From positions 1 through 44,378 of the forward strand of contig JAFGCR010000007.1 in the NCBI GenBank assembly GCA_016932495.1: DNA of 44,378 nt, read 5' to 3'. The position numbers and the translations under genes were made by a program. Source of the DNA: Candidatus Peregrinibacteria bacterium (GTDB lineage: Bacteria > Patescibacteriota > Gracilibacteria > UM-FILTER-43-11). The notes under the pieces were generated by a model. It saw only the letters and a list, made by a program, of their open reading frames with translations. It had not been told where the DNA came from and did no database searches. Below are positions 1-44,378 of this stretch, in pieces. Every line of letters begins with the position of its first letter. Positions within the stretch are counted from its first letter, which is position 1.

Positions 1-298
1 CTCAGCATTAACCGCCGGTTCTGTAAAAGAGCATGATTTTCCCATTCAATCAAAATGGGTATTTTATACTCTCATAAAATTGATAATTTGTCAAGGAATT
101 ACTTAAACACAATCCGTATGTCAAAGACTCAGCTCGGGAGGTAGGATATTCTTACGTGCTCCCCACCTTCGCTGAAGCTTCGGCGGGTGCGCGGTCGAGC
201 TTCGCAATAGTCGCTGACGACCTGACGGTCTACGCTCCTTTGCTCAGGCGAACCCCCCTGCCCTTCTCATCCTACCCCCTCGCATGTCAAAAGCTCTG

Positions 299-370
299 CT
301 CGGGAGGTAGGATTCGAACCCACGAATGGCGGGACCAGAACCCGCTGCCTTACCACTTGGCGACTCCCGA
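299..370 (-). tRNA. tRNA-Gln (anticodon CTG)
   Basis: Minus strand TCGGGAG..GCC..GGC..GCGGG-TTCTGGT-CCCGC..GTGGG-TTCGAAT-CCTAC-CTCCCGA folds as a cloverleaf; anticodon CTG; no encoded CCA. Confidence 0.9.
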
Positions 371-452
371 ACAGAACCTTTGACTGTGAGTAGCGAGAAA
401 CACGTTTTGAACGCAACAAGACTGATTAGGTCGCAGTGGAGTGAAGACTCCG

Positions 453-482
453 TTGTAAAAATCTGCGTGCAGATTTTTACAA
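453..482 (-). terminator. Near-perfect inverted repeat downstream of gmk
   Basis: TTGTAAAAATCTGC-GT-GCAGATTTTTACAA, 14-bp stem, just past the gmk stop on the minus strand. Confidence 0.5.
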
Positions 483-508
483 AAGGAGAGTGTTTCCCTA
501 TTGGATTA

Positions 509-1081
509 TTAAGCGGATTCATTTTTAATGATTTCCGCCACTTTTTCAACTGTTTTTTTCAGTTCACCCTGCTTGTTTTCCACCAAATAATCACATTCAC
601 GGGCTAAAGCGAATTCCCGATGCATGCTTTCGAGACGTTTTTTCAGTTCATCTTCAGAAATCGCAGCCCGATTGACAATGCGGTCAATAAGCTCCTGCTT
701 ATTCGGCACGGTGATAAAAATCGTGATCAGATTTTTAACGGGTATTTTCGTCCGGATGTTTTCAAATCCCTGGATGTCCACTTCACGCACCACGGTCTCC
801 CCTTTTCCCAGGCTGTCGATTACCGGCTGTCTGATCAGGCCGTAATAATGATCCTGATGGACCACAGCGTATTCCAGAAATTCGCCGTTTTCGATTCCTT
901 TTTCAAAATCCTCTTTGCTGTAAAAATGGTAAATATCCCCGTCTTTTTCCCCTTCGCGCATAGGGCGGGTGGTAGCGGACAGCGGATACGTATACTCCGG
1001 ATGGGCTTTTTTAAGCTCCATCAGCACTGAGCTTTTCCCTGAACCGGAAGGGCCGACGAGGAGAAATAATTTACCGTCCAT
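509..1081 (-). CDS. gmk: Guanylate kinase
   Basis: P-loop LLVGPSGSGKSS, SATTRPMREGEKDGDIYHF, VVREVDIQG; start placed at the internal MDGKLFLLVG. Confidence 0.93.
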   Translation of the reverse strand: MDGKLFLLVGPSGSGKSSVLMELKKAHPEYTYPLSATTRPMREGEKDGDIYHFYSKEDFEKGIENGEFLEYAVVHQDHYYGLIRQPVIDSLGKGETVVREVDIQGFENIRTKIPVKNLITIFITVPNKQELIDRIVNRAAISEDELKKRLESMHREFALARECDYLVENKQGELKKTVEKVAEIIKNESA

Positions 1082-1211
1082 AAAAATTACAAAATTACAA
1101 ACGATCATCAAGATGATCTATTACAAAATTACAAGATTATTATCAATTCTACAAACTTAATTTTTAATTTTGTAATTTTGAATTTTCTAATTTTTAATAA
1201 ACCCAATGGAA

Positions 1212-1240
1212 TTGACTTTTAGTGAAATTACTGCTATAAT
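1212..1240 (+). promoter_or_regulatory. Sigma70-type promoter upstream of structured ncRNA candidate
   Basis: TTGACT - 17 nt - TATAAT. Confidence 0.75.
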
Positions 1241-1246
1241 TAATAG

Positions 1247-1713
1247 ATTACAAAAGTTCTTTAAAAATCAATAAAAGTAGAAAGGGGCTAGTCGCCCGAC
1301 AATACAGGTGGTGACTAGCCTCTCCCTACTTTCTACCCTCCATCCATCCGCCTAGAGTGGATGCGGTGAAAGTAGCCTCCTCCGGTTTTATACCGGAGAG
1401 CAGGCCAAAAACAAAAAGAAAAAAACACAAAAACAAAAATTCCCAATCTCTTGATTGGAAACCGTGATCCAGTAGCGGCCTAAAAAAACTGGGAATATAG
1501 AAAGATAGGGAGGCTCCTCCGAGGTAAACTCGGAGTCCGACCACATTCCTATATTGGGCTAAGGTCCTAGTAAGGACTAACGCTCTCTGGAATCGTGTGT
1601 CGTTAGGGCGTCAATGTCACCTCTGCGGTCCGTATAATTTATTGAGACGGCATGTGCAAATACACTGGCGCCCTTTGCTAATGTTCAGAAAACCTTTAAA
1701 AAAGGTTTTCTGG
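1247..1713 (+). ncRNA. Candidate large structured non-coding RNA, class unknown
   Basis: Consensus promoter, many hairpins (GGGGCTAGTC../GACTAGCC, CTCCGG..CCGGAG, ATTCCCA..TGGGAAT, CTCCGAGG..CTCGGAG, AGGGCG..CGCCCT), an A-rich linker and a terminal hairpin; no convincing ORF. Confidence 0.6.
1686..1713 (+). terminator. Intrinsic terminator-like hairpin
   Basis: CAGAAAACCTTTaaaaAAGGTTTTCTGG, a long perfect stem followed by CTTTCC. Confidence 0.55.
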
Positions 1714-1845
1714 CTTTCCAAAATAGCGGTTCTCACTCATCGCTGGCTCGCCTGGCTTCGCTCGCTTTGATATTATATTGTTTTTAATCGCATAAAAAAT
1801 CTTTGACCTATTTGTTATAATAGATTCAAATTTAAACCAAACACC

Positions 1846-2067
1846 ATGAAAAAAACCAAACACTTGAACTTCACCCCCGTGGCCATGTTCTTTATTGTGC
1901 TGGGGATCGTGTTTTTTATTCTCGGGCTTTTTATGATCTTTTTCGCCAGCGATAAAGTGATGGCTCCAGGATTTTCTTACCTCATCACCATCGGCGGTGT
2001 GCTGATCATGATCGGCGGGTACACCAACCTGGAGCTGGGATTAATTCGGAAGCACTTACAGAAATAA
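1846..2067 (+). CDS. Small two-TM membrane protein
   Basis: 73 aa ORF with two hydrophobic segments; extended -10 TGTTATAAT upstream. Confidence 0.75.
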   Translation: MKKTKHLNFTPVAMFFIVLGIVFFILGLFMIFFASDKVMAPGFSYLITIGGVLIMIGGYTNLELGLIRKHLQK

Positions 2068-4662
2068 TCACCATCCCATCCGCCGGCGGAAGAATTTAGC
2101 CACCTCCATATACACCAACGTTGTCATGGCCGCCAGCACGCACACACTCCAATCCAAAATACTGAGGGGAGTTAGTTTAAAGACCGCCTGCGTAACCGGG
2201 TAATACATCACAAACAAGGTAGCACCCACAATAAACAGGACCGCAAAAATAAGGAAACGGTTATTCCGAATGCCGATTGCGAAAACGGACTGGCGGAGCG
2301 ACCGGAAATTATAGGTATCGAAAATCATCATGGCGATGATGGTGGCAAACACCATGGTTCGGGCGTGATCGATATCCGCAGAAGGATTTTGCGTGAGATA
2401 GATAATAAAAGTCACCAGCGCCATAAAGGTGGCCACACTGAACACCATAAACGAATTGGCCCGGTTCATGATGGGTTCGTCTGGCGAACGCGGAGGAATG
2501 GCCATGGTGTTTCCTTGCGCCACATCCATTCCCAAACCGATAGCAGGCATCTCTTCATCGAAAGCATTGATAAAAAGGATCTGGATTGCCAGCAGCGGAA
2601 GGAGGCTGAAATCGAAAAACAAGATGCCTAAGAAAATCAGAATCACCTCAGTAAAATTACGGGAAATGAGATAGGCGGTGAATTTTTCGATGTTCTGATA
2701 AATCCGCCGGCCCTCTTTGACCGCTTCGACAATCGTAGCAAAATGGTCATCCTGCAGGATCATATCGGCCGCGCCTTTCGCCACATCTGTGCCCTTAATA
2801 CCCATAGCGATTCCGATATCGGCGCGTTTTAAGGCCGGTGCATCATTCACACCGTCGCCCGTCATCGCCACAATATGGTTTAGTTTTTTGAGCACACTGA
2901 CAATGCGCAATTTGTGTTCGGAATGCGTGCGCGCGAACACGCGCACTTCTTTAACCGCTTCTAAAAGCTCCCGCTCGCTCATCGTGTCCAGCGTCCTTCC
3001 TGTCAGAGCCTTTACTTCCCCTTTGCCGATCATCCCGATTTGTCGGGCGATGGACAGGGCCGTGTGCTCATTATCGCCCGTAATCATCATCACCTCGATG
3101 CCGGCCAGCCGGCAGGTCTGAATGGCGCCTTTTACTTCCGGGCGAGCTGGATCACGCATGCCGACTAATCCCAAAAACGTCAGACCTTCTTCCACTTTTT
3201 TAGTCGGGATATTTTTACAGCAAACGGTTTTCATCGCCACTCCCAACACCCGTAAAGCGTGATGGGCGAACTGCCTGTTTTTCTCCAAAATCTCTTTTTT
3301 ATTTTTCGCAGTCAGTTTGCGTCGTTTCCCGTTGACCTGCCAATGCGTACAGCAATCCAAAATCTCTTCCGGAGCGCCTTTGGTGGCAATAAAATAGTCA
3401 TCGTCATGATGATGGATGGTGGTCATCATCTTGCGTGCAGGCGTAAACAAAATCTCCTCGACCCGCTTGTAATGGTGTTCCAGTTTCTCCCGCCAGAAAC
3501 CCGCTTTACCGCCCAGTGTCAGCAACGCCACTTCAGTAGGATCGCCCACCGGCTCCCATCGCCGACCCGCCTCTATTAAATCCGCGTTATTGCAAAGTAC
3601 GACGACCCGGAATAAATCCGCCCAATCCGCCTTGTGAGCGATTTTTTTCCCGTTCAGCTGAAAAAATCCTACGGGCTTATAGCCGACTCCTGTCACTTTC
3701 ACCAGCCGGCCATCTACATATAAATGCTGGACGGTCATCTCGTTTTTGGTGATGGTGCCGGTCTTATCGGAACAGATCATTGTGGTGCTACCCAGCGTTT
3801 CCACGGCCATCATGCGCCGGACGATGGCGTTTTTTTTGGCCATTTTATTCATCCCAAAAGACAACGCAAGCGTCATAGTAAGAGGCAGTCCTTCCGGTAC
3901 CGCCGCCACGGCGAGCGCCAGGGCGACGATCAGCATCTCCAAAGCCGACGCACCCCTGAGAATACCCACACCCAAAATAAAAACCGACGCCCCTAATGCG
4001 ATCAGGGCTAAAAATTTGCCCAGCTGGTCCATCCGCTCCTGCAGAGGAGTCGGTTCTTCTTTTTCCTGAATCATGGATGCGATTTTTCCAAGCTCGGTTT
4101 TCATTCCTGTGGCGATGACCCTGGCTTTACAGCGGCCATTCACGATCTGGGTGCCTGCAAAGATCCTGTCACCTTTAACTTTTTCGACCGGAACACTTTC
4201 GCCGGTTAAAGTGGATTCATCGGTTTTTAAACCGACCTCTTCCGCCAACTCCGCATCAGCCGGAATATTGTCGCCGATTTCCAATGCCAGAATATCCCCG
4301 GGCACCACTTCTCTGGCCTCAACGGTCATCAGATGGCCATCCCGGATGACCGTGGTAATGGGTTTGACGATTTTTTTCAGTGCTTCCATGGCACGCTCGG
4401 CTTTATATTCCTGTAAAAATCCCATGATAATCACAAAAGCAATGATAAATACGATGACCCAGAAATTGATCACTTCACCAATTCCATAAGAAATGCCGGC
4501 CGCTACCGCCAGCACCCAAACGATAAAATTGGCGAACTGCCTTAAAAATACACGAAGCCCTGATATGCCCCTCTGTTGGGTCAGCTCATTGAAGCCATAC
4601 TGCTGTAAAGCTCTGGATGCCTGCTCACTGGTGAGCCCAATGGTTTTTTTATGCTGTACCAT
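2068..4662 (-). CDS. Cation-transporting P-type ATPase (P2/Ca2+-ATPase-like)
   Basis: CSDKTGTITKNEMT phosphorylation motif, TGES, MTGDGVNDAPALK, PEGLP. Confidence 0.95.
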   Translation of the reverse strand: MVQHKKTIGLTSEQASRALQQYGFNELTQQRGISGLRVFLRQFANFIVWVLAVAAGISYGIGEVINFWVIVFIIAFVIIMGFLQEYKAERAMEALKKIVKPITTVIRDGHLMTVEAREVVPGDILALEIGDNIPADAELAEEVGLKTDESTLTGESVPVEKVKGDRIFAGTQIVNGRCKARVIATGMKTELGKIASMIQEKEEPTPLQERMDQLGKFLALIALGASVFILGVGILRGASALEMLIVALALAVAAVPEGLPLTMTLALSFGMNKMAKKNAIVRRMMAVETLGSTTMICSDKTGTITKNEMTVQHLYVDGRLVKVTGVGYKPVGFFQLNGKKIAHKADWADLFRVVVLCNNADLIEAGRRWEPVGDPTEVALLTLGGKAGFWREKLEHHYKRVEEILFTPARKMMTTIHHHDDDYFIATKGAPEEILDCCTHWQVNGKRRKLTAKNKKEILEKNRQFAHHALRVLGVAMKTVCCKNIPTKKVEEGLTFLGLVGMRDPARPEVKGAIQTCRLAGIEVMMITGDNEHTALSIARQIGMIGKGEVKALTGRTLDTMSERELLEAVKEVRVFARTHSEHKLRIVSVLKKLNHIVAMTGDGVNDAPALKRADIGIAMGIKGTDVAKGAADMILQDDHFATIVEAVKEGRRIYQNIEKFTAYLISRNFTEVILIFLGILFFDFSLLPLLAIQILFINAFDEEMPAIGLGMDVAQGNTMAIPPRSPDEPIMNRANSFMVFSVATFMALVTFIIYLTQNPSADIDHARTMVFATIIAMMIFDTYNFRSLRQSVFAIGIRNNRFLIFAVLFIVGATLFVMYYPVTQAVFKLTPLSILDWSVCVLAAMTTLVYMEVAKFFRRRMGW

Positions 4663-4787
4663 TGGTTTTTATTATAAACGAAACGGCGAAACGATGAAAC
4701 GGCGAAACGACGAAAAAATTTTTAACTGGATTTTTTTGAAAAAAAGATGATAATAAAATTAATTTATTCCTTAATTTTTTTTCGCTC

Positions 4788-4949
4788 ATGCCAAAAAAAA
4801 CAAAAAAAACGGCTAAAAAAGTAGCTAAAAAAAGGGTTGCTAAAAAGCCGGCAAAAAAAGTGGCTAAGAAAAAAGTCGCTAAGAAAACAAAAAAAGTAGC
4901 CAAAAGAAAGGTTGCTAAAAAATCGGCAAAAAAGGCCAAAAAGAGATAA
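4788..4949 (+). CDS. Histone H1-like Lys/Ala-rich protein (53 aa)
   Basis: MPKKTKKTAKKVAKKRVAKKPAKKVAKKKVAKKTKKVAKRKVAKKSAKKAKKR; below the ORF-track size cutoff; followed by a terminator. Confidence 0.75.
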   Translation: MPKKTKKTAKKVAKKRVAKKPAKKVAKKKVAKKTKKVAKRKVAKKSAKKAKKR

Positions 4950-4973
4950 GACTTTTTAGTCTCTTATTTTTTT
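4942..4973 (+). terminator. Intrinsic terminator
   Basis: ATAAGACT-TTTT-AGTCTcTTAT hairpin followed by a T-run. Confidence 0.6.
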
Positions 4974-4986
4974 AACTCACACTTAT

Positions 4987-5124
4987 ATGTTTGACGACTG
5001 TGAGTGCGGGGAAAACTGCGACATCTGCGAGGAGTGCGGCTTCCCTGAATGTGAGTGTAAATGCAATAAAGATCCCGACGAAGAACTGAGTTATAAAGAA
5101 TGGGACGATGAAACCGAATGGTAA
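4987..5124 (+). CDS. Acidic Cys-rich microprotein (45 aa)
   Basis: MFDDCECGENCDICEECGFPECECKCNKDPDEELSYKEWDDETEW, with terminators on both sides; not in ORF track. Confidence 0.6.
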   Translation: MFDDCECGENCDICEECGFPECECKCNKDPDEELSYKEWDDETEW

Positions 5125-5130
5125 AACTAA

Positions 5131-5174
5131 AAAACCGCCCTTCTGACGCTTTATGCGGAATGGGGTGGTTTTTT
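5131..5174 (+). terminator. Intrinsic terminator
   Basis: AAAACCGCCC ... GGGGTGGTTTTTT. Confidence 0.6.
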
Positions 5175-5185
5175 AAAAATATTTT

Positions 5186-5461
5186 TTATGCCCCTGAGGC
5201 AAAACCTCGCGCAGAACTGGTATAACCCAATTGCCTTCTCATCTCTTCAATCAATTCCGCCGCGCGCTGTTCAGGAGTTCGGATGCCATTCAGGCGGTCC
5301 GCTCTTTCTTTCAGCTGGCTAAAGCGATAATTCCCCTGTGAATCAGCAATCCGGACGACCCCTTCGCAAAGGACTGAGGGGATTGTTTTGGAGCTCAGAA
5401 TTTTCTCAACGACTTCCGGATTGTTACAGCAGGGGCAGGTATGTTCTGATTTCGATCTCAT
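5186..5461 (-). CDS. Hypothetical protein with N-terminal CPCC motif
   Basis: 91 aa complete ORF with a plausible intergenic context. Confidence 0.6.
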   Translation of the reverse strand: MRSKSEHTCPCCNNPEVVEKILSSKTIPSVLCEGVVRIADSQGNYRFSQLKERADRLNGIRTPEQRAAELIEEMRRQLGYTSSARGFASGA

Positions 5462-5591
5462 AAAAATTCAGTTTATTGATAATAAGGTTTTTAATTATAA
5501 TTATTTTTTAAATTTTGTCAAATTTAAAACACCCATCTTAAGTATTTTTCTGTTAAAATAAATACCGTTTTAAAAATTAAAAACAAAAATC

Positions 5592-5891
5592 ATGAAACAT
5601 AAACCTTTATGCTGGATCGTCAGCTTGCTCGTCTTTGTCGGCGCCCTGAACTGGGGGCTTGTCGGTATCGGCGGTTTTTTGAACATGGACCTGGACCTGG
5701 TCAATATGTTACTCGGCACCTGGCCCCTGGCAGCCAATATTGTTTACTTACTGGTGGGTATCGCCGCAATCCTCTTTCTGATCGGTTTTTTAAAAAGCCC
5801 GTGCTGCCGTACGTGCGAAAAAAGTGAGGCAACATCCGCACCAGCTGCTCCTGCTGAACCGGAAAATCCTGCAGAAGGCGGCCAGCAATAA
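5592..5891 (+). CDS. DUF378-like small membrane protein
   Basis: LLVFVGALNWGLVGIGGF and a second TM LVGIAAILFLIGFL, typical of DUF378. Confidence 0.8.
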   Translation: MKHKPLCWIVSLLVFVGALNWGLVGIGGFLNMDLDLVNMLLGTWPLAANIVYLLVGIAAILFLIGFLKSPCCRTCEKSEATSAPAAPAEPENPAEGGQQ

Positions 5892-5907
5892 ATAAGAAAA
5901 TTAATCC

Positions 5908-5939
5908 AAATAACCTTCTCGTGAAGAGGGGGTTATTTT
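5908..5939 (+). terminator. Terminator-like hairpin
   Basis: AAATAACC...GGTTATTTT. Confidence 0.45.
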
Positions 5940-5955
5940 GACAAACGACTATATA

Positions 5956-5983
5956 TTGACTTTTAATAAAAATATGCTATAAT
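5956..5983 (+). promoter_or_regulatory. Sigma70-type promoter
   Basis: TTGACT - 16 nt - TATAAT upstream of the 6013 ORF. Confidence 0.7.
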
Positions 5984-6012
5984 ATTTAACCTGCTTTTTA
6001 ATTCCATTCATT

Positions 6013-6462
6013 ATGTCACGACGTTCTGTCAGCCAACTCTCCCCTTTTGATCCGCCTGAAGTCATCTTAAAAAGACGGTATCCGATCATACGCGTCTTTC
6101 GCAATATGATCCGCCAGCTTCAACTGGTGGGCCGTGAAAAACCGGATGCCATCCAGGTGCCTAAAAATACGGAACGGATCGTCCAGCTTCAAAAAAAACT
6201 GAGAAGTTATTACGAACGTTATGATTTAAGAACAGCGCCCCGGGAACAGATGGACACTATCTGCAAAATCCGGGTGCTGGTCGAATTGCTGACACACGGC
6301 CATTGCCGGCCCCGCGATCTGGAACAGGAAATGTGTCCGGCTTATGGAGATGATTTTGACCACGAAGCCTTTGAAAATGCCTGCCTGGTCATCAATGACT
6401 ACTGTTCCACCGGGGGCCAGATGGTCCGGCAGGGTGAAGGTCTGCCACAAGCAGCCAATTAA
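6013..6462 (+). CDS. Hypothetical protein (149 aa)
   Basis: Complete ORF with a consensus promoter upstream. Confidence 0.75.
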   Translation: MSRRSVSQLSPFDPPEVILKRRYPIIRVFRNMIRQLQLVGREKPDAIQVPKNTERIVQLQKKLRSYYERYDLRTAPREQMDTICKIRVLVELLTHGHCRPRDLEQEMCPAYGDDFDHEAFENACLVINDYCSTGGQMVRQGEGLPQAAN

Positions 6463-7565
6463 CGTTTTTTCGTAAAATAAACTGCGGCCAAGCCGGTGGC
6501 GACCGGAACCGCGAGGATCAGCGTGGCACTGCCTACTAATGTCCGGACGATTTCTTCCGCCAGATATTCATTATTCAGAATGACCCACAGTGGCTGAGGC
6601 GATTTGGTGATGAGCAGAAAAACCGGAAACGACGCGCCCACATAAGCAAGGACCAGGGTGTTGATCATGGAGGCAATATGCTCTTTCCCGACTGAAAATC
6701 CACGCTCGTAAAGTTGTTTCAGCGACAGTGTATGATTGGCCTTATGGATCTCCTCCACGGCCGCGACCTGGGTGGTGGTGATGTCATCCAGGACGCCAAG
6801 CGTGCCGATGACAATAGCGCCTAAAAGCAGGCCTCTTAAATCAAAATTCCCGAAAGAAGATAAGTAAATGGTTTCTTCCGACCCTGTCCCGAATAAGGCG
6901 GTAAAGCGGACTGACAGAATTGCCATTAAAAGCGACAGGCAAAGAGTAAAAAGTGTGCTTAAAACCGCTAAGGTCGTCCGTCTGCTGAACCCGTGAGACA
7001 GATAAATCGAGATCATGGCGATGACCACCGCTCCGCCAAAACTGATGAGAAGCGGACTGATGCCGGCCACAATCCCCGGGATCACCCACCTGATCAGGAT
7101 AAGCAATGTGGCCGCCAAGCCGATAAGAGCGGAAAGTCCTTTTCGGCCGGATATAACAACCGCAAGTCCGACAAATAAAACCGCAAGCCAGATCAAACTA
7201 TCAAGCCGGTAAGGCTCGTACACTTCATAGGTCACTTCTCCGTCCAGATCGCTTTTAACCAGCACAACGGATTGGCCTTCCCGCAGGCGCTGGGGCACCC
7301 CCTGGATCAGCTGGTTGATGTAGTCGACCTCAAAAACCTGACCATCCATTTCTCCCTCGTCAATCCGCACATCGAGCATCTGGTAATGCTTTTCGGCCCC
7401 GAAGTAATCCTCCTGGCCGCTCCCCCGGATCCCAACGATGGTCCCGCGGAAGAACTGCTCGGAATAATCAATAGCCTCCGCGCGGGCCCCGGGGACTGAC
7501 AAAAGAAGAAAGAAGACAGCACCGAGGATACCGATAGCTTTTTTAATCACGTGTTTTTTAAGCAT
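6459..7565 (-). CDS. YibE/F-like membrane protein
   Basis: Signal peptide, multiple TMs, GTLGVLDDITTTQVAAVEEIHKAN and SMINTLVLAYVGASFPVFLL motifs. Confidence 0.88.
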   Translation of the reverse strand: MLKKHVIKKAIGILGAVFFLLLSVPGARAEAIDYSEQFFRGTIVGIRGSGQEDYFGAEKHYQMLDVRIDEGEMDGQVFEVDYINQLIQGVPQRLREGQSVVLVKSDLDGEVTYEVYEPYRLDSLIWLAVLFVGLAVVISGRKGLSALIGLAATLLILIRWVIPGIVAGISPLLISFGGAVVIAMISIYLSHGFSRRTTLAVLSTLFTLCLSLLMAILSVRFTALFGTGSEETIYLSSFGNFDLRGLLLGAIVIGTLGVLDDITTTQVAAVEEIHKANHTLSLKQLYERGFSVGKEHIASMINTLVLAYVGASFPVFLLITKSPQPLWVILNNEYLAEEIVRTLVGSATLILAVPVATGLAAVYFTKKR

Positions 7566-7653
7566 ACTGCAGGCAGTTTAACATAAAACCGAAAAGATTC
7601 TCAATTTGAAGTTTTTGGCTTTCTCTAGCTAAAACTAAGCTCTTCTAAGACTA

Positions 7654-7682
7654 TTGACTTAAAAAAAGGGTGCGACTAAAAT
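7654..7682 (+). promoter_or_regulatory. nhaA promoter
   Basis: TTGACT - 17 nt - TAAAAT; predicted TSS near 7689. Confidence 0.6.
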
Positions 7683-7688
7683 AGCTTG

Positions 7689-7743
7689 ACCCCGATTTTC
7701 GGGCGCCCTCCCTTTTTTTTGGCGAGTGGTTACCGAATGGGGT
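7689..7743 (+). promoter_or_regulatory. Structured nhaA 5' leader (riboswitch candidate)
   Basis: Nested stems ACCCC(7689-7693)/GGGGT(7739-7743), TTCGG(7698-7702)/CCGAA(7733-7737), inner GCC/GGC. Confidence 0.45.
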
Positions 7744-7834
7744 TCTGATCTTTAGCAAGCAGGTTCACTTACGCTCTTTTCGGACTATTGTGAACGTTAA
7801 ACGTTAACGCTGACTAACCAAAGGAGGATACTCG

Positions 7835-9013
7835 ATGCCGCAGCTGAAAAACGGAGTACGCTTTCTGCTGGAAAACAGTTTGTTTCTTATCGGGGGGACC
7901 ATCATGGCCCTCCTCTTCGCCAACCTGGACCATGAAGCCTACCATCGGATCGTCCACGCGGAGGCCGCTCCGCACATCACTCTGCACTTTATTGTAAATG
8001 ATGTGCTGATGTGTTTCTTCTTCGCCCTCGCGGCCAAGGAGATCTGGGAAGCCCTCCTTCCCGGCGGTGCCTTGTCTTCGCCTAAAAAGGCGGCCACCCC
8101 CCTCATCGCTACGCTCGGCGGTGTCGTGGCACCGGCTGCTTTGTATCTGCTCGGCGCTATTTTCTTTGGCGCCACGGAGCTCACCCGCGGATGGGCCGTC
8201 CCCTGCGCCACCGACATCGCCTTCAGCTATCTGGTGGCGCGTCTGGTGTTCGGCAAGGGGCATCCAGCCATCCCTTTTCTCTTGCTTCTGGCTATTGCCG
8301 ACGACGCGGCAGGGCTCATCATCCTGGCGGTTGCTTACCCTACGGGTGACATGAATCTGGTGTTGTTTTTCGGCTGTGTGATCGGCGCGATCCTTTTTAA
8401 CCTGATCGTGCTCAAAAAATGGCTGAAGGCCAAGAGTTTCTGGTGGTATCTTCTGATTGCCGGGCCGCTCGCGTGGTGGGGTTTCTTCAAGGGCGGAATC
8501 CATCCGGCTCTCGCGCTCGTCCCCATTATCCCCACCTTCCCCCACGCCAAACGGGATGACGGCTTCTTTGAAGGGGCGCGCCCCGACCATCCCACCGACA
8601 CCCTCAACTTATTTGAACATTGGTGGAAGAATCCTGTGGAGATCATTTTGTGTCTCTTCGGATTCGCCAATGCCGGCGTGGCCTTTGGATCCATGGGGCT
8701 GGGTACCGGCCTGGTAAGCGGAGGGCTGCTGATCGGCAAACCGCTCGGCATCTTCTTCTTTTCCTTCATCGCCTGCAAGCTGTTCCGTCTGGAACTGCCT
8801 GAGGGCATGAACTGGCTCGACCTCCTCACACTTGGCTTCATGGCCGGCATCGGATTTACGGTTGCCCTGTTCGTGGCTACGGTCGCCTTTCCCGCCGGCT
8901 CCTTCCTGGACGCGGCCAAGATGGGGGCACTCTTCAGCTTCGGCGCCGCTATCCTTTCCTTCCTGGTCGCTAAATCCCTGAAAGTAGGACGTTTTAAGGT
9001 GGCAAGACATTAA
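7835..9013 (+). CDS. nhaA: Na+/H+ antiporter NhaA
   Basis: GWAVPCATDIAFSYLVARLVFGKGHP, LLAIADDAAGLIILAVAYP; RBS AAGGAGG. Confidence 0.95.
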   Translation: MPQLKNGVRFLLENSLFLIGGTIMALLFANLDHEAYHRIVHAEAAPHITLHFIVNDVLMCFFFALAAKEIWEALLPGGALSSPKKAATPLIATLGGVVAPAALYLLGAIFFGATELTRGWAVPCATDIAFSYLVARLVFGKGHPAIPFLLLLAIADDAAGLIILAVAYPTGDMNLVLFFGCVIGAILFNLIVLKKWLKAKSFWWYLLIAGPLAWWGFFKGGIHPALALVPIIPTFPHAKRDDGFFEGARPDHPTDTLNLFEHWWKNPVEIILCLFGFANAGVAFGSMGLGTGLVSGGLLIGKPLGIFFFSFIACKLFRLELPEGMNWLDLLTLGFMAGIGFTVALFVATVAFPAGSFLDAAKMGALFSFGAAILSFLVAKSLKVGRFKVARH

Positions 9014-9025
9014 CCTTCAACTGAA

Positions 9026-9058
9026 AAGCGGCAACAGTGAACCTGCTTGCTGCTTTTT
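9026..9058 (+). terminator. nhaA terminator
   Basis: AAGCGGCAA ... TTGCTGCTT stem (one G-U pair) plus TTTTT. Confidence 0.65.
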
Positions 9059-9126
9059 AAATAATAAATTTAAAATTTGTCTACTTTTTATTATGGCTTA
9101 TATAAGCCATTTTTTTAATAATAGGT

Positions 9127-9138
9127 GAACTTTTGTTC
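9127..9138. promoter_or_regulatory. LexA/SOS box (Firmicute-type GAACN4GTTC)
   Basis: Exact GAACttttGTTC. Confidence 0.7.
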
Positions 9139-9146
9139 ATTTTTTC

Positions 9147-9176
9147 TTGCTTTAGTGAACAAACGTTTACTATAAT
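9147..9176 (+). promoter_or_regulatory. SOS promoter with a second LexA box in its spacer
   Basis: TTGCTT - 18 nt - TATAAT; GAACaaacGTTt (9157-9168) lies between -35 and -10. Confidence 0.7.
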
Positions 9177-9254
9177 CGAATTGTTACTGATGATTGACCG
9201 GCCGGCTGACTTGTGACGGCCCAGGTCGATTGTCCGTCCTTAATCTATTATATT

Positions 9255-9431
9255 ATGTTTACTAACCTATTAATCGCTTCGGCTTTGGTGCTGACCACCC
9301 TGATCGTAATCCTGAATTTTAATCGCCTTCTGGAATGGTCTGATTGGATGTTACACCGATTCAGCCAGTTCAGATCGTTTATCGATATCATGGCTCAGGC
9401 CTATCGAAACCGGCATCAGCTTAATTCTTAG
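9255..9431 (+). CDS. Small single-TM protein, first gene of the lexA operon
   Basis: MFTNLLIASALVLTTLIVILNFNRLLEWSDWMLHRF...; start moved inward from 9213. Confidence 0.65.
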   Translation: MFTNLLIASALVLTTLIVILNFNRLLEWSDWMLHRFSQFRSFIDIMAQAYRNRHQLNS

Positions 9432-9443
9432 CCCTACCCTATT

Positions 9444-9524
9444 ATGATCATTAATTCTTTTCTCGCGCTTTTCGCGCTTACCATCGCTTTCGGCTTTCTT
9501 TATATCATTAACCACGTACGCTAA
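9444..9524 (+). CDS. 26-aa single-TM microprotein, translationally coupled to lexA
   Basis: MIINSFLALFALTIAFGFLYIINHVR; its stop overlaps the lexA start (TAATG). Confidence 0.5.
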   Translation: MIINSFLALFALTIAFGFLYIINHVR

Positions 9525-10102
9525 TGATCGAACATTTAAAAGAAAAAATTAATCGTATCCGGCATTACTACCGTGAAAATAAAGTGATGCCTACTTACGA
9601 TGAGATCTGCGTTCTTTTTGGTTTTAAATCCAAAAATGCCGCTTTTAAACTGGTGAATAAACTGGTTGATGAAGGTTTTGTGGAAAAAATGGACAAAGGC
9701 CGCTTAAAGCCAGGAGTAAATTTCTTAGGCCTGCCGCTTTTTTCCAGTGTTTCCGCCGGCCCTGCCACCGCGGAAGAAGAAATCCTTCTGGACCATGTGG
9801 ACCTGAATGATTACTTAATCCAGCAACCGGAATCCACGGTCCTTATCAATGTCCGGGGAGACAGCATGATCGATGCCGGCATCCACGAGGGCGATAAGGT
9901 GATTGTTGACCGGAAAGCTGTTCCTCAGTTGGGCAGTATCGTCGTGGCGGTGGTCGATGGGGACTACACCGTTAAATATCTGGATAAGACTAAAGACGGT
10001 AAAATCCTGCTTCAGCCCGGCAATCCCAAATACGAACCCATTGTGCCACAAAATGAAATGGCGGTTTTTGGCAAGGTGGTCGGAGTGATAAGGAAAATGT
10101 AG
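9524..10102 (+). CDS. lexA: LexA-like S24-family repressor
   Basis: N-terminal winged HTH, Ala-Gly cleavage site SVSAGPA, catalytic GDSM and DYTVKYL Lys. Confidence 0.88.
   Translation: MIEHLKEKINRIRHYYRENKVMPTYDEICVLFGFKSKNAAFKLVNKLVDEGFVEKMDKGRLKPGVNFLGLPLFSSVSAGPATAEEEILLDHVDLNDYLIQQPESTVLINVRGDSMIDAGIHEGDKVIVDRKAVPQLGSIVVAVVDGDYTVKYLDKTKDGKILLQPGNPKYEPIVPQNEMAVFGKVVGVIRKM
10069..10102 (+). repeat. 34-bp direct repeat, copy 1 (lexA 3' end)
   Basis: TGGCAAGGTGGTCGGAGTGATAAGGAAAATGTAG, identical to 10548-10581. Confidence 0.95.
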
Positions 10103-10120
10103 AAAAAAATAAGTATTTCA

Positions 10121-10477
10121 ATGAACATGCAGTATTCAGAACAAGTCTATTTTGTGTACATAATGACAAACACCCTTAACGCAGTCTTATACACTGGCAT
10201 GACAAACGATATTCTGGAACGTCCATGGCAGCATAAGGCTAAATATTATAAAAACAGTTTCAGTCATCGTTACAATTTAACAAAATTAGTCTATTACGAA
10301 GAAGTGAATACTTTGGAAGAGGCTTTTTATCGTGAAAGGCAAATCAAAAATTGGCGGAGGGAATGGAAAATAAATTTAATCAAAAGACAAAATCCGTTTT
10401 GGGATGATTTATGTGAAGAAGTTAAAAAGAAATATCTTGATGACGCGGAAAAAGATAAAGCCAACTACAATCTCTGA
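10121..10477 (+). CDS. GIY-YIG nuclease family protein
   Basis: VYIMTNTLNAVLYTGMTNDILERPWQHK ... FYRERQIKNWRREWKINLI. Confidence 0.88.
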   Translation: MNMQYSEQVYFVYIMTNTLNAVLYTGMTNDILERPWQHKAKYYKNSFSHRYNLTKLVYYEEVNTLEEAFYRERQIKNWRREWKINLIKRQNPFWDDLCEEVKKKYLDDAEKDKANYNL

Positions 10478-10541
10478 GTTTAGTTCAGAGTCTCTCCGAG
10501 GTTCTGCATATCGGTGAGATCCTGAAACAAGTTCAGGAATT
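10471..10541 (+). repeat. 71-bp two-hairpin dispersed repeat, copy 1
   Basis: Ungapped match (57/71 by eye) to the reverse complement of 29910-29980. Confidence 0.8.
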
Positions 10542-10547
10542 GAAAAA

Positions 10548-10581
10548 TGGCAAGGTGGTCGGAGTGATAAGGAAAATGTAG
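10548..10581 (+). repeat. 34-bp direct repeat, copy 2
   Basis: Perfect copy of 10069-10102. Confidence 0.95.
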
Positions 10582-10658
10582 TTTGTCCAGTTTAAGTGGT
10601 TGCCTTCCTCTAAAATATTTGTTTGAATAGGGGCAAATTAACCCTTAACTCCAAAATT

Positions 10659-12299
10659 ATGGCAACTCGTCAACTTTGGAGCTCCCGAACGGCCTTTTTG
10701 CTGGCAGCAATTGGTTCTGCTGTGGGGCTCGGTAATTTATGGCGCTTTCCTTACATCGCATTCAAAAACGGAGGAGGCGCTTTTTTAGTTCCTTATTTTG
10801 TTGCCCTTTTGACCGCCGGCATCCCCCTCCTGCTGGCTGAATACGCCTTTGGCGCCCGCAGCAAGACCGGTGCGCCCCATGCCATGCGCAATATTTCCCC
10901 GCGTGTGGAATGGGTGGGCTGGTGGGCGATCCTCACCGGTTTTATGATCTTGACTTATTACATGGCTGTGATGGCCTGGAGCTGGTTTTACATGATCAAG
11001 TCTCCCTCCCTCCCCTGGGCAGGTGATGAAAAAAATTATTTCTTCAGCAACGTCCTTCAGCTTTCTGACGGCCCTATGCAGTTAGGGGGCATTGTGTGGC
11101 CGCTCGCCATTGCCGCTTTGGCAACCTGGGTGGCCTGCTACCTGATTACCCGCTGGGGAACGAAAAGTGTGGGCGCTGTTGTAAAGTGGACAGTCCCGCT
11201 TCCCTATCTTCTGCTCATCATCCTTCTTGTCCATGGAATCATGCGTGCTGGCGCAGCTGAAGGATTGATTTATTACCTCACCCCTACATGGGATATCCTG
11301 AAAAATCCTGATGTGTGGATGGCCGCCTACGGACAGGTATTCTTTTCGCTATCGCTTGGCTTTGGTGTAATGATCGCCTATGCCAGCTATATCAAAAACA
11401 AAGAAGACCTTCCCTGGCAGGCCACTTTCTGCGCCCTTAGCAATTCTGCCACGGAATTCTTTGCGGGATTTGTGGTATTCGCGATCCTGGGAGCATTAGC
11501 TGCGGTTTTAAATACCACCGTGCCTGAGGTGGTGGCCAGCGGACCGGGATTGGCGTTTATTGCTTTCCCGACTGCTCTGGCTGCTTTGCCTTTTGCCAAA
11601 TTCTTCTCATTTATTTTCTTCCTGATGTTATTATCACTCGGTATTGATTCTGCTTTCAGCTTACTGGAAGCAGCCGTAACAGCCATCCAGGACCGTTACC
11701 CGGACATGAAACGGGCGCGCATTCTTTTTGTTTTATGCCTGGTCGGCTTTTTAATCGGCCTTCTTTTCGTCACAAAAGCCGGTTTGTACTGGCTTGATAT
11801 TGTCGATCACTGGATGAACAGCTATGGTCTGGTGGGCGTTGGCTTAGCGGAAGCGCTGATCCTGACATTCTTGCTGGGCACACGGAAATTACGCGATGAA
11901 CTGAACGCGAATACCATCCGGCCCGTGGGACTCATTTGGGAACTCAGCCTCTGGTTTATTACGCCGGTTGCCCTAACGATCACCATTATTCTTTCTTTAA
12001 AAACCGAATTCACCATTCCGTATGAAGGTTATCCTACCACCGCCCTCGCACTGGGTGGATGGGGGGTGTGGTCACTGACGATACTGGTTGCCATGTTACT
12101 GCAAAAGGACAAAATGAAGTGGGTGAAGATCCTGGGCTTTTTGCTCATCGTCTTTATCATCCTCCTGGCCCTTAAAGTCTCCGCGGCTGTGGCGATGGGT
12201 GTGTTTGGTGGTACTGTACTGGGCGGCGGTTTGCTGTGGCTTATTGCCATCGACTGGATGAACCGCCATAAAATGCTTCCCAAATCAGCCAAAAAATAA
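10659..12299 (+). CDS. Sodium:neurotransmitter symporter (NSS/SNF) family transporter
   Basis: FLLAAIGSAVGLGNLWRFPYIAFKNGGGAFLVPYF, many TMs. Confidence 0.95.
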   Translation: MATRQLWSSRTAFLLAAIGSAVGLGNLWRFPYIAFKNGGGAFLVPYFVALLTAGIPLLLAEYAFGARSKTGAPHAMRNISPRVEWVGWWAILTGFMILTYYMAVMAWSWFYMIKSPSLPWAGDEKNYFFSNVLQLSDGPMQLGGIVWPLAIAALATWVACYLITRWGTKSVGAVVKWTVPLPYLLLIILLVHGIMRAGAAEGLIYYLTPTWDILKNPDVWMAAYGQVFFSLSLGFGVMIAYASYIKNKEDLPWQATFCALSNSATEFFAGFVVFAILGALAAVLNTTVPEVVASGPGLAFIAFPTALAALPFAKFFSFIFFLMLLSLGIDSAFSLLEAAVTAIQDRYPDMKRARILFVLCLVGFLIGLLFVTKAGLYWLDIVDHWMNSYGLVGVGLAEALILTFLLGTRKLRDELNANTIRPVGLIWELSLWFITPVALTITIILSLKTEFTIPYEGYPTTALALGGWGVWSLTILVAMLLQKDKMKWVKILGFLLIVFIILLALKVSAAVAMGVFGGTVLGGGLLWLIAIDWMNRHKMLPKSAKK

Positions 12300-12314
12300 T
12301 CAAGTTATTTTTAA

Positions 12315-12372
12315 AAACCTCTCCCTGAGATCCTGAAATAAATTCAGGATGACAATAAGGGGAGAGGTTTTT
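12315..12372 (+). terminator. Terminator containing a small palindromic repeat
   Basis: AAAACCTCTCCCT ... AGGGGAGAGGTTTTTTG with inner TCCTGAAataaATTCAGGAT. Confidence 0.6.
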
Positions 12373-12382
12373 TGTTATTAGA

Positions 12383-12991
12383 TTATTCAGCCTCTCCGTT
12401 TTCAGCGCCGCGATCCACCATCACCTGATTCTCATCATCCCAGCACTCAGGAATCATCTCCAAAGGAAAATCATACGGTTCGATCTCCGCGCAACCGATG
12501 GTTCCGTTACCATCCCAGGCGATCACCCAGCCATCATCGGTATTAGCCGCAAACCAGGCCGCCCCGCCGATCTCCTCAGCAAAGCTCACCCCACCGCTGG
12601 CAAAAGAACCGTCGTTGCTGTTTACAGTCAATTCAAGGGTGTCTAATTTTTCTTCCCAGTCGGGATATTTATTCAGGAAGGCCTGCACAAAGACATCATT
12701 GTCATCAGTTTCTTCCACGGCTTCTTCGTCGTCTTCATCAGATGTCCCCTCTCCCTCAGCAGGTGCTTCATCCTCTTCTTCGTCCATTTCTTCTTCGGGC
12801 ATATCTTCTTCCTCATCCATTTCCTCATCATCCACTGCCTCTTCATCAACAACTTCCTCATCGGTAACGTTTTCCTCCTCCGTGTCTTCGACAGGTATTT
12901 CATCAGCAGGTTCCGGAAAACGATTACTTGTATCGAAACAGCCCGTGAGCAGAAAGGCTGCCATAAAAAGGATTAATAATTTTTTAAACAT
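12383..12991 (-). CDS. Acidic Asp/Glu-rich lipoprotein
   Basis: MFKKLLILFMAAFLLTGCFDTS lipobox followed by a long E/D tract. Confidence 0.75.
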   Translation of the reverse strand: MFKKLLILFMAAFLLTGCFDTSNRFPEPADEIPVEDTEEENVTDEEVVDEEAVDDEEMDEEEDMPEEEMDEEEDEAPAEGEGTSDEDDEEAVEETDDNDVFVQAFLNKYPDWEEKLDTLELTVNSNDGSFASGGVSFAEEIGGAAWFAANTDDGWVIAWDGNGTIGCAEIEPYDFPLEMIPECWDDENQVMVDRGAENGEAE

Positions 12992-13069
12992 GATCACTAA
13001 AATTAGTAGGTAAAAGAAGGGCTTTATCAAGCGAACCTATTATACAAGCCAAAAAAGTGATGACAAGGG

Positions 13070-15307
13070 CTAGATTAAAGGCTCCTCAAACTCCTTCTCC
13101 ATCTCCGGAGCAACATTGTCCTCATTAAATTCGCCTGCCTCATCCCATTTACTAAGCAGTTTTTCGACTTCTTTTTTTGACCGGCAGTATTTTTTACGGG
13201 ACTGTTTGATGATCTGATCGCTAAAATCTTTATCGGTCGTCGGCACGTCTATTGTGCGGCCGGAAAAGGCTTCACGGACTTCCCCGTTTACGGACATTTT
13301 GGTGTAAAATTCACGCATGCCCAGATTGATGATGTCGCGTTCATTAAAGATCGGCGTGTATTCATTGGCTAATATTCCCGCATCATCCGCGCCCACGCGG
13401 AAGCTGACAATGGAACCCACGTTACCGAATACGGTTTTCTGGACGATGTTGATCAGTTGCCCCATGTACTGATGGGCGATGGTCAGGCTCAGGTGGTATT
13501 TGCGGGCTTCGGAAAGGATTTCGGCAAACGTATCGGTGGCGAAATTCTGGAATTCATCGATGTAGAAATAAAAATCACTGCGTCTTTCCTCGCGCATGTC
13601 CGCGCGCTGCATGGCCGCTTGGTAGATCTTGGTGATGATCATGCCCCCTAAAATCTCTGCATTCTCTTCGCCGAGCAACCCTTTCGACACTTTCATCAGG
13701 AGGATTTTTTTGCTATCCATAATCTCGCGGATGTCGAATTTGCTTTCTGGCTGGCCTACAATGTTACGGATCATATTGGTGGAGACGAGCTGGCCGACTT
13801 TATTAAGTAGCGGGGTAATGGCTTCCGCGTCGAATTTCTCACTCCACGCCGCGAATTCCGACACCCAGAAGTTTTTGACCACCGAATCCTGAATGCGGGA
13901 AATGATCTTCTGGCGGTAATTTTTGTCCGTCAGCATCTTGAGGATGGAAAGGACAGTGGTATTGGGGCTGTCTAAAAGCGCCAGGGTGGTGTAACGGAGC
14001 ACGTGCTCCAGCCGGTCAGACCAGTTGGTGCCGAACAGTTTTTTGAAAATATCGATAAACCCAAGTGTGATCTGCATTTTATACTCATCCCCCACATTCA
14101 TCAGCGGGTTAAAAGCGATAGGGAAATTGACGTCGGATGGGTCAAAAAGCACCACGTCATTCACCCGGTTTTCCGGCACATAACGGAGAACGTTGTCGAT
14201 CAGATCGCCATGCGGGTCCAGTACAGCCACGCCTTCCCCGTCCAGAAAATCCTGACGGATTAAGAGCTCTAAGAATTTAGATTTTCCCGATCCGGATTTA
14301 CCGACCGTATAAAGATGCCGGCGGCGGTCTTCGCGCTTGATACCGAATTCCACAAAATTATTGTGGTAATTGGTAATCCCGAAAAGTGAGATGTCTTTAG
14401 TCCCCTTTTTCGGCAGATCCTGAGGCGGTTCGTGTTTTTTGGCGAGCACATGCACAATATGGGGCACATGGTCAGCATTTGGAAGATGATAAAGGCTGGC
14501 TATCTCTTTCGCGCCTGTCACATGAAATCCCGTAATGGAACGATGGCGGTATGTCTCGGCAAAGTGAGGAGAGGCGGAAATACGGCTTGCCACGAACTCC
14601 TGAATATCAGTTGAATTGAATTGGTAGAAACTATTGACCACCGCATTCAGTTTACGCTTAGCCGTAGGAGTATCTTTGGCAATATACGCGCACCGTACGA
14701 CCATGTCGTAGGGGGGCTCTTTAAATTTTTCCTGCGCTAATTTTGACCGTTTCAGGCGGATCGGCTCCTCGCTTTTGGCCCGGAACCAGTCGCGCACATG
14801 AAACACCTGGCGCCAGCGGGCGAACCGCATATTCCAGCTCCGTTTAAAATGGTAGCCCGCGGTCTCGTTTTTGGGCCGGATCACGATCTGCACCCACACC
14901 TGCTCCCCGGACGCAATCTTAGAGACGACGGAGAAAAGGCCGCTCTGGCTGTCTTCAGTAAACTGTTCGTAGGTTTTAAGGGGGTAAATATCAAAAAACT
15001 TAAAATCCAGCGTCGTGCCGGCAATGCCGTGCTTTTCCGGTTCAAACATGATCGTGTAATCTTTGGTCGGTTTGATCTCAGCATTCGGAAAGGTGGAATA
15101 AATGAGCCCTTGAATCGTTTCCAGCAAGTCATCCGGCACCACGATGTAACAATACGTATATTGCTCATAGCCAAAAAACTCCAGAGAGACCACTTTATCT
15201 TTCACCGTGTTCTGCAGATTCACCAAAACCTGCTGGAACAGGTCTTCCTTTTTCGGATTGGGGGCTTCCCCCTGCGGAACGATGACGTGTAAATAATGAT
15301 ACTTCAT
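13070..15307 (-). CDS. VirD4/HerA-like (type IV secretion / DUF87-type) ATPase
   Basis: RRHLYTVGKSGSGKSKFLELLI Walker A, GVAVLDPHGDLIDNVL, DFYFYIDEFQNFATDTFAEILSEARKY. Confidence 0.85.
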   Translation of the reverse strand: MKYHYLHVIVPQGEAPNPKKEDLFQQVLVNLQNTVKDKVVSLEFFGYEQYTYCYIVVPDDLLETIQGLIYSTFPNAEIKPTKDYTIMFEPEKHGIAGTTLDFKFFDIYPLKTYEQFTEDSQSGLFSVVSKIASGEQVWVQIVIRPKNETAGYHFKRSWNMRFARWRQVFHVRDWFRAKSEEPIRLKRSKLAQEKFKEPPYDMVVRCAYIAKDTPTAKRKLNAVVNSFYQFNSTDIQEFVASRISASPHFAETYRHRSITGFHVTGAKEIASLYHLPNADHVPHIVHVLAKKHEPPQDLPKKGTKDISLFGITNYHNNFVEFGIKREDRRRHLYTVGKSGSGKSKFLELLIRQDFLDGEGVAVLDPHGDLIDNVLRYVPENRVNDVVLFDPSDVNFPIAFNPLMNVGDEYKMQITLGFIDIFKKLFGTNWSDRLEHVLRYTTLALLDSPNTTVLSILKMLTDKNYRQKIISRIQDSVVKNFWVSEFAAWSEKFDAEAITPLLNKVGQLVSTNMIRNIVGQPESKFDIREIMDSKKILLMKVSKGLLGEENAEILGGMIITKIYQAAMQRADMREERRSDFYFYIDEFQNFATDTFAEILSEARKYHLSLTIAHQYMGQLINIVQKTVFGNVGSIVSFRVGADDAGILANEYTPIFNERDIINLGMREFYTKMSVNGEVREAFSGRTIDVPTTDKDFSDQIIKQSRKKYCRSKKEVEKLLSKWDEAGEFNEDNVAPEMEKEFEEPLI

Positions 15308-15402
15308 AAAACAATGTCCGATTTCCAATGTCCAATTTCCAATGGAGCATCGTTAGACTATAGCTTATCAAATTTCAGAGGCAATTGGCAATGACTTTCT
15401 CC

Positions 15403-17049
15403 CTATTCCAATGAGTCCTGATAATCTTTTTCGCAATACACGATCCACGGACTGCCGGGTTCGTAGGTGGTTTTAATGTCACGGCCGCATTTGTCGCATT
15501 TCCGGTTATAAATGGCGCGTTTGTTACGAAGGTCAAAACGGTCTTTGTGTCGGCAGAAAAAGCACTTTTTAGGAATCGGCACTCCTTGATCTTTATAAAA
15601 CTTCAGTTCCTGTTCCACAATCTTGTAATTTCGCCCGCACTCCTTGCAGGCCAACAATTCACTACAGATCGACGCATCTGCTGACCGGCTGTCATCCGGC
15701 ACTTGAGCCGTGGCGGGCTGATATTCCTTTTTATCCGGCTCACGCCAGCGGTAGCCAGCTGACAATGCCTCTTCTTTTGTAAGCGGATAGTATTCTTGTG
15801 CAAGGGTTTCGTTATAAGCATAATCTGCATACTCAGCCGGCAAATGCTCTCCCCATTCGCCATCAGCTTTCATTCGCTCAATAATCTGCGGTACTAATTC
15901 TTCGTATTCTTCTTTGGAATATTGTTTATTCAAAATGCAGTACTTTTTTCTTCTAAGCCCAATGCATCCAAAACAATTATTGGAGTAATAGCAATATTGG
16001 CAATAATCCAAATTTGATGATTGGCTTAGGCAATAATCACTAAATCTTATGTTCTGAACATTAAATCCATTTATAGAGCCATCGTATAAAAGCTCTACAC
16101 CGTCACCACATTCATCGCAATCCATACAGTTTTTGGCAGAACCGAAAGACCGATAAAAATATTTGCAATCCCAAAGTTCCATAGAATCAAAACAGTGGTC
16201 AGCATCTTTGGATTGAACCAAATAATCACCTAAAACATTCTCATTCTGGAATCCATGCAAATGCTTCTGGGGATATTTAACTTTAAAATCATTCCAATCT
16301 TTAAAGTACTTCTGCAGTTCTGAATGTTTGGATAAGCTGTTCATTAATTTTTCATATGTTTCTTTATCGTATTGTTTATTGAAAACAAAATATTCCTTGT
16401 TTTTTAAATTGCTGCACATAAAACAGTGTTTACAGCCAATGCAGTTTTTTAAAAATGCACTATTGCTGCAATTATCACAATCCTGCGAATAAAAAAGCTT
16501 GTAACCCCGATAGCAATCTACACATTCATAAGAAAGCTCACACTCTTTGCTGCGAAGGCAATCTGAAGAATTCTTACTCTTATTCAAACCTAAAGAATAA
16601 TAACAATCCCAATTAAAATCCGAATCAAAGATCATGTAACAATTTTTGTTGTAACCGGCATAATTAACGTAATCAGAGTTTTCATTAAACTGTAGTCCTC
16701 CGCAAAGAGATGGTCTTGGAACCGCTTTGGCCAATTCAAACCACTGATCAAAAAACGATCTGTTCAAATCAACATCCCGACCATGTTCAGCATTATCGAC
16801 CTTATCGCTTATCCAGTAATCCTGATGGTAAACCTTTAAAGGAACATCCGGATGATAGTGGGTAATTATATCCTTTCCGGTTCCATCACATTTACGTTTA
16901 TATAAATTGATCTGATTCGAATAAATCAAACGCCGGCGTTGCCGGCATGTAGGGCAAAGCGTGGGTTCCGGGACCTGCATTTGCTTATAAAACTGCCGAT
17001 CCTTATCGGTTATTGTGAAATCGGTGTTGCATTGTTTGCAGTTGGGCAT
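15403..17049 (-). CDS. Cys-rich dual zinc-ribbon/solenoid protein, paralog A
   Basis: MPNCKQCNTDFTITDKDRQFYKQMQVPEPTLCPTCRQRRR ... C-terminal CKECGRNYKI..KKCFFCR..CDKCG; start overlaps B stop (TGATG). Confidence 0.85.
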   Translation of the reverse strand: MPNCKQCNTDFTITDKDRQFYKQMQVPEPTLCPTCRQRRRLIYSNQINLYKRKCDGTGKDIITHYHPDVPLKVYHQDYWISDKVDNAEHGRDVDLNRSFFDQWFELAKAVPRPSLCGGLQFNENSDYVNYAGYNKNCYMIFDSDFNWDCYYSLGLNKSKNSSDCLRSKECELSYECVDCYRGYKLFYSQDCDNCSNSAFLKNCIGCKHCFMCSNLKNKEYFVFNKQYDKETYEKLMNSLSKHSELQKYFKDWNDFKVKYPQKHLHGFQNENVLGDYLVQSKDADHCFDSMELWDCKYFYRSFGSAKNCMDCDECGDGVELLYDGSINGFNVQNIRFSDYCLSQSSNLDYCQYCYYSNNCFGCIGLRRKKYCILNKQYSKEEYEELVPQIIERMKADGEWGEHLPAEYADYAYNETLAQEYYPLTKEEALSAGYRWREPDKKEYQPATAQVPDDSRSADASICSELLACKECGRNYKIVEQELKFYKDQGVPIPKKCFFCRHKDRFDLRNKRAIYNRKCDKCGRDIKTTYEPGSPWIVYCEKDYQDSLE

Positions 17050-18701
17050 CAGTAGACTTCCTTTAAATAACACTGTTCACAGTATACTGTTTCGGGCCGC
17101 TCAGGGGGATAAAAAGTAATGATGGGTTTCTGGCATTTGGCGCACTGGCGGTTGTAGGTTTTTCGCTTATTTCGTTTCTCAAGGCGCTCCCAATGCCGTT
17201 CATCCGGCGTCAGCCGGGGGATAGGAATATTGTTTTCTTTGTAGAACTTCAGTTCCTGGGGGATGATCTTATAAGGCATGCCGGATTTTTCGGACGTAAG
17301 GACCTGGCCGATGATCTCATCACCCACCTCTTTGATGCTGTCCGGGATCTCGTATTTCGGACCTGTATAAGGCTTTTCTTCTTTTTCTTTAAACTTCCAT
17401 CCGTTTTTCAGGATCTCTTCTTTGGTCAGGAAGATCTGTTCATGGGCCAACGTCTCGTTATAAGCGTAAGCAGACATGGCAGCCGGAAAGAATTCACCCC
17501 ATTCACCCGTAGACTTCATATGGTCGATGATTTTAGTTTTCAGGTTTTCATAGTTTTCACGATCGTATTGTTTGTTGAAGATACAGTATTTATTTTTCTT
17601 CAGGCCGACACAGCCGAAACAATCCTTGGAGGAGAAACAATGGTCGCAGCAGGTAAGATCCGCGCACGCTGCCCAGCAGAGATTGCAAAAACGGAGGTTG
17701 TAATTATCGTAACCGCATGCCTGGCATTCATACATTTTTTCGCTGTCCTGGCCCCAATGGCTCCAGTCCATTCCCAGTTTACTGTTTTCAATACACTGGC
17801 AGTAACGAAGGTCTTCGCAGTTATGACATTCAAAACAAAGGTGGCAGTTTTTACATTCGTTCAGGTAATCCCCCAAGGAATTCTGGTTATTGGTACCAAA
17901 ATATTCCTTCACAATGATGCCTTTCGTCAGTTCCGTAAATTTAGCCTTAATTTTTTCAATGACTTTATAACTACCGATATCCACTTCCTTAAAAAACTGT
18001 TCATACTGCTCTTTGGTATAAGGTTCGTTAAAAACATAATACTGTTTGTTGACCAGATTCCAGCAGCCGAAACAATCCATACACCCTGCACAATTGCGGA
18101 GGAAAAAAGAATTTTTACAGTTGTTGCAGTCCCGGCTGTAGCGGAGATTGTAACAGCTGGTGCAGCCCACGCACTCATAACACAGTTCATTATGGAGGCT
18201 GTTTAAGTTGTCGACGCAGTTCTTGGAATAATTGATCCAGGAACCATAGTAACAGTCCTCGCAGTGATTGGTGGAAAACACCAGATAGCAATTCTTATTC
18301 CGGCTGGCCGCGTTGCAGTAATCGCTGTTTTCCATGGGTTGCTGCTGAATGAGCGCCAGACGGGGAACCGCATCCCTCAATTCAAAAAACTGTTCAAAAA
18401 ACGGACGGTTAAAATCAAAATCCCGGCCATATTTCAGCGCGTCATGCTGATCGCTCCACCAGTCATCGTTGCTGTAAACAGGAAAAGGCTTATCTTCTGA
18501 GTAGGTAGATATGACATCCTTCCCCGTCAGGCTGCACGGGCGATGATACAAAAACCGTTCACTGCGGAAACTCATCCGCCGCTGCATACGGCACAGGTAA
18601 CAAAGTGTTGGTTCCGGCACTTCCATCATTTCATAAAACTGCCGGTCCTCATCGGTTACCTCAAATTCTATATTGCAATGTTTACAGGTTTTCATATACA
18701 A
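17049..18701 (-). CDS. Cys-rich dual zinc-ribbon/solenoid protein, paralog B
   Basis: CKHCNIEFEVTDEDRQFYEMMEVPEPTLCYLC; central Cys repeats; C-terminal CAKCQKP...YCEQCYLKEVY; RBS AAGGAGG. Confidence 0.85.
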   Translation of the reverse strand: MYMKTCKHCNIEFEVTDEDRQFYEMMEVPEPTLCYLCRMQRRMSFRSERFLYHRPCSLTGKDVISTYSEDKPFPVYSNDDWWSDQHDALKYGRDFDFNRPFFEQFFELRDAVPRLALIQQQPMENSDYCNAASRNKNCYLVFSTNHCEDCYYGSWINYSKNCVDNLNSLHNELCYECVGCTSCYNLRYSRDCNNCKNSFFLRNCAGCMDCFGCWNLVNKQYYVFNEPYTKEQYEQFFKEVDIGSYKVIEKIKAKFTELTKGIIVKEYFGTNNQNSLGDYLNECKNCHLCFECHNCEDLRYCQCIENSKLGMDWSHWGQDSEKMYECQACGYDNYNLRFCNLCWAACADLTCCDHCFSSKDCFGCVGLKKNKYCIFNKQYDRENYENLKTKIIDHMKSTGEWGEFFPAAMSAYAYNETLAHEQIFLTKEEILKNGWKFKEKEEKPYTGPKYEIPDSIKEVGDEIIGQVLTSEKSGMPYKIIPQELKFYKENNIPIPRLTPDERHWERLEKRNKRKTYNRQCAKCQKPIITFYPPERPETVYCEQCYLKEVY

Positions 18702-18721
18702 TCGGCCTCCTTAGTATCTAA

Positions 18722-19267
18722 ATGAATTTTATGCAAAAAAATGAACCTAAAAGTATTATACCAATAGAACGGATTGAATGCTCCATTTATATCATCCGCG
18801 GCCAGAAAGTAATGCTGGACCGGGATTTGGCAATACTTTATGGGATTGATACTAGAGCATTAGTCCAGGCGGTTAAACGTAATCTGGAACGATTTCCCGC
18901 AGATTTCATGTTTCAATTAACCAGGAGTGAAATGGTAAACTTGATGTCACAAATTGTGATATCAAGCTGGGGTGGGCATCGAAAACCACCTTATGCTTTT
19001 ACCGAACAAGGAGTTGCTATGCTCTCGAGTGTTCTCAGGAGTCCTCAGGCAGTAAAGGTGAATATCGAGATTATGCGCGCTTTTATTAAACTGCGCCAAG
19101 TATTTGCATCCCACAAAGAGCTGGCAAAGGAATTAAAAGAGGTAAAAGAATTTGTATTAAAAAATTCAAATCAGACCAGCCGGGAATTCCGGCGCGTTTG
19201 GCAGGCAATTGAAAAATTAAGTGATAAGCCAAAAGGTCAACGGCAGATCGGCTTTGATCTCGACTAA
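18722..19267 (+). CDS. ORF6N-domain DNA-binding protein, copy 1
   Basis: IYIIRGQKVMLDRDLAILYGIDTRALVQAVKRNLERFPADFMFQLT ... AFTEQGVAMLSSVLRSPQAVKVNIEIMRAFI. Confidence 0.9.
   Translation: MNFMQKNEPKSIIPIERIECSIYIIRGQKVMLDRDLAILYGIDTRALVQAVKRNLERFPADFMFQLTRSEMVNLMSQIVISSWGGHRKPPYAFTEQGVAMLSSVLRSPQAVKVNIEIMRAFIKLRQVFASHKELAKELKEVKEFVLKNSNQTSREFRRVWQAIEKLSDKPKGQRQIGFDLD
18755..18763 (-). promoter_or_regulatory. Extended -10 promoter element for the B-A block
   Basis: Minus-strand TGGTATAAT about 50 nt upstream of B. Confidence 0.45.
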
Positions 19268-20910
19268 TAAACTTCTTTTAGATAACAGGCTTCACAATAT
19301 ACTTTCTCCGGGCGGTCAGGTGAATAAGTGGTTTGGATGGGGGTATCGCATTTTTGGCACTTGCCATCGTAGAGCTTTTTGGGATTTCGAAACATTTTTC
19401 TGAAATCATGGCGTTCTTCTGAATGCAGATGGGGAACGGAAATATGGTTATTCCGATAAAACTTAAGTTCTTGAGGTGTGATCTTAAACAGTCTTTTGGA
19501 GTGCTCACATTCGATCGCCCAGTTCACGATGTCATCCGGCACATCGGCGATGTTGTCGGGAAGTTCATCAGCCCGGACAATCTTGTCGGCTTCCGGCTTA
19601 TGTTCCGGCACGTCCATCCAGTTAAATCCCTGCCGGACCGCTTCTTCCTTTGTCATCGGATAATAATCATGCGCGGTGGTTTCCGGATAACTGAAACAGG
19701 ACATGTTTTTCGGTAAAAACTGGCCCCATTCACCGGTTTTCTTCATATGGTCGATGATTTTAGTTTTCAGGTTTTCATAATCTTCACGATTGTATTGCTT
19801 ATTTAAAATACAATTCCTTTTCCGGTTGATTCCCACACAGCCGAAACAGTCATGGCTGTTAACCGCAATATCGCAATAACGGATGCCCGAAGAATCCATG
19901 GTGAAATAACTAAACATCCCATCGGTTACATCAATGGTGGAAAGGGTGTTATAACAAAGCTGACTGCCATGACCGATCAGACTGCTGTTAAACAGGTCTT
20001 TGGCCTCGTAAGCCACGATGACATTCCGGATGTCTTCGCTATCGGATGTATCGTAACAATTGTGGCAGTTCTTGCTGTTTTTAATATAATCCCCGCTGCA
20101 GTTTTCGCAGTTCAGCATATGGGCGAATTTGACGATCCGGCTTTGGTGTAATGTGAGAAATTTCTGTAACAATGCCTGCTGAGTTTTGTAACTTCCATTC
20201 AGTAATTCTTCTTTCTTTTTCAGATACTCTTCCTTCGTAAGTTCCTGATTTTCAATGCAGTATGATTTATTGGAAAGGTTGGTGCATAAAATACATTCCG
20301 TACAACTGGAACAGTCGGAAATAAAGTAACAATTCTTGCAGTTTTTAGAGTCAAAAGCGAACTGGCATCCGTAACTGCCAATGGTATCACCCAGCATGTA
20401 ACATAATTCGTTCTTGTTACTAAAATCCAGATCCAGACAATTGCGGTTATGCATACACAATGTGCCGTACTGAACGTCTTCGTTGTAGTCCCCGCCAAAA
20501 ACGAGATAGCAGTTCTTGTTGTACACGCACATATTGCAGTAATCACTGTTCTCGCCATGCAGGTTTACCAGAGGCGGACGGGGCACTTTGAGCTGAAGTT
20601 CTTTTAATTGTTCAAAAAACGGGCGGCTGAAATCAAAATCCTGCCCGTATTCCAGCTCATCCCACTGATCTCCATACCAATAGTCGCTTTTATAGACTTT
20701 ATAGGGCTTATCGGGACTGTAAATGGAGACGATTTTTTCGCCGGTCGCGTCACACTCACGCGTATACAAAGACCGTTCATTGCGGAAGCAAAGCCGGTTT
20801 TTCTGGTCACATTCAAAACACATCCCCGTTGGCTCATGGCCGAACTTGTCGTACAGGCGACGTTCTTCGGGGGTGACGTCGAACGATGATTGGCATTGTT
20901 TACATTTCAT
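19264..20910 (-). CDS. Cys-rich dual zinc-ribbon/solenoid protein, paralog C
   Basis: CKQCQSSFDVTPEERRLYDKFGHEPTGMCFECDQKNR ... CQKCDTPIQTTYSPDRPEKVYCEACYLKEVY. Confidence 0.85.
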   Translation of the reverse strand: MKCKQCQSSFDVTPEERRLYDKFGHEPTGMCFECDQKNRLCFRNERSLYTRECDATGEKIVSIYSPDKPYKVYKSDYWYGDQWDELEYGQDFDFSRPFFEQLKELQLKVPRPPLVNLHGENSDYCNMCVYNKNCYLVFGGDYNEDVQYGTLCMHNRNCLDLDFSNKNELCYMLGDTIGSYGCQFAFDSKNCKNCYFISDCSSCTECILCTNLSNKSYCIENQELTKEEYLKKKEELLNGSYKTQQALLQKFLTLHQSRIVKFAHMLNCENCSGDYIKNSKNCHNCYDTSDSEDIRNVIVAYEAKDLFNSSLIGHGSQLCYNTLSTIDVTDGMFSYFTMDSSGIRYCDIAVNSHDCFGCVGINRKRNCILNKQYNREDYENLKTKIIDHMKKTGEWGQFLPKNMSCFSYPETTAHDYYPMTKEEAVRQGFNWMDVPEHKPEADKIVRADELPDNIADVPDDIVNWAIECEHSKRLFKITPQELKFYRNNHISVPHLHSEERHDFRKMFRNPKKLYDGKCQKCDTPIQTTYSPDRPEKVYCEACYLKEVY

Positions 20911-20913
20911 AAT

Positions 20914-21016
20914 TTCGTATTGACTGCGGATCGACTTCGAATGGACTTCGAATGGACTTCGTATTGACCAATGTCTATTCGATTTCTATTCGACGTCTAT
21001 TCGATGTCCATTCGTT
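20914..21016. repeat. Intergenic quasi-palindrome built of ~11-bp tandem units
   Basis: Left arm (TTCGAATGGAC)n, right arm complementary (CTATTCGANGT)n. Confidence 0.75.
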
Positions 21017-22661
21017 AATAGACTTCTTTTAAATAACACTTTTCACACAACACTTTCTCCGGCCTATCCGGCGCGTAGGTGGTCTGGATGGGAGCCTGGC
21101 AGTTAGCGCACTGACGGTCATAAAGCCTGTAAGGATTGCGGAAGTTGATCCGCCTGAAATAACGGCAATTCGGACACAAGTGGGGGATGGGTAAACTATT
21201 CCGCCTGTAAAAATTCAGTTCCTGAGTGATGACCCGATAATTTTTCCCACAGTCTTCGCAGGTCAATGTTTCATCCACAATAGCATCAGGGACTTCTTTG
21301 ATATGATCGGGGATCTCATAGATCTGCGGCTGATAAGCTTTTTTATCTTCATACCATTGCCACCCCTTCTCCAGCACTTGTTCTTTATCCATCGGGCTGA
21401 ATTCTGGCGCCGCACTTTCGTTGTAGGCAAAGAAACTGAGGTTAACCGGAAAAAACTGGCCCCATTCTCCCGTTTTCTTCATATGTTCGATGATCCTGGG
21501 GACCATTTTTTCGTATTCCTCTTTAGAATATTGTTTATTTAAAATGCAGTATTTTTTATGGCGCAGCCCAATGCACCCAAAAAGATATTCACTGTTATGG
21601 CACATTTCACAGTAGCGGAGGTCGCTGACATCGTAACAGACGGAACAGCCTATCAGGAATTTACCGCGGTTGCAGGCATGGCATTCATACTGCTGTTCGC
21701 AATCAAATCCGGATTCATAAACATCGTAACTATCTCTCAGATAACAGCAGTCGTAACTGTAGCGCGCATCCCATGAATCGAAACAACTGAAAGAATTATG
21801 GACGTTTTTGCAATTGTATAAATAATCCCCCGAACAATCCTCACAACTGATCAGTTCAGCAGGTTTGCGGACGGCTTTTTGAATCAGCTCCTGATAGCGG
21901 GTGATGTATTTTTGAAGATTGCTGTAAGAACCGGTGTCATACTGCTTTAAAAATTTCTGATAATCCTCTTTAGAATATTGTTTATTTTCAATACAATACT
22001 GTTTTTGTCTCAGATTCCAGCACATCAAGGAATTTTTGACGCCTTTGCAGTTATAAAGAAAATCAGAATCTGTACTGCCATCCGCCAGATAAATGAATTT
22101 GGAATGGTGTGTGCCAACCGAATAGCAGGACTCATAACACTGATCGCTTTTTTCCAGCTGGTAACAATCAGTCAAATCACGGCAATGGACGATATATTTG
22201 CTGTAATAAATATCTTCCGCAAAGCCGACATCGACACACAGATAACAGTTTTTAGCATGATCGGTATGAGTGGTGTAATCGCTGTTCTCATTCGCCTTGC
22301 CGTAAAGCGAGAGACGCGGCACAACAGCCTGTAATTCCCGGAATTGTTCAAAAAACGGACGGCTGAAATCAAAATCCTTTCCGTATTCCAAAGGATCCCA
22401 TCCGTCCCCCCACCAATAAGACGGTCCATACACCATTGTCTTAATCTCTGGCCGGTACATCGAAACCATTTCTTTTCCTGTTGCGTCACACTTCCGGTGA
22501 TAAAAATTCCGTTCGTTCCGAAAACAGGCGCGCCGTTGCTGTCTGCAATCCGGACAAAGCGTTGGTTCGGGCACGCCGATTTTCTGATAGTGCTTTCTAT
22601 CCTGGTCTGTGACGTCGAATGATGATTGGCATTGTTTGCAGTTTGGCATAGCTTTTTTCAC
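21015..22661 (-). CDS. Cys-rich dual zinc-ribbon/solenoid protein, paralog D
   Basis: MPNCKQCQSSFDVTDQDRKHYQKIGVPEPTLCPDCRQQRR ... CEDCGKNYRV..HLCPNCR..CANCQAP. Confidence 0.85.
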   Translation of the reverse strand: MKKAMPNCKQCQSSFDVTDQDRKHYQKIGVPEPTLCPDCRQQRRACFRNERNFYHRKCDATGKEMVSMYRPEIKTMVYGPSYWWGDGWDPLEYGKDFDFSRPFFEQFRELQAVVPRLSLYGKANENSDYTTHTDHAKNCYLCVDVGFAEDIYYSKYIVHCRDLTDCYQLEKSDQCYESCYSVGTHHSKFIYLADGSTDSDFLYNCKGVKNSLMCWNLRQKQYCIENKQYSKEDYQKFLKQYDTGSYSNLQKYITRYQELIQKAVRKPAELISCEDCSGDYLYNCKNVHNSFSCFDSWDARYSYDCCYLRDSYDVYESGFDCEQQYECHACNRGKFLIGCSVCYDVSDLRYCEMCHNSEYLFGCIGLRHKKYCILNKQYSKEEYEKMVPRIIEHMKKTGEWGQFFPVNLSFFAYNESAAPEFSPMDKEQVLEKGWQWYEDKKAYQPQIYEIPDHIKEVPDAIVDETLTCEDCGKNYRVITQELNFYRRNSLPIPHLCPNCRYFRRINFRNPYRLYDRQCANCQAPIQTTYAPDRPEKVLCEKCYLKEVY

Positions 22662-22665
22662 TTAT

Positions 22666-22697
22666 CTGAAAGTGCGGATAGCTATCCGCACTTTCAG
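22666..22697. repeat. Perfect 32-bp palindrome between paralogs D and E
   Basis: CTGAAAGTGCGGATAGCTATCCGCACTTTCAG. Confidence 0.95.
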
Positions 22698-24364
22698 TAA
22701 ACGGTTTCAAGATAACACTTTTCACACAACATTTTTTCCGGTCTATCCGGCGCGTAGGTGGTCTGGATAGGGGCTTGGCAGCTGGCACACTGGCGGGCGT
22801 AGAGCTTATTCGGATTTTGCAGTTTGAGCCGTTTATGATGACGGACATCCGGATGAAGATGTGGGATGGGAAGTGATTTTTTCCGGTAAAATTTAAGTTC
22901 CTGAGGCTGGATGCGGAACAACCGCCCCGTCTCCTCGCACTCAATGGCCCAATCCAGCACGTCGTCGGGGACGGATTCAATATCATCCGGCAGCTGGCTG
23001 GCTGGGATTTTTTTGGTAACATCAGGGGTTTTTTCTTCAATAGCTTTCCATTTAAAACCTTTTTTAAGGGCCTCTTCTTTTGTAAGCGGATAGTAATCAT
23101 TTGCAAGGCTTTCATTGTAGGTATGAAGCGACAGACTTACAGGCAGATTTTCTCCCCATTCGCCGGTTTTTTTCATATGGTCGATGATTTGCGGTACGAG
23201 TTTTTCGTACTCTTCCTTGCTGTATTGCTTATTTAGGATGCAGTGAGAGAATTTTTTAGAAATACTGTTACAGCCGAACATATACTGGCATTGCCACACG
23301 CAGTAACAGTACATCGTATCCTGCGAGTAAACGGGGCAGAAACAGAAAAGATCGCGCACATTCTGGTCTCCGCCAGTGCCGCATTCGTAACAAAGTTCGT
23401 TCTGTTTATCTAAAATGTCGACGTCCATCATGTCTTTCCCTTCGGCCAGGTCATACACGTAACGGCAATCCTCGCAATTAAAACAATCAAAACCGTGAAA
23501 GACATTTTTGCAATCATACAGACGATCACCCACGCAGTTTTCCGTATTCACCAAGGTGGCTGACCGTTTTGGAAGGGTTTTTATGAATGCCAGGAACTCT
23601 TTCATTAATTCAGACGGGGGCTGTTTTTTGAGTTCGGTGATTTTCTTTTCATATTCCTCTTTTGAGTATTGTTTATTTTTAATGCAATATTCTTTCTGGC
23701 GAAGATCTGAGCACATAAAACAATTTTTGCAGGAATCGCAATAAGCCATGTATTCCGATTCACTTACATTGTTACATTGGATTAAATAATTAGCGTTGTA
23801 ACAGTTTTTGGAATTCAGGGATTCATACACCAACTCGCAATGGTCGCAGATCAGGCAGTCCACGCAATCTTTGCAGTACTGCCCCTTGCGCATATAAAGA
23901 CAGTCTTCCATGCGGTAACTCCCCGGACTCATGTAGGTGTTCCGGCTTAACCCCTGAAGGCTGTTGTATTCACAGTTCTCGCAACGGTAGATCAGCGTGC
24001 CGGATTTCGGGACTTTCATGTTCAGTTCATGAAACTGTTCCGCGAACGGGCGGCTGAAATCAAAATCCTGCCCGTACTTAAGCGGATCCCAGTTATCCGA
24101 CCACCAGCAATCACTGCAGTACACAGGGAAGGGCGCTTCTGCCGGAAAAATGGAAATAAAACTTTTATTGCACAAGTCGCAATTTCTGCGGTACAGACTT
24201 CTTTCATTCCGAAGGGCCAGCCGCCGCTGGCGGCGGCAATCCGGACACAAAGTGGGTTCGGGGATATCAAACGTTTTTCCTCCTATAATCGGAGATAATT
24301 TCTTCAAAAATGCCCGATCCGCGTCGGTTATTTCGAACGATGATGTGCATTGTTTACATCTCAT
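22694..24364 (-). CDS. Cys-rich dual zinc-ribbon/solenoid protein, paralog E
   Basis: CKQCTSSFEITDADRAFLKKL..PEPTLCPDCRRQRR ... CASCQAPIQTTYAPDRPEKMLCEKCYLETVY. Confidence 0.85.
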   Translation of the reverse strand: MRCKQCTSSFEITDADRAFLKKLSPIIGGKTFDIPEPTLCPDCRRQRRLALRNERSLYRRNCDLCNKSFISIFPAEAPFPVYCSDCWWSDNWDPLKYGQDFDFSRPFAEQFHELNMKVPKSGTLIYRCENCEYNSLQGLSRNTYMSPGSYRMEDCLYMRKGQYCKDCVDCLICDHCELVYESLNSKNCYNANYLIQCNNVSESEYMAYCDSCKNCFMCSDLRQKEYCIKNKQYSKEEYEKKITELKKQPPSELMKEFLAFIKTLPKRSATLVNTENCVGDRLYDCKNVFHGFDCFNCEDCRYVYDLAEGKDMMDVDILDKQNELCYECGTGGDQNVRDLFCFCPVYSQDTMYCYCVWQCQYMFGCNSISKKFSHCILNKQYSKEEYEKLVPQIIDHMKKTGEWGENLPVSLSLHTYNESLANDYYPLTKEEALKKGFKWKAIEEKTPDVTKKIPASQLPDDIESVPDDVLDWAIECEETGRLFRIQPQELKFYRKKSLPIPHLHPDVRHHKRLKLQNPNKLYARQCASCQAPIQTTYAPDRPEKMLCEKCYLETVY

Positions 24365-24366
24365 GA

Positions 24367-25884
24367 TTAAGCATTACGAAATCGGATGCGTTCCTGGTAT
24401 CTCATCTCGTGATGAGTTCGGGGAAGGGGGGCATCTATTTTTTTGAGCAGGCGGATCTCCTGTTCAATGATCCTAAAGGGCTTATTGGATTTTTCGCATA
24501 AAAAGGCTGATTCCATTTTACCATCTTCTGCGCTATGGATGTCGTCCGGGAGCTGGGCAACCGATTCGGACGTTCCGCCTTCCGGCTTCTTTTCTTCCCC
24601 ATACCGCCAGCCAATACGTTCCACCTCTTCTTTTGTAAAATGGTCGTAATCCCGGAAAGCGCTGTCCTGATATGTGAAAGGGGCAACGTCAAACGGAAAC
24701 GGATTGCCGTAATAATCCCCCATCGATTCAATGATCCGGGCTTTGAGTTTATGATAGTCGGATTCTGAGTATTGTTTATTTAAAATGCAGAATTTTTTGT
24801 AACGGAGGGAGATACAGCCAAAACAATCATTACAGCCCTGCAGGAATTCCCCGTAACAGCTGTCTTTGGTCGTCCAGCAGCCGACTACATTGTGGCAGTT
24901 ATAGGATTCGGTCGTACTCACATTCCCGTAAATCAGCTGGGAGCCATCCACAATGGCGTGGCTGTCGATGACGTCTTTACAGCCGTTGGCGCCGACCCGG
25001 TAATACAGGCAGTCTTCCGCGTCTTCCACGTCGTAACATTCATGACAGTTTTTGCAGTTGATCAAAAAATTACCATCTGAATTTTCTGTGTTGATCAGGC
25101 GGGTGTAGTCTCCTTTTGAGAGGATATTGTCGACAAATTGTCGTTTAAGTTTTTCGAAGGTTTCATAAGAACCAAAACGGATCTCATCCATTCTTTTTTC
25201 ATATTCCTCTTTGCCCAGCTGTTCATTGTTAACACAGTATTTCTGATTACGGAGACCGGAACACATAAAACAATTCTGACAGCCCCGCAGGTCAAAGCAA
25301 AAGTTACAGTGACTGCAGTTATCCAGCAAAAATCCCATCCGGCAGTGATAGGCCTTCCGGCAATCCACGCACTCAAAACAGAGTTCACTGTCATGCAGGA
25401 AAGCGGAATCGATGCAGTCGCGGCAATTGAATATGCCATGGGTGTAGTAACAATCCTCACACCGGTCTGCCAGAATATGCATGTAACAATTCTTGTTCTT
25501 TTCCGCCGCGTTGCAATAATCGCAGTTTTCATTGTACGGCGCGAAAATATTCACGCGCGGCGCTTTTTTTGACAGCGCTTTGTATTGTTCAAAAAACGGT
25601 TTATCCGGATCGTAATCAAGTTCCGGCGGCGTCCATTTGTCTGATATCCAGTAATCATATTTGTAAACCGGAAAAGGGTGGTCTTCGCTGTAAACGCTGA
25701 TGATCCGCCCTCCTGAAAAATCGCATTTCCGCATATGCAGATTGCGTTCGTTCCGGAGCGCCAGGCGCATGGCCAGGCGGATTTTGGGGCCGTATTTGGG
25801 CTCATTAATGCCCATCTTCTTAAAAAGCGTCCGTTCCATGCCGGAAATTTCGAATTCTGTGTTGGTAAGCTGGCAGGTTGGCAT
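24367..25884 (-). CDS. Cys-rich solenoid protein, paralog F (degenerate N-terminal ribbon, truncated C-terminus)
   Basis: MPTCQLTNTEFEISGMERTLFKKMGINEPKYGPKIRLAMRLALRNERNLHMRKCDFSGG; ends RYQERIRFRNA. Confidence 0.82.
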   Translation of the reverse strand: MPTCQLTNTEFEISGMERTLFKKMGINEPKYGPKIRLAMRLALRNERNLHMRKCDFSGGRIISVYSEDHPFPVYKYDYWISDKWTPPELDYDPDKPFFEQYKALSKKAPRVNIFAPYNENCDYCNAAEKNKNCYMHILADRCEDCYYTHGIFNCRDCIDSAFLHDSELCFECVDCRKAYHCRMGFLLDNCSHCNFCFDLRGCQNCFMCSGLRNQKYCVNNEQLGKEEYEKRMDEIRFGSYETFEKLKRQFVDNILSKGDYTRLINTENSDGNFLINCKNCHECYDVEDAEDCLYYRVGANGCKDVIDSHAIVDGSQLIYGNVSTTESYNCHNVVGCWTTKDSCYGEFLQGCNDCFGCISLRYKKFCILNKQYSESDYHKLKARIIESMGDYYGNPFPFDVAPFTYQDSAFRDYDHFTKEEVERIGWRYGEEKKPEGGTSESVAQLPDDIHSAEDGKMESAFLCEKSNKPFRIIEQEIRLLKKIDAPLPRTHHEMRYQERIRFRNA

Positions 25885-27527
25885 CAGTAAACGGTTGTTA
25901 AGTAACATTTTTCACAATATACCTTTTCGGGGCAATCCGGCGCGTAAGTGGTGCGAATGGGTTTTTGGCAGTTGCCGCATTTGCGGTCATAAAGTTTACG
26001 AGGGTTCTGGTGGGCTACGCGGTCTAAATGACGCTGACGCGGATAACGTTTGGGAACAGGCAGCCCTTTCGTCCGATAGAATTTGAGTTCCTGGGGGATG
26101 ATTTTAAACGGTTTACCCGTCGCTTCGCAAATAATCGCCCAATTCAGAATGTCATCCGGCACTGCTTTGATGTCGTCAGGAAGTTTATCAGCAGAAATCG
26201 TTTTGATGTTTTTGGGAGACGGAACTTCATAATCTGACCAATTCCAGCCTTTTTTTAGCACCTCTTTTTTGTTCATGGGGAAAAATTCCATGGCCTTGGT
26301 CTCGTTATAACCAAAAGCGGACAATTCTACCGGGAAAAATTCGCCATATTCCTCTGTTTTCTTCATATGGTCGATGATTTTTGGGACAAGTTTTTTGTAA
26401 TCGGCTTCTGAATATTTTTTATTAAGGACGCAAAACTGTTCCCGTTTTAAACTCATGCACCCGAAACAATAATGACTGGCATGGCAGTTATCGCAGTAAG
26501 CAGTATTGTCGGACTGATAAACCAGATTGCAGAATTTGGCAAAAGACAGATCCACCCCCGCCTTGCAATCATATAACATCTCACCGCCCCCTATGCGCGT
26601 TACATCGAAACAGTCTTTCAGGGCATGGGAATCATACACATACCTGGCGTCTTCCACGTATTTGATGTTGTACGCATGGCGGGCATTTTTAGAATCAACA
26701 ATATAATTACCTGAACAGTTTTCCGCGTTCGTGAACCAGGATTCCCTTTTGGGGAGTCTGGCTTTTAACGCTTCGAATTTCTCTTTAAATTCCTGAAAAA
26801 ACTTACGGTCGGTTTTAAGTTTTTGGATAGTTTTCATACATTCCTCCTTAGAGGCTGGCTGATTGAGTATATGGTTTTTACGGTTTCGCATGGAAACACA
26901 ACCCACCACCCCTTTACAGCCACGGCAATCAAACGCGAAAAATGATTCAGTGACATTAGAACAAAGTTCCAGATAATTCGATAGCGTGCATTCCTGGCAG
27001 TCCACACACTCGTAACACATTTCCATCCGGCTGCAGAACAGCAGATCCATGCAATCGCGGGAATTAAAAGCCCAGTCGCTGTAATGGACGTCCTCGCTGT
27101 CCACCAAAGAACTGCCCATGTAACAATTGCGGTTCTTGGAACTGTGCACGGTGAATTCCGAATTTTCGCTTTGAGTATTAAAGATCGCAAGCCGCGGGAC
27201 TTTTGCGCGCATTTCCGCGTACTGTTCAAAAAACGGGCGGTTGAAATCAAAATCCTGACCATATTCAAGAGGATCCCATTTGTCCCTCCAGAAACAATCC
27301 GGACATAGAACTTTTAAGGGTTTATCGGGCGAATAGATGGAAACCACAGGCTTCTTGCAGAGATGACAGGCATTTCGGTAATAATTGGAATCATTCCTAA
27401 AAGCGATCCGACGCTGCTGGCGGCAGTCAGGACATAATGCCGGCGGCGGAACATTCATCTTCTCGTGGACCTTTTTATCCGCCTCCGTAAATTCAAAACC
27501 GGTATTGCAGTTTTTACAGTTGGCCAT
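25884..27527 (-). CDS. Cys-rich dual zinc-ribbon/solenoid protein, paralog G
   Basis: MANCKNCNTGFEFTEADKKVHEKMNVPPPALCPDCRQQRR ... CGNCQKPIRTTYAPDCPEKVYCEKCYLTTVY. Confidence 0.85.
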   Translation of the reverse strand: MANCKNCNTGFEFTEADKKVHEKMNVPPPALCPDCRQQRRIAFRNDSNYYRNACHLCKKPVVSIYSPDKPLKVLCPDCFWRDKWDPLEYGQDFDFNRPFFEQYAEMRAKVPRLAIFNTQSENSEFTVHSSKNRNCYMGSSLVDSEDVHYSDWAFNSRDCMDLLFCSRMEMCYECVDCQECTLSNYLELCSNVTESFFAFDCRGCKGVVGCVSMRNRKNHILNQPASKEECMKTIQKLKTDRKFFQEFKEKFEALKARLPKRESWFTNAENCSGNYIVDSKNARHAYNIKYVEDARYVYDSHALKDCFDVTRIGGGEMLYDCKAGVDLSFAKFCNLVYQSDNTAYCDNCHASHYCFGCMSLKREQFCVLNKKYSEADYKKLVPKIIDHMKKTEEYGEFFPVELSAFGYNETKAMEFFPMNKKEVLKKGWNWSDYEVPSPKNIKTISADKLPDDIKAVPDDILNWAIICEATGKPFKIIPQELKFYRTKGLPVPKRYPRQRHLDRVAHQNPRKLYDRKCGNCQKPIRTTYAPDCPEKVYCEKCYLTTVY

Positions 27528-29182
27528 TATTCAGTATGTTTTAAAAAGCATTTTTCACAATAAACTTTTTCCGCCTGTACAGTCGGAAAACTGCTTTTTA
27601 TTTTTGCTCCGCATTGGTCACATTTTATGTCGGATAACTTTCGCGGCCGCCGCCTCTGCATCCTCATGCCAAACCGTACGTCCGGGTGGAAATGGGGAAA
27701 CGGAAGGTTTAGTTTCCGGTAAAAAGCCAGTTCCTGTTTCTGGATTTTGAAAGGCCGGCCGGTTTCTTCGCATTCGATCGCCCAATTCAGCACGTCATCG
27801 GGGATTTCACTGATCGTGTCCGGCAACCGACTCGCCGGAATGGTTTTAGTAACATTTAAGACCTTGTCTTCTTCCTTTTTCCATTTCCACGACCTTTTGC
27901 CGATTTCATCTTTATTCAGCGGATAATATTCATTGGCAATCGTCTCGTTATAGGCGTAAGGGGAAATGTCTGTCGGGAAAAACAAACCCCATTCCCCCGT
28001 TTTCCGCATATGCTCCACGATTTTGGATTTGAGTTCCTCGTATTCGTTTTTCGGATATTGTTTATTCAGAATGCAGTAATTTTTGTGCTGTAAAGAAATA
28101 CACCCGAAACAGCTCTTGGCGGAAAAACAGGTATTGCAGTAAAAAAGGTCATGGTTATGCCAGCAGGAATCACAGGAAAGGCAGTTGAATATGCCGGAAC
28201 AGCCGATGGTCTCGTAGCAGACTTCGCTCCGATCGTAGCCCATGCAGGTCATGTCCATGGAATCATACGTTTCATCGATCTGTACGGCGTAAGCGATGTC
28301 CTCACAATTCGTGCAGTCAAAACAATCACGGACGTTTCTGCAATGGTTCAGATTATCGCCGATGCTGTCTTCGCAATTCACCTGATAAGTGGCACGATGC
28401 GGAAATTGGGTTTTGAATTCCGTTTTAAAAAATGTGCGGGTTTTCTGGAACCCCGGATACGTTTCCAGCTGATATTCCTTCAATTTTTCAAAATAATCCT
28501 CTTTAGAGTATGGCTGGTTTAAAATATGATATTCCTTGTGGTTTAGATTTGAACAAAGCAGGCAGTGTTTACAGCCGATCAGATTGGAGGAAAAAAGGCA
28601 GGACTGACAGCCATCACAGTGTTCCAGATAAACGGACTCATAACTGTTTTTGGTAAAGCTGATCTCGTAACAAAGCTGGCTGTTATACGTGAATAAATAA
28701 TCCAGGCAGTTTTTGTTTTTGGTGGAATAACGGCCGTACATACAGTCTTCTTCATAATGGTTGCCAAAAGTGAGGTAACAGTTTTTATTGGCGAATGAAT
28801 AATTGCAGTAATCGCTGTTTTGAGATTGCTTGTTCACAATGGCCAGCCTTGGGACTTTCAGCATCAGTTCTTCGAATTGGTCAAAAAACGGACGATTGAA
28901 ATCGAATCCTTGGCCGTAATCCAAAGCGTTCCACTTATCTCCCCAAAAACACTCCTGACAGTAAACCGGAAATGGTTTATCAGGAGAATAAATCGAAACA
29001 ATATCTTTGCTACACAAATCGCATTTTCGTTTATGTAATGTCTTTTCATTCCGCCACGACATCCGTCGCTGATTGCGGCAGTCCGGACACAAAATCGGCT
29101 CGGGAACATCTATTTTTTTATAAAAATCCCGATCCGTATCGGTTATATCGAAGCCTGTGTTGCACTGCTTACAGTTTTTCAT
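27527..29182 (-). CDS. Cys-rich dual zinc-ribbon/solenoid protein, paralog H
   Basis: MKNCKQCNTGFDITDTDRDFYKKIDVPEPILCPDCRNQRR ... CDQCGAKIKSSFPTVQAEKVYCEKCFLKHTE. Confidence 0.85.
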   Translation of the reverse strand: MKNCKQCNTGFDITDTDRDFYKKIDVPEPILCPDCRNQRRMSWRNEKTLHKRKCDLCSKDIVSIYSPDKPFPVYCQECFWGDKWNALDYGQGFDFNRPFFDQFEELMLKVPRLAIVNKQSQNSDYCNYSFANKNCYLTFGNHYEEDCMYGRYSTKNKNCLDYLFTYNSQLCYEISFTKNSYESVYLEHCDGCQSCLFSSNLIGCKHCLLCSNLNHKEYHILNQPYSKEDYFEKLKEYQLETYPGFQKTRTFFKTEFKTQFPHRATYQVNCEDSIGDNLNHCRNVRDCFDCTNCEDIAYAVQIDETYDSMDMTCMGYDRSEVCYETIGCSGIFNCLSCDSCWHNHDLFYCNTCFSAKSCFGCISLQHKNYCILNKQYPKNEYEELKSKIVEHMRKTGEWGLFFPTDISPYAYNETIANEYYPLNKDEIGKRSWKWKKEEDKVLNVTKTIPASRLPDTISEIPDDVLNWAIECEETGRPFKIQKQELAFYRKLNLPFPHFHPDVRFGMRMQRRRPRKLSDIKCDQCGAKIKSSFPTVQAEKVYCEKCFLKHTE

Positions 29183-29208
29183 ATATAATCCGTTTCCGTA
29201 GTATTTAA

Positions 29209-29754
29209 ATGAATTTTATGAAAAAAGATGAATCTATTATACCATCAAAGTATGTTGAGCGCTCCATTTATATCATACGTGGTCAGAAAGTGATTCTGGA
29301 TCAGGATCTGGCGGCGCTTTATGGAGTGGAAACTAAAGCTCTTAACCAAGCTGTTCAACGGAATACGAATCGTTTTCCCGAAGATTTTGCCTTTCGGTTA
29401 GCGAAAGATGAATGGAATTCTTTGAGGTCACAATTTGTTACCTCAAACGTCGGAAGAGGTGGAAGACGATATTTACCTTTAGTTTTTACTGAGCACGGGG
29501 TTGTAATGGCAGCCAATGTTTTAAAAAGTAAACGAGCGATATCGGTAAGTATTGATGTTGTGCGTACTTTTATTAAATTGCGCGAAACACTCGCGTCACA
29601 TAAAGAACTGATAAAAGAGCTGGGCGAACTAAAGGAATTTGTATTAAAAAATTCTCATCAGACCAGCCGTGAATTCCGGCGCATTTGGCAGACCATTGAA
29701 AAACTGACCAACAAACCGAAAAATCAGCGGTCAATTGGCTTTAAGCTAGAGTAA
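29209..29754 (+). CDS. ORF6N-domain DNA-binding protein, copy 2
   Basis: IYIIRGQKVILDQDLAALYGVETKALNQAVQRNTNRFPEDFAFRL ... LVFTEHGVVMAANVLKSKRAISVSIDVVRTFI. Confidence 0.9.
   Translation: MNFMKKDESIIPSKYVERSIYIIRGQKVILDQDLAALYGVETKALNQAVQRNTNRFPEDFAFRLAKDEWNSLRSQFVTSNVGRGGRRYLPLVFTEHGVVMAANVLKSKRAISVSIDVVRTFIKLRETLASHKELIKELGELKEFVLKNSHQTSREFRRIWQTIEKLTNKPKNQRSIGFKLE
29236..29244 (-). promoter_or_regulatory. Extended -10 promoter element for the H-to-C block
   Basis: Minus-strand TGGTATAAT inside the ORF6N 5' end, same position as in copy 1. Confidence 0.45.
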
Positions 29755-29757
29755 TGG

Positions 29758-29832
29758 TGGTGACCCCGACAGGAATCGAACCTGTATCTAAGCCTTAGGA
29801 GTGCCTTGTTCTATCCATTGAACTACGGGGTC
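29758..29832 (-). tRNA. tRNA-Arg (anticodon CCT), CCA encoded
   Basis: GACCCCG TA GTTC..GAAC A AGGCA-CTCCTAA-GGCTT ... ACAGG-TTCGATT-CCTGT CGGGGTC A CCA. Confidence 0.9.
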
Positions 29833-29909
29833 TTGAAGCTTTTCCTATTCCATAAAAAAGACGATAACACTATACCTCAAAAATTTCCAATGACCAATTC
29901 CCAAGATTA

Positions 29910-29980
29910 AATTCCTGAATTCAGTTCAGGAACTCACCGTTAAACAGAATTCCGGAGAGACTCTGAATCAAATTCAGAGA
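29910..29980 (-). repeat. 71-bp two-hairpin dispersed repeat, copy 2
   Basis: Reverse complement matches 10471-10541; stems TTCCTGAA/TTCAGGAA and CTCTGAA/TTCAGAG. Confidence 0.8.
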
Positions 29981-30018
29981 TTATGTTCAGTTAATTGGAT
30001 TTGGAATTGAAAATTTAA

Positions 30019-30654
30019 TCAGCTGGGCTGAATGACCACCACTTTACTCGCGTCTTCCGGCAATTCACTGCGTTTGACGGTATAAACATCAATCGGTTCG
30101 CCTGCCTGAGATCCCATTTCTTTTAAGAAAACATCTACCGCGTCGAATCCGCATTTGTTCCCTTCGGTGTGATAAGCCATGGGGATGATGATGCGGGGTT
30201 CGATCTGTTCCACGACTTCTTTGGCTTTTTTGGAATCTAGCCCCTCCTTACCTCCGACAGGAATAAAAAGGATATCAACATCACCGATTTTTTCGAGCTG
30301 TTCAGGGATCAATTTCGTACCAAGAGCCCCCAGATGACAGAAGCGAATACCATCCAGGTCAAAAACAAAAATAGTATTTTCCTTCTGTTCCACATCGTCT
30401 TTCGTGTTATGGAAAGAGGCGATTCCCTTAAAGTGTGATCCTCCTGTTTCATATTCTCCGGGCCAGCTGAAGACTTTCGGTTCGCCGTTCACGACCGAGA
30501 AATTGTTGTGATGGGGATCGTTATGGCTCACCGTCACCACATCCGCCTTTAGGTTCGGCAGGGTAAGACCGGTACTGTCGTCGTAAGGATCGGTCAGGAC
30601 TGTAATATTGTTTTTAATAGAAAGGCATGAATGCCCGTGGAATTTGATCTGCAT
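30019..30654 (-). CDS. MBL-fold (UlaG-like) metal-dependent hydrolase
   Basis: MQIKFHGHSCLSIKN..VLTDPYD..VTVSHNDPHHNN..FCHLGALGTKL..IIIPMAYHTEG. Confidence 0.85.
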   Translation of the reverse strand: MQIKFHGHSCLSIKNNITVLTDPYDDSTGLTLPNLKADVVTVSHNDPHHNNFSVVNGEPKVFSWPGEYETGGSHFKGIASFHNTKDDVEQKENTIFVFDLDGIRFCHLGALGTKLIPEQLEKIGDVDILFIPVGGKEGLDSKKAKEVVEQIEPRIIIPMAYHTEGNKCGFDAVDVFLKEMGSQAGEPIDVYTVKRSELPEDASKVVVIQPS

Positions 30655-30710
30655 GATTTTGTTTACGTTAAAAAAGCCTGCTCATTTTACACCATTGCTA
30701 AAAACGATAC

Positions 30711-30774
30711 AACGAAATGACGCTGTGACGAAATGGCAGATTGCTTTGCCATCTCGTTATGTCGTCATTTCGTT
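30711..30774. repeat. Intergenic quasi-palindrome
   Basis: AACGAAATGACG...TGACGAAATGGCA..TTGCCATcTCG..CGTCATTTCGTT. Confidence 0.75.
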
Positions 30775-31819
30775 AAACAAGAGACAGGCGGATCAGTTTC
30801 CAGCCAAGCAAACTGGCAAACGTGAGCAAAAAGGCGATAAACATAACCTCCGACGGACCTGTGCCGGGAGTCTGGACCGCTGAAGGTGTGGAGACTTGAT
30901 AAGCGGGCTGGTAAACAGGAGTGGTTACGGGCTGTTGGGCGACCTGATAACCGCCAGCCATGTTGCGGTTCAGCATTTCCTGCGGGGTGATGGTGACGGT
31001 ATGAGTATTGACGCGGAAGCCGGGCTGGACTGTTGGCGGCTGGCCGAGGGCCGACGTGGTAGTCACGCTGGGCGGGATGCCGGTATCGGTGGCTTCGGGG
31101 GCCGCGGGCTTCATGCCTTCTTCGGCGACTTTGGCCAGTTCTCCCATGGCTTTGATATCTTCTTCGCGCTGTTTCTGGAGTTCCCCCAGCTGTTTGCTGA
31201 GTTCTTCAATCAATTTAGCCTGAGTGTCTTTTGCGGTGGCGGTTTCGTCCGTCATGGCCTGTAGTTCCCCCTCACCTTCACCTTCACCTTCACCCTCACC
31301 TTCTCCTTCGCCCTCGCCTATCGGTCCGACATCGACCGGTTCAGGTTCCGCAATAGGTTCAATGGCAATGGTCACCGCCTCTTCTTCCGGCTGGACCACG
31401 GGTTCGGATACGTAACCTTCATCGGGTTCTTCTTCGGCAGGTTCTTCTTCCATAAAACCCTCTTCAGAAGACGGTTCCTGGACCGTCTCTGCGGCAGCGC
31501 TTTCGGTTTCTGCCGTATCAGCGGTTTCTTCACCCGTCTCATCGGTTCCGCCCCCCGGGGACAAAAGGTCAGAGGGGCTGGTGATCGGACTCCCGACACC
31601 CTCCGCATCGAACAGGCTGCCCTTGATCAGTTGATTGAACTGGGCAGGAGCCATCACCGCAAAGACCGCGATGATCATGACCACAAAGCCGATTCCCCAG
31701 AATATTTTATTCCGAACGGTATCAGAAGATCCTCCTTTTTTCTTTCCGCTCGTTCTGGAAACAGGGGTGTGAATCGTCTCTTCGGGAATGGTGATCCAAT
31801 TTGCTTGTTTCTTAGCCAT
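30773..31819 (-). CDS. Membrane/surface protein with acidic linker and (GE)n repeat
   Basis: N-terminal TM, Glu-rich region, GEGEGEGEGEGEGEGE, C-terminal TM. Confidence 0.75.
   Translation of the reverse strand: MAKKQANWITIPEETIHTPVSRTSGKKKGGSSDTVRNKIFWGIGFVVMIIAVFAVMAPAQFNQLIKGSLFDAEGVGSPITSPSDLLSPGGGTDETGEETADTAETESAAAETVQEPSSEEGFMEEEPAEEEPDEGYVSEPVVQPEEEAVTIAIEPIAEPEPVDVGPIGEGEGEGEGEGEGEGEGELQAMTDETATAKDTQAKLIEELSKQLGELQKQREEDIKAMGELAKVAEEGMKPAAPEATDTGIPPSVTTTSALGQPPTVQPGFRVNTHTVTITPQEMLNRNMAGGYQVAQQPVTTPVYQPAYQVSTPSAVQTPGTGPSEVMFIAFLLTFASLLGWKLIRLSLV
31264..31320 (-). repeat. Hexanucleotide coding microsatellite (Gly-Glu)n
   Basis: CCTTCA-type hexamers in tandem on the plus strand. Confidence 0.8.
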
Positions 31820-31857
31820 TGTAATTGATTAAAAATTGAAAATTAAAAATTGAAAAT

Positions 31858-32910
31858 TTATTTATGTTTCTTCCGTCCGAAAACAAGACTTCCGGCCAAG
31901 CCGGCGGCCGAAAAAACCAGCCAGCCGGCCAACGGGCCGTTTTGGGGCTGGGACGGGATACGGGCCGAGACTTGAGATAAAAGCCCTTCGAAAGGCGACG
32001 TGGAGCTTAAAGGCTGGTTCACGATGATCCCCACCTCATTGCTGTAATCACTCTCACGGTTGTACTGGTCGTAAGCGGTGACCGCGAAATAATAAGTCTC
32101 ATTGTTCATGAGATTGTCGATGCGGACACTGCCGACATTGCCGACCGTCCGGCGGCGGGTATAGGTTCCGCTTTGCTTGCCGTAATACACATTGAATCCC
32201 ACGCGCGCCGCGTCCACTTCGGCCTGCCACATTAAATCAACATAACCGGATCCCGTATTGGCCTTTAAGTTGACCGGACGGGCCATATCCACCGCAAACC
32301 CGCCGCCGACATCAGTTGGGGTGGGCTGAGGCTGGGGCTGAGGAGTGGGTGCTGGCTGAACCGCCGGAGCGGAACCCGCGCCCGCGTTCAGTTTGACCTG
32401 AAGGCTGTCCGGCGCCTTAAAAAGGATATTGGCCGGAAAACCCTGGTCGATGATGTTGACACTGGTGTGGCCCAATTCACTGGCCTGATAATCATAAAAA
32501 CTGATTGCCGTGGTCGCTTCATACGCTTCCAGCACTTTAAAACGGACTGTCGCGACCGTGGTCTCCGCTTCTTTCACCCCTCCGGCAATATTGGAACGGC
32601 CGATCTTCACTTTTCCTTCCCCCTGACTTACCTGGTCTTCACCGGGCGCCGCCAGAGTGAATGAAGATGCACTACTGTCGATATTCACCGCTTCCAGCTT
32701 CGCCTTGTCGTACGTCAGCCAGGAACGGACCGAGATCACACTCTGCTGACTGGGGTTCTTCAGCACAATATCCACCGTGAATTCTTCACCGCTTTTTACT
32801 TCCGTCACGGACGGTTTGAGCTCAAGGGCCGCGTCGTTTGCCGCGTAGGCAATCGATATCCCCAGAAAGAGGAGTATTAGAATGGCTAATTGTTTGAGTG
32901 CTGTTTTCAT
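31858..32910 (-). CDS. Secreted cohesin-like + fibronectin type III protein with C-terminal TM
   Basis: Signal peptide; LELKPSVTEVKSGEEFTVDIVLKNPSQQSVISVRSWLTYDKAKLEA; VDLMWQAEVDAARVGFNVYYGKQSG..NETYYFAVTAYDQYNRESDYSNEV; C-terminal LVFSAAGLAGSLVFGRKKHK. Confidence 0.8.
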   Translation of the reverse strand: MKTALKQLAILILLFLGISIAYAANDAALELKPSVTEVKSGEEFTVDIVLKNPSQQSVISVRSWLTYDKAKLEAVNIDSSASSFTLAAPGEDQVSQGEGKVKIGRSNIAGGVKEAETTVATVRFKVLEAYEATTAISFYDYQASELGHTSVNIIDQGFPANILFKAPDSLQVKLNAGAGSAPAVQPAPTPQPQPQPTPTDVGGGFAVDMARPVNLKANTGSGYVDLMWQAEVDAARVGFNVYYGKQSGTYTRRRTVGNVGSVRIDNLMNNETYYFAVTAYDQYNRESDYSNEVGIIVNQPLSSTSPFEGLLSQVSARIPSQPQNGPLAGWLVFSAAGLAGSLVFGRKKHK

Positions 32911-32916
32911 TTTTAT

Positions 32917-32987
32917 GTTCGTGATTCGTGTCTTGTGCCTTGTGACTCGTGAGTTTACCGGACACGAGACACTGGACACGAGACACT
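32917..32987. repeat. Intergenic quasi-palindrome of 'GTGTCTCGTG'-type units
   Basis: GTGTCTTGTGCCTTGTGACTCGTG ... CACGAGACACTGGACACGAGACAC. Confidence 0.7.
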
Positions 32988-32998
32988 ATTTTAAATAT

Positions 32999-33598
32999 TT
33001 ATTTTTCAATGATAAGAGCCGGACTATTCGGCTTTTTAAGAAGGTTATAGGGTTTTCCTTCGATGATACTGTTCGCAGAAGCGTGTCCGCTCAGATCATC
33101 CTGATAGTCATACACATCGATCATGGTGGCGCCCTCCCCCCTCACATCGAACACGACTTCGGCCACTTTGATGGTCTTATCGGTCAGCGGATCGGGATTG
33201 GCGCGTCCGAGCATCATCAGACCATTTTCGTTATCGAATGTATTGTTGTAAGGGGCGATGAGTGAAAAAGCGGAATCATCGGTTTTAATCTCCTTCCCGT
33301 AGAGCCGATTCGGGTCAAAACTAAGCCAGCTCTGCACCGACGTGATGGGTTTGCCCTCCGGATTGTTGAGATTAATGGTGACGGTGACCTGCCCTTCCTC
33401 CCGCTCGGCTTTGAACGCCAGGTTAACGCTTTTCTGCGCGGCGCGGGCTTTTTCAGCCAGTTTCTCGACATTGATTTTAGGGGCGGGCGGCTGAGTGGCT
33501 TCAGAAGCTTTTTCCTGCGGGAGCAAAGCACATCCGTTCAGCAGGCTGGAAAGGGTGAGGATAAGCGCGGTGGCGATGAGAATATCTTTGGCTTTCAT
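32999..33598 (-). CDS. Cohesin-like lipoprotein
   Basis: LTLSSLLNGCALL lipobox; VTINLNNPEGKPITSVQSWLSFDPNRLYG; similar to the adjacent cohesin-FnIII gene product. Confidence 0.75.
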   Translation of the reverse strand: MKAKDILIATALILTLSSLLNGCALLPQEKASEATQPPAPKINVEKLAEKARAAQKSVNLAFKAEREEGQVTVTINLNNPEGKPITSVQSWLSFDPNRLYGKEIKTDDSAFSLIAPYNNTFDNENGLMMLGRANPDPLTDKTIKVAEVVFDVRGEGATMIDVYDYQDDLSGHASANSIIEGKPYNLLKKPNSPALIIEK

Positions 33599-33628
33599 GA
33601 TAAGGAGTTAGTGGTTATAGATTGGTGT

Positions 33629-33654
33629 GTGCGGATAACTATCCGCACTTTCAG
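33629..33654. repeat. Second copy of GTGCGGATA-rACTATCCGCACTTTCAG palindrome
   Basis: gtgcggataactatccgcactttcag matches the 22666-22697 palindrome at 25/26 positions. Confidence 0.85.
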
Positions 33655-33658
33655 AGAG

Positions 33659-36600
33659 TTAGTTAGCGGGCTGATTATGAGGTATGGTCGAATCGGGGTC
33701 GGCCGGAATAGGGCTTAAACCCTGATCTTCCGCACCGCCGCCATTGATAAACACCTGGCCGTACACGGAGGAGAACATGGTGAAGTCGATAAAATCGACC
33801 TTACCGTCCCCGTTTAAGTCAGCAGCGTTGCTTAAATTGGCCTGCTGGATCGCGCGGAGTTTGATGGCCTTGAAGAATTTGGCAACCGCGGATTTCAGCT
33901 TTATGCCGGCGGCCGACGCGATGTCTTTGATCTGGAGCTGGTAACGCTGGCCGGATTTCTGCTGTTCCGTTTTGACTTCCAAAAGCTTGCCCGATTCGAT
34001 GAAGCGGACGGCTTTGACCGGAAGCGGCGCAGAACTTTCGCTTTCAAAGATCGTGATGTCATAATCGCTCTGCCCTTCTCCGGTTTTCACGCTGGAGGGA
34101 CGGAGGTTCTCCTGAAATTCCACTTCCACCGTATCGACATCCGTCGCGGCCACATAATGGACCACAGGCGGCTTAGCGCTGTCCTCAAATCCTTTGAAGA
34201 ACACGCGGCTGGTCTGGCCGGGCACCAGGGACACGCCGGAAAGATCGGTGAGCTGGTTGCCGGCGCTCAATACATATTCCTTGCCCGGTTCCTGCGCCAC
34301 GGTGGTGAGAGTCACCACATCACCGGTCGCGCTGATGGTCGCACCCAGGATGTTTAAAGCCTGAGCGATGTCATTACGGGCTGTGATGACAAAATCATTA
34401 CCATTGGACGATAAAGACAACGGGGACATCTCTTCACTGAACACCACTTCCACCGCGGTGTCGCTGACCGGCACGGCCGCTATCACCTGAGGCGGACGGC
34501 TGTCTGCCGCGAACCCTTCGCTGTCACTGACCAGCACACCGATCTTACCGCGGGCGGTCTTGCCCGACAGATCGGTCGCGATCACTTCGACCTGATACGG
34601 CTGGGAACTGGCTGGTGTGCCGGAAGAAACTACCACATCCGGGAGCACAAACCACTGGCCGTCACGGCCTTCTTTAAAGCTGGGCTGCATGCACACAATA
34701 GTGTTGGAGCCTGTGGGACAAGTGGCCTGCGGCATGCCGCCTCCAGCCGGAGGCTGGACGATCGGCGCCGTGTTCTGGATCTGGAAATCAGCAGGGGCTT
34801 CCGCACCCACCTGACCGATACCGCTCAGATTGACGACTACGGAATCCAGGTCATCATCGTCATCACGCACAAAGGCGTATAAGGCAATCGGCGTCTGGCC
34901 GTCATTCTTGGTCAGTTTCGGATTCGTGTAGGATTTATCGGAAAAGATCAGCGGGGCGTCGCCAAGCATGTCTTTTTCAGTCACATCGACCTGTAAAATA
35001 ATACTACCGGTGCCGCCGCCCTGGTCGGTCGCGATCACTTCGATCTCATGAACACCCATCGGAGTAGTAGGAGGGATAGTGATGTCGCCGGATGAATACA
35101 GGGCTTTTTTCGCGTTTTCGGACGCGTTCGGATCGCGGAGCAGAGTCACAGGAGAAAGGCCCAACGTGCCGAAGTACGCGTTAACCGTGTCGATGTCGGC
35201 CACGCCGTTCGGATCACCGACCATCACGTGAATAGAAAAAGGTGTTTTATCATCTTTCGGAACGGACTTACGTGGACCGATGTAACTGTGGGCCGGATCA
35301 ATATGCGGACCGGTAAGCGCTGTGGACACATTAAGAGTGATATCCGCCGTTGAACTTTCACCGGTGGTGTCACTCGCGCTGACCGTTAAAGTATAATTCT
35401 TTTCCTGTGTGGCTTCCGGAATCGTAAAGGTATCCGACGCATACCAGCCGGTGACCTGTTCATCGGCCTGGCCAGCCACATCCAGTTTATTCAAGCTGAT
35501 AAAACCAATCCCCAGAGGGCCGAGGTCCGCCACAACAGAGGTGATGGTGTTGGCGCCGTCCGGATCGGTGACCTTAGCGGAAATCGTGACCTCTGTTAAG
35601 CCATCCGGCGGCACGGTGCCCGGATTGACGTAAACCTGGTCAAAAACCGGGGCCACACTGCCAAGGACATCGCGGGTGACGTAAAGGGAAACGGTTCCCT
35701 GTACAGCTTCCGCGCCTTTTTTGGCTTCCACAGCCAACTGATAGGGTTCGTCCTGCGTCGGGGTGACCGGATCAACCGTGGTCGTAAAGGTATAATATTG
35801 TTTAAACCGTGGCTGCAGACCCGTGTCTTTTTCCATTTCCTGGGCGCGGCTACCTCCGATCTGCTCAAGGTCGATGGTCACGCTGTCTACATTCGCCAGA
35901 TCCAGCGGATCTTCTACCTGGACCCAGAAGGTGACCTCGGTTTCGCCGTCCGGCGGAACGCGGTTCGGGATGGCGCGGGAATTATCGGAAACAATGCGCA
36001 TGGGCTGTTCGGGTAACGTAACAGCCAGTGCCTGGGCCATCATCTCGGTCTCACCCGCCTGATTGACCAGGGTAAGATCATAAATGTCGGATGTAAAACC
36101 CGCCGGTACGATGAGGCTGAGCGCGCCCTGGGTCTGTTCCGTGATACTGACCGCCGTATTGCCCAGCCGGGCTTCTACGACGGTATCGAGGTTTTCACCC
36201 AGCACCACGATCACCTGATCCACTTCGTTGGTCACGGCATTCGGGGTGAGGTTACCGATGCGGACGGGCGGAACCGTGTAGCCGAAGAAATTCAGCACGC
36301 GGGTATTGCCGAGCAATAATCCCTGTTCATCTTTCACGCCGACAAAGCCGACAAAATAGTTGGCATCGGCTACCTGATTATTCGTTGTAAGACGCACGGT
36401 GCTTCCATCAACCATTTCGACAGCGGTGATGGTAAGCGGTTCAGTGCCTCCCTGCACAAACCGTTCAATGCGGATGTTTATAGGTGTAACGGTGTTGGCG
36501 TCAAGGTTTCCGGAGAAATGCAGGACGAGTTCCGTGCCGGAATTCACGTCAATGGATTCGATCTGGACATCGCTCTGGCCAGCCAGCGTCTGGTAACCAG

Positions 36601-38932
36601 CCAGCGCCCCCGCGTACGGGGTAAGTGTTTTTCCTCCGAAGAAGGAACGGACGCCACCGGAACCTGTGTCGGCCTGCACCACGTACACTTGCCCGGCATT
36701 CATGTCACCGCTTAAACTGAGAAGCACCTGGGTAAATCCGGGCTGGACGGCAACAGAATCGATAGAAAGTCCGCCATCGATACCGAACGCGTTGGCGCTG
36801 ATGGTGGACTGGTCGATATTTTCCGAGAAAGTGACCATTGCTTTATCTTTTTCCGTCGCCTGAGCGCTTACCATTTCAAAGGTTTCAAGCGCGAAACCGC
36901 CTACCCCCATAGAAGGATTGGCGCCCACGCGAACCAGATAATGCTTTTCAGGATTAAACGCCTGACTGGTCACCACCACTAATTTCCCTTCACCGGTAAC
37001 CGACACATCGGAAACCGGAAGGGTGGTTTTACTTAAATTGTTGTCATAGCTCATCACCTCCACATCACCGGCGTCCACCGCGCCGAAGGCCACGGTGCCC
37101 GGACTGATCTCGAGGGTATTTTTGCGGGTGGCTTCCACCGCGCCGATGCCGTTCGGCCCGTTCACACTGCCATATTCCCAGACGGGCAGGCGGTTGTAAT
37201 CGGAGTCGACAGCCGTTTCGCCATTACCGGCATTGGTGTTTATTACCACCGTATAATTCATCTCATTGCCATCCGGGCTGTTCAGCGCTCCAAGCCCGGT
37301 AACCGTGATCGTACTTCCGCCGACCGTGTAATCAGTCAGATCGGCTACACTCACACTTTGGCCGGTGACGACAATATCACCAATGTCACCATTCGCTTCA
37401 ACATTCTCATCAAAAGTGAGGGATAAATTTGCGTTATCGGCGAACACCGCATCGATCAGCCGCGGGCCATTTTTATAACCGTTCAGCGCGATTTTGGAAA
37501 CGCCGATGACTGCATTGTCACTAGCGCGCCGGACCGCGTCATCCACGGTAACGATATAGGTATTCCGTTTCAAAAGGGCGTTATCCACAGTCAGTTCCAC
37601 CACGTCATCATTGGCAGTGGCATTAAGAACGGGGTTGCCGGCGCCACCCGCAACAGTAACTGTAAAGCTGCCCGCGCTCACGGACGCGACTTCCACAGGA
37701 TCGCTGAAAGCGATCTGGATTTTGTTATAAGCCGTGGCCTGGGCGCTCAGCATATTGAAATCACTAAGGCCCGCGGGCGCCTGCCCGAAGCCAAAATAAC
37801 TGGCTTGGCGGTAATCATCATCCAGCAGCCCATCCACATTTCCTTTCACCTCATTGCCCATCACACACAGAAGATAAGGGATGCCTGGGTTCTGGGCGGC
37901 TGTGGTGAGGACCACAGTGCTCTGGTCGTATCCCTGACTGAATCCGCTTTCCACATTTGAGGGATGAACGGACCCCTGACAACCATCTAAAAAGTAATCC
38001 CCCTCTTCAGAACCCGGCGTACCGATCTGACTGAGTAAATCAGAGAAACGGACGAGCACATGGGTGCTGTCGAGCGCTTCGGCATTCAGCACGCGCAGAT
38101 CTGCCTGGGTGATCAGATTAATGGAACCCGCGTCGATGGCGTCAAAATAATCACTGACCACAAACTGGTTATTGTCTTTTATGACCACTTCTACATCACT
38201 TGCTTCCATGGTAATGGTACTGCCGGCAGGACCGCTGACATCCACATTCAATTTAAATAAAGTCAGGTCGTTAGCATCCACCACCGCGCCATCGTTCGAA
38301 AAGAACGAGAGGATTACCTGGCCGGGTGTATTGGTATTCACCCCTTTTAGATCCGCGGATTGAAAAGCGGTAGTCTGGTCAAACACAATGGAGTTCTCGT
38401 TAAAGGTCATAGCGTTTACCGGCTCGTACTTCAGAGTGAACTGCATGCTGTGGATCTGTTCGGAGTCGCCGACATCCATTCCTTTTGTTTTAACCGCGAT
38501 ATTCCCGTTATCATCAGGGGCGGCTTCGTAATTCGGAATGTAAAGTTTTGCTCCGCCTGCCGGTACTTCCGCCAGTTCTGTAATCGCCGCCCGGAATATC
38601 TGAGGATTGGTATAACCCACATAGCCCGCACCCGCCAAAACCAAAGCGAGCAGGCTGAATAGGGTGTATTGTAACCATCGTCTTTTCGGACGGGCAGTTT
38701 CCGGTTCCGTTTGAGCCACAGGTTCAGCAGAGGCCTCGAGAGGTATCTCGGCTTGCGACTGACTCTGAGGAATGTTTTCCTCCATCGTAGATCCAGTCGT
38801 GGACCCCATTGTAGACCCGATAGTCGAATCATTTGTATTTTCGACTGGGTCAACGATTGGATCCTCCCCTGAACTTGATTCAGGGGGGCCCTCGATCGGG
38901 TTAAATTCTGTATTTAAGTTTTCGTTTTCCAT
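33659..38932 (-). CDS. Giant (1757 aa) TM-anchored surface protein: cohesin-like, repeated Ig/Big-like and TIG-like domains, C-terminal dockerin-like repeat
   Basis: N-terminal TM; LYIPNYEAAP cohesin-like start; many FSENV/VSV-type Ig repeats; AADLNGDGKVDFIDFTMFSSVYGQV. Confidence 0.85.
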   Translation of the reverse strand: MENENLNTEFNPIEGPPESSSGEDPIVDPVENTNDSTIGSTMGSTTGSTMEENIPQSQSQAEIPLEASAEPVAQTEPETARPKRRWLQYTLFSLLALVLAGAGYVGYTNPQIFRAAITELAEVPAGGAKLYIPNYEAAPDDNGNIAVKTKGMDVGDSEQIHSMQFTLKYEPVNAMTFNENSIVFDQTTAFQSADLKGVNTNTPGQVILSFFSNDGAVVDANDLTLFKLNVDVSGPAGSTITMEASDVEVVIKDNNQFVVSDYFDAIDAGSINLITQADLRVLNAEALDSTHVLVRFSDLLSQIGTPGSEEGDYFLDGCQGSVHPSNVESGFSQGYDQSTVVLTTAAQNPGIPYLLCVMGNEVKGNVDGLLDDDYRQASYFGFGQAPAGLSDFNMLSAQATAYNKIQIAFSDPVEVASVSAGSFTVTVAGGAGNPVLNATANDDVVELTVDNALLKRNTYIVTVDDAVRRASDNAVIGVSKIALNGYKNGPRLIDAVFADNANLSLTFDENVEANGDIGDIVVTGQSVSVADLTDYTVGGSTITVTGLGALNSPDGNEMNYTVVINTNAGNGETAVDSDYNRLPVWEYGSVNGPNGIGAVEATRKNTLEISPGTVAFGAVDAGDVEVMSYDNNLSKTTLPVSDVSVTGEGKLVVVTSQAFNPEKHYLVRVGANPSMGVGGFALETFEMVSAQATEKDKAMVTFSENIDQSTISANAFGIDGGLSIDSVAVQPGFTQVLLSLSGDMNAGQVYVVQADTGSGGVRSFFGGKTLTPYAGALAGYQTLAGQSDVQIESIDVNSGTELVLHFSGNLDANTVTPINIRIERFVQGGTEPLTITAVEMVDGSTVRLTTNNQVADANYFVGFVGVKDEQGLLLGNTRVLNFFGYTVPPVRIGNLTPNAVTNEVDQVIVVLGENLDTVVEARLGNTAVSITEQTQGALSLIVPAGFTSDIYDLTLVNQAGETEMMAQALAVTLPEQPMRIVSDNSRAIPNRVPPDGETEVTFWVQVEDPLDLANVDSVTIDLEQIGGSRAQEMEKDTGLQPRFKQYYTFTTTVDPVTPTQDEPYQLAVEAKKGAEAVQGTVSLYVTRDVLGSVAPVFDQVYVNPGTVPPDGLTEVTISAKVTDPDGANTITSVVADLGPLGIGFISLNKLDVAGQADEQVTGWYASDTFTIPEATQEKNYTLTVSASDTTGESSTADITLNVSTALTGPHIDPAHSYIGPRKSVPKDDKTPFSIHVMVGDPNGVADIDTVNAYFGTLGLSPVTLLRDPNASENAKKALYSSGDITIPPTTPMGVHEIEVIATDQGGGTGSIILQVDVTEKDMLGDAPLIFSDKSYTNPKLTKNDGQTPIALYAFVRDDDDDLDSVVVNLSGIGQVGAEAPADFQIQNTAPIVQPPAGGGMPQATCPTGSNTIVCMQPSFKEGRDGQWFVLPDVVVSSGTPASSQPYQVEVIATDLSGKTARGKIGVLVSDSEGFAADSRPPQVIAAVPVSDTAVEVVFSEEMSPLSLSSNGNDFVITARNDIAQALNILGATISATGDVVTLTTVAQEPGKEYVLSAGNQLTDLSGVSLVPGQTSRVFFKGFEDSAKPPVVHYVAATDVDTVEVEFQENLRPSSVKTGEGQSDYDITIFESESSAPLPVKAVRFIESGKLLEVKTEQQKSGQRYQLQIKDIASAAGIKLKSAVAKFFKAIKLRAIQQANLSNAADLNGDGKVDFIDFTMFSSVYGQVFINGGGAEDQGLSPIPADPDSTIPHNQPAN

Positions 38933-38962
38933 GATAAAGGGGGTTGGTTTTGTTTTTTTGGG

Positions 38963-40642
38963 TTAGTTTTGCTGGGTTACCTGATGAAACAATAAGACGA
39001 CATCAAATAACGTGACGCCGCCCAGGCCATCCATATTGGCGGCTCTGAGCTGGTTTTGGGTAGGCTGGATTTCGCCATTGGCGATCTGAAAGGCCAGCGC
39101 CACGTCTAAAGGGGAGAGCTGTCCGTCCCCGCTCACATCACCCGTGGCCGGCGCGCCTATATATATAGGTAGAACAGCGGTGGCCAATCGGCCTTGGGTG
39201 TCGGTGATCTCAAGAAGGAGCTTATAAGCGCCGTCGGTCAATTGGGCGTTTTCCGGCACATCCACGTTGATGCTGTAGACTTTGAAATACTGAAGGACGC
39301 CCTGAGCTTCCCCTTCCTGCGCCTCCGCATTGATGGCGGCCACTTCGTTGGCGGTAAACGGATCGGTGCTGAACACCACTTTATTCGGATCACTGTTGAT
39401 CTCGTTGTATGTATTAAATCCGGAACGGACGATCAGCGTGCGCATGTCCTGAATATCGGTAACCTCATCGGCATCACTGACCTTTACACTTAAATTAAAC
39501 CGGCCGCCCCGTTCTTCGGTCGCGGAGCCGATGATGCGAGCGTATTCAATAATAGGACCTGCCGGCACATTGACGGAAATCGTGTTACTGCGGACTATTG
39601 AGTCATCCGGGCGCTGAGCTTCGACAAATACTTCCGCCATTCCCGGCACATCGCCCCGTTCCAGCCGCCCGGCGGCCAAGGCCGCGTCGTTCAGGCGGTT
39701 CACGGGTTCAGCCACCCAGGTGACATCGCGGAAGTTGAGGGCTTGTGTGCCCGTTCCGCCTGCACCGTCATCGAATGTACCCGTAGCCACTAAACCAAGG
39801 CTGTCTGTGGGATGGACGGTCACGGCATCTTCACCCGGATATTCTTCGACTTCTAAACTGATAGCAAGAAGACTGTCGAAAACATTCAATACGCAATTTG
39901 GGAAACCGGTGTAACCTGCCGCACAAGTACCACAAGCCGGACCGCCGTAACCCTGTTCACAAACACAATTGCCATTATTCGGATCACATTCACCATAGTC
40001 CCCACAATCCACATTGGCGCATTCATCGACTTCCTCATCGACGATAATGGTAATCTGGCCAGTGCCGATAAAATTAATCGTATTAATGACCTGCGCCTGC
40101 GCGTTTTTGGCTTCGACCCAAATACTTGTTATATCAGTTGAATAACCTTCGGCCAAACCACCGCGAACGCTGAATTTTAATTTAAATAAGGTATCGCCGA
40201 CCACGGTACTGACAGGAGTAAGGGTTACGATCTGGACTTCCAGCCGATTAGTATCGGCATCTTCCTGTACAATCGTACAGCGGCTGATCATTGGACTTAC
40301 GATTTTCGTGCCATTAAAACTCATACAGTCATTAGCATTGAAAGTAATATCATCGGGGTTGTACCATAAATGAGCCTGAAGTGATAAAACCACATCACCG
40401 ATCCCACTTCCCCCCACCATCACCGAAACCGTGTCGGTGGACTGAGGCGAATGAGCGGTGTAGTTATCGGGGATATAAAGGGTGGTATTGGTATTGCTTG
40501 GGTTCCCCACCTGGGTCAGCTCTGCTTTGAACAAGCTGGTATTATGGGAAGCAAAATAGCCGACTAAGGCAATCCCGAGAATAACTACGATCCACAACAG
40601 GATCCGGATTAAATGATGATTTTTATTCATGTCTTCTTGCAT
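38963..40642 (-). CDS. TM-anchored cohesin-like + EGF-like + dockerin protein
   Basis: LYIPDNYTAHS; CANVDCGDYGECDPNNGNCVCEQGYGGPACGTC; TGDVSGDGQLSPLDVALAFQIANG...AANMDGLGGVTLFDVVLLFHQ. Confidence 0.85.
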   Translation of the reverse strand: MQEDMNKNHHLIRILLWIVVILGIALVGYFASHNTSLFKAELTQVGNPSNTNTTLYIPDNYTAHSPQSTDTVSVMVGGSGIGDVVLSLQAHLWYNPDDITFNANDCMSFNGTKIVSPMISRCTIVQEDADTNRLEVQIVTLTPVSTVVGDTLFKLKFSVRGGLAEGYSTDITSIWVEAKNAQAQVINTINFIGTGQITIIVDEEVDECANVDCGDYGECDPNNGNCVCEQGYGGPACGTCAAGYTGFPNCVLNVFDSLLAISLEVEEYPGEDAVTVHPTDSLGLVATGTFDDGAGGTGTQALNFRDVTWVAEPVNRLNDAALAAGRLERGDVPGMAEVFVEAQRPDDSIVRSNTISVNVPAGPIIEYARIIGSATEERGGRFNLSVKVSDADEVTDIQDMRTLIVRSGFNTYNEINSDPNKVVFSTDPFTANEVAAINAEAQEGEAQGVLQYFKVYSINVDVPENAQLTDGAYKLLLEITDTQGRLATAVLPIYIGAPATGDVSGDGQLSPLDVALAFQIANGEIQPTQNQLRAANMDGLGGVTLFDVVLLFHQVTQQN

Positions 40643-40657
40643 GGTTTAAGAAGGTTA

Positions 40658-42907
40658 TTACTGTTGAGATAAATAAAGGGCGACAAGTGCGACGATGTCA
40701 TCGAAATCAATGTCACCATCAGGGGCACCTTGAGGATCGATGTCATAACGAAGCATGTCGGCCTGCATCGGGTCTAAATTGCCGAGGAAAAACGCAATTC
40801 CCTGGACGACGTCATCAAACGTATAATTATTCACCACCTCCGGCGTGTCACACATGTCCCCTACGCCATCATTATCAGCGTCGAGCTGACCAGGGTTGGC
40901 AACATCGGGGCAGTTGTCGCTGTTGTCTCCGATGCCGTCATGGTCTTCATCGTGCCATTCGGTTGGATCAAGCGGAAAATCGTCAAAGTCATTTTCCCAA
41001 AGATCATTATCCATATCGGCATCACAAATATCCCCATAGTCATCATTATCCATATTGGATTGGTCGGGATTGTAAGTGTCCGGACAATTATCAAGATTAT
41101 TTTCATAACCGTCTCCATCCGTGTCTCCGATCTCCACGGTAATTCTGCCTGCTGTATTTTGGATAGGCCTTACACATTCTTCAGCTAATTCCTGACAAGG
41201 AGAAAAGCTGTCGATCAGCATCGATTGAGGTGAAAATAAAACATCAATCGTTTCTCCATCGTTTAAATCCTGAGAAAGAGTCACTTCGGCAACCAGTAAT
41301 ACATCATTTTCACTGATATTATTAATAGGTCCGAATAATGGGTTTTGCTGTGTGCCGAATACAACCGCAAAAGAATTTGAATTTGAATCATAAGTATGAA
41401 CAACTCCTTCTAAGGCTGTTCCGTTTAAATCAATGGTTACTGGTGGAATGATTTTACCAGTACCATACCCACCAAATCCCAACACAAGTAATTTCAAACC
41501 TTCCAGATCCTTACCTGCCTTTACCTCCAGGCGAACCGTTTCGCCTGACTCCGCGGTGTATCTATCTGGAATATATAAATCAACTGCATTATCGCAAACA
41601 TCTCCAATGCCGTCTCTATCGGTATCGGTTTGGTCGGCGTTGCTAACGGCCATGCAGTTGTCACAGGCGTTGCCAAATCCGTCATGGTCGGAATCCGTTT
41701 GGCTCTGATTTCCTATATCCGGGCAGTTATCACAAGCGGAGCCGATATTATCTTCATCTGTATTTGATTGGTCCGGGTTGCTTATGTTGAGGCAGTTATC
41801 TCCGTTATCGCCGATGCCGTCGTTATCCTGGTCATTCCATTCATCCGGGTCAAGCGGGAAGTCATCCACGGCGTCATTATGGCCGTCATTATCGTCATCC
41901 TGGTCACAAGTATTGCCGATTCTGTCTCCATCTGTATCCGTCTGCTGTGGATTACTGAAGTCAGGGCAATTATCCACATCCGCGCAAAAGCCGTCACCAT
42001 CAATATCATTGTATTCATCATCGGGGCATTCATCGCAAACATCTCCAATGCCATCATGGTCAGCATCCGTTTGATTGGCGTTGCTGACAGCCGGACAGTT
42101 GTCGCAGTCATCGCCGATCCCATCCTCATCCTGGTCATCCTGATAGCAGGTGTATACCCGGTTTACCAACATGCATCTCACATTATCCATCTCCGGGCAA
42201 TTATCGCAGACATCGCCAAATTCATCGGTATCGGAATTGGTTTGATCTGCGTTAGCAACCGTTCGGCAATTATCAACATCGGCACATACCCCATCTCCAT
42301 CTTGATCATTATTGGGATCATAATCACAGGCGTCACAGACATCGCCCAATCCATCATTGTCCGAATCAAGCTGGGTGGTATTAGCGATGGCGGGGCAGTT
42401 GTCGCAGGCATCACCAAAGGCATCATTATCGGAATTGATTTGGGTTTGAGTGGGAACCTGAGGACAATTGTCGCAGGCATCGCCCCAAGGATCTCCATCA
42501 CTGTTTGTCTGATTCGGATTATAAACATTGTCGCAGTTATCATTATTCGCGCAGCGACCATCATCATCCGCGTCATTATTAGCGTCATAGTCACAATCAT
42601 CGCAAACATTACCTAACCCGTCATTATCAGAATCAAGCTGGTTGGCATTAGCAATACTGGGGCAATTATCATCGCCATTGGGAATGCCGTCCCCATCGGA
42701 ATCCATCACCGGAATATTGGGATCGATAGGAGGATGATCGCCGAACGGATCATCCGGTGGATTGGTCTGGGCCCGGTACAAAGCGGTGTTTTCGTGGCCA
42801 TTGTATAAAATCACACCCCCGATCAGCAGGACTGCCAGGGCGGCCAGCAATGTGTATTTGCTTATTTTTTTGATATTCCCCTCTGAATTTTGATTTTTTT
42901 TCTGCAT
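40658..42907 (-). CDS. TM-anchored thrombospondin type-3 repeat + cohesin-like + dockerin-like protein
   Basis: Multiple DSDNDGLGNVCDDC / DNCPxIANxxQxDxDxDGxGDxCD repeats; LYIPDRYTAES; C-terminal DPQGAPDGDIDFDDIVALVALYLSQQ. Confidence 0.88.
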   Translation of the reverse strand: MQKKNQNSEGNIKKISKYTLLAALAVLLIGGVILYNGHENTALYRAQTNPPDDPFGDHPPIDPNIPVMDSDGDGIPNGDDNCPSIANANQLDSDNDGLGNVCDDCDYDANNDADDDGRCANNDNCDNVYNPNQTNSDGDPWGDACDNCPQVPTQTQINSDNDAFGDACDNCPAIANTTQLDSDNDGLGDVCDACDYDPNNDQDGDGVCADVDNCRTVANADQTNSDTDEFGDVCDNCPEMDNVRCMLVNRVYTCYQDDQDEDGIGDDCDNCPAVSNANQTDADHDGIGDVCDECPDDEYNDIDGDGFCADVDNCPDFSNPQQTDTDGDRIGNTCDQDDDNDGHNDAVDDFPLDPDEWNDQDNDGIGDNGDNCLNISNPDQSNTDEDNIGSACDNCPDIGNQSQTDSDHDGFGNACDNCMAVSNADQTDTDRDGIGDVCDNAVDLYIPDRYTAESGETVRLEVKAGKDLEGLKLLVLGFGGYGTGKIIPPVTIDLNGTALEGVVHTYDSNSNSFAVVFGTQQNPLFGPINNISENDVLLVAEVTLSQDLNDGETIDVLFSPQSMLIDSFSPCQELAEECVRPIQNTAGRITVEIGDTDGDGYENNLDNCPDTYNPDQSNMDNDDYGDICDADMDNDLWENDFDDFPLDPTEWHDEDHDGIGDNSDNCPDVANPGQLDADNDGVGDMCDTPEVVNNYTFDDVVQGIAFFLGNLDPMQADMLRYDIDPQGAPDGDIDFDDIVALVALYLSQQ

Positions 42908-42908
42908 A

Positions 42909-43985
42909 TTAATCGAGTTGGGTTACTTCGACCACCGCCCGAGCCGGATGGCTTTGCTGAGCCGTGTAAGGGTTATCGGCTTTCTGGAAAGCGCCGAAAA
43001 AGGAGAGGGCCAGAAGAAGGCCAAGGGTCATGGATAGACCTTCTTCAAGTAAGTTGAAATTGATATGCCGCACAATGGGAATATGGTTCCACAGGCGGGA
43101 GAAATACTGAAAGCGATTTTTGTGCGGGCCGGCTTCGCGCAGCATCTGCATGAGTTCGCGCTGGGCAAACTGCCCCCAGTTACGGGCATGCTGTTCCACC
43201 ACGATATAACGGATAGTGGCAAAAGTTATCAGCGTGATGAAGTAAACAGTCAGCGCCACGGCAAACACGCCGGCAAACACATACACCACCACCGCGCCGA
43301 TCACCGCGAACAGGGCCGCGATCGTGAGTTGGGCGGAGCTGACGTAATCTTCTTTTTGTTTGAAATAGATCTTGGTGCAGGCATGGGCAAAATAAAGCAG
43401 GCCGGCCGTAAGCGGTAAAGTGTAGGTAATGGGAGGGGTGAGTAAACTGAAATTCAGAATACTCCAGGAGCCGGTCAGGAGGCCGGGCGCTTTTACCATC
43501 AGGTTCAGGCCCCAGAAAGTGAAAAAGAACAGGGCCATCTGAATCATTACCATGGTGGCGCCGCGATGATGGATCTTTTCGTTCACATCGTAGAGTTTGT
43601 GAAGTTCATCCTCCGTTTGACTGACAGATAACTCCCCTTTGCTGAAACGGTCCACCAGTTTTTTGTGGAACAGGTGTATCTTTTTCTGTTTAAGCTGAAT
43701 GCGGAAACTCGGATACAGAAGAACCAGCTCCACCAAAAGCGCCAGCAGGATGATGGAAAGGAGAACGCTTTTGCCGGTCAAAACAAGTAAGCTGTTCATC
43801 ACCACCAGAAACCATTTGGCCACGACCGCTTTAAAGCCGGTGTAGACCAAAGGACTGGCCGCCACCGCGTGGAGCGTGCCTTCCACAGGCGGGTTTAAAA
43901 ATGAAGCGCTGCCCTGCACAAAAGCCAGGTAAACACTGAGGGCGAATAAGACAAGGGTGGTTAAAATCAGTCCGGATCGTTTCAT
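42909..43985 (-). CDS. Polytopic membrane protein, possibly divergent YidC/Oxa1-like
   Basis: LLYPSFRIQLKQKKIHLFHKKLVDRF ... ELHKLYDVNEKIHHRGATMVMIQMALFFFTFWGLNLMV resembles the YidC cytoplasmic-loop to TM region. Confidence 0.55.
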   Translation of the reverse strand: MKRSGLILTTLVLFALSVYLAFVQGSASFLNPPVEGTLHAVAASPLVYTGFKAVVAKWFLVVMNSLLVLTGKSVLLSIILLALLVELVLLYPSFRIQLKQKKIHLFHKKLVDRFSKGELSVSQTEDELHKLYDVNEKIHHRGATMVMIQMALFFFTFWGLNLMVKAPGLLTGSWSILNFSLLTPPITYTLPLTAGLLYFAHACTKIYFKQKEDYVSSAQLTIAALFAVIGAVVVYVFAGVFAVALTVYFITLITFATIRYIVVEQHARNWGQFAQRELMQMLREAGPHKNRFQYFSRLWNHIPIVRHINFNLLEEGLSMTLGLLLALSFFGAFQKADNPYTAQQSHPARAVVEVTQLD

Positions 43986-44378
43986 GTGTGTTTTTATTTT
44001 TTCGAAATTAAATCTTAATATTATAGCAAATTTTGCTCGATTTATCAATTCCTTGAAATTGACACGTCCAACTATTTATGGTGCCTGAAAAACAGCCTAA
44101 GCATTTCGGATAATTCTGGATTTTCGATCCGATTTTTTGTTTGCTGAAAATTTGACAAAAAAATCAAACGTTCAGACTGGCGGTTTTCCGGTCAACTCCT
44201 GTTTGACATTTTTTTAAATTATGAAGTCGGTTTTTTGTTTATGTAAAAGGAAAAAATGGGGAACATGAAAAAATAATTTTGTAAAATAATTTTGTACAAT
44301 AACCATTCCACCGGATTACAAAACCAATCCTCCTTTACGCTGTACTGCCTTCTTGCTGCCGTCTTTTTTCTGTGAAAC

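Follow-up and report, generated by a model that had tools for sequence, protein, structure and literature searches.

The array and its surroundings

The window, that is, the whole stretch of 44,378 nucleotides that was analysed, comes from a 1.18 Mb genome of a Candidatus Peregrinibacteria bacterium. The initial annotation had reported eight consecutive paralogs on one strand between positions 15403 and 29182. Our analysis confirms that these eight array genes are real, lie on the minus strand at these coordinates and encode, with the best starts, proteins of 505-556 aa whose pairwise identities range from 32 to 45%. No stop or frameshift was found in any of the eight. However, the run is not unbroken as had been described: a plus-strand ORF6N gene (18722-19267) parts genes 2 and 3 and leaves two sub-operons, transcribed in the order 8-7-6-5-4-3, then 2-1-ATPase. 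The initial annotation had included neither the adjacent dedicated ATPase nor the regulators nor the locus of insertion. Genes of surface type (cohesin, dockerin, TSP_3) are also found nearby. The features are as follows:

9524..10102, plus strand: lexA-like gene, which delimits the variable region on its other side according to the empty-site comparison
13070..15307, minus strand: dedicated VirB4/VirD4/HerA-type ATPase (745 aa; Pfam T4SS-DNA_transf), last gene of the block
15403..17049, minus strand: array gene 1 (548 aa, 37 Cys), start overlapping the stop of gene 2 by 1 base
17049..18695, minus strand: array gene 2 (548 aa, 42 Cys), which opens the second sub-operon and diverges from ORF6N gene a
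18722..19267, plus strand: ORF6N-domain regulator a (181 aa; Pfam ORF6N, E 6.8e-34), divergent from gene 2 and convergent with gene 3
19264..20910, minus strand: array gene 3 (548 aa)
21015..22649, minus strand: array gene 4 (544 aa)
22694..24364, minus strand: array gene 5 (556 aa), orthologue in the sister species G001 (87% identical)
24367..25884, minus strand: array gene 6 (505 aa), without the second half of the C-terminal clef
25884..27527, minus strand: array gene 7 (547 aa), sharing 1 base with each of genes 6 and 8
27527..29182, minus strand: array gene 8 (551 aa), modelled with AlphaFold2 (pLDDT 91, pTM 0.91)
27530..27796, minus strand: C-terminal double treble-clef module of gene 8 (residues 463-551; Pfam zf_Tbcl_2)
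28052..28390, minus strand: solenoid 2 of gene 8 (residues 265-377)
28505..28828, minus strand: solenoid 1 of gene 8 (residues 119-226), 12-residue Cys-lined coils
28937..29182, minus strand: N-terminal double treble-clef module of gene 8 (residues 1-82; Pfam zf_Tbcl)
29209..29754, plus strand: ORF6N-domain regulator b (181 aa; Pfam ORF6N, E 2.5e-34), divergent from gene 8 with a 26-base spacer
29758..29832, minus strand: tRNA-Arg(CCT), one border of the block

The last ~39 residues are absent from gene 6. Since its G001 orthologue (88% identical) carries the same truncation, this truncation is inherited and not a recent break; the reading of gene 6 as a pseudogene was therefore rejected, all the more so as the genes shared with G001 are under purifying selection. 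Regulator a also matches anti-repressor PHROGs and the PADLOC candidate PDC-S05. The two ORF6N-to-array spacers of the window are similar (26 bases each). Overall, ORF6N genes neighbour arrays in nine loci and TrmB-like genes in 33 loci, the latter being divergent in 30 of 46 cases. Genes of these two types may locally control segments of the arrays.

Architecture of the array proteins

The clef and repeat architecture that had been attributed to all eight proteins is confirmed, except that the truncated gene 6 has only the first half of its C-terminal clef. Modules follow the order clef, solenoid, linker, solenoid, helical region and clef. The internal duplication flanked by homologous ribbons that had been proposed is established by profile comparisons between the N- and C-terminal modules (hhalign prob 99.8, E 2.7e-27) and between solenoids 1 and 2 (prob 99.9, E 5.6e-30), whereas the control comparison of clef with solenoid gave no relation (E 0.94). 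An AlphaFold2 model of gene 8, based on a 136-sequence alignment, is confidently ordered (mean pLDDT 91, pTM 0.91) and Pfam recognises treble clefs at both ends, in agreement with the ordered ribbons and solenoids that the initial annotation had anticipated. PF13451 (zf_Tbcl) matches gene 1 (33.9 bits) and gene 4 (30.9 bits; cutoff 24) and PF23477 (zf_Tbcl_2) matches gene 8 (27.5 bits; cutoff 27); these clef matches cover the protein ends only and the other window members score below the cutoffs. Assignment of the whole protein to one family was attempted with Pfam, NCBIfam, PHROGs and PADLOC and gave end domains or weak matches only, so that, as initially supposed, no characterised family covers it. 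Foldseek retrieved no fold match for the model at E<=0.001 in the PDB and the viral BFVD; its beta-helix acyltransferase matches (TM about 0.1) are noise.

The end modules had been described as repeats of each other. They are indeed homologous but, judging from Cys conservation, unequal, as they have lost complementary Cys sites: in the N-terminal one, site 1 (C4, C7, C32, C35) persists and site 2 has largely disappeared, and in the C-terminal one, site 2 (C521, C524, C542, C545) persists and site 1 has largely disappeared. Zinc binding is predicted from the conserved Cys. The same double treble clef is found in zf_Tbcl (PF13451), zf_Tbcl_2 (PF23477) and the TIGR04272 CxxC-x17-CxxC small proteins; however, these are single small proteins, whereas here two copies cap a duplicated solenoid. 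Stand-alone double-clef versions of about 100 aa occur in other Patescibacteria genomes and retain both Cys sites. Neither a Sec signal peptide nor a membrane segment was predicted from the array protein sequences.

In solenoid 1, one of the three phases has Cys at 39% of its positions, compared to 0.4-0.5% in the other two, and this bias is individually supported (p about 5e-5) in seven of the eight window proteins. Cys autocorrelation peaks at 3 and 12 for solenoid 1 and at 3, 9 and 12 for solenoid 2, which resembles solenoid 1 but is less regular, and the strands of the AlphaFold2 model are spaced by 12 residues. Beetle antifreeze proteins are built of 12-residue coils whose inward residues are at positions 2, 5, 8 and 11 (PMC8038014). 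We read the solenoid as sharing the coil geometry of the insect antifreeze beta-helix, not as homologous to it, with Cys predicted to point inward. The beetle hyperactive antifreeze protein TmAFP (1EZG), with its 12-residue coils, inward position every three residues and many Cys, was one of the three PDB chains listed at E<=10, but this match is not significant (E 3.7). Furthermore, the array proteins differ from TmAFP by the absence of a TxT ice-binding ladder and of a signal peptide, by their duplicated and clef-capped solenoid and by the lack of any significant sequence or fold match.

Segments with similar Cys repeats are also found in phrog_15341 (E 4.7e-5 to 2.6e-3), and Campylobacter phage CPt10 encodes a Cys-rich protein of weak similarity whose annotation names insect-antifreeze repeats. 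Unlike the array proteins, this phage protein is short and clef-less and has no VirD4-like ATPase annotated beside it. A phage origin was rejected after tblastn of gene 2 against 50,697 phage records gave no match; one partial match was seen at the extremity of an IMG/VR contig. The Cys-rich proteins reported in Peribacteria (PMC4736985) were considered as members of the same family but are longer and mostly exported, and therefore different.

Turnover of the array

The initial annotation proposed that tandem duplication had diversified the array. In so far as recent duplication is meant, this was rejected, since 183 of the 188 array genes from genomes with at least three sampled copies have their closest relative in another genome. 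Grouping at 55% identity gave 123 types (counted from contig pieces, not complete genomes), 37 of which are present in at least two genomes and none of which includes two genes of one genome. Array-mates are old paralogues.

The ATPase of the sister species G001 is 96% identical to that of the window, but the two arrays share only genes 5 (87%) and 6 (88%), the other two array genes of G001 not exceeding 48% identity with any of the window genes. The shared orthologues show purifying selection (dN/dS 0.05-0.06, to be read with caution as dS is saturated). The distance from lexA to tRNA-Arg(CCT) is 19.7 kb in the window and about 10.9 kb in G001, compared to only 75 bp, 595 bp and 1491 bp in three array-less relatives (G009, G005 and G002, respectively), which carry an empty site. 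Therefore, in this family, the array and its ATPase are gained and lost jointly at one fixed site; other families use other insertion sites. A lipoprotein gene (12383) was also considered for marking the other end of the empty site, but its similarity is limited to the signal peptide and lexA was used instead.

Outward solenoid positions diverge less than the clefs in 40 of 45 independent orthologue-like pairs (p 8e-8), whereas they diverge more than the clefs in 77 of 86 array-mate pairs (p 1e-14). Pairwise realignment, which guards against misaligned repeats, gave the same picture (solenoid less diverged in 37/45 orthologue-like pairs and more diverged in 84/86 array-mate pairs), although variable coil numbers could partly account for the divergence between paralogues. 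The solenoid is the type-defining part, held constant within a type, and this opposite constraint pattern suggests type-specific recognition modules.

A dedicated ATPase

The ATPase (13070-15307) lies directly downstream of the array on the same strand. Its model (pLDDT 84) matches in Foldseek the VirB4 protein TrwK (E 2.8e-16), HerA (E 1.2e-12) and TrwB, the best full-length structural match being VirB4 and not HerA. No transmembrane segment was detected in it (maxKD19 1.17), and no virB gene was found in the window or adjoining the array or the ATPase. Since it has neither a membrane segment nor virB-type neighbours, this ATPase is at most a putative coupling protein of the T4SS kind. A TraG/VirB4-like P-loop protein is encoded elsewhere in the genome.

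Most of the named relatives of the array proteins belong to Candidatus Peregrinibacteria, Peribacteria and Gracilibacteria. Array matches were found in 38 of the 58 relatives, with up to 27 copies per genome. Taking as array-bearing the 30 relatives with a strong match (best E < 1e-100) and as ATPase orthologues the matches above 700 bits, dedicated ATPase orthologues are present in 27/30 array-bearing relatives and in 0/28 others (Fisher p 1.6e-13, a statistic that ignores shared ancestry). The contrast recurs inside six families (f1, f5, f6, f15, f16 and f18), for example in genus g9 (G009 versus G015/G017), and therefore the association is not the effect of one clade. Three array-bearing relatives (G004, G038 and G056) have no recognisable orthologue, but in G056 a divergent ATPase adjoins an array gene. 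In an evenly drawn sample of the phylum, 18 genomes of the same class have both array and ATPase, eight have neither and there is no exception; three genomes of other classes (G070, G322 and G242) also have both.

An array gene lies within 1.5 kb of 35 of the 41 dedicated ATPases, compared to none of the 32 generic paralogues, and four of the six non-adjacent dedicated ATPases are on short contig pieces. The generic VirD4 paralogues, present in every genome, were therefore rejected as equal partners. Of 32 loci, 27 have the ATPase on the strand of the array and downstream of it. The solenoid was found in 25 of the 287 genomes of the phylum sample; outside the class of the window, full arrays are present in G070, G211 and G322, separate modules in G242, fragments in G313 and solenoid-only genes in G120 and G238. 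Clef and solenoid are separate neighbouring genes within the ATPase block in G242 and G171, and both G120 and G238 have their solenoid-only gene immediately after a VirD4-like ATPase of very divergent sequence.

Proposed mechanism and alternatives

No description of this array system was found in the literature. We tentatively favour a two-part system, in which one coupling-type ATPase would serve a repertoire of array proteins acting as client-specific adaptors or cargo carriers docked by their clefs. The paired 12-residue Cys-lined beta-solenoids would bind a type-specific partner, the common treble clefs would be what the proteins share, in all likelihood for docking to the ATPase or for assembly, and the ATPase, driven by ATP, would then remodel or translocate the client once it is bound. 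Subsets of the array would be controlled by local regulators of ORF6N or TrmB type, and member genes enter and leave the block at the chromosomal site next to tRNA-Arg. Binding, one of the roles initially suggested for these proteins, is still the likeliest one. Somewhat more tentatively, we propose an undescribed repertoire system as a whole, in which an orphan coupling-type ATPase would work with dozens of swappable Cys-lined solenoid proteins, each specific for a client, whose types are unique per genome and shared across genomes. Concerning the end point, secretion to the host is the leading sub-question, and a nucleic-acid role within the cell is the main alternative.

It is rather doubtful that the array proteins are themselves cargo of the dedicated ATPase, either secreted effectors or surface-delivered proteins, which the T4SS of Patescibacteria would bring to the host bacterium with the clefs as secretion signal and the solenoids as payload. 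The VirB4/VirD4-like nature of the ATPase, the TraG/VirB4-like P-loop elsewhere in the genome, the turnover of gene content between sister species and the absence of a Sec signal peptide, as expected of T4SS cargo, are consistent with such effectors, as are the relaxase-poor T4SSs across Patescibacteria and the thousands of VirD4 homologues away from virB4 (PMC12102498). However, virB genes are missing beside the array, VirB6 homologues are reportedly scarce or absent in Microgenomatia and Gracilibacteria (PMC12102498), the orthologues do not show diversifying selection (dN/dS about 0.05) and keeping a different zinc site at each end would be odd for a plain signal. A machine directed at DNA or RNA, with a HerA-like nucleic-acid pump and array proteins reading sequence or structure for defence, DNA uptake or genome maintenance, is still less probable. 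HerA is among the best structural matches of the ATPase, PADLOC gave only weak HerA/mad8 matches besides the ORF6N candidates PDC-S05, the clefs contain a conserved Arg-rich stretch and the repertoire turns over at a tRNA-bordered site; against this, the block carries no nuclease, SIR2-like or other effector, the solenoids are net acidic (-6 to -13) and no defence genes were found among the recurrent array neighbours.

The type-specific constraint on the solenoid argues against both a plain thiol store and antigenic variation. A thiol or metal store, buffering zinc, iron or redox stress with a capacity set by copy number, would fit the treble clefs, the Cys content (about 38 per protein, 6.8%) and the CxxCxxCxxC motif of 102/136 members, but it is very unlikely, as neither type-specific conservation of outward non-Cys solenoid residues nor one gene per type with a dedicated ATPase would be expected of it. 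At least as improbable is a surface variation locus of antigen or adhesin type, expanded and shuffled into variable coats: although array content differs between sister species with 96% identical ATPases, cohesin, dockerin and TSP_3 surface genes lie nearby and other large Cys-rich extracellular proteins have been reported in Peribacteria (PMC4736985), there is no signal peptide, membrane segment or recent duplicate, and the solenoid is the most conserved part between orthologues, a pattern that already disfavours this explanation.

Relation to known machines and significance

The ATPase fold of the favoured two-part system is that of type IV secretion coupling ATPases (VirD4/TrwB, VirB4/TrwK, the Legionella DotL complex). 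In coupling complexes such as that of Legionella DotL, one motor serves several accessory or adaptor proteins, as proposed here. However, the present ATPase has neither membrane segment nor virB neighbours, and its array partners, a repertoire that varies, have no relation to the adaptors already known. HerA, the hexameric translocase, is likewise a soluble ATPase of the same superfamily, but no NurA or other nuclease partner accompanies the array system.

A survey of 2,918 Patescibacteria genomes retrieved 5,713 VirD4 homologues, only 148 of them near virB4, the role of the rest being left unassigned; most lie away from virB4 and may have been exapted (PMC12102498). For one VirD4-like subfamily, a specific and testable partner is now proposed. 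This partner is new, with a confidently predicted solenoid-plus-clef architecture lacking a PDB match, and its family reaches 27 copies in a genome of about 1 Mb in otherwise reduced bacteria. Given type-specific recognition modules, identifying one client may open the way to the rest. Taken as a whole, the swappable Cys-rich arrays of these host-dependent bacteria and the one dedicated ATPase that nearly always accompanies them suggest an undescribed machine with many interchangeable recognition parts. If true, it would explain why some VirD4-like ATPases of Patescibacteria lie away from virB4 and would give these episymbiotic bacteria a modular means to handle or deliver many different partners.

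Solenoid and ATPase genes in other genomes

Two distant Patescibacteria (G120 and G238) each encode one protein of the Cys-rich solenoid type directly 3′ of a very divergent VirD4-like ATPase, the two genes overlapping or being separated by only a few bp:

G120, C1, 787500-795500 (L190): lone solenoid gene and very divergent VirD4-like ATPase gene
G238, C1, 114500-122500 (L189): lone solenoid gene and very divergent VirD4-like ATPase gene

The pairing of solenoid with ATPase may be older than the arrays.

An operon of genome G242 carries the modules as separate genes:

G242, C19 (L136 / L191): clef/solenoid/ATPase operon

Its first gene encodes a double clef of 98 aa and its second a solenoid dimer of 301 aa; next comes a protein that combines sigma-region-4-like sequence with an HTH, and last the ATPase. 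This arrangement, including the extra transcription factor, is possibly the ancestral layout. The array is also present in a recoded lineage, G056, whose reading frames run across numerous TGA codons (18-30 in each gene) and where an array gene adjoins a divergent ATPase gene (contig C18).

Matches in phages and viral contigs

A weak similarity to the array solenoid was found in one phage protein:

Campylobacter phage CPt10, 138920-139345 (L224): hypothetical protein, insect-antifreeze-like Cys repeats

The sole match in a viral contig is a fragment located at the end of an IMG/VR contig (L105, 5817-5966), which may be host DNA.

Spacers and neighboring genes in the window

The two spacers separating ORF6N genes from divergent array genes resemble each other:

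18696-18721: 26 bases, AAGGAGG ribosome site
29183-29208: 26 bases, TATAAT-like box

Two transporter genes lie near the array block:

7835-9013: Na+/H+ antiporter
10623-12299: Sodium:neurotransmitter symporter

Relatives of the symporter also adjoin arrays at two other loci (L052 and L079). Proteins carrying cohesin, Big_5, dockerin-like and TSP_3 domains are clustered at 30773-42907, adjoining a YidC-like gene, and likely constitute a cell-surface complex.
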